Positions 1-63,101 of a stretch of 63,101 nucleotides of DNA are shown piece by piece (position 1 is the stretch's first letter; the number at the start of each line of letters is the position of its first letter). The DNA lies in contig JAKSYS010000348.1 in assembly GCA_022925895.1 (NCBI GenBank), forward strand, positions 1 to 63,101. Direction: 5' to 3'. Made by a program: the position numbers and the translations under genes. Source of the DNA: Fragilaria crotonensis. Lineage: Eukaryota; Bacillariophyta; Fragilariophyceae; Fragilariales; Fragilariaceae. Below the pieces are notes generated by a model. It saw only the letters and a list, made by a program, of their open reading frames with translations, had not been told where the DNA came from and searched no databases.

Positions 1-78
1 CGTCATGTTGACTTTCTCGTCCTTTGTGATGCAAAAACTTGTTTGAAAATGAATGTATGGGCGAATCGGGAAGGTTAT

Positions 79-218
79 TGTTATTATACCCGGGCACCCC
101 GCAGTTGGGTAACCCGGAAGGTCATAGCATTCCAATGACCGAGCCCAGGTCCACTCAAATATCGAGTCAATCATAATTTATGTAGCTCATCGTTTTAACG
201 ACATCTACCTCTTTAACA
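79..218 (+). repeat. 5' LTR of the copia element
   Basis: This 140-bp direct repeat starts TGTTATTATACC and ends CTCTTTAACA. It is identical base for base to 14760-14899. It is preceded by GTTAT (74-78), which recurs directly after the 3' LTR. Confidence 0.95.
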
Positions 219-360
219 GAGCTACATAAACCTTTCCCCCAAGCGTCGCTTCAGATTGCTTGTCTTCGCGAGTTTAGTCATCTACACTACTCGCTTCTCG
301 TCATTTTCGACGCCTCCTCGTGTGCATCTTGCGTCGATTTAATCCGCATTTTCTCGCAGC

Positions 361-1424
361 ATGGCGGCGTCGGCGAATTTCAACTTTCCGTACGCGGTCC
401 TCACACCAATTGAAGGCAAGCCCACGAACACGACGCTGCAGATTCTACAGCGTCAGTTATACACTAACGCGCGCGCCATCGACTCCCCCCGTGGCGGTGG
501 TACACATGGCCATATGGCCATGTTGCTTAGTGATGCCGAATACCTCGTCCGCGCCGGTGTTCCCTTTATCGTCCCAAGACATCCCGGTGCGGCCCCTGAT
601 GCAGCGGCCGGTGCTACTGCCGCCCAAATCGCTGAAGCGATTCGCCAGTACAATCAGGCCGTCGCCGATGTGACGTTGTATAATCGTCTCAGCGCTGCTC
701 TCACTGCTCAAATCATTTCTGCCGTTAACGCGTCCTTTCTTAGCGCATTGAAGATCCGATTTCGGTTTCGGTGATGTTACCCCGCGGGCCATGCTCGAGC
801 ACCTCCGATCTGAATACGGCACCATGACCCCGAGGAATTGAACGCAATCGCGCTCTCGGAGCCGTGGAACCTGATGACCCAATCGAGGACTTATGGGCCA
901 AGATTGCCAACATCCAACGTGTTGCGGCGTTGGGCCAGGTTCCTATTCCAAACGTCACCGTCATCACGTTAACCCTTGCAATGCTTGAAAAGACAGGACT
1001 TTTGGCCTCCACTACTGAGAAATTTCGCCTCCGACCCCTCGATGAGTGGACGCTCGAAGTTTTCAAATCCGAGTTCAAACTCGGTAATCAGGAACGCCTT
1101 CGCAAGCTCACCGCGGGTGACGCCGGATTTCATGGCGCCCATCAGGCCAGCGTCAGCACCCCACTCCCTACTGCTGCTGTTGCTGTTGTCACCCCGGCGG
1201 CGATCACACCACCTGCACCCACCGTCCACGTTTCTGTCGACGGCGGCCGGATGTATTACTGCTGGACACACGGCTTAGGCACACACCGCAATCACACTTC
1301 CGCCACTTGCGATCGTAAAGCCGCTGGTCACAAGGATGATGCGACCGCCTTCAAGATGAAAGGCGGCAACAACACCATCTCTTCCGGACGTCCCCGCCAG
1401 TTGCCAAGCACTGCTCGCGACTGA
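361..1424 (+). pseudogene. copia gag (capsid/nucleocapsid) region, frameshifted
   Basis: Reading starts at the ATG at 361 and is open to 774. It resumes in another frame from about 864 to 1424, so at least one frameshift lies at about 755-860. The second half ends with a cysteine/histidine-rich knuckle (C-W-T-H-G followed by H and C residues near 1258-1330) of the kind found at the C-terminus of gag in diatom copia elements. The protein would package the element RNA into virus-like particles in the cytoplasm. The frame breaks mean no full gag can be made as written. Confidence 0.8.
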
Positions 1425-1436
1425 CATTGCGGGGAG

Positions 1437-3636
1437 CCTATCGCCGCCGCTGTCACAACACTACTACCACCTACGTCTAACGTTCCTAACGATTCTGGTT
1501 ATAGTTGTCTTTCTACAGTTAGCACTTTAGGTCCCCCCACCATCATCCCTCCCGACACGTGCGCCATCGCCGACAGCGGTAGCACGTCGCATTTTTGTAC
1601 GGTCTCCGCACACGTCATCAATAAGCGCCCTACCTGCAACCCGATCGGAATCCGCAACCCCAACGGTACAATCATGTATTCGACTCATGAAGCCGAACTC
1701 GATTTGCCCGCTCTCCCGTTCGCTGCCCGCCACGTCCACATTGTCCCTGCCCTCTCGCATGTCTCCTTACTATCCATAGGGCAACTATGCGATTCCGGAT
1801 GTCACGTTACGTTCGACGCCGTCTCGGTTACCGTGCATCACCATGAGCGCCTCCTTCTCACTGGAGAACGCACACCTGCCACAGGATTGTGGCATCTCAG
1901 CTTGGTCCCGCCCGACGGCGTACACGGCGCGTGCCGTTGAGCCGCCTCGCCGCGTGGCGTCCCCTCTCCCGTGCTCCCGTGCGCCGCTGCTGTCGTGCAG
2001 TCTGCCACCCCAAGCGAGCTTGTCGCATTTGCCCACGCGGCGTTATTTTCGCCGTCCTTGTCTACCCTCCATGGCGCCCTCGAGCGCGGATTTCTCCCAA
2101 ACTTCCTCGGCCTCACCGCGCGTAAGCTCCGCACCCACCCTCCGACCTGTGGCCATGGTCAAGGGCCACCTCGACCAAACACGAAAAATCAGCGGTCCAC
2201 CAAAGCCGATGCGTGCCCTTCAGACGACGCCAGACCTCCGAGGACGGCTGCCACGTTGTGCCAGTCCCCCACCAGCGACCCCAGTAACCAACTCACCCAT
2301 CATTGCTTTGCATCGGTCGTGGAGCCTCATACGGGCCAAATTCACACCGACCAAACTGGAAAGTTCGTGGTTGCATCCAGTACCGGGAACAACTACATTC
2401 TGGTGCTGTACGACTACGACAGCAACAGTATTTTAGTCGCCCCATGCGGAGTCGCACCGGCCCTGCATTCTTACTGCCTTCCAAGGCCTCCATATGCGCC
2501 TTGTCGCTGCTGGCCTTCGCGCGCCTGCATCGCCTGGACAATGAGTGCACTGTTGCGCTCAAGCAATTTCTCGTCGCCGAGGACATTGATTTTCAGCTCC
2601 TGGCATGGCATCGCCGCAATGCGGCCGAACGTGCGATCGCACATTCAAGAATCACTTCATCTCCGGATTGTGCAGTGTGGACAAAAACTTCCCTTTGCAC
2701 TTATGGGACAAGTTACTTCCACAGGCTGAGCTCACGCTTAACCTCCTCCGCGGATCTCGAATCAATCCGAGTTTGTCAGCCCATGCACAATTGCACGGCG
2801 CCGTCGACTTCAATCGGACACCGATTGCGCCCCCCGGCATTCGTGTCCTCGTACACGTCAAACCTGCCGAACGGACCACGTGGTCACCCCACGGCGCCGA
2901 TGGCTGGTACACAGGTCCCGCGCAGAGTCGTACCGGTGTTACACCGTGTGGCTTTGGGATACCCGCGCCACCCGTGTGCGATACCCTCTCGTGGTTTCCG
3001 ACCAAGGTCACCATGCCCCTGGCGTCTTCCAATGATCTCATCTTGGCCGGCATCCACGACATTCTCCACGCGCTTCACCATCCGTCGCCAGCGTCCCCAT
3101 TAGCACCGCTCACCGACAGCCATCATCGGGCGCTCATCGAACTCACCAGCATCCTCACGTCGCTTGCGTCACCGCAAACCAACCCCATTGGTCACGCTAC
3201 TGTTGCACCTCTGAGGGTGGCCTCCCGACAACCGTTATTGTTCTCCCGCCGCCATCGGCAAGTGGACCCACCTCTGAGGGTGGGTGCACCCAGTTCCACC
3301 ACGTCTCCCTTCGGCACCTTCTTCCTCGTCGCTCCGCGACGTGTCCAGTTCGCACCGCTCCCATCCGACACGATTGTCGACACCTTCCGAACTAGCACCG
3401 GGTTCGTCGGTAAGCGACGCCGTCGGTCTTTGCGGTATAACCCCCGCACTCCCCCTGGACCTACGTCCAAGACCATCCACCCCCTCAAGCTCACCAAGAA
3501 AAAGCTCACGACACCTCCGACAGCAACTCCCGCTCGTCGACCCGTCGTCCCCGTGCACCACCAGCACGGCACGCGCGCCAACAAGCAGCGACCTCTCCAC
3601 CATATCGCTGCGGCAGCTCGTGCGCTCTTGCTTCAT
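1437..3636 (+). pseudogene. copia pol, 5' part: protease and integrase, frameshifted
   Basis: The aspartic protease active site reads A-D-S-G-S-T-S (D codon 1572-1574), in frame with the segment up to 1940. The integrase follows in alternating frames: K-G-H-L-D-Q at about 2160, the catalytic-core segment beginning H-T-D-Q-T near 2344 (first D), H-R-L-D-N near 2530 (second D) and N-A-A-E-R-A near 2620 (E). A proline-rich linker leads to codon 3634-3636 (H), where the CACTA element is inserted. Products would be polyprotein cleavage and cDNA integration functions. At least four frame changes make this copy non-functional as written. Confidence 0.85.
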
Positions 3637-4147
3637 CACAAGGTGGGTTTTTGTGAGTTGATATACATGTAGTCATTAATGACGGTTTATGTTTCCTAAA
3701 GTGGTTACTTTTAGACTTAAATAGTCAATAGTTATATATAGTTGGTTTTTTTCTACATGTTATAATGATATAATGCTTAGATATTTCTATTATCAAATTT
3801 TATCAGTGAATTCTCGAATTATAATCAATCTATATGGTTTGATATCAACAAAAAAGATAAACTATAAATATATTTCTGATTGAATCAACAAAGTGATGGA
3901 TATAGCGAATTGATTTTCACTGCAGCAACCATTTTTTCAAAAATTTGACTTGGTGTTTTCTAAATTCACTGATATTGAGGCATACTCGCCAGTTAGGTTT
4001 CCGAGGCACAGTGAATGGCGTTGTCTAAAACTTTTACCGTATTTCTGGCATTTAATGGCTGTTGTTCAACAGGTCCAGTGATCTTTTGAGTTCATTGTTG
4101 AATCTTCGACAATTCTGTGCATTGCTTCTCTCTTTACAAGGATTCAC
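3637..4147. other. left subterminal region of the CACTA element
   Basis: After the 10-bp terminal repeat there are about 500 A+T-rich bases with no credible reading frame. In CMC elements this interval usually holds transposase binding sites and the transposase promoter. I could not define repeated motifs by eye. Confidence 0.5.
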
Positions 4148-7100
4148 ATGCCGAAACGCACATCCTCTACTACGTTGTGTGACGGATGTCACAAACCCTT
4201 CAAGCGAATCCAGGTACACTTGAATCACAATCTTGTTTGCAACAGCATTTATGCTTCTCGGAAGAGCACAATTGATCTGTCTGCTGGTATTGGTGGTACT
4301 TTGATTAACAGGAGTGCTGCCAAGGCCGCGCAAAACCACGCTTCGTTGTCCTCACATATCCTCACAGGACAAGTAAGTACTGGACACCAGGAGGGTCACA
4401 GTCGTCAACGATTTTCTGCACCATTCGAATTCAGTTCTGTTCAGGATGCTGGTCGTGCTGCTTCTGTTGAAGCACTAGATGGTGACGATGACCCCGATGA
4501 GCATGAATTGGACGACGACGATGACGTCAATCCTTTTGGTGAGGAAGAGTCGTTGACGACGCCACCTGATTTGGTTGAGAACGGAACGACAGACCCTGAC
4601 GAAGGAGTCCTTGAATTGTACGAGGAACTCCTCCGCCTTCAGTCAAATCCATTATCCTCGCTGGCCAAATTCTCTTGTGAAGAGAAGGTTCATATTGAGT
4701 TGCTTCAACTCCTAAAAGACTTGAAGGCGCCACTTTCTGCGTTTAAGTACATACTGAACTGGGCCGCGAAAGCAAATGAAAATGGCCACCAATTTCAGAC
4801 CAGTTGCCAGCCATCACGTGAGACGGTTACAAAGATGTTGTTCAGTCGTTATAACATGCATGGTTTGGTTCCCAAGGAGAAGAAGTTGTATCTGCCCTAT
4901 TCAAAGCGTATTGTTACGATGGTATATTTCGATGCACGCCAAGTGTTTGCGTCATTGCTGTCATGCCGTTCCTCAATAAGGACGAGTGTTTTATGTTTCA
5001 TGAACAGGGGATCCATTTGCTGTGCCTGATGCGAGGACATCAGTAATTGGTGACATCAACAGTGGTCGGTGTTATCGAGAAACCTATAAGAAATTGGTGA
5101 AGAATCCGCAGTCTGACATGATACTTCCTTGTGTGCTTGCAATGGACAAGACGCACATTGACCTTCCGGGTAGACTCCAGATGGAGCCAATCACAATTTC
5201 TCACGGGTTATTGAAGCATGAGTTTCGCCGTTTACCCATTGCAATGCGAATTTTGGGTTACATCTATCACGGGAGTGCCTCACGTAAGGCTCAGAAGGTT
5301 GACCTCAACGTTGATTACAATGAGGCACCCAATGACCTTCCTCCTGGTGTTGCGACTGTGAGCAATGTTCTAAAACCTAAAAAAGGCGTCACCTGGCCTA
5401 CATACATGTTGAATGAGTATCACATGCAGATTGCATTTATTCTTTCGGCATCAGGTTTTTTAAGTTTGCAGGACAAAGGCTTCAAGTGGAAGCTTCAATA
5501 CAAGAAGACTGTCCACGACGTCGTATTTCACCCCTTTGTCCCTTTCATAATTGGTGACACGGAGGGTCACGATCGTCTTTGCGGGCACTACACCGCACGA
5601 TTTGCAAAAATCAAACAACTATGCCGTGCATGCGAATGTCCCACAGAGATGACTGGTTACTCAAATCTGTGTACCGCCACAGGAAGCCAAGTCATGTTGG
5701 AGGTTTGGTGAGAGAGGGTGATGTTGAATCCTTACGCGCACTATCACAAAATTATGTTGTTAACGGCTTTAACAAAGTTCGGTTTGGCCAGCACAATGCG
5801 AGAGGAATTTTTGGAGCTTGTCCTGGTGAAATCCTCCACTTGATCACACTTGGGTGGTTCAAGTACTGCCTTGAATCCTTTGCACACCAAGCTGGCGCAA
5901 AGAAAGGGAAGAAATCGGCTGCGCTTGAACATTATGACGCTCTTTGCGCAGACATTGGAAGTGCCATGGTACGGAAAAGTGACCGCGACCTACCACGTAC
6001 AAATTTTCCGAAGGGTTTTCCACGGGATCTAATCTGATGGGTCATGAGATACCAGGATGTCTCCTAGTCAAACTCTTCGCATTGCACACTAGTAGTTTCC
6101 GACAAATCTTTCCCCTCCTAAAGAGTCAAAGAACAAGGCTGCGAATGGAAAGGGATGGAAGAAGAACGAGAACGGAAAGCCTGCAGAAAGAAAGGGACAA
6201 CAGAAACGGCCGTCGGCAACTGTGGAAGCAGGGAATGATGCTGCGATGCACGATGCGAAGCAGGAGGAAGTGAAGTATGTACCACCCCCACTGCCTAAAC
6301 TAGGGTGTCCCAAGCACACCGCAGATTGGATTCACATCATTTCTTGTCTGCTGCAATGGCATCAATGGATGAAGCAACCGACAATAAGGCGTAGTCATGT
6401 GATAAGGTTGGCCACTGGTGTTCGATGGCTAATCCGCAATGTTGCCAATATTTGCCCACGGATGTCGGGAATGAGGAACAATACAATCAAGATGCACCTT
6501 GCGCTTCACATCAGTGAGGATATACTTGATCATGGTGTCCCCGACGTGGTAAACTCATCATATGCAGAATCTGCACACATTCCACTTGCAAAGAATACAT
6601 CTCGCAATACTCAGAAGCGTGTTGCATCCTTTACAAGACAAGCAGCACACCGGTACCATGAGGATTTGGCAATCTTGGTTGCCAATAATGATGTGGACGA
6701 GTTTGAGGCCAAGAAGCCTCCAATCCCTTTAACTTCCTCTGGTGCTGCTGGTCGTCGGTTTGTTCTGTCGCAGAAACCTTCCTCAGCTGGTGATGACATC
6801 ATGTTTGCGTGGAACTCTCCCCGCGCGACAGATGATTCGCCTAAAAACAGGCTTCCATCTCGTATCTCCAAATTTATTATGAAATATTGTTGCCCAGATG
6901 TCCCCAGGGGTTTGGCAAAGTCTGTGCAATGCTTCACGGAGTTTATCTCTGAGGAAGGAGATCGGTACAGAGGCCATCCAAACTATCATGGGAAACGTTG
7001 GTGCGATCATGCAATGATCAATTGGAATCTTGATTTCTTGCCAGGACTCATTCACACCTTTGTGGACCTTCGTCATCTCCCAGATAATACTCGTATTCGC

Positions 7101-7502
7101 ACGAAACTACAAAAGAATCTCAAACCTGGAATGTATGCGGTTTTGGAATCCTACGATGCAGAAGATGCAGATCCGGCTGTTCCGAATAATATGATCGGCC
7201 TGTACACACTTCATAGGGAACCAGAAGAGGGTCGTGGCAATATGCTGGTATCTATTTACCTCATCGAGGTTGGGAGCATCTTTGCTCCCACAGTTGGGAT
7301 TCCGGACTTCGGGAACAGAGACTCAGACAAGTATTTGTTCCTATTCCGAAGAAGAGAGGAATGGCCATCAGCATGGGATCATTTTGTACAGTATTGTTGC
7401 AAGAATAACGAGGAGGAAAGCTTAGAGTCTGAATACGAGGAGGAGGATGACGAAGACAGCGAAGTCAACGAGGACGACGAGCAGGATGATGAAAGACGAT
7501 GA
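4148..7502 (+). pseudogene. CACTA/Plavaka-like transposase, multiple frameshifts
   Basis: The start at 4148 gives an N-terminal Cys/His segment (C-D-G-C-H-K, then H-L-N-H) followed by an acidic stretch. The catalytic part is spread over several frames. The first D is in A-M-D-K-T-H (about 5140), the second D in I-G-D-T-E-G-H (about 5550), and the probable E in C-P-G-E-I-L-H (about 5825). The C-terminal half (6222-7502) includes K-M-H-L-A-L-H and N-T-S-R-N-T-Q-K-R as in fungal Plavaka proteins, and ends in a Glu/Asp tail. Frame changes near 4966, 5009, 5700, 6037 and 6115 break it; no GT-AG pair at the first two restores the frame. Enzyme class: cut-and-paste DDE transposase acting in the nucleus. 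Confidence 0.8.
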
Positions 7503-7537
7503 GCAGGAGGATGACAATGATGACGATGACGACAAGA

Positions 7538-7572
<35 letters not shown>

Positions 7573-7750
7573 AGATGACGACGAAGGGAATGACAATGAG
7601 ATGACAGACGACGACGACGACGATGATGATGATGAGGACAATGACGACGATGACAACAACGCGGATGATAACGACGATGACAACAACGGATGATAACGAT
7701 GATGACAACAAGAACGAGGATGATAACGACGATGACGACGACGACGAAGT
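7430..7750 (+). repeat. GAC/GAT microsatellite at the transposase 3' end
   Basis: Imperfect repeats of gatgac/gacgat run for about 300 bases. The first part codes for the Glu/Asp tail of the transposase and the rest is downstream. Long frames on the opposite strand here are valine/serine low-complexity artefacts. Confidence 0.85.
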
Positions 7751-7797
7751 GAATACTCAACAAGTACAATGGTAGGTTACATACGGCAAGCTAAATT

Positions 7798-9894
7798 CTA
7801 AACTTTAGTACTCCTTTCTTCTCCTTTTCTTTTCTTCCATTGTTGTGAAGGTGCACCAACGCCTACTAATTCCATCCCCAGATTGAGCTCATCATCAAAA
7901 GGTGTGGTCACTCCTCCAATCGTATCATCCTTGCACGTCGTGGACGATGATACGATGGCAGCACATGCATTGACCCTGCCCGCCCGAACAACCTTCTCTT
8001 TGCATGCCGTGAACGTTCCGTAAAGGTGATTGTCAAACCTTGACCGCCACCCGAAAAACTTCGGCGTTGTCCTCGCCGTCGGGTTTGGAAACCGAAGTGC
8101 AGTGCCGAAGCACTCGCCCATCCCAGCTGATGGCAACTCCGTGATAGAGGCGCACAGCCAACCCAGAGAAAGGTTTGCCATCTGCTCGCGTGCCAAACAC
8201 ATTTGGCATTATGAAGTACCAATTAGAGGCTTTGCCGGGCATCTCTTCCGTCCACACAGCAAAGCCCTGCGAACAATCATTGACATCAAAGTGTGAAGAG
8301 TTGCCGAGGTTGACACTCATGTCAATAGTGCGCCCAACCCAATCCCCATCCTTTCCGTCCATAGGAGACATCATCGGAACACCAGAGTCGCTTTCCAAAG
8401 TCTTGATCAAGTGCATCAAGTCAGGGTAACACAGACGGCCAAGGCAACAAAGAGCAGCAACCATGTCTCGCAGGACAAGTTCGTCAACCTTTTCGTTTGC
8501 AGCGTAAGGAATCATGGTAGCCCCATCTCCCTCCACACGCATGCCAATGGCGTACATGTTACCAACATCACCCCCCGTATTCCTGACCCCACTAGTTGTT
8601 CGCATGCCCCGGCGAATCGCAGTGTTACACCGCGTGATCTTCAAAAGCAAAGACGCACGGCGGGCTATTCTCAATTTCAAGTCGTCCATCGGCACAGGAT
8701 CTGTTTTCAGCATGAGGGTATGCCTCACCCTCACCACAGTTTGCCGATCCACCGAGGTCCCACACGGTGCATCATCAATCACGACGTCTACCATCGGATC
8801 AACCACGGGATCCAACACCAAGCATGAAGATGGAAGGTCAAAGTAACGTGTACCCGAAGCGTAGTGCCGACCGCCGAGTCGGGCAGACTTAGATCCCGCA
8901 AGAATAGAGTTGAATTCCAGTGCCAATACCTCCCGTGGCCATGCCAAGGAGAAATTCTGTCCTGAGATAACATCTGGGGGCAACATGGGGCCGTCTTGAT
9001 CAGCGCACTGATTGGCACGAATGATCACACGTTTGTCGCAAAGAATATTGTACGTCATGCGCCACACCGAAACTGGAAGGCCATCAGAACCGCCACCACA
9101 ATGAAGTCGCTTAACATAACCGCCATCACCAATGGTGTACATAGGAACACGACGTTGTTGAGAGTCCAAAACTTCACTGCGATGTAGGCGAAGCCAACTC
9201 ATGTCGTGAGGAACAAGCGTCTTTTCAACACCTGCGTCAGCACGTCGTCGATCACATGAGCAGTAGAAGACACCAGCATTGGGGATGAAAGCTATCAACG
9301 CACGGAACTGATAGTCCACAGAGTCATCAAGATCATCCGGTTTGAAGCATCTCATCACCCGAACATCATTGCCATTGTTAATCTCGCTTGTAGTGGGAAC
9401 AATTGCACGATTCAGCACAACATCCATGAAAAACACTTCACAGACAGATTCCCCAGGGAGATGCTTCACATGCGACTCGTGGAACATATCTGATAGCTTA
9501 TTGATGCGATAGAAGTCGCAGATGCGATATCCCACAGAATCCAAGGCCGCTCGAAAGAATGAGACAGGAGTGCCGCAGATATCGTCATCAACGCCGCCAA
9601 TTGGAGGAAGAGGAGGATTCAGCACGGCATCTCTGGCTGTCGCAACCCGCTCGCGATAATCCTCCTGATCAAAAACAGTACCTGCATCAACAGTGAAAGT
9701 ACACGCTCCTTTGACGGAAGGAATCCTTCAGCAGTCCGATCTAAAGGCAGAGAACTGCCAGCAATGTCATGGCCTGCAGCACCAACCCCAACCGCACGCG
9801 GATTGCGTCCCATGGCTGAAACAGAGCTCTGCGCCGGAAGCGTACGCCGCGCGCTAGCTATCCTGGCGCGATCTCGTGAAGGATCTGCAAACAT
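7798..9894 (-). CDS. putative Fe(II)/2-oxoglutarate dioxygenase-like protein carried by the CACTA element
   Basis: The main frame (9625-8033, 530 residues) ends with a motif set typical of 2OG oxygenases: H445-F-D447, then H495 in L-Y-H-G, then R504 in W-D-G-R. The spacing of about 50 residues between D and the distal H, and +9 to the R, fits the Fe(II) and 2-oxoglutarate ligands; H508 is an alternative ligand. The upstream frame (9894-9619) and the downstream frame (8035-7798, Y-G-T-F-T-A-C-K-E-K) appear to be the true N- and C-terminal parts, each separated by a one-base frameshift. The gene runs opposite to the transposase. TET/JBP-type dioxygenases linked to DNA transposons are known in basidiomycete fungi. 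Whether this one acts on nucleic acid is inference. Confidence 0.5.
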
Positions 9895-9904
9895 GATGAT
9901 ACCG

Positions 9905-10134
9905 ACGATAAGGCGGCAACGCGATCACTAACGACAAGTTGTTCACCCCTGTCTGGGGGGAAACAACCAATCCTGAGTTCGCACGCGCCAGAAAAACAAG
10001 CAATTCCCCCTCTTCACGTTGAGTGATAAGGCAGCACGTCGTCACAAAGGACAGATTTGCAAATCCCTGTCTGGGGAGAAGGCAATTGTACCAGAGTTCC
10101 AACACGCCAGAAAAGCAAGCAGTTCCCCCTCTTC
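9905..10134. repeat. diverged tandem duplication of about 115 bp
   Basis: Two copies (about 9910-10017 and 10030-10133) share ccctgtctgggg, then gagttc, then acgccagaaaa and aagca followed by ttccccctcttca. They lie directly upstream of the minus-strand dioxygenase-like gene. They could be its promoter or transposase binding sites; no protein is coded here. Confidence 0.7.
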
Positions 10135-10938
10135 AGACGACAACAAGCATGAATGTGGTATACCTCACGTATGTGCTGGGCACAAAGAGTGCAACAGCAG
10201 TGTGGATGTCCATAAATTGTTGTGAAAGCAACTCGTGCAAAATAGTGCATTTCACGTCGATTCCAGTATAACCAATACTACGTGCAAGGCACGCGTTGCC
10301 CATGTGGGACTTCAGGCCAAAAATTTCCTTCCCCCCTCAAAACTGTCTAAGTACAAAAACAAATATACATGTGTTAGTCATTTATTTTTTCATCTTCTTC
10401 ATTTTTCCATGGCAACAAGACCCTAACTAATGTAGCCATAGATGTGCTAAATCCTTATGTATTCAGGCACACATTCTTGTCACATACAGAAATTCCAAGT
10501 CGAATGCATCACCAGCCAGCCAGTACTTAAGATGATAACGGTAATTTACCTTAGTACTAAGAACTGACGCATCGCAGCACTTAGTAACAAATCATATATA
10601 CCAAGCACATGCGCATCTTCATCGTACCGAGTGAGTGTACATGATACGCAAACATCGGAGTATTCCACGAAGTAATCGTGGCGGTTACAAAACGATTAGC
10701 GGCAAAATATTGCCATATAAACGTATACACATCATGATATATTGCAGGAATATAACTAGTAAGCCTTCAATCCCCGACACAGCAATATTTATTTACAACG
10801 GTAGCTTGCCACAAACAATTGTACAGTGCCTTTAGTAATAATTTCTGTCGACACACCCATTCAAATTGACTCTGTGTCAAGCATACAAACAACATGTGTG
10901 CCCAACTCTTCAAATTTAAATGGGAGTTGTGAACAAAA
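10135..10938. other. non-coding spacer inside the CACTA element
   Basis: About 800 A+T-rich bases separate two divergently transcribed genes (minus-strand gene ending its 5' side near 9900, plus-strand gene starting near 10939), so a bidirectional promoter is likely here. I see no gene or clear motif. Confidence 0.4.
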
Positions 10939-12342
10939 GTGCTTCGCGCTCAAAACTTTTCTTGTGTACCGCAAGCGATGAAACTTGTTCCCACAATTGT
11001 ATACTTCTACAACAGAGTAACTGAAGCCATGAACAACGGAACTGTATCTGACAAATCAGACTCGAATCTTTATATGAGGATGAAGACAGCGGCAGTGGCG
11101 AAGACGAAATTGCCGAATCGTCAAAAGGAGGAAAGCGGCAAAGAGAACATATCGAAGAAGAGGACCATGACAACGAGGAGGCTACGGCACGGTCTAGTAG
11201 CCCGGACCACACATATAACACAAGTGACGGAGAAGAAAATAGTGACCAAGAACGAGAGTGGGATAGGGAGTTGGACAAAATGCTTCTGCCGGGGTGCCGA
11301 GGAATTACATTCGTCCGATGATGACGATGATGATGACGACTATGTTGTTCCTGCAAAACGTGGAAGAACATCGTCAGCAGGAGCTGCGCAGAATTTGGAG
11401 GGGTTGATACGAGTAAGAGGTATGTCAGCAAAAGAATCGTCCATGTCGGAAAAACACCAGGAGAACATTGCAGATAGGGTCACAACTTACGTCAGAAAAC
11501 ATATGTTTCGAGTCGTCAAGTTTATCAGCAATGAACACATGTTTGGTAAGGCTTTCAAGGAGGTGATGGACCACGAGTGTGTGGCAAACCGAGATCGTGT
11601 GAAATTCCAGATGTTATATGAAAGTGTTTTTAACCATGCGTTGAACAGCAAGAGGAGCACATGCGAGCAGGCGGGGAAGAACATCATGATGAGAGAACTA
11701 AAACAATTCAAGGAAGATAGAATGGATGTGTTCTCAATTGATGAATTACAAAAAATGAGGAGAGCAAGTACGGAAAGGGAGAAAAAAGCATTCCTCTGGT
11801 TCTATGGAACATTTCTTGAGTGCGTTTGTGGCCTGAAGCACTGGGGTGTACAAAAGAGTAAGCAATTGGTGTCGCAGGCGACGAGCTCGGCCACAAAACA
11901 CGGCAAGTTGGTGACCATCAGCGACGAGGCTTTCGCTCTCCTTCTCTACGACAACTATATTGAGAAGTGGCTCAAGGCATTTCAGCGAGAGGAACAACTG
12001 CGGCACGAGACCCCACCAGCAGAACCACAACCAAGGAGCGGCGCCGGCAGCAGGGAAAAGTCCAAGAGGGAAAGGGAGAAAGGCAAGTATACTGCGCAAA
12101 AAACAGGCCACTGCAAGTATGGTGGATGGAGCCGCGAAGGAATGGCAAGGTACAACGAATTCTATCACTTGGTGAAGGCTGATCGCACGTGTGAACAAGC
12201 CATGGATATGGAGCGTGAACTGCTCAATCACTGCATTGCACTGAAAAGGAGAGGAACAAATGGTGAAGGAAGTCGAGACACCTCCGATGGAGAGCAGGCA
12301 GAAGCATTAGAACCAGTGGAAGCATGTTGGGATTTGGAATAA
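10939..12342 (+). CDS. third protein of the CACTA element, TnpA-like by position, family not recognised
   Basis: This is an open frame of 467 residues, all between the transposon ends. The annotated start may be too far upstream, since a later Met such as that at 10978 is equally possible. Residues 40-100 are rich in Lys/Arg, followed by a run of eight Asp near residue 127 and P-A-K-R-G-R, which could be a nuclear signal. The middle is predicted helical. A basic segment (about residues 370-390) precedes G-H-C-K-Y-G-G-W-S, a compact motif that looks DNA- or metal-binding. Plant CACTA elements encode a second DNA-binding protein (TnpA) beside the transposase, so such a role is plausible, but no homology was established. 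Unlike the transposase, the frame is intact. Confidence 0.6.
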   Translation: MLRAQNFSCVPQAMKLVPTIVYFYNRVTEAMNNGTVSDKSDSNLYMRMKTAAVAKTKLPNRQKEESGKENISKKRTMTTRRLRHGLVARTTHITQVTEKKIVTKNESGIGSWTKCFCRGAEELHSSDDDDDDDDYVVPAKRGRTSSAGAAQNLEGLIRVRGMSAKESSMSEKHQENIADRVTTYVRKHMFRVVKFISNEHMFGKAFKEVMDHECVANRDRVKFQMLYESVFNHALNSKRSTCEQAGKNIMMRELKQFKEDRMDVFSIDELQKMRRASTEREKKAFLWFYGTFLECVCGLKHWGVQKSKQLVSQATSSATKHGKLVTISDEAFALLLYDNYIEKWLKAFQREEQLRHETPPAEPQPRSGAGSREKSKREREKGKYTAQKTGHCKYGGWSREGMARYNEFYHLVKADRTCEQAMDMERELLNHCIALKRRGTNGEGSRDTSDGEQAEALEPVEACWDLE

Positions 12343-12953
12343 CAACGCAATTTATTGAGGTGCACAATTATTATGATCATCACCATAACATTCTGAAACG
12401 AAACCGCAACGAGTGATTACTCCACTTTTGAATGTGGAGATGTCGACATGCAGCGTCATTGTTAAACATAGAAACTTAAACTATACACATATTGTTGTCA
12501 AGCAATCAATATTTCAAGCTAGTAAGCAACGTTTAACAACGACTCTGCACAATTTAAAGAATTTCATTTCATCAGATAAAGTTATAGCATTTATCTTTTA
12601 TTGTTATAAATGACTATAATATGGTGACAAATACCCATTTAAATTGATTTATTCAATTTACATTGTGATTTAAATTTACTGTATAACGTTGCTTAAAACC
12701 AAAAAAGCCATGTAAACCAATTTAAAAGTTTAAAACACAAAAAATTGTAATTACAATCGACAAATCTTGTTCTATTTTGTTTTTTGTTTTGATGTTTGTT
12801 GAGTATTTGCTTAAAGGTGTAGTATGATACTAAACTGTGAAATATAACTTTAAAATGTTAGTGATAAATATTTTATATTCATTAATACCCGTCCACTAAC
12901 CATATGTATTGAATCCATTTTATTTTTTAAAAGTCACCATATACCACCTTGTG
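12343..12953. other. right subterminal region of the CACTA element
   Basis: About 600 very A+T-rich bases run to the terminal repeat CCACCTTGTG. No reading frame is credible here. Confidence 0.5.
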
Positions 12954-12955
12954 AT

Positions 12956-14535
12956 GTTGACGCTGCCCAACCAGCCCCCGCCGACGCCGGCGTCCACTAT
13001 GCTTTCCACGGAAACGCGTTCAATCCCGACACGGGCCGACTTGCAGAATACCGGGAGCTTAGCCATTGCAGTGAGGGACCGCTCTGGCAACAGTCCAACG
13101 CCGAAGAAATAGGGCGCCTCGCCCAAGGCTACGGCGACGTCAAAGGCACAAACACCATGTACTTCATTCCGGTCACCGCCATCCCAGCCGATCGCAAAGC
13201 TACTTATTTACGCGTTGTTGTCGCGTCGCGCCCCGAAAAGGTAAACCCCCGTCGCGTACGGTGGACCGTCGGCGGTGACAAGGTTGATTATCCCTTTGAC
13301 GTGAGCACGAAGACCGCCGATTTGACAACTGCCAAGTTGTTGTTCAACAGCGTCTTGTCAACTCCCAACGCCAAATTCATGGCGACCGATCTCAAAGATT
13401 TCTACCTTGGCACTCCCATGGAGCGCTACGAATACATGCGTATTCCCATCGGCTTGATTCCCGACGTCATCATTGAGTTGTACAACTTGCTGCCGTTAGT
13501 CCACAACGGCCATGTCTTCGTCGAAATTCGACGCGGCATGTATGGCCTCCCACAGGCCGGCCGCCCGCCAACGACCAACTCATCGTTATGGCACCCCATG
13601 GCTATCACCCTGTCGCGCTCACGCCCGGCTTATGGAAACACTCGTCGCGCGACATCGTGTTCAGCCTCGTTGTCGACGATTTCGCATCCGATACACGTCG
13701 CAGGCCGACGCCGATCATTTGATTACCACACTGAACGCCATTATCAAGTCAGCGTCGATTGGACGGGCACACGTTATTGCGGCCTCACCCTCACGTGGGA
13801 CTATGTCCGCCGCACCTGCGACCTGTCCATGCCAGGCTACATTGCCCGCGCACTGCAACGATTCCAGCACGTTGCCCCACCGAAACCGGAACATTCTCCA
13901 CACCCATGGCAACGGCCAACGTATGGCGCCAAAACCCAGTTTGCCCCAGAGCCTGATACCGCTGTCGCGCTCGATGCAACGGACAAGACTCGAATTTCGA
14001 GGTGCTCGGCACGTTACTGTATTATGCCCGAGCAGTTGATTCCACGTTACTCACCGCTATTGGCGAATTGGCAACGGAGCAAGCCGGCGGTACCAAAACC
14101 ACGATGGACAAGCTCGCACAGCTGCTTAACTACTGTGCAACGCATCCCGATGCGACCGTTCGTTTCACTGCTAGCGACATGTTGCTTGCCATCGAAAGTG
14201 ACGCCTCCTACCTCTCGTCGTCAAGCCCGATCCCGCGCAGCGTACTTTACCTGACAAACAAAACCACAGCGCGCAACGCCGGTTTCAAACCTAACGGCGC
14301 TGTCCACGCCTTATGTCAAATAATGCGTGAAGTCCGTCCAGCGCCGCCGAAGCTGAACTTGGGGCGTTATTTCACAATGGCAAGGAAGCATGCCCCTGCG
14401 CATCGCTCCGACGAAATGGGGCATCCCCAACCGGCGACGCCCATGGCCACCGACAACAGTACCGCCAGCGGCATCGCCACTGACACTGTCAAGCAAAAAC
14501 GCTCCAAAGCCGTCGACATGCGTTTCTATTGATCC
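12956..14535 (+). pseudogene. copia pol, 3' part: reverse transcriptase and RNase H, frameshifted
   Basis: The frame continues from the codon at 3634-3636 across the CACTA insertion and is open to about 13560, covering F-N-P-D-T-G, A-E-Y-R-E-L, M-A-T-D-L-K-D-F-Y-L-G and G-M-Y-G-L-P-Q-A-G. After a frameshift the RT active site V-V-D-D is at 13669-13680. Further frames contain the thumb/connection segment (near 13740-13850) and the RNase H start E-S-D-A-S-Y-L (about 14190). The enzyme would copy element RNA into DNA. Several frame breaks make it inactive as written. Confidence 0.85.
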
Positions 14536-14759
14536 GCGATCGCGTCCGCCAAGGCCAATTTCAAATTTATTGGCGCAAAGGCACACGAACCGCGCCGACT
14601 ATTTCTCCAAACATCATCCGGCCTCCCATCATCAGGCCATTCGTTCTACGTACTTATACTCGGCCACGAATCCGACAAAGAACTATTTTGATTGCCTTGC
14701 CGATACCGAGCTTCCGCCCACGGCACTGGCACTCCATACTGTGGACCCTGGTGAGGGTG

Positions 14760-14899
14760 TGTTATTATACCCGGGCACCCCGCAGTTGGGTAACCCGGAA
14801 GGTCATAGCATTCCAATGACCGAGCCCAGGTCCACTCAAATATCGAGTCAATCATAATTTATGTAGCTCATCGTTTTAACGACATCTACCTCTTTAACA
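14760..14899 (+). repeat. 3' LTR of the copia element
   Basis: Identical to 79-218 over all 140 bases. It is preceded by the purine tract at 14750-14759 and followed by the target duplication GTTAT (14900-14904). Confidence 0.95.
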
Positions 14900-14904
14900 G
14901 TTAT

Positions 14905-15720
14905 GCGTGTAGTCGGGTTTGGACGTTCTGGCACTCCTCCAGTTTTATAGTGCGCAAATCTGACGTCCATCACTTTGAACACAGTAAATGTTCTGCAGAC
15001 TCGCCACTTAAGTGTGTACTCCGCAGTACAAAGTTACGTACATTAGTACTGTCTATGGGCGTGTATGCTAAAAGACTTCACAAACATTTAGAAGAAAGAC
15101 TTGATCTTACTATTTGTCGCTGTCGCATGCTCTAGCAATGGTACACCTATCACAAAGGAGTACCAGATGCACGTCTTGACAGCGTGGACTCTCGTCAATG
15201 ATAAATCAATGAGGACACTATGAAAGCATAGGAGGCACACTTTTTCGGATTTTATTGTCCTTCGCTTACGTGTGATCGTGATCCGAACATTAATTTGTAC
15301 TGGGAGTCTCTAGTTTTCGTCCTAATGAGTAGCAACATTGAAAACAACTCCGTTTGCCCTCCTTACTTTGTGCATCTGATTCCATTCTCCGGTACGACTA
15401 CTATGCCACATTATGACTTAATTACAATCGTAAACAAAATTCGGTACGCATTTGTCGCATCTGGAAAGAATTCTACGAACAAAACGACACTGTCATAAGA
15501 AATCGAAAAGTCATACCAGATTATTTATCTTCTATCGGAACCTGCCTCGTCTACATTCCGACTTGAATCTCCAATTGGGACGTTGATCGGACCCGCAATC
15601 GCATGACCTCTAATTGCGCAAGAAGAACATCAACAACGATGGTTGTATCAAGATACAGAGGAATTAAAAGTGCAATTGCCAAGAAGATTCGTGAACTATC
15701 GGGAAATATGGCTACCTCTG
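14905..15720. other. intergenic sequence without a recognised gene
   Basis: About 800 bases follow the copia element. Only short unconvincing frames occur and no repeat ends were found. Confidence 0.4.
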
Positions 15721-16150
15721 TTGTCGATCTTGGTGAGTGTGAGATCAATTGATTCGCAAGTTTCAAGGAGGCAACCCTGCCAACTTTCCGATCAAGCGAC
15801 GCCCAGTTGCGAGTTGTGCATCGCATCGGTAGAGATGGGAAGGTGCTGGGATGCCATCACGTGTGATGATAAAGGCAATCGTGGTAACGAATAGCGACCT
15901 TCAGAAAGCCCCAAAGTCATGTGGCACCACAGTGGGACACTTCTGGTCGCACCATACTACCGGAAGGGTGCCTCGGAATGAGCATACAGCCTGCTGACAT
16001 AGCTCTTTGACTTCGTCATGACTTCGTCATGCAGTAAATGGGTTTTCAGCTTCAGTGTCAGCATTTCGGATGGATTGGATATGTGTACTGGCCTGAAGCT
16101 CAGAAATCAACGTCTTGCGCTTCTGACGCCAAGCCCTAGCAGTGCCGAGT
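15720..16150 (-). pseudogene. decayed bZIP gene, relative of the copy at 19.7-20.3 kb
   Basis: The minus strand matches the bZIP copy at 19671-20329 in order. A segment around 15780-15860 (gatcaagcgacg, gatgccatcacg) matches 19710-19795. A segment around 15995-16110 (agctctttgacttcgt, ttttcagctt, agctcagaaatcaac) matches the zipper-coding part at 19935-20030. All frames are closed by stops and indels, and the basic region is lost. Confidence 0.6.
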
Positions 16151-16375
16151 TTTTCTAGAATTCTTCATTTTCTTCGTGGTTGCAGCAATTTCCTGGTCCG
16201 TATCGTCTGTGGTTTCCCCACCATCTCATGTGCAGGTGCGTTTTGCAATCAAGGCTGGCTTCCTGGAAGGTCCGGCCAAAGCACATTTCCGCGCACGCCG
16301 ACTTCAAAATACATGTGCTGCGATATTTGTAGCTTTTGCAGACAATGCAAACGAGACGGAAAGGTTTTCTGATGC

Positions 16376-16690
16376 GAAGTGGAAATCCACTTCAGTGAAG
16401 TGGAATTCAATTCGGTAGTGGAATTTCACTTTCGGGGAAGTGGAATTCCACTAGGGGGAGTGGAATTCCACTTAGGGAAGCGGAATCTACCACCCGAAGT
16501 GAAATGCAATGTTCCCAAAATGAATTCATACTGAATTGTGTAGGCGTCACGTGTGTCCATCGCATTGTGAGGAAGTGGAATTCCACTTCGCAAGTGAAAA
16601 TCCACTTCGGTGAAGTGGAATTCCACTTCGGGTAAGTGGAATTTCACTTTGGAGAAGTGGAATTTCACTTAGGGGAAGTGGAATTTCACT
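16376..16690. repeat. palindromic minisatellite (GTGGAATTCCAC units)
   Basis: Roughly ten units of 21-22 bp are built on the perfect palindrome aagtggaattccactt. They are interrupted by about 70 unrelated bases near 16500-16570. Each unit can form a small hairpin and contains GAATTC or the variant GAATTTC. Frames across it are repeat artefacts. Confidence 0.85.
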
Positions 16691-16927
16691 GACTAGGATC
16701 CACATGATAAACGCGCCGGCCTTGCTTTTTATCAGTTGAAAATGACATAACGTGGAAGCGAGACTCTTACTATGAGGTGTCACGTGTTCTCGTTTTTTCC
16801 TCGATTCCGACGGTGCGGCCGGACCTTCCTGTTGATTTCCTCGTTCCTTCATGTTCCACGCGAATGGCTCTTAACTCCCTTGCGGGCATAGATTGCTCGC
16901 AGCCACCGTTTAGTCGCAGACGGGAGC

Positions 16928-17715
16928 CCGTGTATGTCCCCTAATCGAGCCGGCCATCACCTGCAGTATTGTACGGGAGTACTGAGTTCTACTTACTACT
17001 GTTACACTGTACGGTATTTCTGTCCTCAGAGGAGCATTCAGTAAGGAGTGGAGTATACACCAGCGTCTCTATCTGGCAACTCTACGAGGAGATGGCGACT
17101 TGGACTCTGTCATTTCCACTTGGCAAGCCAATCTAATTCAACTCATCTGGGAACAGTGGTATCATCTCTGGAAACAAAGGAACGGCGAAGTGCACGGGAG
17201 TGATGAGAAAACTCGTATGGAAGCTGAAAAACGCGAGGTGCAACGGCATTTAGAGGAGATCTACAGCCAACGATCGATGTATGAGACCCATGTCCAGGAG
17301 TTGTTACATCGCGAGCTCGAAGATCATGATCAACATTCATTAGCTGTCACTAAGAACTGGCTGTTGAGTAACGCGCCAATCTTCCGGGAGAGTTATCGTC
17401 GAGTCAAACGGAAAGCGGTCACTGGAATGCGGTCCATCCGAGAGTATTTTACCGCAAGATAGGAGGGTCCAGTAGGTGAGAAAGCGACGGTAGCTACTAC
17501 ACCCACCAGTGTAGTGCCTACCCGTACGAGCCGCATGTCCCTATGGGGGGCATAGTGGAAGTACGTTAAATAGATTTCAAGGTTTTTTTTTTTTGTCCTC
17601 AGAGGAGCAGTCTGAGATTTGTAGGTTAAGTTGATGTGTAACTTAATTTGCAATATAATTTATGGAGTCGATTTTTTTAGAAAAGCTCGATCGGCTCGAT
17701 TAGGGACATACACGG
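16928..17715. mobile_element. MITE-like TIR repeat, copy 1, split by a LINE fragment
   Basis: The ends are inverted: ccgtgtatgtcccctaatcg at 16928 and its approximate complement ending at 17715. Without the LINE insert (17037-17593 plus one target duplication) the sequence is about 215 bp and matches the unbroken copy at 28455-28676 in inverted orientation. No target duplication of the MITE itself was found. Confidence 0.75.
17037..17593 (+). mobile_element. 5'-truncated LINE, 3' end only
   Basis: The insert is flanked by the 16-bp duplication tgtcctcagaggagca (17021-17036 and 17594-17609) and ends in a run of about 12 T on its sense strand. The frame 17100-17462 (120 residues: W-Q-A-N-L-I-Q-L-I-W-E, then W-K-Q-R-N-G-E-V-H-G) matches the extreme C-terminus of the large LINE at 51.3-60.0 kb. 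The 5' truncation is the usual result of incomplete target-primed reverse transcription. It sits inside the TIR repeat 16928-17715. Confidence 0.9.
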
Positions 17716-17791
17716 CCTCTCGCGGCTTGTGCATGAAGGTCTGTTTGCGTTCTGCCAAGGAGGAATCTTCATGAAACTTGTCATTGATAAC

Positions 17792-18417
17792 CAGGCCTCT
17801 TCCCACTAGTACAATCGCCTTTAAAATAGTACACTGGTGTACTAGTTTGAGCCTTCCAAAGTGTACTATTTTAAAGATGTGTACAATTCTACGTGCTTGG
17901 TACAAGGGTATACGTTCTCCTGTATTCTGCAGGAATTGGGTGGAATGTATCTCAATCTCACACAAAACTGTAGCTACCCTGAAAGGAAGATGATGAACTC
18001 ATCCTCACAACAAAGTATCCAGTTCAGTTTTGATCAACTCAGCTGCTCGAACCGGCTTTGTTTCGCCATAGGTGCTACTCTACCAGGTACTGGTAGCTAT
18101 TTGCGTGAGATGAACTAATTGATTTTTGCAGCAGGTTTGCAAACTTATGTGAAACATTCTCACATTTCTGGATAGCTGGTTATCTGTTCTAAGCTATACT
18201 TTCATTTTTACAAAGGGGCTCACAAAGATTGGTTGTGAAATAGGCAATGCTTTACCATTCATGGTCCAGTTTTTGGTGCAAACGTAGACTTCTACACAAG
18301 TAGCTTTCTACACAACCTGGTACAGGTGTACTAATTGTACTATTATAAGGTCCAAAAAGTGTACTATTTTTGCCAAAATAGTACAAATAGGACAGTGTAC
18401 TAGTTGGAAGAGGCCTG
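17792..18417. mobile_element. hAT-type MITE
   Basis: The 626-bp element begins CAGGCCTCTTCCCACTAGTA (17792) and ends with the complement of CAGGCCTCTTCCAACTAGTA (18417). It is flanked by a perfect 8-bp duplication TTGATAAC (17784-17791 and 18418-18425). CAG termini and an 8-bp duplication with T at position 2 and A at position 7 are typical of hAT elements. It has no coding capacity, and internal gtgtacta motifs recur near both ends. Confidence 0.9.
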
Positions 18418-18721
18418 TTGATAACTAATTAATTTCTCAAGGATTCCAAGGAATCGCTCACATCCAGCCACTTCGTATTCTGAACTCAATTCATTTTTAT
18501 GATTACTTTCTACTTCCATGACAGAGATTCCCTCACATCATAAACTGTATTCTGTATTCTGTACTCTGGTACTTGGTACTGTACTGAGGTACTCCGGATC
18601 CGGAGTAGTCTACTCGCTACTGTCAATACCGGTAGTCGATAATGCAGATATCATAGGGGATTTAAATTAGACATGAAGACATGGTGATTTGTATGATTGA
18701 TGATGTATCCAACTGGCCCTG

Positions 18722-19557
18722 CACTACAGAACATTCGGCCTCTGGAGAGGTGGACAAGTGACTGGTTATGTGCCGCAACTTTATATAAAAAATGTCCCTT
18801 GTTTAACTTTCAATCAACGCCTTTCACCGTATGTATTTATATAATGACGAAGACAGCATCGAGTTTTTTAGATCAGACGTTAAATTTTTTTCTTGCTCTT
18901 CTTTCGTGAATTTACTTGTACTGGAGTGCCCCAGTATTTATGCTTCGTGTTGACGTCGCGAGAGATGTTGTGTGTCACCATGCCATCATCCCTAAAATGC
19001 CCTCCACAATCTTTCTTCAAGCAACAACAAGAGAAACGTTGACTATAACATTATCAAGTGTAACATTATACAAGTTATTTGACTGCTGATTATCCGTGTA
19101 AATTGTGTTTTGGACGCATGACAATGAGATTGTTGTCGGTCCAAAGCAACATCGTGTGTTCACAACACGGTGTTTCACAACGTGCCTGAACGCGAGTTTT
19201 GAAGATAAGATTTTCTTCTGTAGAAGTCTACGTCGGAATCAGTACAGGTATTTTTTGCATGCCACGTGGAAGTCGATGATCATGCTCAAAGTCGACGATC
19301 TTGAAAATCGAAAGTTCGATGCGAACGTGCAACCCATGAGACCTACATATACAGTACAAGGAAGTCAAAGTTGCACGATCTCATCGTCGTTTCAGGAATT
19401 GGTGAAGTTATTGAGTAAAAACCATCCAAAAAAGCCGTTAAGGACTCTGAAATAAAGAATGATTTATATACTTGCATAAACGCCGATAGTAAAACGGCGG
19501 AAAACGTCAATCCGTGTTCACTTGTCCACTGCTCCAGAGGCCGAATGTTCTGTAGTG
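18722..19557. mobile_element. CACTA-type non-autonomous element
   Basis: Inverted ends of about 38 bp start CACTACAGAACATTCGGCCT at 18722 and on the complement at 19557, with very few mismatches. The CACTA start is diagnostic of the EnSpm/CACTA superfamily. The 836-bp interior has only a 116-residue frame (19105-19455) with no recognisable family. A clear target duplication was not found. Its ends differ from those of the CACTA element at 3637-12953. Confidence 0.8.
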
Positions 19558-19670
19558 AACAGATCTCGGTTCGAATTTGTCTGAATGAGAACAGTCGGTA
19601 ATTCTGAGTGCCTTGCTAAAGCTCATTTCGATAGTTGGGATTTATTCACTCATTTCTCAGTTGGCTTCGG

Positions 19671-20329
19671 TCAATAGATTCCCAAGTAATTAGGAGGCGC
19701 GCCAGCCAACGATCCGACCAAGCGTCGTCTCGCAAGTAGTGATATCACATCTCTAGATATGGGAGCATGCTGAGATGCCATCACGCGAGCCAATAAATGA
19801 GGTGACATGTTCGTGTGGCGTTCGGGGAGAGTTGTACAAACGGCACCAGGGATGGCAATTCCCAGCATCATATCGCTGTTGTGCGGCTCAAGTGCGGGCG
19901 AATGCCTCAAGAGAAGTTCCCGCACCTGCTCACGAAGCTCTTTGACTTCGTTCCGAAGCGCCTTGTTTTCAGCTTCCATCGCAGCGTTTCGTTCGGACTG
20001 GTGATGTACACTGGATTGCAGCTCAGAAATCATTTTCGACGTAGATACGACGCGGCGGAGCCGCGATTGGCAAGGATTCGTTTCATCTTCCTCTCGCCCT
20101 CCGTCATTTCATGGTCATCATCCTCATCTTCCGTAGTGTCTGTATCGAGAATTGAGATTGGCTGGGTGGAATCGGTCTCCTGCAGCTCTGAGCTTTTCAC
20201 CAAAGCAAGCGTGGGTGCGTCCGAGTTGCTGTCGGCATGGTGCGTCGTGTCGATACAACGCTGCATCTTGCAAAATTCAGGATTGTGTCCCAGCCTGTAA
20301 TTGGAAAACGAAACCTGCGGCATTTCCAT
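19671..20329 (-). pseudogene. bZIP transcription factor with a one-base frameshift in the basic region/zipper junction
   Basis: The start ATG at 20329 opens a 99-residue frame. It has an acidic N-terminal part (T-E-D-E-D-D-D) and the basic region K-R-I-L-A-N-R-G-S-A-A-S-Y-L-R-R-K, then TGA. The leucine zipper continues at once in another frame (20033-19671): heptads L-Q-M-L-L-L with E-A-E-N-K-A-L and V-K-E-L-R-E-Q-V. One missing base between them explains the break. The basic region is also one residue shorter than in the copy at 21.5 kb (A-A-S against A-R-L-S). bZIPs bind DNA as dimers in the nucleus; this copy cannot as written. Confidence 0.75.
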
Positions 20330-21356
20330 TTCGCTCTGTGCAGTCTTCTGTTGCCGGATGATTTTATAGTTCTGCTGTTTTGCTCTGTAATCGGAGAATT
20401 TGGATGTCGTCTTGAAGTTTTGTTATCGAAGAACTGGTACTTGTTATGCCAGTATATCTTGAACTTCATTCAACGTAGAACGTTGGACCAGAAGTCATTC
20501 AGCACTGATTTGCTAAGTATGAATCGATTCGAATTCTCATTTTGCCGTGAAGGGCATGCCAACTTTCGATGTTCCAACGACCCCATTGCACCAAGTACCG
20601 GATTGCGTGGCTCTCAGGCTCTGGTCTAATTAATTGAAGGAATCAAATGTCTGGGACGAACCCGCAAATGTTGACGATGCCCCAATGGGAGCAATTTCTG
20701 AAAAAATTCTGTGCCAGACGTCTTGTCCCTTTCGTTCGTTGCTGTTTACGGCATAATGGTGATTTTCAAGTGAAAACTTCGAACTTGCTGACTCGAGTTT
20801 TTGACCTCGCTTCGAGAATTAACGAGGAGATTTTACACGAGGTGGCTATTTCGCCGATTCGTATGTGACTTGAGGAAAAACACTCGTCACGAACTAGTTG
20901 TAATCTAGTTGGCTGTGATGTTAAGATAATATGAGATCTTCTTCGTCACCATGGTGTCACTTCTTGCGATGAAGGTCTCAAGAGCATTCAACCGCGGACA
21001 GCAAGCAAATACTGAACATTTGGGATGATAAAAAAATGATCTTTAACGCGAGGTTTGTCCCGGCTGTGTCATCCATTGAACTTATCCGATGCAGAACAGA
21101 TAACAAAAATTAGTATTAACTACAGAAAAGTCGTGATCGACAAGTAAAACCGAAACGTAGGACCACGTCATGAAGTCTAACCAGCAAAATGTGGCATTCG
21201 CCGTATCACCAAGGGCAGACTTCGTTCACACTGATCGTGTGGAGGGTGCGGCGGAGGATGGAGTCTCAGTAGAGTCTCCAGGTCCATTCGAGCCCTCGCA
21301 ACTTGTTGGGAGGCAGCGTCGCTAAGTTGCAGTCCCGGAGTGTGGAAGGAACAGCA
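20330..21356. other. intergenic sequence between two bZIP genes
   Basis: About 1 kb holds only weak frames, the longest being 20647-20868 on the plus strand (73 residues, no known family). It probably contains the 5' region of the 19.7-20.3 kb bZIP. Confidence 0.4.
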
Positions 21357-21522
21357 TCAGGAGGTAAAAAGGAGAAGCACCTTGATAGTACGACGCCACA
21401 CTGCTGAGATTCTGATTGATTGCTCGTTCCGTAACAGTTGCAGTTCCAACGGTGATATCAGACCAGCGCCGGCAAGTCTTTGATGAAGCAGAGCAGAGTG
21501 CGATGGAAAAGCTGCTGGTGGG

Positions 21523-21900
21523 TTATGTGACTGCATAGCACTCCGCAGGAAGGGCGACTTGTTGTCGTAGCTCTTGCACCTGTCGCCGAAGTGATTCATT
21601 TTCAGCCATCAAATGGACACTTTTTTGAGAGAGTTCTTCAGCTTTGGAGCGAAGCATCGAGGTCGCCTCCTTGCGACGGAGGTAAGAGAGACGAGCTGAG
21701 TTTCTGTTCGAGAGAACTCGTTGCATGTTTCGGCGTTGATCATCATTCAAGGCCGCATCACGAGAACTGCGTACTGTAGGTTGTGGCACAGCATCGGCAG
21801 TAACGTCGTCCTCAGTGCCAACTGTACCCCGCGATACCTCATCATCAGCCTCACTCCGTTGCCCTGCGTCATTATCCTTAAGCTTTTTGTCATCTCAGGC
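21523..21900 (-). CDS. bZIP domain protein, partial gene model
   Basis: The open frame reads from a stop near 21897 down to 21523. It contains N-R-N-S-A-R-L-S-Y-L-R-R-K (basic region) followed by five perfect leucine heptads (L-R-S-K-A-E-E, L-S-Q-K-S-V-H, L-M-A-E-N-E-S, L-R-R-Q-V-Q-E, L-R-Q-Q-V). The usual Arg at the ninth position of the basic motif is Tyr. There is no ATG upstream of the basic region in this frame, so a first exon or a frameshift is missing from my model. A C-terminal continuation in another frame (21599-21357) is possible. It should bind DNA as a dimer if expressed. Confidence 0.65.
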
Positions 21901-21949
21901 GTTGACAAAGTAATCTACCTGACGAGAAAGGAACCCTTGCAGCAAGTGT

Positions 21950-23270
21950 GAATGGCCTTTGCTTGGTATGAGCATCAGGTGTTTGTTTTGAATGCACATG
22001 TCTCCACTTCCGTGTTCTCAAAACAGGTACAAGTACCAGGTACGAATATCCTTGCAGCCGATTATGTACAAGAGACATCTGGAAAGGTTCCTCCGCCTGG
22101 TAATGGGTTCGATGTAGAATCTACAGTGATTTATAGTTCTATTGCTCCATCATTTGTCTCCCGATACTTCTTACAATGCACCCTATGTATGAAATACTAG
22201 TAGGGTGGCGTGGAGGACAACGGACAACGGATACACAAATGCTGAAAGGACGAGCCAAATCCAATTCCGGCCCACGACGAAGTCTACCCCGCGCCTGCAG
22301 GACATGCCCGCTTAACTCGGTCGCACGCGAGACAATTTTTGACAGTCATTCCCTGACGGTTGAGGTTGAGAAAGCATACGTCAGTAACATTAAAATCGAT
22401 AGTGATACACTGGATGAGGTTCGGGGATACGCACCAATGCCTAAACGTAAGCATGACGGAGTAGACCTGTCGTAAACGACGCTTGGACACGGATGATTTT
22501 GAATACTATTGGCGCATTCCGAGTTAATACAGCTGTACGTGGCAACTGCAAGCCGCAAATGCAGAATTCACATGCCGCTCAATCGTCATTTCCCGTCATG
22601 AGCGACGGAGCATGTACACAGTAGAAATCGAATGATATTTGGGTATGCATACCAGTCAACATTTGGTGCCATTGTCCCCATGAGCCCATGAGTATGCCGT
22701 CGGAGTCGGAATTATGGGTACGTACACTGACGCATGTTTCAACTTGTGTATGCAGAAAACATCAATAAGTAGAAAAAATGATAAATTTTTAGTCTGTACT
22801 GGAGGAATGCAGTAGGCGTAACGGCGGCCGGTCCAGTTCAGGCGTACAAAGTTCGCCATCAAGTCTCATAGGACTGCGGCCTAACTTACATGGTAATAGA
22901 ATACAAGTTGAGAGATAAAAGAGTGAGATCCGATCATCCGATCGGATCAAGCACCGTTACCTATTATATGTTGTTATTTGTGTATGTAGTTGAGTACCGA
23001 TTCACACACATGCATCGTATGCATATTTGGATGTTATAAACCCATACGCCATATGCAACGATACTCGCCGGCCACATATGTGCCACACCACAGTACTTGT
23101 CAGGTAGTATTCGTTTGCAGGCCAGGTGAAAATAATTACTTGACCGATTGCTCGAACACAGGAAGGTCCATAAGCACGTTTCGCGATTAAAGAGATGTAA
23201 TTAAGGATGGGCGCGCAATAATGACCAGCCGGCGTGATGAATGCGTGTTGGATCTGTGTCGTTTCATTCG
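21950..23270. other. intergenic sequence without a recognised gene
   Basis: Only frames shorter than 105 codons without family features occur. I see no RNA gene or transposon end. Confidence 0.4.
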
Positions 23271-23274
23271 AGCT

Positions 23275-23550
23275 GGCAAGGTTCAGCAAATGTCAGCAGA
23301 TTTCTTTTTCGTCAGCTAATGTCAAATCAGCAGATTTGCTTTTCGTCAGCAAATGTCAGCAAACTTGATTCTCGTCAGCAAACGTCAGAAGATGTCAGCA
23401 TCACCGTAGCTTGGGAAAAACTCGTTTTCGTCAACATATGTCAGAAAATGTCAGCAGATTCGTTTTTCGTCAGCATATGTCAGCAGATTCGTTTTTTGTC
23501 ACACATGTCAGCAGATCTGTCTTTTCGTCAGCAAGTGTCAGCAAAACAAA
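23275..23550. repeat. minisatellite of gtcagca/cgtcagca units
   Basis: Imperfect units of about 26-30 bp alternate atgtcagcagatt with cgttttt(c)gtcagca. About nine copies occur, with one diverged patch near 23395-23430. The 104-residue frame across it is repeat-derived. Confidence 0.8.
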
Positions 23551-23920
23551 GATGACGCTGGCATATCCAGTTTAGCACCAGCTAGACACGGAACGGAAAT
23601 GATTTTCGCCTCAGGCCAGCGTATATTCGACCTTGATTCACGACTAAACGCGTGTATTGCCGATTGCCGGACATTCCTGGAGTATGACTTGTATGTTCAT
23701 ACACTGTAAGACTTCCTGCAGAAGTGGCTGGGTTCAAGTTTTTGAGGCGCATCGTTGGATCACGTAGACTTCAGTATAAATTCCCCGGACGTCATGCTTT
23801 AGCACCCGATCCGGCATCCTCGTACTCGGAGTACATCCTAACAACTCGCTTGGTACCACACACAAAAATCAGCGGCGGACCATGACATTGTAACGACGAT
23901 TTGATCATCTTCCGATCCTC

Positions 23921-23995
23921 ATCAGGAAAACATTTTTGTTGTTTACGCTATTTTATCGAGTTGTTGAGGCCCTTGATCTTAAATGTTTTCCTGAT
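23921..23995. repeat. short inverted repeat
   Basis: The 15-base arm atcaggaaaacattt (23921-23935) is complemented exactly at 23981-23995, with a 45-base loop. It lies about 10 bases upstream of the first frame of the DDE transposase relic and may be a hairpin or a remnant of element ends. Confidence 0.7.
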
Positions 23996-24003
23996 CGATT
24001 ACA

Positions 24004-26565
24004 ATGAAGACGTTACAGGTATACTACCAATGCTGGGTTGAAGTGACGAAGCAAAACCGCTACCGAGACAAATGGCTCACTGATGAAACGTATTTTCGAG
24101 CAATCAAGGCTCAATTTCCTTCCCTTGAGTCCCTTACTTTCGATAGAGGCGTCATGAATCGAGCAATTTCAGTGTGTGGAGGGGCAGCCAATTCTTGATG
24201 ATTTTACGGAATCAAACACCACGGGCGTGTTTCGACGGAAATCAAGGGGCATCGATCCTTATGGAAATCCACTTAGAAACGTTTGGGGATACTACATCAC
24301 AAGGCCAGGAGAAATGGTTGAACGCCAACCAGATGGAAAGAGGAGCTTCATGTCTTTGTTACAAGACAGTAGGATCAATGATCGATACAGTGTGGCAGGC
24401 TCGTGGTTCTTCAGAAGTTGTGGATTTGACGAGCGAAATACAATTGCAATCAAGAGCAAAACGAAAGACTGACGCTCAGATAGCAGCACAGGATGAGACA
24501 AAGGATACAAATACATTTCCGACGACAACAAGGACATGGTTGAATTCCATGTTGATGATTTGGACTTACTGCACAAACATGCTGAGACCATGGGTTTCGG
24601 TGCTTTGGGAACAGTGTAAAAGCACAAGACGAAGCTCTCATGATATTTGGGCAGATGAGCATCTATAGTCAATTTCTTCTAGAAATTGCCAATGGGTAGG
24701 ACAGAAGGTCAGAGGCCACTTCTTCCGAAGACAGATGGCGAGTCTCATGATATCAGCTCTGCAATCGCGTGAAACTGGGTTCGGGGTAGAGATTAGTCGA
24801 GTGCAATTGGAAGAAATCAACGAAGCACGCAGCAAAACTTACGTTGATGTCGATGCAGCAATGGCTATCCATAGCCAAGCTGCAAGAGGACGAAGCAATC
24901 CCCATTTGTTGTCTACTTCAAACTTGGGCGAACAATGAGGATATTGGACATACAACCACATGTCAATTCAATTCGAGGACTGCGTTGATTGCCTCAAGTT
25001 TTGTATCCACACTTCGATTTCGCCTTCCTCTTTGATCACTCTCAAGGGTACGCAAAAAAATTGGCTAATGGCTTGGATGCCTATACTATGAACCGAGGCT
25101 TTGGAGGAGTGCAGCCACGAATGCGTGAGTCAAAAATAAAGGCAGAGGATGGCTATCTTGGCATGCAGACATACCGTTAATGCTGGTGACACCCAAACCT
25201 TTGTCTTTGAACCTGGCGATGCTGGGCCATTCTGGATGACAGAAAATGAGCAAGAAATAAACCGCCATGATCGAATCCTCCCACCTTTGCCTGGCAATCG
25301 CGAAAGAAAGAAACAAAACAATCTCTGAGCTGAAAGCAGAGCTTGGGCCTCTCAACATCTTGAATGATCGACGCCAATATCGACTTTTGGAATTGCAAGA
25401 ACTTGCAAGGACAAACAATATTGAAGTCAAAACAAACACCACACGAGAAAAGAAAGGCTGGCAAGGACAGGCAAAGGGCCTTTTGCAAGTCCTGTGGGAG
25501 AGGGGTTGGATTGACGAAGGCAATCTGGAGAAGTACAGCATGGATCCAGCAACCAAAGGAGCCAACAGAATCCGCAAGTGCCTGCTCACCGCGATCCACA
25601 CTTTCACCCGCCAACTTTGGCTCGCCAGGAACGCAGTTCACCACGCCGACACCGTAGCCACAACCACGGCTATAGCTTGCACAGCAGAACAGATCGAAGT
25701 CAGCTACTACCACCAAAGACCTCAACTTCTCCGATTCGACGATCGCCACCTCTGCGATCGCAACCTTCAACAGCTTATGACCGGATCCTCCCCCACAACT
25801 CGCAGACGATGGCTCCGACTCGTCAAATCCTCCGCTACAACACATACTCAAGAAGAAACGACAGACAACGATACAAAGTTTTTCCCAACGATAAAGTAAT
25901 TGGCGGGCACTGGTAGTAACTAAGTTCTCGCGAGCCCACGCTTGCCGGAACGGGGTACACTCTGGGGACCTAACGGTCCACAGACGGTGACAACCCTCAA
26001 TAATTAGGTTTTATATCTATGGATCCAGCAACCGATGCCGATGGTGAAGTACTTGAGGGTGCGGAGGAATGGAGTTTACGAGTTCTGATGGCAAGCTGTC
26101 TCGATTTTGCTGAAGAGGTGACAGCCCTGCAACACGTAGGAAACGAGCTTGGTGTTTCTGTGATCATTTCGCCAAAATTCCATGCAGAGTTAGCTGGCGA
26201 AGGATCGAGTATAGCTGGCGTGTGACGAAGGTATCTATCGACGTAAGCCATTGAACTCTAAAAGGAGCAAGGAAGCATTCAAAGCGTTAGTAATGGAATG
26301 CACAAGCAGGAATGTACTTCGAACTGAAACTGTGCGAAAGCTTTCAAGACGAGCAAGGGCTTACGTTTGTGCATACTATTTGCTTTACGAGAGCAAGAAG
26401 AACAACAATCATGATGACGCACCAATACTTACATTACCACTTATTGAAGGCATCGTCATGGCGTTCAAAACCCACAGGGCTGCTCTTGACTTTGATGCTG
26501 GCTTCGTGAATGGATTTGTACATTCACTTCTTGGTGAGGAGGGTGTCTTCCAAATGAACACCTGA
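24004..26565 (+). pseudogene. DDE-superfamily transposase, decayed and interrupted by a LINE fragment
   Basis: Fragments in several frames line up as one transposase. The first catalytic D is probably in Q-D-E-A (codon 24628-24630). The second is in F-D-H-S-Q-G-Y-A-K (codon 25034-25036), followed by L-D-A-Y-T-M-N-R-G-F-G-G. The third acidic residue is in F-H-A-E-L-A-G-E-G (about 26180-26205). The segment K-G-L-L-Q-V-L-W-E-R-G precedes the LINE insertion. The C-terminal part (26251-26565) includes L-S-R-R-A-R-A-Y-V-C-A-Y, common in eukaryotic DDE transposase relics. Many stops and shifts show it is inactive. No matching terminal repeats were found. Confidence 0.7.
25555..26018 (+). mobile_element. 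5'-truncated LINE, 464 bp, inside the DDE transposase relic
   Basis: The insert is flanked by the perfect 15-bp duplication atggatccagcaacc (25540-25554 and 26019-26033). Removing it with one copy joins K-Y-S-M-D-P-A-T to D-A-D-G-E-V in frame. The insert codes for a C-terminal piece ending at 25899 with T-R-Q-L-W-L-A-R-N-A-V-H-H, the motif seen near the end of diatom LINE ORF2. It ends in a T-rich tail (aggttttatatct). It is a different family from the LINE at 51-60 kb. Confidence 0.88.
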
Positions 26566-26569
26566 TCTG

Positions 26570-28454
26570 TTTTGCGAGAGGAATGAGAATATGGTTTGGC
26601 TCAAAGTGAGTGCGTGTGAGTTCCATTTTGGGGCTTCAACTAAATTTTTAGATTACTGAGTCTACGTGCCTCTACGATATGCAGGCGCAGGATGAACCCA
26701 GCCATACGGTGTACGGCAGCCCCTAACTACCGGTACAAAATGCTGTTGTATAAAAGTCTACACTAACACATAGTAATCAGCAACTAAGAATGTGATGGGT
26801 GATGGCAGGGGAATGACCAGCAGCAGCCAGCAGGGGCATTTTCTTGGCCAAACAACTTTGCTTCAACTGAGGCACCAATGTAGAGTCTTGGGTCATTAAG
26901 ATGGACTGGCATGGTGAACACAAGCTGTGAACACAAAACAAAGTGGGAAATGAAGTGATGATGAAATTGTGGCTCACCAACTAAAAGATTCATCATTTTT
27001 GCAGCACCTTCAAGTTCATTGAAAAAACACAAGAAGCATAAAAAAATAGAGATGACCACCAACTTCACACCTCACTTGTTTAAAGAACTCTCCATGCAAT
27101 TGTAATGGTGTGTATTGGCTCAATGAAAGTGAAAGATGATGACATCAATGACCTGATTGAAGCCTTGAATGCATTGGCTGGTTCTAAAAAACGCCAAAAG
27201 GCGACTACTAAACATGTGTTCACGGAGTTAGTAGCTAGGTCAGGAGCTGTCGCTTACGAAGATTTCCTCGATGAGCCAACAAGATTTGACGCATGGAGGA
27301 CAAATTTGCCTTATTAAAATGGTTTAAACAATAGGATGATAAATTTGAGTAGAGGCCAAGGTTTGATTGTGTAAATACATCAAATAGCTACAACGTGTGA
27401 ACTATTCATGTCTTAGTAACATGACGACCATTATGCCTGTGAATTTCCCTCTTTATTAAAGCAATCTGGCTCACACACTGATACTTATGATCATGTTTAG
27501 ATGTGCTGAGCCAAAGGAGGAATGAGAATTATCCAGTGGGTATAGTTTCTTATACATCAAGGTAGCAACAAATTGTGTTGACCAAATTGACCAGCACAGC
27601 ACCAGCACACTTAAAAGATTTCCTTTGCTGTTTTTCCAGAACAAGGGTGTCAATCATGATTAGAAAATAAGGCAGGGGACCTGATCCTGATGCTACATAC
27701 AAATATGTGTGTATCCTTTTTGTAATTGCAAGTGCAGATACTTTGTGGCACTTGACCTGCCATGGATTCCATGTGGATTCCACACATTTTGCTGGCTATT
27801 GGAGAACCTTATCAGCACCGTTGGACAGTTGAGAAATGTGATTTGTGAAAAGATGTCCCGTGATTCAAAGCAAACAGTGTTATCCAGACAGCATACAAGC
27901 CTATGAGTGTCTGGGTTCAGTTGAATGACATCTGTTTTAGGGCTACTAATGATTGTTTATTTACTACTAATGAGCTAGTACACCAAGGGTTTTGAATCAG
28001 TGATCTCATTAGTGTGCAGTTCTATATGGGGTTGTTGTGAGATCACAAACATATGACGCACATGGCGTTGGTGATTGCAAATAAAGTCTTGATGCCAAGA
28101 ATGCAACTCCCACTGGTATTAATCCAGTCCTGCAACAGCTTTATGCGCATGGTTAGTAGTATGCTGAACAGCAGCAAATCCTTGCAACAATGGCTGCAGG
28201 ACACATGTTGCTTGGGAATTTGTTGACACAAGGGACCGTTGACTTTCCATGGCAACAACATGGGGTTTTCAGGAGAAGGAAATGGGGTGGTACCTGGTAC
28301 GTGTAGTACTATGCTGGACCGATACGATTCCAGACGACAGCAATAGTCGTACAGCAACACACGGAAGATTCCGCAGTACGAGTACTCCAGTATTACAGTG
28401 GTGGTCAGTACAAGTACTTGTACTCACACGGTAGAGTTTTCGAATCAGTGCGGA
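26570..28454. other. intergenic sequence with one weak small ORF
   Basis: Nearly 1.9 kb holds no recognised gene. The best frame is 27105-27317 (plus, 70 residues, starting M-V-C-I-G-S-M-K-V-K-D-D-D). It has normal-looking amino-acid composition but no known family and could be a remnant of the neighbouring transposon. Confidence 0.35.
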
Positions 28455-28676
28455 CCGTGCATATGTCCGTAATCGAGCCGATCAGCTTTTCTAAAATCGA
28501 TCCATAAATTCTAATGCAAATAAAGTTTCAAGTCAACTTTACATACGAATCTCAGACTGCTCCTCTGAGGATAGAAATACCGTACACAGTAACAGTAGTA
28601 AGTAGAACTCAGTACTCCCTTACACTATTGGAAGTGATGGCCGGATCGATTAGGGGACATACACGGTCATGTCTCA
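28455..28676. mobile_element. MITE-like TIR repeat, copy 2, uninterrupted
   Basis: The 222-bp sequence has imperfect inverted ends (ccgtgcatatgtccgtaatc at the left, complement of ccgtgtatgtcccctaatcg at the right). Its interior, including ctcagactgctcctctgagga, matches the split copy at 16928-17715 in inverted orientation. It is non-coding. Confidence 0.75.
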
Positions 28677-28898
28677 TGTCGCATCAAATCGCCCGTCTGT
28701 TGTGCATCAGGAATCAAGACCTCGAAATGTTGCTTATACTGCTCGTCATTTCACGTCATACCTCCAAGAGGCTATCATTAACATATCCATCGTCTTATTG
28801 ATAACGACTGCTGCATTCCTGCATTGTACTCGGAGGAGTAGCAAATAGCGACACCATCAGTGCACCATTATAGATAATAAATACCGACCAGAGATCTG

Positions 28899-29378
28899 AT
28901 GGAGGAGGACGATCACTGTCCAACAGGACGAAAGTTCGTCTGTGGTATCAAGTTGACTTTGACATTACCAGATGGGATCACTACAGTACAAGAATTTGGA
29001 CGGTCCAAGTCACATGACAATCATCATCACAGCAACAACAACAATCTACATAATGATGGCAACATGGACACCGACCATAATGATGACAACAACGACCACA
29101 ATACTGTCAACGACCACAATACTGTAACATCACAAGTGTCGTATACTGGCCGACACGATCATGGACTACTGCCTCCACCACGACATCCAAACGGTTCGTA
29201 CGCAACATTGGTTGATCATGTACGTGATGCCAAGGAATTTTCAAATACTTTCTTGACCAATGTCATGAAACAAGAAACAAATAGTCGACAACAACACACT
29301 AAGGGGAAGCATAATAAAGATGAGGGTGACACGACGACAATCATGGAAACGGCAAGTAAGAAACACAAATCAAATTGA
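28899..29378 (+). CDS. uncharacterised Asn/His/Asp-rich protein, 159 residues
   Basis: An open frame from the ATG at 28899. Residues 1-45 have normal composition (F-V-C-G-I-K-L-T-L-T-L-P-D-G). A stretch of Asn, His and Asp repeats (about 46-85) follows, then a mixed tail ending K-K-H-K-S-N. I do not recognise a family. Low-complexity Asn/His runs are common in diatom nuclear proteins. It stands alone upstream of and convergent with the aminotransferase. It could be a real small gene or a chance frame. Confidence 0.4.
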   Translation: MEEDDHCPTGRKFVCGIKLTLTLPDGITTVQEFGRSKSHDNHHHSNNNNLHNDGNMDTDHNDDNNDHNTVNDHNTVTSQVSYTGRHDHGLLPPPRHPNGSYATLVDHVRDAKEFSNTFLTNVMKQETNSRQQHTKGKHNKDEGDTTTIMETASKKHKSN

Positions 29379-29715
29379 TTGGATTTGGAAAAGAGTGTAT
29401 GAAAAATCTATTCGTATCGCATGTCGCATGGATCTGCTGGGTGTCGACACGGAATGAAAAAACTCGCACAATGATCCGATACCGGACGACTACTACTACT
29501 GCTGCAGTACTTGGCGTGACTGACCGCAGCTTGAGGATTGTGTATCAATATAAACAATGAGAAAGGGTGTTGTTATATCTCGGATTGTTTCAAGTATCGA
29601 TGTAACACGAATATAAGACGCGAGTGCTGTGTCATAAGGGCGACTATAGAATGACAATAAAGCCGTCTATAGTGAAGCTATTCGAGGTTCACATCACACA
29701 TCAGACATTACAGGC

Positions 29716-31233
29716 TCATGCCATTTTCTCCAGCAACTCTTGCAAATACGTCTGCAACTTATCCATGGCAATTGTTAGTTCCTCCATGGACGTGGCATAA
29801 CTAATCCGAACAGTCCCCGGTGCACCGAATGCCGATCCGGGCACAATGGCCAATTTGTGCGTTTGCAAGAGTTCTTTGCAAAATTCCACATCATCAAAGT
29901 TGGTGGAATGTTGCATATAATACGACACATCGGGCAATACATAAAAGGCACCCTGAGGGGGGACTGCCACAAAGACGTGTGGCATTTCCTTCGTGTTGGC
30001 CAATCGTGATAGTACATAATCACGTTTCGTCTTCATTTCATCAAACAAGACTTGCAATTCCTCTTCTGACACTTGTTGCAACGCTGCCACTCCTGCGGCT
30101 TGACTAATACTGGAGGCACATGATGTGAATTGCGATTGCAATGTCGTACAGGCTCTTGCATACGGTGCCGGTGCTGCCAAATATCCCAATCGAAAGCCGG
30201 TCATGGCGTACGCCTTACTAAAGCCATTGACAAGGAGAGTGCGATCGTACAAGTACGTGGCCATGGAGGGACAATCGGTACCCGTATAACAGAGTCGTTC
30301 GTAGATTTCATCGGACAAGACGAGGACACGTGGGAAATCCTGCAATACGAGTGCCAATTCTTGCAATCGATCGGCATCATGAACACCACCCGTGGGATTG
30401 GATGGGTTGCAAAAAATCAGCAATTTGATATCGGCATGTTCTTCCAATGCCGTGCGTAGGGCGGCAGGTGTCAAGAGAAATCCATCGTCGGCCTTGGTTT
30501 CAACAATAATGGGTTCGGCTCCCGCCAATCGTACCATTTCTGGATAGGATGGCCAGTAGGGTGCAGGAATGAGGACTTTATCTCCGGTACCAACTGTTGC
30601 CAATATTCCCTGATAGACAGCCTGCTTGGCCCCATTGGCCACAACAATTTCGGTTGTGGGATTGTAGTCGAGTCCCTTTCGTGTCTTGAGATCATGACTA
30701 ATGGCTTTTCGAAGAGGTACCGTTCCCGTAACAGCAGTGTACTTCGTATCACCATCCAACAAAGCCTGAGCTGCCGCTTCCAAGACGGCTTTTGGAGGTG
30801 GGAAATCAGGTTCTCCGACACAGAGCGAGGTGACCTGCTCACCCTGTGATTCTAATTCCTTGACGAGCGAAAAAATCTCCACTGTTTTGCTTGGAAGTAT
30901 TGTATCAATCAGTGGGTTGATATGGGTTTGAGCAGCTAACCGTGTATGCGAAGATGATCCTGATGACGACGATGATCTTCTCTTTACAGTAGGAATTGGA
31001 ACGACCCACGCCACAGCAAGAAAGGGGGATCGGTTCTTGTTGGTGCTACTGCTCCAGAGCAGTACTGATAGCAACAGCAGAACACTTTTAGAGGGAAAGG
31101 TAATCATACCGATGTACTGCTGTCGAACACTTTGGAGTAGTTGCACTATACTCAGTAGCTGATGGGAGTGGGAGTGGGAACTTGAATTACGCGTTCGATT
31201 GGATTGTCGATTGGATTGTGGGAGAGATGTCAA
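29716..31233 (-). CDS. aspartate/prephenate-type aminotransferase (class I fold), probably plastid-targeted
   Basis: An intact 505-residue PLP-dependent aminotransferase. Visible landmarks are G-E-P-D-F (about 140), Y-T-A-V-T-G (166), N-P-S-N-P-T-G (276-282), S-D-E-I-Y-E (307-312), the PLP lysine K340 in N-G-F-S-K-A-Y-A-M-T-G, R348, and the substrate carboxylate arginine R476 in V-R-I-S-Y-A. This is the prokaryote-type aspartate or glutamate/aspartate-prephenate aminotransferase group, which feeds aspartate and arogenate synthesis. A hydrophobic leader starts at M43 (ATG at 31107), followed by A-V-A-W-V-V-P, which resembles the diatom plastid cleavage site with an aromatic at +1. I therefore prefer M43 over the first Met. 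No intron is seen. Confidence 0.88.
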   Translation of the reverse strand: MTSLPQSNRQSNRTRNSSSHSHSHQLLSIVQLLQSVRQQYIGMITFPSKSVLLLLSVLLWSSSTNKNRSPFLAVAWVVPIPTVKRRSSSSSGSSSHTRLAAQTHINPLIDTILPSKTVEIFSLVKELESQGEQVTSLCVGEPDFPPPKAVLEAAAQALLDGDTKYTAVTGTVPLRKAISHDLKTRKGLDYNPTTEIVVANGAKQAVYQGILATVGTGDKVLIPAPYWPSYPEMVRLAGAEPIIVETKADDGFLLTPAALRTALEEHADIKLLIFCNPSNPTGGVHDADRLQELALVLQDFPRVLVLSDEIYERLCYTGTDCPSMATYLYDRTLLVNGFSKAYAMTGFRLGYLAAPAPYARACTTLQSQFTSCASSISQAAGVAALQQVSEEELQVLFDEMKTKRDYVLSRLANTKEMPHVFVAVPPQGAFYVLPDVSYYMQHSTNFDDVEFCKELLQTHKLAIVPGSAFGAPGTVRISYATSMEELTIAMDKLQTYLQELLEKMA

Positions 31234-31239
31234 AACACA

Positions 31240-32095
31240 ACAATGCGTCTGAAAAAGTGAAGATGAGACGGACGGTCATGAAAGCACGTTACACGTCAGA
31301 CGTCAGCACCCCAACAACAGTAAATTCTCTTCAGTACGCAGGTTGCCAGTATGCATGTCTCCAAACTCCAAACTCCCAACTACAAGTGACCACATCATAA
31401 ACAGTCAACCCGGTTTAAGTCGACACAAGCTTATTACTAACCGGTAGGTCTAGTTGCTCTAGTCGTAGAGGAGTAAAGTGATGGGATCTAATATCATGAA
31501 GGAATGAAAAGGATCATCATCTTCAACACTCCATAGCAGTCATACAGGTACGAGGTCTGGTATCTAATCGGCAAAAAGTATTTTACAGATTGAATGTTCG
31601 AAAGTGGTTTTGGGTGTAACCTTATACATGATCAACCCACTCCTTGCGAGTTGTATACATACTGTATGCGACGTATGGGCGAGTCTTGGTACCAGGTAGG
31701 CTCATGGGCGTATGATAGTCCTGATCCCCTTCCTCATGTTTCCTTGCCGGACGCCATGTATCTTCCAATCAACGGAAACGGAGTCTATCCTGGAACAGTA
31801 CACCCGATTTGGGGAGTGTAGTCCAGTTTATTCGGCATAAAGGCATACATATTGTACATCACAAACGTCTTTGGAACGGAGCCGACCTTGAGGTTGATCT
31901 TGTCAAGTCGATTGAACGACGATGGTCCATACAACCATGCGAATTACAACAAACCATACGCTATACATACTCCGAATGTCCATGTATAGCGGACATGTAT
32001 CGAATATTAGCAGGGATATAACATACACAGAGAACCGATACTCGGAGCTGCGAGTACCTGGTATAGTGAATAGTGAATAGCTGCATGGATGTTAC
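31240..32095. other. intergenic sequence upstream of the aminotransferase
   Basis: About 850 bases hold the aminotransferase 5' flank and no recognised gene. The pogo-like element begins at its right edge. Confidence 0.4.
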
Positions 32096-32607
32096 TACCG
32101 TAAATCTCTCTGGTTAAGACCCCACGCAGGTTAAGACCCACCCCCGCCAAAAAGGGCCGTTTTTTAGACATGTGCATGCCAATCCAGAAGTACTTCGTTC
32201 TAATTAGAATGGATAACACGACCGAAAAGAGGACGAAAAGGGCTTCAATTTGATATACAACACTCATATAATCAGACGATGTTATGAGTGATTTCTATGC
32301 AAAGATATCAGTGAATCAAAACAATTTTGACGGATTCCTTAGGTTGCCAACAGAAATTTTTGTCCCAAAACAAACCATGCATGCTTGCGCACAAAATTTT
32401 CAACAGATCAAACACGACCCCACAGAAATTTGTTGATGCGAATGGCCATTTGCTGAGCCACAAAACGCTGTCAAGCAATGAGATGAGCAACAACAACCTC
32501 TGCCTCCTCCTGTTGTTTTTGTTTGATTGTGTCACTCACCAGCATGTCCTCATCATTATCCACAGAAAAGGAAGCAGCGAAGGCCATGAGTCCACCTTTG
32601 CATCCTT

Positions 32608-33111
32608 GTGGTATCACGGTTGAGATCGTTGGTATTGGGAGGTGATCGTGGACGCTCCTGTGAAGAACACGATGTTTGCGGTGCCGTGTTGCAGGAAGAC
32701 TCGGTTGTGCGGATACGGCACGTGCAGATTCTTAATGAGATGGGAAACGAGGAATCCGCACTTGCTGTGTATTGGATTAGTGACGGTATTGACCGCTGTC
32801 GAGTGGGGTTTCTTCCTCGACACCTCACAAAGCAGTGGCAGCTTTATGATGGGCGTATCGCACAAGTGGTAGATGTCTACGAAGGGTCTGAAAGTCCCAC
32901 AAAGCGGCGAAAGAACACCCGGAATTGCGGTTGCTGCGAGGCCGTACTCATTGACAATCGTGACAAGGAGGGCACTACTACCAGTGTTGACAACCGAACA
33001 GCACGAACAGCGAGAGCAGGAATGACAGTTCTGGTTCAAAGCAACAGAAACAAGGAGAGTGAGGACGACTACTACTACTACAACTTAATTTTAATTTTGG
33101 TACGTGTTTGA
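32608..33111 (+). CDS. accessory protein of the pogo-like element, unknown function
   Basis: An intact 167-residue frame wholly inside the element and convergent with the transposase (the 3' ends overlap by 21 bases). The core reads V-V-R-I-R-H-V-Q-I-L-N, then A-V-Y-W-I-S-D-G-I-D-R-C-R-V-G-F-L, then R-K-N-T-R-N-C-G-C-C. The dense aromatic/charged pattern and the KRRK stretch suggest a folded nuclear domain. I do not recognise a named family. Its position suggests a role in transposition or in host interaction. Confidence 0.6.
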   Translation: MVSRLRSLVLGGDRGRSCEEHDVCGAVLQEDSVVRIRHVQILNEMGNEESALAVYWISDGIDRCRVGFLPRHLTKQWQLYDGRIAQVVDVYEGSESPTKRRKNTRNCGCCEAVLIDNRDKEGTTTSVDNRTARTARAGMTVLVQSNRNKESEDDYYYYNLILILVRV

Positions 33112-34930
33112 AAGGAGCGGCTCTGAGTGATCTTGTTGATCGTGTCGCTCACTCCTTTTTGCCTGTTGCACTTCATGCAGAATACGAACAAGTTGAATTG
33201 TGTCAGGTAGTGGCGGAAGAGATTCGTCCAATGCGCTGCCGCAAGAATTACCAACGACGATGCTGTTCAGCGTCCCATTGTATGTCTTGTCAATGTGCCG
33301 ATGGTTGTGCTGGTTGGCGTGTGGTCGGTTGACATCATGGTAAGAAAGGAGGGGCTCCGAATGATTTCTCATCGTCTCATCGTCATCGTTGCTGCCAACG
33401 TTCTCGTCATCATCACCGCTCCCATGATCATCGTTGCTACCCTGCTGCTGTACAATGTCATTTTGGTGTCCAACACTGCAGACTTCCTTGTCGGCAGCAT
33501 GTTGTTGTTCCTCCCCCTGCTGGTTGTGTGGATGGTAGTCTTCTTGGCAAGAAAGAAGAGGCTCCGAATGATTTCTCAGCGTCTCGTCATCATCACTTCC
33601 ATCGTACTCATCACCACCCTCATCATCCTCAGGATTGTCGTTTTGTTGATTACCAACGAAGTCGTTAACTTCATCGTCGGTGGTGTGCTCTTCTTCCTGA
33701 ACAGGAGGAACAGGATAGTAACTGTACATTCCATGTCGCCATGAGTTCCTCACCATCTGTGCTGGTAAGTCTTGACTCGAAACAGAGCACCATTCGGCGA
33801 TGTGCTTCCTGGTCGAGGGGTCAATTTTCCCTTGGTGTAAGCCCGTGCTAATCATCCATTCCTCCCACAGTTTGCGCATCCTGGACTTGAATGGTTTATT
33901 CACGCCAACATCGACGGGTTGGCACAGAGAAGTGCAACCACCAGGAATGTGTTCAACCTCAACGCCCAACCCCTCGATTGCATTCACTGTTGACCTCATC
34001 ATGTGACAGCGGTAAGAGTCAAGCAAGAGCAGCGGAACAATTCCTGGAGGTGCTTGGTCAATGTACGGCTTCAAGATCCTGTCGATCCATATGTGCATCA
34101 CTCTTTCGTCCATCCATGCATTGCTTTGGCATGCATACTCTATGTCATCTGGATACGTGACGAATTCATTTCTTTCGATTCGACCATTTGGGGCTCCTTT
34201 AAAAACAAGCAATGGGGTAAGTACTCGACCACTTGCAGACACCGTCATGGCACATGTTACTCTCTTTGTGTCGCTTGTTGACTTTCGAATGTGAATTGTG
34301 CGCAGTCCCACTGACTCAAGTGTTCTCTTCGCATTAAATGTAAATGGAACAGGCGTTTGGTCCATGTTAAGGATAAAATCTTCATGACGATTGCTCTGCG
34401 CGAGTTTCGGACGGATTGTTTGCACGTAGTCTTGGGCCAAACCTGCAGTCTCGGATGGGGATCGCTGGCTTTCATGTGTTCCCATCCTGTGCACAAGACT
34501 GTGCTTTCTGATCCACCGCCTTACTTTGATACCTTGCGTGACTCGATTTACGCTGGAACTCGGACATCAATCGAGACGCTTGAATGACGACAGTAGAAAT
34601 AGAAACTGCAAATCCTTGTTCCCTTAGTTCGAAGATGAACTTGAGTAGATCATTTTCGATTGGCGCTAACACTGAAGTAGGACCCTTAGCTGTACTCTTT
34701 GCCTTTGCATTGCCGTGTTCCACCATGGCCCTCGAAGTCGTAGACCATTCTCTGTACTGTTTTGGGATAATGTTGAGTGCTCTACATGCAGCCCTGATTG
34801 ATTCGCCCGCCTCTACACGCCTTCTCACATTCCGAACAATTGCAAGTCTCTCAAAGTTCGCGAAACGCCTCCTTTTACTGTTCCGAGGAGTAGGTGTAGT
34901 TGACCCATTCATGATGGCCAACGACGACAT
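33091..34930 (-). pseudogene. pogo-like DDE transposase, one frameshift
   Basis: The N-terminal frame (34930-34472) starts with S-K-R-R-R-F-A-N-F-E-R and carries a helix-turn-helix (I-R-A-A-C-R-A-L-N-I). Near 34535 the frame shifts by one base. The second frame (from about 34540 to 33091) continues R-R-W-I-R-K-H-S-L-V-H-R-M-G. The catalytic acids are in N-M-D-Q-T-P-V, L-L-L-D-S-Y-R-C-H and Q-P-V-D-V-G-V-N, the DDD pattern of DDE_1 transposases. The C-terminal 170 residues are acidic low complexity with repeated R-N-H-S-E-P-L-L-S. It would excise and reinsert the element at TA; as written the frame is broken once. Confidence 0.88.
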
Positions 34931-35123
34931 GAAACAAACAACAATGAGAAGTGACAGTCACGTTTCACAATCGCGCGCCAAAATATGAAGGTAAAAAAGA
35001 CTATTTTATGGCGCACATTCGAACGGAATCTTGCTCTCGGTTTACGTAGTTTAAGACCCACCCCCCAAAATTTGGACAAAATCACGCACAATTCCTGGGT
35101 CTTAACCAGAGAGATTTACGGTA

Positions 35124-35555
35124 GTCGTGTACAGTCCATAGCATAAAGACTACGAGTATATAATATAAATAAAATAAAATGCATATTTTATACTCAAACC
35201 AGGATCCGGGATCAGCCCCCCCCCGCCCCACACACACTCCAGCTGCATCCACAAGCCACAAGGACTGTAGAGGTCAGGCAAATGGCGGTTTGGAACTGGA
35301 GCGAAGATAGCTAAATTTCTCTTTCAACTTACCTTCCCGTAAAGATCCACGAGCCAATATATCATACATGTACCACACGACTACCAAACGCAACCTCAAG
35401 TCCACAGTCCACACACGTCCACACTCTCCTCCATCTTCCTACTTTCCACGATACTACTACTTCTACTGTTGGTAGTACATGTATGATAACATCTTCTATT
35501 GCATTACAATCGCAACAACACACGGAGTACCTGCGAATTCAATACATCTTGTCTC
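35124..35555 (+). promoter_or_regulatory. 5' flank of the OSCA-like channel gene
   Basis: The interval between the pogo element and the ATG at 35556 includes an A+T-rich tract near 35155-35190 (tatataatataaataaaata) and a C-rich tract near 35215. It probably contains the promoter; no defined site can be assigned. Confidence 0.35.
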
Positions 35556-38500
35556 ATGGCAAGTACGACAACTAGCGGTAGCAGCCATGGCGACTCTCCT
35601 GCGGTACTGGACGTGGAGATTCCGGAACGTGCTCATGGAAACGATGTGGATGCCAATCAAAGCATAGTATCGAACCTTTCCGATGATGGAACACATTCGG
35701 CATCGGTCGTTCATCGCGTCAAGGCGAATATTACCTCCATCATGGCGGATTCGTGGGCCATTATGACTGCCAAGGATGTTCCGGATAGTGAGGAGGATGA
35801 TGATTATGGTACTAATGGCAATGGTGAACCCAAGACGACTCAAAATCAATCCAAGGACGCACTCAAAGCTCTCGGAACATTCAATACAACTGCTACTCAA
35901 TCCGAAGGTGAACAAGAACAACATCAACGTCACGAACCAACGATTGATTTCCTCTTGGACCAACCAAAAACCATGACATATGGTCGTCGCATTGCTCTGT
36001 CACTCGCCAAGCATTCATGGTACAATCCGCAACTCAAACAACAAAAACAACAATCCACGGAGAACAAGGACGGCGACAACAACAAAAATACAGTTCCTCT
36101 CGTGGAAAGGAGACCACCCAAAGTCACAAGGAAGGAAACACCATCGTTGGCCAGAGCTTGGGCCTACTTTGATCGATTTGTCTTGCCTCGCTTCACCTTG
36201 CACGAAGATGGAACGTTTGATCGACATGACTTGAAACGAGCAGAGCCAGGAGAAAGCGACCTAGAAACAAAGCTGTACCACCCATTCTGCACACCCCTAT
36301 CGCAAATGGGAGATTTTGGACTAGGAATTGGATTGTACTTTTCGACACTCCGAGCCTTGACCATTTTGACATTTCTCGCAGGATTACTCAATATTCCGAA
36401 TTTCATTTATTTCAGTGGACCCGAGTATTCCAATTCGCAACCTGGGATTCCAGACCTACTCAAGGGATCTGCCATTTGTACTGTGAAACAGTGGGTACCC
36501 TGCGAAGGTTGTCAAACCAAGAACTTTGATCGACATCGGTTCGCCACCGCCGTCTCCGTCCAAAATGAAACAGGGATCTTCACTCCAGTCAATGCGACAT
36601 TTGCTCTCAAAAACGACTGTGCGGATATTGCACTAGAACAAGGAATGATCAACTACGGAACACTACTATTCATCATCTTTGGAATTATGGTCATCAATTT
36701 CTACCAGAGACGCAAAGAAATTGAATTCGACGAAGACGAACAGACAGCACAAGATTATTCCATTCGAATCATGAATCCCCCCAAGGACGCTGTAGATCCA
36801 GCCGAATGGCGCGCGTTTTTCAAAGATGCCTTTGATGCCCACGCGACCGTCGTGACGATTGCTCTTGACAACGACCCACTCATTCGAGCCCTGCGAGAAC
36901 GCCGCGAATGCCTTCGCAAGATTGAACTCAATCTGGAACCGGGAACGTCGCTGGATACCTTGACATTGGCGAAAATTGCCGCTGAAGTTGAAACGAGCCG
37001 ACGATTCTTTGGTCGATTGTTGGCCTATGTTAGCAACGGCATTCCAGAGCACTTTGGACGCATGGCAGAACTTGAAGCGAAAATCAAGGGATGGGCCCAA
37101 CTCGATTATCCTTGTTCTAGTGTCTTTGTTACATTTGAAACGGAAGCCGAACAACGCCGAGTCCTTTCTGGACTTGCCCTTGGTTCGTACCACGTCAAAC
37201 GTCAGACTCGCTCCAAACTCGATTCAAAGTATCTCTTTCGTGGAGCGTTGGTGTTGAGCATCAAGGAACCCGACGAACCGAGTACCATCCGTTGGGCAGA
37301 TCTCAATGTCAAGAGCATTGACAAGCTCAAGCCGCTGGCCACCACGACTGTTTCTTCGCTGATTGCAATCTTTCTGATTGCGTTGCTTGTGAATGTGATT
37401 CACGAAACGTCTCCAGCGTGGGCGGCGATTGCTATCGCTGTTTTCAATAGTCTCTTTCCGATGATTGCCAAGATGCTGACCAGCCTTGAACGACATTCAT
37501 CTGAAGGTCTCAAACAAACGTCGCTCTACTTTAAGATTGCTCTCTTTCGATGGGTCAACACTGCAGTGGTCATCACAATCATCACACCTTTCACTGCAAC
37601 GGTGGAAGCAGGCAATGGACTCATTCCTTCCATTTACGCTATTTTCTTTGCTGATATTGTTACGACCAACGCTGTCCAGTTTCTAGACCCGGCCGGTCAC
37701 TTTAAGCGTCACTTTGTGGCGCCGCGTGCCAAGACCCAAGACGCCATGAATCTCGCCATGCAAGGGGCTGAAATTGAGTTGGCCGAACGATACACGAATA
37801 TGACCAAGATTTTATTCTTGACACTGTGGTATTGTTCCATCTTTCCCGGCGCCCTATTCTTTTGTTCGTTCGCACTCGGTGTCAATTATTTTGTGGATGG
37901 ATTCTGTCTAATGCGAACATGGAAACGCCTTCCTCACCTTGGAACACATTTCGCAATTTAGCCGTCGCTACTTTTTTTCGATTGCTCTCGTTGCCATGGC
38001 TGTCGTGTCATCGTACTACTGGACAGGCTTTCCATTTGACAATCTCTGCCAAAATGACAACCCAATCAGCTCTGTCTATCCTGTCGGAACGTACAATCTG
38101 AAACGAGCCGACGGCCGGAACGTGACCAGTGACGTTGTCATCGACACGGATACTGCCTCCTTCCGTTATTGTTTGCAAGACTACATGCGATATGGCAATC
38201 TGACCTTCCCTGCTCTCTCCCGATGGCAGCCGGAAGGAGGAGAATGGATGTCGGATGACCAAGAGACTGTTGTTAACATTTACGGCTGGACGAGTTTGGC
38301 GGTGATTCTCGTTGTTTTCATCTTTTTCGCGACCCTCATATTCAGCAGCGTCCGAACCATGTTTTCCGTCGGCTATGCTCACCGTGGAGATGATCAGGGC
38401 ATTCCATTTTCGCAAGTGCGAACCATATCCGCATTTGTACCACAAGTCCATTCGGCAGTCTACTCGTACCCCCTGATGGCGTGTCATTGCAGTGGCGTCG

Positions 38501-38646
38501 ACACGAATTTGTTTGATTGGACGGATCCAGATCGGCCGCACTCCTATTATGATTTGACGGAAGATGCAGATGAATTGATTGGTGACAGATCTGTACAGGA
38601 CAAGTTGGTGCTTTTCCATTCTTTCCCATTTGCCACCACCGAATGA
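35556..38646 (+). CDS. OSCA/CSC1 (TMEM63)-like membrane channel, one frameshift
   Basis: The start at the ATG 35556 (M-A-S-T-T-T-S-G) gives 801 residues to 37961. The coding pattern continues in the next frame to 38646, so there is one extra base near 37950-37965 (the total is 3n+1). A polar N-terminal tail of about 250 residues is followed by two membrane segments (about 36310-36410 and 36640-36710). A cytosolic domain follows, with V-V-T-I-A-L-D-N-D and L-R-E-R-R-E-C-L-R-K. At least seven further membrane segments run from 37330 to 38345. The arrangement of N-terminal TMs, RRM-like cytosolic domain and 7TM block is that of OSCA/CSC1 mechanosensitive cation channels; an anoctamin-like relative is the alternative. 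Partial copies lie at 43.5 and 48.3 kb. Confidence 0.65.
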
Positions 38647-39444
38647 GGCAATTGCATCAGACGAGGCAGGAGGTTAGTATCATTAGGAATAAAGTTGACA
38701 TGCTCAAAGTACGCATTTGCCTTTTTGGAGAATTCACGCAAAGATGTTTGCCTCGTGGGTCATAGACCGAGTTATCATGTGCATTGAGCTCCAGGCTGTC
38801 ATGGGATATAGCAGGGCCACTCCACTTCACACTAATGCAAGGCAATACAGTACTCCATTATTGCGTCCAGTCATTGGTGTTTATTCTTCGACTACATACT
38901 ATTGACGAGTTGTTCGTTTCTCAATTTGTCTCTACAGCAGTTACGGCAGAAGCGTTATTTGATCGGTGTCCATGTTCTTGACGAACGTTGACAATTCCAT
39001 GTCGCTGGCTCATGATTATTAGCAATAAAGGGATAGACCAGACATAGACGTTGCCGTCCGCCAAGGCTCATATACAAAGCCCTCGGCAATCCTGGAAAGA
39101 AGTAGCAGTTCAGGCTTTTGGTTTCTCCTCTGTTGCATACCTCGTGACCAGTTAATGAACTTGTAAATCACAGAAAATATCTGCAAGTGTAACGAACACG
39201 GCGTCGATTGGTGCAAGTCAATCCGTGACATGGTAGTCTTGACATGTTGATTGCGACAAAAGGTATAGCAGGAGGAATTCCTAAGTCATTCATTGTAAAG
39301 GAGATTTTATGCCGAATAAAAGGACTTCAATTCTCATGTAACATGCAATAGAATCCTAGATAAGTCCGTTAATAAACTATCTTCATGTCATTTTGCCAAC
39401 CAAAAAAAGGATTCGTTTCAGAATCACCAAAGAATAACTAAAGC
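38647..39444. other. intergenic region between convergent OSCA-like and GT8-VWA genes
   Basis: It has no gene. Its last 110 bases (tctcatgtaacatgcaat onward, about 39330-39440) recur before the stop of each GT8-VWA copy (about 44200 and 48680), so the block belongs to the tandemly duplicated unit. Confidence 0.6.
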
Positions 39445-42290
39445 TTACAAGAGAGTTCCCGGAACCATGTTAGATGTGGTGAGGATGACCTGATCCTTCG
39501 TCGTAGATGGCAAGCCGTCGTAGTCAATGACGGCGGTGGCAGTAATCTCGTTGATGACTCCGTGACGTGGGTCAAGTCCAGAAACAACAAAACGGCCGAA
39601 CGAGAACCCTGATGGGCCGGCCTTCACATGACTTTCGTCAATGTTGTTTTGGACAGCCCCATTCACGCTAACCTTGAAGTCAAGAAGGACACCACCAATG
39701 GGGTTGTTGAGAAGTGCAGCCTTGAGTGCATCGGTAGTCGTCGCCAAGACTGGACCGTTCTTATTGAGCGGATTCGGAGTGTTGTCAATCAAGGCAAGAC
39801 CGTATCCCTCACGAACATCACTATCCGCCCCAATACCAATTGAAATACGCTTGACCTTGAAAGAGTCGAGTGTGGACAGCTTGCTTGCGTAGCTCGTCAA
39901 ATCAAGCCTTCTATCCTCCTTCTCCGTTGTTGTCCCTTCGCTATCGTCATCGTCGTCGTCGTCGTCACCAGTGGATTCACCGCCGCTACTCTCGTTATCG
40001 TTGTCGTCGTCATCGTCGTCGTCGTCGCCATCGTCATCGTCATCGTCGTCGTCGCCACTATCTTTGCCGTCACCGTTATCAGTCTCTTCGCGGTCTTTGT
40101 CGCCGGTCGCAACTGGGTCACCGTCAGACAAGAACAAGAGGAAGTTGTTCCTGTCCTTTGGTGCATTCTTGAAGTATTCGATGGATTTGTCCAAACCATC
40201 ATCAAAACTAGTAAAACCACCACAACGCAGGGTCTTGAGCTTTTTCAACAGCAGGGTGTTGACCTTTCTTTGATCATTGGCTTCGCATGGCGAATAAATG
40301 CCGAGATGCTCGGCGCCTGTACTGAATTCAATAAGACCAATGCTGACGTTGTCATTGCCCAAATCCGGGGTGGCAGCAATAGTCTCAAGCAGGGAAACAA
40401 TGGAAGCGATCTCAGCATCGAGGATGGTATTCGCTTTTCCGTCCTCGTCCAAGTCACCTAAGAATCAAGGAAGCATAAGATCGTGGTTGTCAATCACAAA
40501 GACTGAGCGCATACAACTTACCAACCAACGTGCCGGCAAATTTACCACACGTAGAACCAGAAGTATCAACGACAATCCCAAGATTGTAAGGCGCATCGAA
40601 GCCAGCCAACGAAATTTTACCACTCAAACACGCGGTGGGACTTCCAGTCACCTGACCGGTGGTCAAGGAAAGCTGCTGGTCTTGGAAGGCACCAGACGGG
40701 AAGGTGATTCTTCCAACTTTAGAATTGGTCTGCGTGTCCTTGTCACACACAGATGGTGCCGACTTGTCGTCAATCATGCGGTCGTAGCATGTGATTCCAG
40801 AGCAGGCACAGAAACCCAAAAAGACGTCAGGCTTGTACGCGCCATTGCGGAATGATGGCGGGCCATTTTTCCAGCATGACTCCTCAAAGTCAACACGGGC
40901 CGAGAACCAAGCTCGGTGAAAGCCTTCACAAGCTTTCTTAGTTGTAGAATCCCATGAATCTTTGTAGGCACACTCCCATGGCTTTCCACACGTGTCGATC
41001 AACTTAATGACACGCATGGACTTGAAGTCAAAAGTACGGCAATCTTTGCAATCCAATGGGTCGCGGCACACGACCTTCCCGGATGGATCCGTCGCACGGG
41101 GGTTGCTGGCGTCGTTACCAAAGACACAGCGAGAAAGAACGTCGCTGACGCCCGTTTCAACTCGAGTGAAGTAGTGAATAAAGAATCCCTTCATGCCAAG
41201 AACTCCCTTGAAGTCTTTGATACCCTGCCAGTTCCACCCCATGGTTGGTGAAAAAATGGCGTTCACGTAGGCATCGGCGAGTTTCTTGAAGAACTCCGGG
41301 CTGGGCTTTGCAATGATGAAATGCGAGCTCATTCCGCTGTTCTTGCCAGTATTGGGGAGAATGTCGGGGTAGTCGTAGGTAAAGCTGATCTTCTTCTTGT
41401 ATCTTTGAGGAAGTTGTCGAAGATGTTATCAAGAGGCTTCAGCATGAGGGTGGAGAAATCGACAAGCACTGCGGTGGTGAAACAAGAGATTGTGTGAGAG
41501 GGTGCAAGAAAGCTTTCCAGCGTTTTATTGAAAAGGATGGATCCCATACTTACCGACAGCTGGGTGGTGATCAAAGTTGAAACCTGGATACGCATGAAAT
41601 CTCTGTCTCCTGCATCGGAATCGATGTTATTCTTCACATATCCCTTCATATTCGCCTTGATGACTGGGCTACCAAGAATAGTAACCGTGTATCCCAAGTC
41701 CTGGAGAACCTTGACACGGTCGTAGGGTTCGTGGTTGGGACCCTTGCAAACAACTGCCGCTGGATGAACGACGGCGTACATGGTGGCGTTGTACTTGCTT
41801 TTAGCTGGATACGTGTTGCTGAAAATGGAGTACTTGAGGACTGCAGCGGCATCATAAAATGCATGACCTGGAGAAAGGAAAGGACAGTGATTTGTCTGGT
41901 GACTTGTGTGAATATTTGTGATAGAAGCTAATAATACATACCTGGATCGTACGAATCAGCGGCGGGGTATCCATCTGCGGGGCAACTGGCTAGAGTCAGG
42001 AAATATCCAATGTTGTTCTTCTGCAAAGGAATCAAGGATCTGACTCCTGTCGAGGCATACTGAGACTTAGGTGCAAAGAGATCTTCCCAATACTGCTTCC
42101 AATCTGGATAGTTGAAGACTGTCTTGCAGAGCCGACGGGTAGTCTCGGAAAGAGCTCTACGGCTCGCGCTCATGAGATTGGTGTTCAAAATGGCAAGGGC
42201 GCAGAGACCGAAGAAAAGGGCCTTGACTTTAAAAGTGCGTACAGGGGTAGCTGGCGCCATTCTACGGTATGTTGGATTATATCCTATCAT
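39445..42290 (-). CDS. GT8-like/VWA membrane protein, tandem copy 1, with two single-base deletions
   Basis: Four exons on the minus strand with GT-AG introns: 42290-41942, 41867-41554, 41468-40522, 40457-39445. Exons 2 and 3 are each exactly one base shorter than in copies 2 and 3. The deletions are near 41584 (a GGG run reduced to GG) and 41400 (the A-A-G repeat), and they break the frame. Exon 4 is 150 bases longer because of a poly-Asp insertion (about 39910-40085) in a VWA loop. The domain layout is as in copy 2: N-terminal anchor, glycogenin-like segment, Cys-rich region, and VWA with D-T-S-G-S, G-F-T-S-F and L-S-D-G. It is either an expressed gene with consensus errors or a recent pseudogene. 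Confidence 0.75.
39900..40090. repeat. GTC/GAC microsatellite coding poly-Asp in GT8-VWA copy 1
   Basis: Runs of gtc/atc triplets on the plus strand code for three long Asp runs on the minus strand. Copies 2 and 3 have only a short loop (V-V-G-D-G-D-K-E-E-P) at this place, so the expansion is specific to copy 1. Confidence 0.85.
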
Positions 42291-43490
42291 TGCTGTTTGG
42301 TTGGTGATTGATCAACAATGGCTTCTTTTACTTCGTGGTCAAGCAAAGAATTGTTTGATGCAATTGTGAACAAAGTTTGCGACGAGGGTCAAATATTCAC
42401 TTCCTTGCATTTCTTGTGCCAGCATTATGACTATTGATGACCTCTGCGGGTTTCACACTTTTAGAACTCAGTACTGGCAATAAATGTAGTAACGTCATTG
42501 ACGACATATATGGTCATGATTGTGACATATAGATGACGGAAATGAGGACCGTCTATGCCATGGATCAGTGCGACTGGTTCTCAGATTCGAAATATTTCGT
42601 ACGCGAAGTCGCATCAATGAATAAATCGCGCCTTTCGGGTCACGTGGGTTGCGTCGTGGGATCATAATTGCAGTCATCGTGCCTCAAGGTATAAGCCCAT
42701 AAATCCTGGATTAGTACTTTTGTACTATGTCGTAATTAGTCCATACTGTTCTACACGCGTCTGGTATGTCATAAACATACTTTTGTGTTCAGCCACCTGA
42801 CACATACGACGTATTGAACATTCAAAATGCATTTTAGTCAGAGTACCAAGCATATTCAACATGTGATTTGTACGACTTCCTAACAACAACGAAAAGTGGG
42901 ATCTATTTATGCTTCGTAATTTTTACTGTTGATAGTACCGTCGATCACCATGTCGCAGGCGTAAAAAGCCTCGCGCATGCGTGTCTCAAGTGTCAACCTT
43001 GAAAGGACTTCACAACCTTAGAAATCCGAAACACGAGCAGATTTAAACTCCTCTTCCTAAATACTTGTTATTTACGCATATGCCCTCGCTTACTTAGCTT
43101 TGGCATAAGATATTATTTAACGTAGGGACATAAAGGAAATGCAAATGATTGTCTACCCGGCCCTGTAGCGCATATGTCTGTGGAATGACAAAATCGAAAT
43201 TGCTATCTCATTGCAACACATGGATTTGTTGTACTTGTACGCTGATAAGTTTTTCGGCTCCCCAACCTTGCGAAACCTTTTTCATCCCAGAGCAGCAGAA
43301 TACGATCAAAACTTTCTTCTGCAATTGCTATCAAAAATCTGGTATCATATGCGTATTTGGTACCTTGTTCACATTTACATTAGGATGGTACGTGTATGAT
43401 AGCAAGCCAGATAACAGTGGAGTCCTGAGATGAGATGACAACGGTCAAAAGCGATATGCCGAGTAATTCATTCTATGTATGATGATATGC
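42291..43490 (-). promoter_or_regulatory. 5' flank of GT8-VWA copy 1
   Basis: The 1.2 kb upstream of the start at 42290 matches the flank of copy 2 (47021-48290) in patches. One conserved patch is aacgtcattgacgacata (42491-42508), matched by aacgtcattgtcgacata near 47223. ACGTCA is a typical bZIP half-site context. No other gene is seen. Confidence 0.4.
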
Positions 43491-44160
43491 AGGTATGGTC
43501 AACTGTGGAACACCTTCATTCATTGCCGTCGGAATTCTGATCATAAATTCTTAACAGAAGCTCGAAGAAGTTGAATTCGACAAAGGTAAACAGGTTGCTG
43601 TGGATCCAGCCGATGCTGACCAGCCTTGAACGGCATTCATCTGAAGGTCCCAAACAAACATCGCTCTACTTTATGATTGCACTCTTCCATTGGTCAACAC
43701 TACAGTGGTCATTAACAATTACCACACCTTTCGCCGCAAGGACAGATCACGTGAAGCGTCACACTTTGCGGCGCCGCATGAGAAGACCCCAAGATGCCAT
43801 GAATTTCGGGGCTGAAATCCAGATGATGGAGCGATACACCAATATGACCAAGATATTATTTCTTGGTACTGCGGTGTTGTTCCATTTTTCCCGGCGCTCT
43901 GTTCATTGGTTCGTTTGTCCACGAAATCATTGTCACTGTGGACGGATTCTGTCTGATGCGAACAAAATGCACTTGTTGCCACGGAGGTCGTTTCATCTGG
44001 CCTGAGGACAGGTTTTCCCTGACACAACCTCTGTCGAGATGTCAACCCTTTCAACAACTGGGAGAAGTTTGCAATCCAAGCAACGACACAAGGTTTCAAC
44101 AACCGAACACAGTTGCTAGGTGCAAGCCGACCCCGAACGTGGTTGACTTGACGCGACTAA
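43490..44160 (+). pseudogene. relic of the OSCA-like gene, tandem copy 2
   Basis: It matches the intact gene in order but with gaps. The part near 43495-43600 corresponds to 36645-36800, and 43610-44000 corresponds to 37465-37960 (M-L-T-S-L-E-R-H-S-S-E-G, E-R-Y-T-N-M-T-K-I-L-F-L). About 650 bases of the middle are missing, and shifts and stops are frequent. It occupies the same convergent position relative to GT8-VWA copy 2 as the intact channel does to copy 1. Confidence 0.85.
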
Positions 44161-44316
44161 AGGTGGAATATGGTGAGTTTTGACGATTCAATTGACTTGC
44201 AATTCTCATGTAACATGCAATCGAATCCTAGAGCGGTCCATTAATTCACTATCTTCTTCTCATTTTTGCCAACCACAAAAGGATTCGCTTCAGAATCACT
44301 TGAGCACTTTACCAAA

Positions 44317-47020
44317 TTACAAGAGAGTTCCCGGAACAATGTTGGATGAGCTGAGGATGACCTGATCATTGGTCGTCGTTAGCAAGCCGTCGTAGTCAAC
44401 AATGGCCGTGACAGAAATCTCGTTGATGGCTCCCTGGTGTGGGTCAAGTCCAGAAACAACAAAACGGCCGTACGTGAAACCAGTAGGGCCGGACTTGACG
44501 TGACTTTCGTCAATGTTGCTTTGGACAGCCCCATTCACGCTGACCTTAAAGTCAAGAAGGACACCACCAATGGGGCTGCTGAGGAGTGCGCCCTTGAGGG
44601 CATCGGTTGTCGTTGCCAATGTAGGGCCCTTGTTGGTGTACGGATCGGGGGTGTGGTCAATCATGTCAAGACCGAATCCCTCACGAACATCACTTTTAGC
44701 ACCAACACCAACGGCGATGCGCTTGACCTTGAGAGAGTCAAGAATGGCAAGCTCGCTAGCGTATTCCATCGTACCAGGCTGGTTATCTTCGTACTTATTG
44801 GTGGGTTCTTCCTTGTCTCCGTCGCCAACCACGTTTGGGATACCGTCCGACAAGAACATGAGAAGGTTGTTCCTGTTCTTTGGTGCCTCCTCGAAATAAG
44901 AGATGGTCTTGTCCAAAGCATCATCGAAATGAGTGAACCCTGACGAACGCAAGGCCTTGAGCTTCTTCAGCAACACTGCGTTGACCTTACTTGGATCATT
45001 GGGTTCGCATGGCATAAAAATGCCCATATACTCTGCGTTCGTACTGAATTTAGTAAGACCAATGCTGACGTTATCATTGCCCAAACCTGGCGATGCCGCA
45101 ATATCCTCAAGAACAGCAATGACGGCTGCAATCTCAGCATCGAGAATTGTATTAAATTTTTTGTCGTTGTTCACGTCACCTAAGGAGCAAGAAGGCATTA
45201 GATTGTGGCAAGTGCACTCCGAGAAATGGTGTTTTCAGCTTACCAACCACACTACCGGCAAATGCACCGCCTGTAGAACCCGAAACATCAATGACGATCC
45301 CAAGATTGTATGGTGGATCGTAGCCATCCAACGAAATTTTACCGTTCACACACGCGGTGGAACTTCCGCTGACCTGGCCAGTTGTCAAGGACAGCTTTTG
45401 GTCTTGGTAGGCTCCATTCGGGAAGGTGATTCTTCCAACACTTACGGAGGTCTGCGTATCCTTATCACACACAGCTGGTGCCGACTTGTCATCAATCATG
45501 CGATCGTAGCATGTGATACCAGAGCAGGCGCAGAAACCCAAGAAGACTTCAGGCTTGAACGCGCCATTACGGAAAGAGGGTGGGCCATTGCTCCAGCATG
45601 ATTGCTCAAAATCAACACGGGCCGAGAACCAAGCACGGTGGAATCCCTCACATGCAGTCTTGGTTGCAGGATCCCAAGCGTCATCGTAGTGACACTCCCA
45701 TGGCTTTCCACATGTGTGGATCATCTTGATGACTTTCATTGATTTGAAATCAAACGTACGGCAATCTCTGCAATCCAATGGATCGCGGCACACCACATTC
45801 CCGGATGGATCCAGCGCGCGGGGGTTGCTGGCGTCGCTACCAAAGACACAGCGAGAAAGAACGTCGTTGACGCCCGCTTCAACGCGAGTGAAATAATGAA
45901 CAAAGAATCCCTTGGTGCCGAGGGCCCCCTTGAAGTCTTTGATACCCTGCCAATTCCATCCCATCGTTGGGGGAAAATAAGTGTTCTTGTAGGCATCGGT
46001 GAGTGTCTGGAAGAACAGTGCGCTGGGCTTGGCAATAACAAAATGCGAACTCATTCCACTGTTCTTGCCAGTGTTGGGGAGTTTGTCAGGATAGTCATAC
46101 GTAAAGATAATCTTTTTCTTCGTGTCTTTGAGGAAGTTGTCGAAGATGTTATCGAGAGGATTCAGCATGAGGGTGGTGAAATCGACAAGCACTGCGGTTG
46201 TAAAACACACGAGAGAATGAGTGAGAGGCTGCAAGATAGCTTTCACTCTCATCTTTGATATGAACAGATGTCATACTTACCGACAGCTGGGTGCTGATCA
46301 TAAGTGAAACTCTGGATACGCATGAAGTCTCTGTCTCCTGCATCGGAATCGATGTTATTCTTCACGTATCCCTTCATATTCGCCTTGATGACTGGGCTAC
46401 CAAGAATAGTAACCTTATATCCCAAGTCCTGGAGAACCTTGACACGGTCATAGGGTTCGTGGTTGGGACCCTTGCAAACGACTGCCGCTGGATGAACGAT
46501 GGCGTACATGGTTGCGTTGTACTTGCTTTTAGCAGGATACGTGTTGCCGAAAATGGAGTACTTGAGGACTGCCGCGGCATCGTAGAAGGCATGACCTGCT
46601 CAAACGGTGATAACAGTGGTTGTTAGCCTAGTGCGTTGAACATATTCGTGATAGAAACTTCCCATGCATACCTGGATCGTGTGGATCAGCAGCTGGGTAT
46701 GCATCCGCTGGGCAACTGGAAAGGGTAAGGAAGTATCCAATGTTGTTGGATTGCATCGGGATCAAGGATCTGACTCCTGTCGAGGCATACTGAGCCTTTG
46801 GCGCAAAGAGATCTTCCCAATACTGCTTCCAATCTGGATAGTTGAAGACCGTCTTACAGAGGACACGAGTAGTCTCGGCAAGAGCTCTACGGCTGGAGCT
46901 TATGAGTTTGGTATTCAAAAGGGCAAGGGCGCAGAGACCGAAGAAAAGGGCCTTGACTTTAAAAGGGCGAACAGGGTTAGCGGTTGCCGTGGTACGGTAT
47001 GTTGGATTATATCCTATCAT
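44317..47020 (-). CDS. GT8-like/VWA single-pass membrane protein, tandem copy 2, intact
   Basis: Four exons: 47020-46672, 46595-46281, 46191-45244, 45179-44317, with GT-AG introns of 52-89 bases; total 2,475 bases, 824 residues. A hydrophobic segment near residue 20-35 (A-L-F-F-G-L-C-A-L-A-L-L) gives a signal anchor. A glycogenin-like GT8 region follows (Y-A-I-V-H-P, D-R-V-K-V-L-Q-D-L-G-Y, N-S-G-M near 46050, F-V-H-Y-F). The expected DxD is V-D-F-T-T-L-M-L. A Cys-rich region comes next (C-R-D-P-L-D-C-R-D-C), then a VWA domain with full MIDAS: D-V-S-G-S, G-F-T-H-F, L-S-D-G. It is probably a type II secretory-pathway protein. A sugar-transfer role is inference and the altered DxD argues for caution. 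Confidence 0.85.
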
Positions 47021-48290
47021 TGCTGTGGTTGCTTGGTAATTGATCACCAGGGGGCTTTCTTTACTTCGTGGCCAAGCAAAGATTTGTCTGATGCAATTGT
47101 GAACAACATTTGAGACAAGGGCCAAATATTCCCTTCCCAGCTTTTCTTGTGCCAGCCTTATGACTATTGATGACCTTGTTGGGTTTCACAATTTGAGAAC
47201 AAAGTACTGGTATGCATGTTCGTAACGTCATTGTCGACATAGATTGTCATTATTGTGACTTGGAGATGACGGCATTGACGACCATCTATACCAGGCATCG
47301 GTACGACTGGTTCTCAGATATCGAAATGCTTGTGTACGCAACGTCGTATTAATGTGTAAATCGCACCTTTCAGCTTTCAGGTCAGGTCAGTTGTGGGGTG
47401 GGATCATAATCGCAGTCATGATGCCTCAGCTTAACAGCACATACATATATCCTGGATTCGATCTGTGGTACTATCGTATAGTTAGTGCTCAGGTCTTTCC
47501 CACGAGTCTGGTATGTCATGCACATGCGTGCGATATATATGCCCTACATGCTCTATATGCACCCAACACATATTGAACAAACCAAAATGCTTTTTACGCA
47601 GATTTCAACGTATACTGGACCACAGTAATTTGGATACGACTTCTTTATCAACAACGAAAACGAGATCTATTTATGGTTTGTATTGTCGATGTAGCAGCGA
47701 TTACCTTGTCGCAGGAGTAAAAAGCCTCGGAGGGTGCGCGTTCAACTGTAAAGGACGTCCCAACCTTAGTAATCCGAAATGTCGGCAGTTCTAATTCCCC
47801 TACATAAATGGATGTCACAAATGCGTATGGTCTTTGTACTTAACTTGGCATTGAATCATATTGAAAATCGGGACATGTAGGAACGGGAAATGATTGGCTG
47901 CACCAGGTCCTGTCGCGCATATATATGCCTCTGGGCATAACCCAAGCTCGAAATTGCAAAATGCAACAAGGCCTCGGTATGATATGTCATAGATGATAGA
48001 GGCGAAAATTTTCATCCCAGAGCCGCAGACCACGATCAAACTGCTGTACTTAGCAGTACCAGTACCTGGTACGACATGCGTCAATACTTTGTTCTTTGTT
48101 CACATTTACACCAGGATGGAACCAGGTACATACTACATTCATGGAGCAGGCCTGATGACACTGGAGTCCTGAAATGAGATGACAACGGTCATACGCGATA
48201 TGGCGAGTCAGTAATTCACTCCAGTCCAGCCAACGTTTCAGCCATGTTCAACTACGGAACTCCTTGATTCATTATCGTCGAAATACTATT
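47021..48290 (-). promoter_or_regulatory. 5' flank of GT8-VWA copy 2
   Basis: It is homologous in patches to 42291-43490, for example the segment gtgccagc(c/a)ttatgactattgatgacc about 150 bases upstream and the ACGTCA patch near 47223-47240. No gene is recognised. Confidence 0.4.
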
Positions 48291-48294
48291 CATG

Positions 48295-48650
48295 AATTCG
48301 TAACAGAACCGCAAAGAAGTTGAATTCGTCACAAAGACGAACAGATGCTGTTGATCCAGCCGATGCTGACCAGCCTTGAACGGCATTCGTCTGAAGGGAA
48401 CAAACAAACATCGCTATGCTTTAAGATTTGCGCTCTTTCGATGGATAAACGCTGCAGTGATCATTACAAGCAACACACCTTCTACGGCAAGGGCAAGTCA
48501 CGTTAATCGTCACAAAATTGTTTACAATCCAAGCTAGAAAGCATTGTTGCAACCAGACTGGCGATCGTCAATAGTGACGGTCTGTGTGCACTGGAAGCAC
48601 GTCGAACACAGCGGCTACAGTAGGTGCAAGCCGATTCAGGCAGGTTGCTG
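48295..48650 (+). pseudogene. relic of the OSCA-like gene, tandem copy 3
   Basis: It matches 43550-43740 and the intact gene around 37465-37600 (gatgctgaccagccttgaac, cggcattcgtctgaa, aaacaaacatcgct). It is shorter and more decayed than copy 2, with no open frame. Confidence 0.8.
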
Positions 48651-48796
48651 AAGGTGAGTTTGACGATTAAATTGATTTGCAAATCTCATGTAACATGCAA
48701 TCGAATCCTAGAGTGGTGCATTTAATTCACTATCTTCTTCCCAATTTGCCAACCACAAAAGAATTCGCTTCAGAATCACTTGAGCACTCATCCAAA

Positions 48797-51328
48797 TTAC
48801 AAGAGAGTTCCCGGAATAATGTTGAATGTGGTGAGAATGACCTGATCATTGGTCGTCGCTAGCAAGCCGTCGTAGTCAACAGTGGCGGTGACAGAAATCT
48901 CGTTGATGGCTCCGTTGTGTGGGTCAAGTCCAGAAACAACAAAACGGCCGTACGTGAAACCTGTCGGGCCGGATTTGACGTGACTTTCGTCAATGTTGCT
49001 TTGGACAGCGCCATTCACGCTGACCTTAAAGTCAAGAAGGACACCACCAAGAGGGCTATTGAGGAGTGCACCCTTGAGGGCATCGGTTGTCGTTGCCAAT
49101 GTAGGGCCCTTGTTGGTGTACGGATCGAGGGTGTTGTCAATCATGTCAAGACCGAATCCCTCACCAACATCACTTTTAGCACCAACACCAACGGCGATGC
49201 GCTTGACCTTGAAAGAGTCAAGAATGGCAAGCTCGCTAGCGTATTCCATCGTACCAGGCTGGTTATCTTCGTACGTATTGGTGGGTTCTTCCTTGTCTCC
49301 GTCGCCAACTACATTTGGAACACCGTCGGACAAGAACATGAGGAGGTTGTTCCTGTTCTTTGGCGCTTGCTCGTAGAAAGTAATGGTCTTGTCCAGAGCA
49401 TCATCGAAATGAGTGAACCCTGACGAACGCAAGGCCTTGAGCTTTGTCAATAACGCCGCGTTGACCTTACTTGGATCACTGGGTTCGCATGGCGTGAAAA
49501 TGCCCAGATACTCCGCGTTCGTACTGAACGTAGTAAGACCAATGCTGACGTTGTCATTGCCCAAGCCTGGGGATGCAGCAATATCCTCAAGCACGGCAAT
49601 GATGGCTGCAATCTCAGCGTCGAGAATTGTATTATATTCTCCGTCGCTGTTCACGTCACCTAAGGAGCAAGAAGGCATTAGATTGTGGCAAGTGCATTCC
49701 GAGAAAAGGTGTTTTCAGCTTACCAACCACACTACCGGCAAATGGACCCCCCGTAGAACCCGAAACATCAATGACAATACCAAGATTGTAAGGTGGATCG
49801 TAACCATCCAACGAAATCTTTCCACTCATGCATGCGGTGGAGCTTCCGGTAACCTGCCCAGTGGTCAACGAAAGTTTCTGATCTTGGTAGGCTCCATTCG
49901 GGAAGGTGATTCTACCGACACCAACGGAGGTCTGCGTATCCTTGTCACACACAGACGGTGCCGACTTGTCGTCAATCATGCGGTCGTAGCATGTGATGCC
50001 AGAGCAGGCGCAGAAACCCATGAAGACATCAGGCTTGAAGGCGCCGTTACGGAAGGAGGGTGGGCCATTACTCCAGCATGATTGCTCAAAATCAACACGA
50101 GCCGAGAACCAAGCACGGTGGAATCCCTCACAGGCAGTCTTGGTTGCAGCATCCCAAGCGTCATCGTAGTGACACTCCCATGGCTTTCCACACGTGTGGA
50201 TCATCTTGATGACCTTCATTGATTTGAAATCAAAAGAACGGCAATCTCTGCAATCCAATGGATCGCGGCACACAACATTCCCGGATGGATCCATCGCGCG
50301 GGGGTTGCTGGCGTCGCTACCAAAGACACAGCGAGAAAGGACGTCGTTCACGCCCGCTTCAACGCGAGTGAAGTAATGAACAAAGAATCCCTTGGTGCCG
50401 AGGGCCCCCTTGAAGTCTTTGATACCCTGCCAATTCCATCCCATCGTTGGGGAAAAGTTAATGTTTTTGTAGGCATCGGTGAGTGTCTGGAAGAACTGTG
50501 CGCTGGGCTTGGCAATAACAAAATGCGAGCTCATTCCACTGTTCTTGCCAGTGTTGGGAAGTTTGTCGGGGTAGTCATACGTAAAGATAATTTTCTTCTT
50601 CGTGTCCTTGAGGAAGTTGTCGAAGATGTTATCGAGAGGCTTCAGCACGAGCGTGGTGAAATCGACAAGCACTGCGGTGGTAAAACACACGAGAGAATGA
50701 GTGAGAGGCTGCAAGATAGCTTTCACTCTCATCTTTGATATGAACAGATGTCATACTTACCGACAGCTGGGTGGTGATCATAAGTGAAACCCTGGATGCG
50801 CATGAAGTCTCTGTCTCCTGCATCGGAATCGATGTTATTCTTCACGTATCCCTTCATATTCGCCTTGATGACTGGGCTACCAAGAATAGTAACCTTATAT
50901 CCCAAGTCCTGGAGAACCTTGACACGGTCATAGGGTTCGTGGTTGGGACCCTTGCAAACAACTGCCGCTGGATGAACGATGGCGTACATGGTGGCGTTGT
51001 ACTTGCTTTTAGCAGGATACGTGTTGCTGAAAATAGAGTACTTGAGGACTGCCGCGGCATCGTAGAAGGCATGACCTGCTCAAACAGTAAAAACAGTGGT
51101 TAGCCTGGTGGGTTGCACGTGAGTGATAGAGATGGAAGTCAATCCTACATACCTGGATCGTGCGGATCAGCGGCTGGGTATCCATCCGCAGGGCAACTGG
51201 CTAGAGTAAGGAAATATCCAATGTTGTTGTTTTGCAACGGGATCAAGGACCTGACTCCTGTCGAGGCATACTGAGCCTTTGGTGCAAAGAGATCTTCCCA
51301 ATACTGCTTCCAATCTGGATAGTTGAAG
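48797..51328 (-). pseudogene. GT8-like/VWA gene, tandem copy 3, cut in exon 1 by a LINE
   Basis: Exons 4 (49659-48797), 3 (50671-49724) and 2 (51075-50761) have exactly the lengths of copy 2 and are open, with all GT-AG sites kept. Exon 1 is present only from 51328 to 51153 and then meets the LINE. The MIDAS (D-V-S-G-S, G-F-T-H-F, L-S-D-G), the Cys-rich region and V-D-F-T-T-L-V-L are kept. The first part of exon 1 lies 8.7 kb away (60007-60150). As arranged, no protein with the membrane anchor can be made. Confidence 0.9.
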
Positions 51329-51457
51329 ACAAAAAAAGACCTAAAATCGTTTAACGTGCTGCCGCTGTTCTCACTGACTAGAAAACTCGACTCACACGAT
51401 TGAACAGTACTCTATACGGGTACTGTCCAATAAAAAGTGCTTCCACAAACAATCAAA

Positions 51458-53170
51458 TCACGTGGAGACAAAATATGTACGAATCGACCGCACTCCTTGA
51501 ATGGCTCGTGACTTAGCCCGACGCATACTGTCTCTTAGAATTTGTGCATTGACAGCAAGCCAGTTTTGATTCACCCATGTAGGTCGCTGAGCATGGTCCT
51601 GAAGAGTAGGAAGCAACAAATGCTGGATCTGAGGTTCCAATTGATGCCGCTGGTCATATATCTCTTCTAATCTCCGGTTTACCTCTCGGCGTTCAGCTAC
51701 AGCGTGTGTTTGTTTATCAACCCGTGCACGTCAGCGTTGCGGGACTTCCAAGTTCATACCACCATTCCCATATGACCAAGATAAGTTGTCGCTGCCATCG
51801 GGCGCCGGTTCGCTGAGCTTTCGTGCCATGTTTCTTTGGGACCACTCGTCGGTAATAAGCTTCCTGCCTGATGCTCCATTCGTTGCTAAATCGTCCATTG
51901 AATATCTGACGCCAACCGATAACATTCTGCTGAATAATGATTTCTCGGAGCTCCGTTGGGTAAAATATTGGTGACACCGTCATATTGTCTTCCGATTGAA
52001 GCCACTGGAGCAACGCCTCTTGAAGTAAATGCCGGATTAGAGGGCTAGTCTTCTCTTGATCATGAAAAGTGTTTAAGCGTGTAAACAGTTCACGTCTCCA
52101 ATTCGACCGAGCCTCTGCAGGACATCGAATGACATGATCGCGCGTTTCCCGGTCACAAGAACATAATGGACACGTTCGTTTACCCGAGTCGATTCGATTT
52201 CGCATGCTGTGTGTTGGAAGACAGTCGTGGACAAGTTTCGAGAAATGAATGCGTCGCTTGATGGAGCTTTTCATGGCTTTGGCGTGAGCATCCCAATTAA
52301 TGTGACGCATGATTGTTTCATTCCAATGGTTCTTGACTTTTATATATTCGCGAAGTCCAGGAGCGGTGGCTGCATACCGAATTACTGCGTCGAAGTTTGC
52401 AGTGACCATGCCGTCGTTTAGAAGAAGATATGCTCCTGCATTGGGTGACATTAAAACATGTGGCCGTGACATCCCAAACTCTTCCTGATAACGAGTGGCC
52501 AGCTTGTCAGCATCAACATTGAGTTGAGACATGAGTGATAATCGTTGATAAGGAGTATCGTTGTCTTGATGTCCTTTAACGTATTGGAGTCGGATATCGG
52601 GTAGTCGACGTAGGGATGCTTGAATCTCGATGAGAAGATCCCATTCAGGTGTCAAGACATCCAAGGGTTGCAAATGTGTCGCAACATACTCAATGGTTCT
52701 TGACCTTCTTTCTGTTTCCCGAATAACCGATCTAGTAAGCTTTGACTATCAGTCCCTATCGTGCCCGTCCACTCACCAAACATTTCAGAATATTCGGCCA
52801 AACGAATAAGAAAACGAAGAATTGCCAACATGCCACTGCACTCAGCACGATACGAATCTACCGTGGCCCCCCTGGAGGGTCCGTTTCCACTTGCCATACG
52901 TTCACCCGTCGGAGCACTAATCATCCACCCAAATGCACCCTGAGTGTTATGCTTTGACGATCCATCGCAGCCCGCGAAAAAGCCATCTTGCAACTCCAGA
53001 ACTGTCATCCGAGGATCATACGATGTACTCGTATAACGAAGGAGATCTTCTTCCCATGGGTCTAATTGCGCAATAAATTGTTCGAACGTTCTCGGGATAG
53101 GAAGCGATGGCTTTTCGGTTCTTTGAGTCGCTTTACTGAGAAGTTCCCACTCATCTGATGCTTCCAGCAT
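51458..53170 (-). pseudogene. LINE ORF2, C-terminal part: RNase H, zinc knuckle and tail
   Basis: The RNase H acids are visible: D in A-G-C-D-G-S-S-K-H (about 52965), E in Y-R-A-E-C-S-G, D in I-G-T-D-S-Q-S, then H in Y-V-K-G-H-Q-D and D in L-N-V-D-A-D-K-L-A after a frameshift near 52665. A Zn knuckle C-P-L-C-S-C-D...H-V-I-R-C-P lies near 52150. The tail, after another shift near 51720, runs to 51458 and matches the LINE fragment at 17100-17462. It would degrade the RNA of the RNA-DNA hybrid. Confidence 0.85.
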
Positions 53171-56100
53171 TCGGACGGCAACCGGGCGGCAGATCTTGGA
53201 AGATGATTATAGGATAATAGCTTTCCTGTCTCTTTTAATTTTCCATTTGTTGTATTGAGACATTCCACGTATCCATCAACAGTCCTAATGGCCACTTTGT
53301 TCCGATACCCATACGAGAAATACTCCATGCGTCGCTCTCGATGGTCTCTCAGAAATGGTCCGAGGGGTTGTAATAGTTTTCCCGAAGAGTTACTCCACAA
53401 CCGATTCGCCTTCTTCCATAACTTCCACGTCGGCGTAGACGGTTTATCCTGGTGAATTTGAATCCATCGAGTACGACTACTCTGCAAGGATGGGGCCCCT
53501 TCCACTTTAGACAAATCAAGATATGTCCCATCTACCGTCACCAGATCTGAAATAGTAACCACTTGAAGGAATAGACGACAGTAGTTAATGCGTCGGATCT
53601 CACCTGCCGTGAACTTTCCAGAATGAACAACCCAATCCATTATAAATGAATCATGTTCACGTTCTAAGTGCGGAACGATTCCCGAATCAACATGAATACT
53701 CGCACGAATGTTTGCCAAATAATGACGCAGAGAAGCTATCCACTTGGAATCAAGGTGAGGAAGTGGGGTAGTAACGTCTTCGAGAATAGATATCGAGATA
53801 CCCGCAGCATATTGACACCATTCCAACAAGATCCTCAACATATCGCCCACTGGAGTATTAGATCTCCAGTGACGAAGAAACAGTCGAATCTGTCCAATAC
53901 CTTGTTGATCGTACAAGCGTCGAAAGTTTGATCCGCCGTATTCAAGAGGACCATACAAGATTTCTCTCTTCATGTTACGATTGTAACCACACTTTGCAAA
54001 AATAATCGACATAGCCTTGCGTTGAATTTGTGTTAGCTGCCGTTCAGTGAAATGGGAATTTGCCAATGGATAGCTCATACTTGGTAGATAAGTCGCGAAG
54101 TAGAAAGTCCATGATTCCTCACGAGTGAGATTTGTGGACCACAGAAAAGATGTTAACTCCTTACTTTTGTCCTGTAATTTCTTGAATTGCACTCGTTGGG
54201 TACCCGCAGGCTCTTTATAGTGTCCAAGAGTTTTATGCGCCTCATACGTGGACAAGTATTGGAGTTCTTGGTCTTCTCCTGCCAGTGCATCTGGGACCGT
54301 GACCGTACCATAATTTTCCCGATCGTTGTATAACACCGGCGAGCCTGATGCAGTGAATTTCCAGGTTAGGACATGATAGGAGCATTTAGAGAGTTCGAGT
54401 GATCCCCCAGATACTGCCAACAATCTCGACCAAGCGGTTGCATTCGCTTTCATCTTCTGTAAGATTTGTTTCGGGGTATGTATCGTTTCTGGATCTTCAA
54501 ATGCGTTCGTTTGTCCATTCGAATCGTCGACAAAACCTATCATCCCCAGTTCTGTTCGCCTTTCTCGATTTGGACTAAGATAGGCTGCTTTAAATGCGAC
54601 TTCGTCATAACAATCATATAAGATACTTGACAAGAAACACCAAATGACTGGAGAGTTGCCACTACCCTGTCCTGTTCCGTATATTGGCTGGTCTGACGTA
54701 TGTTGATAACCTTCCGTTGCAAGTCCCAATTCAGTACGAATCCGATAATCAGTGTGCTCTAACGTTCGTGCATTGGACAATGTAACTTCCCGGGGGACTC
54801 CGAATCTCCGACTTGCCAACATAGCCAGATTGGGAATGATCCTATCGTAGCATGCGGTCGCATCATAATTAGTAAGTATCATAGTTTTCCGAGTGATACG
54901 TGACATTTCCAGTTGCAACTCCTCAAGAAAAACAGGATCAATAGCAGTCCGTTTCGGTCGCGAGCCGTACTGTCCACTGTTGAGTTGATCATATGCCTCC
55001 GCCTGTAGCAACGCAGATCGCCATTTCAAACCCAGCATCAAGTTGTAATCCGCCTCGTAAATGTGTATGATTCGAGTTCTGTGAATCTTTATATTCCCAG
55101 GCTCTTTGAATAAGACCGAATTCGCCACATTACGCCATCTCATATATGAATACCCACGCTCAATGCATAGTTCATCAAAATAAGATGAACTCGGAGAATC
55201 TCGCTTTGCATGAATGTGAGTGCTTCGCGTTGTTGTTTGTGCTCCTCACTTTCATCTTCAAGTATCTCGGGTAGGAATGCTTTGCAATCATTGCCTTGTA
55301 ATGGCCTAGATGCATTCTGGACGGTGAGGTCACGGTAGACTCACGCCAAGCTTTCAACTTTCCAACATAATCCTCTTTACTTATTGTAGGATATACTCGC
55401 ATAGACGCGAGCTCGTCGGATATCTGTAAATGCTGTATCACTCGTTGCACGTCACTATCCATCCCTGCTGGGTACTTGTAGCGACCGCTGAGAATATGAT
55501 CTGCTTCTGGACCGTCACCGCAATATCCTAACTGATCACGCAACGGCGCTACCGTAAACGGTGTTCCATCTGCCTGTCCAAAATGGCGACGATTCCTCTG
55601 CCGCAATTGCTCAATCACCTCCGTAGGAACATCAACTTGTCTCCACTCAGTACACGTTTTGGGGTCCTGGTCTGGGTGCACCGGAATTTCTATCCTGGAT
55701 ATTCCACTTCTCTCACTTTTCTCCTGAAGACGGCGAAGCTTACCAAACAACCTGTTCAATGCCTCTGCTTTATGCAATTGCCGTAATACTTTGGCCTGTG
55801 CATGATCTTTACTTGATGTGGAGGCTTCGAGACACGTTATACGACTCATTCTTTCGCTGTCCCGACGTCCGTATTGTTCTGAAATTATGGATCGTACTTG
55901 CTGACGCGCCTCTTTTAATTCTCTGGTGCATTCTTTCTCTGTCACAGGTGGATCATTTGCAAGGCCAGCCTTGCTCCATGCAGTGCGGATAATAGCTTCA
56001 TTGTTCAGACGAGTTTTGCCATCGACAGACATTTTGTTAATATCTGCGCTTTTGTCTCGCTTTGTGAGAGCGACGGACCATGGCGCTGTACCAACTCGTT

Positions 56101-56296
56101 GAATGGATTTTTCTGCCGCAAGACTTGCTTCAACAACATCTTTATCCAACCTCTCGGCAAAAGCATGTCGATCTCCTAACCATGTCAATTGATCAATTCG
56201 TCGGAAAACATTATGATCTTCCAAAATTTTATACTTCCGTCGAATGTACGCTGTTACTTGTTGGCGATGGTTGGAGCGGAGAATTCGCGGTTCCAA
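53062..56296 (-). pseudogene. LINE ORF2, linker and reverse transcriptase
   Basis: The linker frame (56296-55175) ends with P-S-R-M-H-L-G-H-Y-K. After a one-base shift near 55185 the RT frame (55143-53062, 693 residues) contains N-Y-D-A-T-A-C-Y-D-R-I (first catalytic D), G-T-G-Q-G-S-G-N-S-P, the active site G-F-V-D-D-S-N-G-Q (about 54540-54520) and the thumb segment L-S-K-C-S-Y-H-V. FVDD replaces the usual YADD/FADD. The enzyme makes cDNA at the nicked target. Confidence 0.88.
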
Positions 56297-57364
56297 TTTC
56301 GAGAGGCTGGATCATGGTTCCGAATAGACTCGTGACAGAGAAATCCACAAAGTATGGTCTATGATCCGTGGTATATCTTGCGTTAAACGCTTCATATCCT
56401 GATTTGCGGACGGATTCCACAACCTTGGGTGTGGCAAGCGCATAATCCAAACATCGTGAACCTCGTGCATATGTTGCCGGCAACGTCGTTCGATGATGAT
56501 GTCGCATAATATCAATCATACCCAAAGCGTTCATGACGCTTATCATGCCATCCGCTTCGCACCCGATCTCTTCATTAAAATCCCCCACCAAAAGAATCTC
56601 ATGACCTGCCTGGCGACATTTTAGAAGGTATTTTTGAAGATCGCGCCGAAAAGCCTGTCGTGGATGTATAACGTCATCTTGCTCTTGGATGAGAAGGCTG
56701 TGTTGTTGTGAAGCCGCAGTGGTAAGACCTGGAGCAGGGGAGTCTGTGACAACTTGGTATGCTGACACGATAGTAATTACACTACCAGCACTGCCTAGGA
56801 AAGACTGGCTTGTCCAACGTCCCCATTTATCCCGAAATCGGTCTCGAACACGAGCACACGTATCTCCAACTGTCAATACAAACGTTCCTCCTGGTTTATA
56901 CATTCTCTGAAATTCCATTGGCGTGGTACTAAAATCAAGGCGAGAACGTTGCCAGTACTGTTGTGTCGTATGATACAGTGTACTACGAACATATGCCTTT
57001 GTGGTATCCAAGTTGTGTTCTTGTCCGCATGACACATCGGCTTGCACTTCTTTGAGCACTCGACAAAACATATCATACTGACCTCCCATTCGATCAAGTG
57101 TAAATCCATTCACATTTGCACAATAAACCCGAAAAATATCCTCTCCTTTGTCCTCCAAGCGTCTCCCCATTGTACATTTGATTTCATATTAGAGTGTGTT
57201 AGGAAAATTTCCCGATTGACATTGGATTCGCTATGGCCACGTTCCGCAGCGAAGAGTCTTTTCCATGCCGCTTGAGCTGTTGCAAGACAAGCAGACTCCT
57301 GTGGGGCATTCTGGTTGGGTGCCAGAACACCCCTGTTCACGTTTACCTCGATGGGCGCACTCAT
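56229..57364 (-). pseudogene. LINE ORF2 N-terminus: AP-like endonuclease
   Basis: ORF2 starts at 57364 (M-S-A-P-I-E-V-N-V-N), shifts frame near 57170 and continues as an exonuclease-endonuclease-phosphatase domain. It shows A-N-V-N-G-F (Asn), S-C-G-Q-E-H-N (Glu), L-V-G-D-F-N-E-E (Asp/Asn) and T-D-H-R-P-Y-F (His). It would nick the target DNA to prime reverse transcription. Confidence 0.85.
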
Positions 57365-57726
57365 TTTGACTACATAGGATTGGTCAGCCCACGAGATTCC
57401 GATCGGGCCAACCGGGTTTGATCCTCTTGATTAGGATATATCGCCTCTAGTCTCATCTCTGTGTGAGGTTCGGCGCTCGGGATCGACGTTTGTCGCGTAT
57501 CTTGGTGTTGGGATGCAATATCTTGTAGCTCATCGCTACTAATGACGTCATCAGCTAGAACTCCTGGCGTTGATTCGTAATAAGAATGATGAATGGATGA
57601 TTGCTCTCTATCGTCGGCAATTTGGCTCGAGTCAAACGACAACTCTTTGCTGCAATCGTGCAACGGGTGACTGGGATGGTCCGGATACATCGGGCTCGGG
57701 GTCTTGCACGTAGGGATTTTCTGGCG

Positions 57727-59923
57727 TCAGACTGTAGAACGATGAGTTGACCGAGATCTGAACTGCTGTGTCGCTTGTTCTTCTGACATGTCTGATTCGG
57801 ATTCTGCAGTTTCGGGAGGTAAAGAAGCATGCGGAGGATACATTACTGGAGACGCCTGTTGTTTTGCAGGTGATTCACGAATAAATTGCCGTTTACGGCC
57901 GCTCGTCAATCGCCTACCACGAACGTCGTGCACTTCCAGGTCATCTTCCGTGGTATCGGCATGTTCACTGGCTCTTTGTACTGGATTAATTCCAACATTA
58001 GGAAAAGATGTCGATTGTTGCATCATTTGCATCACCATCTCGGTTAACATTTGCATGTGCCGATTTTGAGCTGCCATAAACGTCCGAAAATCTGAGTCTG
58101 AATTTTGAGCAATGAATGATGTTGGCTGTTGACTCGGTCGCTGCTGGAGTATCGCTTCTACTTGCCGTGTGATTCGCGTATCCATCTCTTGCTGCTGAGT
58201 TGCAACTTGACGTTCAAATTCCTGTCTTTGGTTCGCCAATTGTCGTTCCATCTCCATACGCTGTTCTGCCACCTGACTTTCAAAAAGACGTTGTTGATCA
58301 GCCGCTTTACGTTCCAACTCTCGCTGTTTATTTTCTGCCTGACGTTCAAGCTCTAAGGCTTGTTGTTGCAGTTTTAAATCCATTTCGCGGCGTTGATGCT
58401 CGGCTTGACGTTCAAGTTCACGTTGATAAGACTCTTTCGACACTTCGAATTGATGCAACTTCATTTTGAGTTCCTCTACTTCTGCTCGACTTGACGCCAA
58501 GTCAGACATGTACTCTTCATCGTATGTGGTTTGCGATGTGGAGGGTGCTTCAGAAACCGACGCTTGACGAGAGGTTCCCTTGACTCGTTGTGCCCATGTC
58601 TTCGAACGGGAGCTCGATCGATCACTTGGTTCTTTGGCTGTCAAGTCAATAATAGACGGTGCATTATCCGATGCTGAATCCTCCGACATTGTTGCTGCGT
58701 ACGACATTGCAGTGTTGATACTCGATGACAAATAAGTACCTTCGCCACTAGAATATCCATCAGAAAACAACGGAGCAACTTCGGGGGGGTCACGAAATCG
58801 CTCATTGATAAGTTTTGCATCAGCAGATACATGGGTTTCGAACCAATCTTGCAGTTGAGATATAACACTGTTTCGAGCCTGATGAAAGGCTGCCTTATTC
58901 ACCAACACTTTGTGACGTCCATCGTGTACAACATTTGAACCTGCAATAACATCTCTAATTCCAGGAACCGCTTTGATATGATCGGACATGTAATACATAG
59001 CATCTATACTCACGTTGTTCATGATGAAAACGTGATTGTCGTGCATGTGCTGTGTTTGTTGTCTGATAAACCGAACATAGGCCTCTGGATGCTTAGATCT
59101 CAATTGAAATGGAACGAAGTCATGTGTATCGCTATATGCGCGTTTCAACGTCTTCAGCAATTCCATCGAGTCCAGTTTTGCGGTTTCGATTGCATATGCT
59201 TTCGTCTTGATGGTCTTCCCGCAATGTTTGATCTGTGGAGTGGTGAAAGCCAATTGAAACTTTGGAATTTTGTCCGGGCCGGCAATTTACTCTGTATGTC
59301 TTGTCGCAATTTTCGGTTGCGGTTGCGACGTCATAAAACTGTGGGTCTAAGCCCATGACAAATCCAAGTTGAGTGGTATCCCAGATATCCTCGGTCCATC
59401 GGTGCTCAGTAAGGAAGCAGTTGTTGTCTCGGAGAAGACGATACACTTTAGGTATGTTTTTGATTTCGGAAAGGGTTACAGACGTCCGAATTCTGTGAAT
59501 AATCAACGCGGAACCTTTCGGAGATGCGATATACTTCTGGTGTTCACCTTGGACAGTATCTCCGACTCTAGATCTTGAATTGGAGTGATGAATTTGAAAC
59601 TGTTTGGAGTGCTGCCCTATGGTCCACCTCATAGTGTCTACAATAGGCATGGTTTGCCCATTGTTATTCATGATCTGAATATCTGCACCACAATATTCTT
59701 GGACTGCTTGAATCCAATGAAGATGGATCTTGGACGGCGACACTGGTTCTCCATTGTTGTTCAGAAGAAATCGGAATTTCACTGTTTTCTCGACAAGGTG
59801 TTGGACATTTGTCCTTCCACCACGTCCACCGGGTGGCGTAACATCTGAGGCATCGTCTGAGATTCCTCTCACAACCGATGGTACACTCCCATCTCTGGGA
59901 GAGCCGACGGGGAGGTCGGTCAT
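57727..59923 (-). pseudogene. LINE ORF1, coiled-coil RNA-binding-type protein, one frameshift
   Basis: The start at 59923 (M-T-D-L-P-V-G-S-P) gives 230 good residues. The frame then shifts by one base near 59230 and continues to 57727. The second half has a long coiled coil (about 58510-58130) of Arg/Glu/Gln repeats such as R-E-L-E-R-Q-A-E and a Met/Gln-rich stretch. ORF1 proteins of LINEs form trimers or multimers on element RNA; no RRM or zinc finger is obvious here. Confidence 0.75.
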
Positions 59924-60006
59924 GGTCAGTTTCGTTCAGTACAAAACCTACCTAAGATTCACGTAGAAATTAGTAAGGGTCTTACAATTTTTCCTAAGTG
60001 AAAATT

Positions 60007-60150
60007 CTGGATAGTTGAAGCCAGTTTTGCAGAGCTTGCGAACCCATATCGGCGAGAGCTCATCGCTCGGCAATCCAATATGGCAAGGGCGCAGAGACCA
60101 AGCACAAGGCCCATGACTTTAAAAGGGCGACATAGCGCTCAAGCTGAATG
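60007..60150 (-). pseudogene. orphaned 5' part of GT8-VWA copy 3 exon 1
   Basis: The minus strand reads P-F-K-V-M-G-L-V-L-G-L-C-A-L-A-I-L, matching the membrane anchor of copies 1 and 2, up to the target duplication. The ATG and first codons of copies 1 and 2 are not recognisable and identity is clearly lower than in the body of copy 3. Patches of the old 5' flank continue to about 60390. Confidence 0.75.
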
Positions 60151-60429
60151 GAATAACCTGTTTACAAGCCGTTCGGTTCGTAACGAACAAGGTGTGGGAC
60201 GAATCGTTCTATTACTCACAGAACGAAACCGCCGATCGAACTGCTCTTGGCTTGTGCTAGAATTATGACTATAATCCGCTTACAGCACTGATGACCTCGG
60301 ATGGTTTGCCTCGCAATGGCGCAATGCCTTTTTGTAGATGGGGATAATTATGATCGTAGAGTCATAATGGACATGAATAGTCAGGCTATATCGTTGTTGT
60401 CAAGAGCACAATTCTGGATTAACTCAAAC

Positions 60430-63101
60430 TCATTGTTCGTTGTCTCTTGTATGATACCCTACGGCAGCATTGGTCAAGGACACGCATTACAATGGGGACG
60501 TCACCGATACCATTCGACAACATGTTCAAACCCGGGGGGACAATGATTACGGCAATCAACAGTATCACCGGACGAATCATCGGTACGACCAACGATAAAT
60601 GGGGGAGGTGGGTGAGTCAGACATATCGTGGGCGAGACAATGTTCGGATTACAATTATATCTGCATATCAGGTCGTTACCAACAATCCGAAGGCGGGAAC
60701 CAGTACTGCCGCATCGCAGCAGAGGAGTTTACTCTTACAGTCTAACGATGGATGCACTGAGCCGAGGAAAGCTTTCAAACGGGATTTGCGGCTCTTCATA
60801 CAGGAATGTCTCACAGAAAGACACGAGATACTGTTAGTCGGTGACTTCAATGAATCACTTGGATCAGAAATAGATGGAATGAGCAAGATGGCTGCGGATC
60901 TGAATCTGATAGACCTGATGAAAGTTCGGCATACTCAGTCATCTCCGGCAACCTACTCAAGAGGTCGATCAAGGCTGGATTATGGACTTGCAACACAACA
61001 CGTTGCATCTTCCATGACAAAGTGCGGATATGAATCATTCAACTCCAGGTTCCCAACAGATCATCGAGCGTATTTCTTCGATTTTTCCACGGATCAATTG
61101 TTCGGAAGTGAAACACAGACTTTGGCAAACCCAGAATTACGAATGCTGAAGTCTAACAATGTGGAGCAGGTGACCCATTACGTTAAAACATTGTACGATT
61201 TTATGGAAAGTCGTAATGTCTTTGATCGAGCGGAACGCCTCAATCTCCCAGGTGATCGACACGAATTTGTAGAACGTTTAGATAAAGACGTGGTGAAAGC
61301 GAGTTTGGATGCGGAACAAAGGACGAAGCATTTTAAAGAACCTGCATGGTCAGTTCAACTTGCTCAGGCGAGGCAAAAAGTCTCAATCTTAAAGAAATGC
61401 CTCAGTCCTTCGCACAGGTTTAGATCATCGCAGCATTTTATTGAATGATATTAACAACGCAGGTCTTGATATCGGTACCATCTACGTTACAGGAATGTTC
61501 GTCACAGCTTCGGCACGCGCAGAAAGAAGTGAAGACCATCGTGTCTACAAGTTTTCAACGTCGAGACGAGGAACGCAATGAACGTATCCGTACTTTGGAC
61601 GAATCTATGGCAAAGGCAGATAAAGCCCATGCAACACTGTTGCGCAGGATCCGGCGCGCGGGTTGATCAAGAGAATGTTTGAAAAATTGAAGATACTTCG
61701 GGCGAGAGGACAACGCAATGGAGTTACCAGCATTGAAATCCCGTGCATCCAGACGACGATCCTAAAACGTGTCAGGACTGGCAGACAATCGATGTCCCCG
61801 ACGAAATTGTCCAACATCTCCAGGCTCGAAATAGGAAACACTTCGGCCAGGCTCATGGAACCCCTTCACGTGCGAACCGTTAAACAATGATTTAGGTTTC
61901 TGCGGTGAAGGTCCAGGTGCTGACGCCATCTTAAGTGGTCAATATCGGGATCATTCCTTTGCTCCTCAAATTCAACTTCTTTTGCAACACCTCAAGATTA
62001 CCGATGAGATGGCTCAACTTCAAACATTTCCAACAATCTCCCAAGAGGAACTGGTGGGTAAACTGAAGGTGTGGCGAGAATCAACCACAACGTCCCCATC
62101 GGGGATGCATTTGGGACATTATAAATCCCTTCTGGCTCGGCATAAGTATTCTAACGCAGTTGATGAAGATGTTTCAGATTCGGAGGCGGCATCAGACACA
62201 TCAAGGTCCCCCAGCGATTATGCGATGAAATGCGAATATGATCGAATGCAACAAGCGATCCTCGGGTGCATTTGTTAATCATCAATTATGCTCTGGGCGC
62301 GGTTATTCACTCAGTCGATGGCGAACAGTTGCAAATACTATCCTCTTTAAGGAGCCTGGAAATGTGAAAATCCACAGAACACGAGTGATACACATATACG
62401 AGGCAGATTATAATCTGGTTCTTGGTTTAAAATGGAGGATCGCTCTATACCAAGCGGAAGCACTCAAACAACTCAATGATGGGCAATATGGATCTAGACC
62501 GAGAAGGAATGCAATCGACCCTGTGATGATTGAAGAATTGCAATTCGAAATCTCACGAGCAACAAGAAAAAGTTTGATTCAAACTAACTATGATGCAGCA
62601 TCGTGTTACGATAGGATCATTCCGAGTATGGCAATGATCGCGAGTCGAAAATTTGGAGTTCCTAAAACTGCCACACACTTAAATGCCAAAACCTTACAAG
62701 AAGCGAGATATCATATTCGAACAGAATTGGGTTTATCTCCCACAAGCTATCAGCATGAAGATAGTATGCCTATCTACGGAACCGGTCAAGGCAGCGGGAA
62801 TTCTCCAATGATCTGGTGTTTCATATCTAGTGTACTCTTCGATTGTTATGAAAAATCCATACCAAGCCGTCTATTGTAATCCCGACAGAACTCATCCGAT
62901 CGACATCAACGCATGATCGGATTTGTGGACGATGCAACGGTCAGGTTAATTCATTTTTACAAGACGAGTCCCCGGAGGATTATTGGACTTGATTCGAAAG
63001 GCCGAACACAATGCCGTTACATGGTCCAACCTGTTGAGTGCAACTGGTGGGTCCCTCGAGTTGTCAAAGTGTTCGTATCACGTCGTACATTGGAAATTTT
63101 C
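60430..63101 (+). mobile_element. second LINE, 5'-truncated, running off the window
   Basis: Homology to the first LINE starts abruptly inside the endonuclease (about 60430). The frame 60447-61448 has K-P-G-G-T, D-K-W-G-R-W, L-V-G-D-F-N-E-S and T-D-H-R-A-Y-F. The linker follows in broken frames (61445-62278, with M-H-L-G-H-Y-K-S). The RT starts in 62238-62879 (N-Y-D-A-A-S-C-Y-D-R-I, G-T-G-Q-G-S-G-N-S-P), with the active site G-F-V-D-D-A near 62920. Protein similarity to the first LINE is strong but DNA identity is much lower, so it is a different subfamily. It lies upstream of disrupted GT8-VWA copy 3. Confidence 0.85.

Follow-up and report, generated by a model that had tools for sequence, protein, structure and literature searches.

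An oxygenase-like cargo gene shared by Plavaka-type and Mutator-like transposons of a diatom

Transposon-borne DNA oxidases have already been described from fungi (Kojima 2025, PMC12730594). TET+ PlavakaB elements, which occur in Agaricales, belong to a group with CATCA..TGATG ends and duplications of 2–3 bp; according to the same source, the function of the fungal TET/JBP cargo has not been experimentally validated, and CcTET and CMD1 are TET/JBP dioxygenases (Kojima 2025, PMC12730594). Here we describe an oxygenase-like gene in a diatom setting, carried by Plavaka-type and also by Mutator-like elements (MULEs). The parallel with the fungal transposons, drawn in a preliminary description of this DNA, is apt.

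The window, that is, the whole stretch of 63,101 nucleotides analysed, corresponds to contig C279 in an assembly of 62 Mb. The host had been taken for an alga, and its light-harvesting proteins identify it as a diatom rather than a red alga, the group considered first: the genome contains 61 matches to PF00504, and among PDB chains the best of these most resembles FCPI-7 (E 1.4e-87) and Lhcr11 (E 1.4e-86), both from the diatom Chaetoceros. Positions 3634–12956 form a Plavaka-type DNA transposon of 9,323 bp that holds the oxygenase-like gene (hereafter the cargo gene), placed antisense between the transposase and a third ORF, as the preliminary description had it. The main features are as follows.

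79–14900, no strand assigned: LTR retroelement hosting the transposon insertion, with identical 141-bp LTRs (79–219 and 14760–14900) and a GTTAT duplication
3632–3633, no strand assigned: left target site duplication, TT, present as a single TT in the empty sites
3634–3646, forward strand: left terminal inverted repeat, CATCACAAGGTGG, shared by both termini in the C108 and C777 copies and by a single terminus in the C295 copy
4082–7502, forward strand: Plavaka-family transposase in several frames, of which the piece 5004–5711 matches PF18759 (E 3.6e-5)
7798–9894, reverse strand: oxygenase-like cargo gene, whole extent, split over three frames in the window copy
8036–9727, reverse strand: main open frame of the cargo gene, 564 aa
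10933–12342, forward strand: third ORF, 469 aa, of no known family
12944–12956, reverse strand: right terminal inverted repeat, the element ending in CCACCTTGTGATG
12957–12958, no strand assigned: right target site duplication, TT, present as a single TT in the empty sites

The element ends noted earlier are genuine, but CACAAGGTGG, given as the whole end, falls three bases short of CATCACAAGGTGG...CCACCTTGTGATG; it was dropped as a complete terminus, the repeat being CATCACAAGGTGG. The insertion region of the LTR element is found in four unsplit copies elsewhere in the genome (98–100% identity). When the two flanks are joined with a single TT (440 nt), they are identical to C503 and C98 (440/440) and 98% identical to C83 and C246. 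The insertion is therefore exact and accompanied by a TT duplication, and it came later than a retroelement whose own LTRs are still identical. The frames of this retroelement, in our reading, suggest a copia-type element. Both ends were examined in six further elements. Matching repeats and a duplication are present at C777 (TT), C529 (CA) and C108 (AT, the flanks being palindromic); the C109 element has the repeats, with no duplication found, the C295 element has a repeat at one end and no partner in the other-end stretch examined, and at C341 neither terminal repeats nor a duplication were found in the stretches examined. In total, CATCA..TGATG-type ends with a 2-bp duplication characterize four of the seven elements (window, C108, C777 and C529), with CATCACAAGGTGG or CATCAGAAGGTGCG as the repeat.

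Regarding the transposase, the window piece scores 23.6 bits, below the PF18759 cut-off of 26.3, and the C295 copy (23.7 bits) also lies under it. Genome-wide, 76 of the 80 PF18759 matches are above the cut-off, including the window-family copies on C777 and C40, and it is through these copies that the transposase places the window element in the Plavaka family. PF02992 had no match in the genome, in a search whose controls gave none either. The proposal of a gene inside a CACTA/Plavaka-type transposon is borne out by the repeats, the TT duplication, the exact empty sites and the transposase of the family. In an earlier count across the genome, 30 of 72 cargo loci had a relative of the third ORF no more than 6 kb away.

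The remainder of the window contains an aminotransferase class I/II gene (29716–31275; PF00155, E 3e-70), a DDE_1 transposase ORF belonging to another transposon type (33091–34566; PF03184, E 2e-23), and, at about 39393–53200, a gene in three tandem copies spaced by about 4.5–4.9 kb, one of which has a weak, sub-cut-off von Willebrand A match. An Rfam search of the window gave no match at the gathering score.

The window copy of the cargo gene is recent and its frame is interrupted twice, near both ends: the N-terminus lies in the frame 9619–9924 and the C-terminus in the frame 7798–8208. The first break is bridged by the C295 copy (L003) and the second by the C108 copy (L002). Intact relatives include ORFs of 754 aa at C592 and 861 aa at C183. 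Some near-identical copies among L001–L006 differ more by gap columns than by substitutions (92 versus 22 between L001 and L002), and assembly indels may be a partial cause of the broken frames in window-family copies. At C30, C393, C773, C110 and C649 the cargo gene matches in two pieces, the first ending at residue 458–459 (C30, C393 and C773), 434 (C649) or 340 (C110) and the second starting at residue 463 or 464, just ahead of the H-x-D core; an intron is possible there.

The cargo protein gave 90 genome matches with the window query and 60 with a distant member as query, which merge into at least 97 loci, a lower bound. A listed Plavaka transposase lies within 6 kb at 44 of the 97 loci, against about 2.9 expected, and 43 of the 44 associations show the same convergent order, the transposase lying 3′ of the cargo gene and facing it from the other strand. 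In two of the 44 (C22:22860 and C40:97818) the transposase is 5.9 kb away, past an ORF3, and probably belongs to a neighbouring element. A MULE transposase is found near the cargo gene at seven of the 97 loci, with the same geometry in all seven, although four of these are not independent, three having been added by hand and one being the source of the MULE query. At the remaining 46 loci neither listed transposase occurs within 6 kb, which is what would be expected if this were a host gene carried by chance, with no role in the transposons. Such an origin is nevertheless very improbable: the position and orientation are the same in 43 of 44 Plavaka and in all seven MULE associations, there are at least three switches of carrier and there is constraint in diverged pairs (see below), and when seven apparently orphan loci were read at 10 kb, five turned out to have a neighbouring transposase. 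Four of these (C592, C108, C183 and C873) have one of MULE type, and C137 has a Plavaka relative so diverged that blastp detects it (E 1.8e-12) while Pfam does not; at C131 and C754 no recognised transposase was found within the 10-kb stretch. C131 (L029:8624–9991) has an ORF for an Ulp1-type peptidase (E 5.9e-9) on the 5′ side of the cargo gene, where Plavaka-type elements hold ORF3. No cargo relatives were confirmed in viral contigs, GTDB genomes or phages, and no report of diatom transposons with such cargo was found among the open-access papers listed, which is not proof of novelty.

MULE carriage was absent from the preliminary description, whose picture of a Plavaka carrier holds. MULEs, to which the VANDAL elements also belong, are recognized by a MULE transposase domain, long inverted repeats and a duplication of about 9–11 bp. 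At C592 (L032) the transposase domain is above the cut-off (PF10551, E 6.1e-12), while L035 and L031 match PF10551 below it (E 7e-4 and 0.007) and L033 matches a related domain only (0.0035). The MULE-type transposases at C108, C183 and C873, all with sub-cut-off Pfam matches, are homologous to one another, and those at C108 and C873 also to that at C592; the L031 transposase is homologous to those of L035, L033 and L032. The C108 MULE (L031), with the cargo gene inside, ends in 72-nt repeats (99% complementarity) and is bounded by the 11-bp direct repeat CTTCACACGGG; it is the only one of L031, L032, L033 and L035 with complete MULE anatomy; L032 has a 33-nt inverted repeat, with no duplication found.

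A midpoint-rooted tree of the cargo protein with 24 rows (15 labelled Plavaka, four MULE and five unlabelled) implies that the carrier changed at least three times, and starred branches force each of these three changes. The label of L016 comes from its diverged transposase and that of L020 only from ORF3; neither adjoins a MULE row. A single clade of MULE-borne cargo genes was rejected by the AU test (p 6.75e-6). The MULEs at C108 and C873 are 58–74% identical over the three longest blastp pieces, yet under the midpoint root the deepest split of the tree, which has full support, separates their cargo genes. The gene is thus a mobile accessory gene of diatom transposons, which has moved repeatedly between Plavaka-type and Mutator-like elements.

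A dN/dS ratio was obtained for 11 of the 17 pairs tried, and seven of the 11 gave values of 0.11–0.26, four of these seven with dS of at least 1.9. The safest pairs are C592/C873 (dS 0.13, ratio 0.26) and C160/C134 (dS 0.26, ratio 0.17). The cargo family is under purifying selection in diverged pairs. The four youngest pairs, including both window pairs (0.55 and 0.62), gave 0.55–1.18; because they contain few changes (2 and 12 substitutions in two of them) and stretches out of frame (L002, L003, L018 and L021), they say little either way, with no constraint visible.

The active-site pattern proposed in the preliminary description consisted of H445-x-D447, H495 and R504, which correspond, at a constant offset of 34, to H479, D481, H529 and R538 of the main ORF. 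Conservation was assessed at 33 of the 97 or more loci, six of the 33 being near-identical copies of the window family, and the relevant positions in the window are the following.

8285–8293, reverse strand: H479-x-D481, predicted iron ligands, invariant at the 33 loci read
8141–8143, reverse strand: H529 (H495 in the earlier numbering), not conserved (26 H, 4 D, 2 N and 1 Y of 33)
8102–8116, reverse strand: R538...R541-H542, each residue present at all 33 loci read, with H542 as the predicted third iron ligand

Three of the four proposed residues are therefore invariant, but H495 is variable, and by the very test of conservation that had been proposed for it, the original ligand set fails. 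H529 is ruled out as the distal iron ligand, being a histidine in only 26 of 33 loci. Invariant at the 33 loci are H479, D481, D484, W535, D536, G537, R538, R541, H542, T544 and S545, whereas S534 is Ser in 28 and Gly in five. H542, which is located 13 residues past H529 (508 in the earlier numbering), inside the run WDGRxxRHxTS, appears to be the better candidate for the third iron ligand, and H479 and H542 are the sole invariant histidines in a 22-sequence alignment. Since H529 varies and H542 does not, the triad is to be read as H479-x-D481...H542, in the order that ends in WDGRxxRHxTS. This HxD(E)...H iron triad, assigned by pattern, is conserved at all 33 loci read, and judged from the sequences the conservation of the H-x-D/R motif is not chance. 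R504 (R538) is likewise invariant; 2-oxoglutarate binding is the role that the preliminary description put forward for it.

The distance between the H-x-D motif and the distal histidine, 63 residues, is usual for oxygenases of the double-stranded β-helix (DSBH) fold. A 2-His-1-carboxylate set with this spacing and the likeness of the conserved I.WDGR..RH run to the distal-His strand of TET2 both argue against a protein of another kind. Such a protein, devoid of oxygenase activity, would bind DNA to counter silencing or would serve as a second protein in transposition, its H-x-D and RH residues having a structural role or binding a different metal. That account, which we consider rather unlikely, draws on the precedent of VANC, a known transposon-encoded anti-silencing type (PMC10398659, PMC5735166), on the failure to detect any oxygenase family (see below), and on further invariant acidic residues in the 22-sequence alignment (D469, D484, E494 and D536). 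The invariant residues are best explained by an Fe(II) oxygenase, which is a likely identity for the protein.

The sequence searches for known oxygenases were negative. No Pfam 2OG family matched any of 22 cargo members at E≤1, and four further long ORFs matched none; PHROGs yielded no oxygenase (best E 0.033), and profile searches of the PDB gave chance matches only (best E 0.35 and 0.21). A genome search with Tet_JBP (PF12851) gave no match at E≤1; its first look yielded no candidate, it can overlook weak matches, and its controls matched in E. coli only, under the cut-off. Single-sequence AlphaFold models of the cargo protein (pLDDT 30.5 and 34.2) provided no usable structure. Aligned by hhalign with two TET rows, the family core gave E 0.038, with 8 of 300 column shuffles scoring as high, and a smaller profile gave E 0.092 (18 of 300); TET was the sole comparator. 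In this alignment the cargo stretch ...GVAIRLSHG-VTISWDGRVIRHCTS... is placed on a TET2 stretch, with a TET2-like pattern GxAxxxxHG..I....R, and WDGRxxRHxTS falls on the TET2 distal-His strand one residue out of register, so that R541, not H542, meets the ligand histidine. H529 is set on a TET2 histidine that is not known to be an iron ligand. When the position of the 2OG-binding arginine of TET2 (the residue before [VLI][YF]G) was aligned by eye, the cargo proteins had His in 22, Asn in eight, Lys in one and Asp in one of 32, and the position nine residues beyond it held Lys in 31 and Arg in one. The similarity to TET2 in sequence is only suggestive.

These comparisons bear on the possibility that the cargo protein is a true but very diverged member of TET/JBP, a 2OG-dependent 5-methylcytosine oxidase beyond profile detection, like the fungal PE type. 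The carriers are of the same type, with PlavakaB-like CATCA..TGATG ends, 2-bp duplications and switching between superfamilies (Kojima 2025, PMC12730594), and the GxAxxxxHG..I....R stretch points in the same direction. Sequence methods are weak at TET/JBP distance, because a TET2 profile run against the PDB found TET2 chains and one chance hit and missed the other TET/JBP structures named in Kojima 2025; the failed searches are thus weak counter-evidence. Against such membership stand the absence of a Tet_JBP match, the by-eye 2OG-Arg position, where a basic Lys occurs once and the rest are His, Asn or Asp, and an hhalign score within reach of shuffled columns. On balance we find membership of TET/JBP doubtful. 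A slightly stronger, still tentative case can be made for a new iron oxygenase family, not derived from TET/JBP, that at least two unrelated transposon superfamilies of diatoms took up as cargo against silencing and have traded between them. Since the customary 2OG anchor is missing, such a family might use another co-substrate or yield another product; if real, it would represent an independent origin, outside fungi, of transposon-borne DNA-mark erasers. Of the earlier interpretation, the Plavaka cargo gene and the H-x-D signature stand, while H495 as a ligand and a TET/JBP family match do not; the kinship to TET/JBP, for which an HMM comparison had been suggested, is suggestive by hhalign only.

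C5-methyltransferases (PF00145) give 13 matches in the genome, the best with E 5.9e-67; the ORF of this best match, on a contig that also bears a Plavaka transposase, matches HhaI and, more weakly, DNMT1 chains. Among six copies of the window element, transitions are in excess at CpG (121/6358 versus 126/22005 at other C, 3.3-fold, over 15 pairs that share events), and the excess is 3.7-fold for C592/C873 and 5.1-fold for C160/C134. Two comparisons of the tandem gene in the window, presumed to be a host gene, gave 1.65-fold and 1.03-fold. C137/C76 (2.2-fold, 3 versus 4 events) and C341/C502 (0 versus 1 event) are not informative, and the identical LTRs offer no CpG or other-C transitions to count. 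The CpG excess fits the pattern that deamination of 5-methylcytosine would leave and, together with the host C5-methyltransferases, would be consistent with a role against silencing by methylation.

The explanation that we favour, and to which we give an even chance, is that the cargo gene would encode an Fe(II)-dependent DSBH oxygenase whose iron is bound by H479, D481 and H542. On this view, selection has kept the protein active, and the gene has changed repeatedly between Plavaka-type and Mutator-like carriers. By oxidising a mark on the DNA or chromatin of the transposon, the enzyme would most likely shield its carrier against silencing by the host. The best candidate for this mark would be 5-methylcytosine at CpG, as proposed for the fungal transposon TET/JBP genes; its oxidation against silencing is suggested by the conserved residues, by the example of the fungi and by the excess of CpG transitions. 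The model predicts an oxidised base or changed methylation at the carriers, and loss of activity upon mutation of H542 but not of H529.

Compared with the known systems, the diatom elements are most similar to the fungal TET+ PlavakaB elements as described in Kojima 2025 (PMC12730594), with which they share a Plavaka transposase, CATCA..TGATG ends, 2-bp duplications and an oxygenase-like cargo found in several superfamilies. They differ in the diatom host, in a cargo without a detectable TET/JBP match and in a third ORF without a known family; the cargo has HxD where the fungal PE type has HxE, and it is also carried by MULEs, which are absent from the carriers given in the abstract of that study. 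The same arrangement in a diatom, with a cargo protein outside every family model searched and with switching to MULEs, would show the capture of mark erasers to be a recurrent counter of transposons to silencing. With the TET/JBP dioxygenases, for which TET2 was compared, the cargo protein shares the H-x-D...H pattern and a weak likeness at the distal-His strand, whereas it has no Tet_JBP match and no conserved Arg or Lys at the by-eye 2OG-Arg position, and contains a long conserved N-terminal region. Finally, the VANDAL/VANC system of Arabidopsis resembles the present one as an accessory transposon gene with an anti-silencing role, reported for VANC (PMC10398659, PMC5735166) and proposed for the cargo; VANC proteins are described as sequence-specific anti-silencing proteins, and the likeness is one of description.
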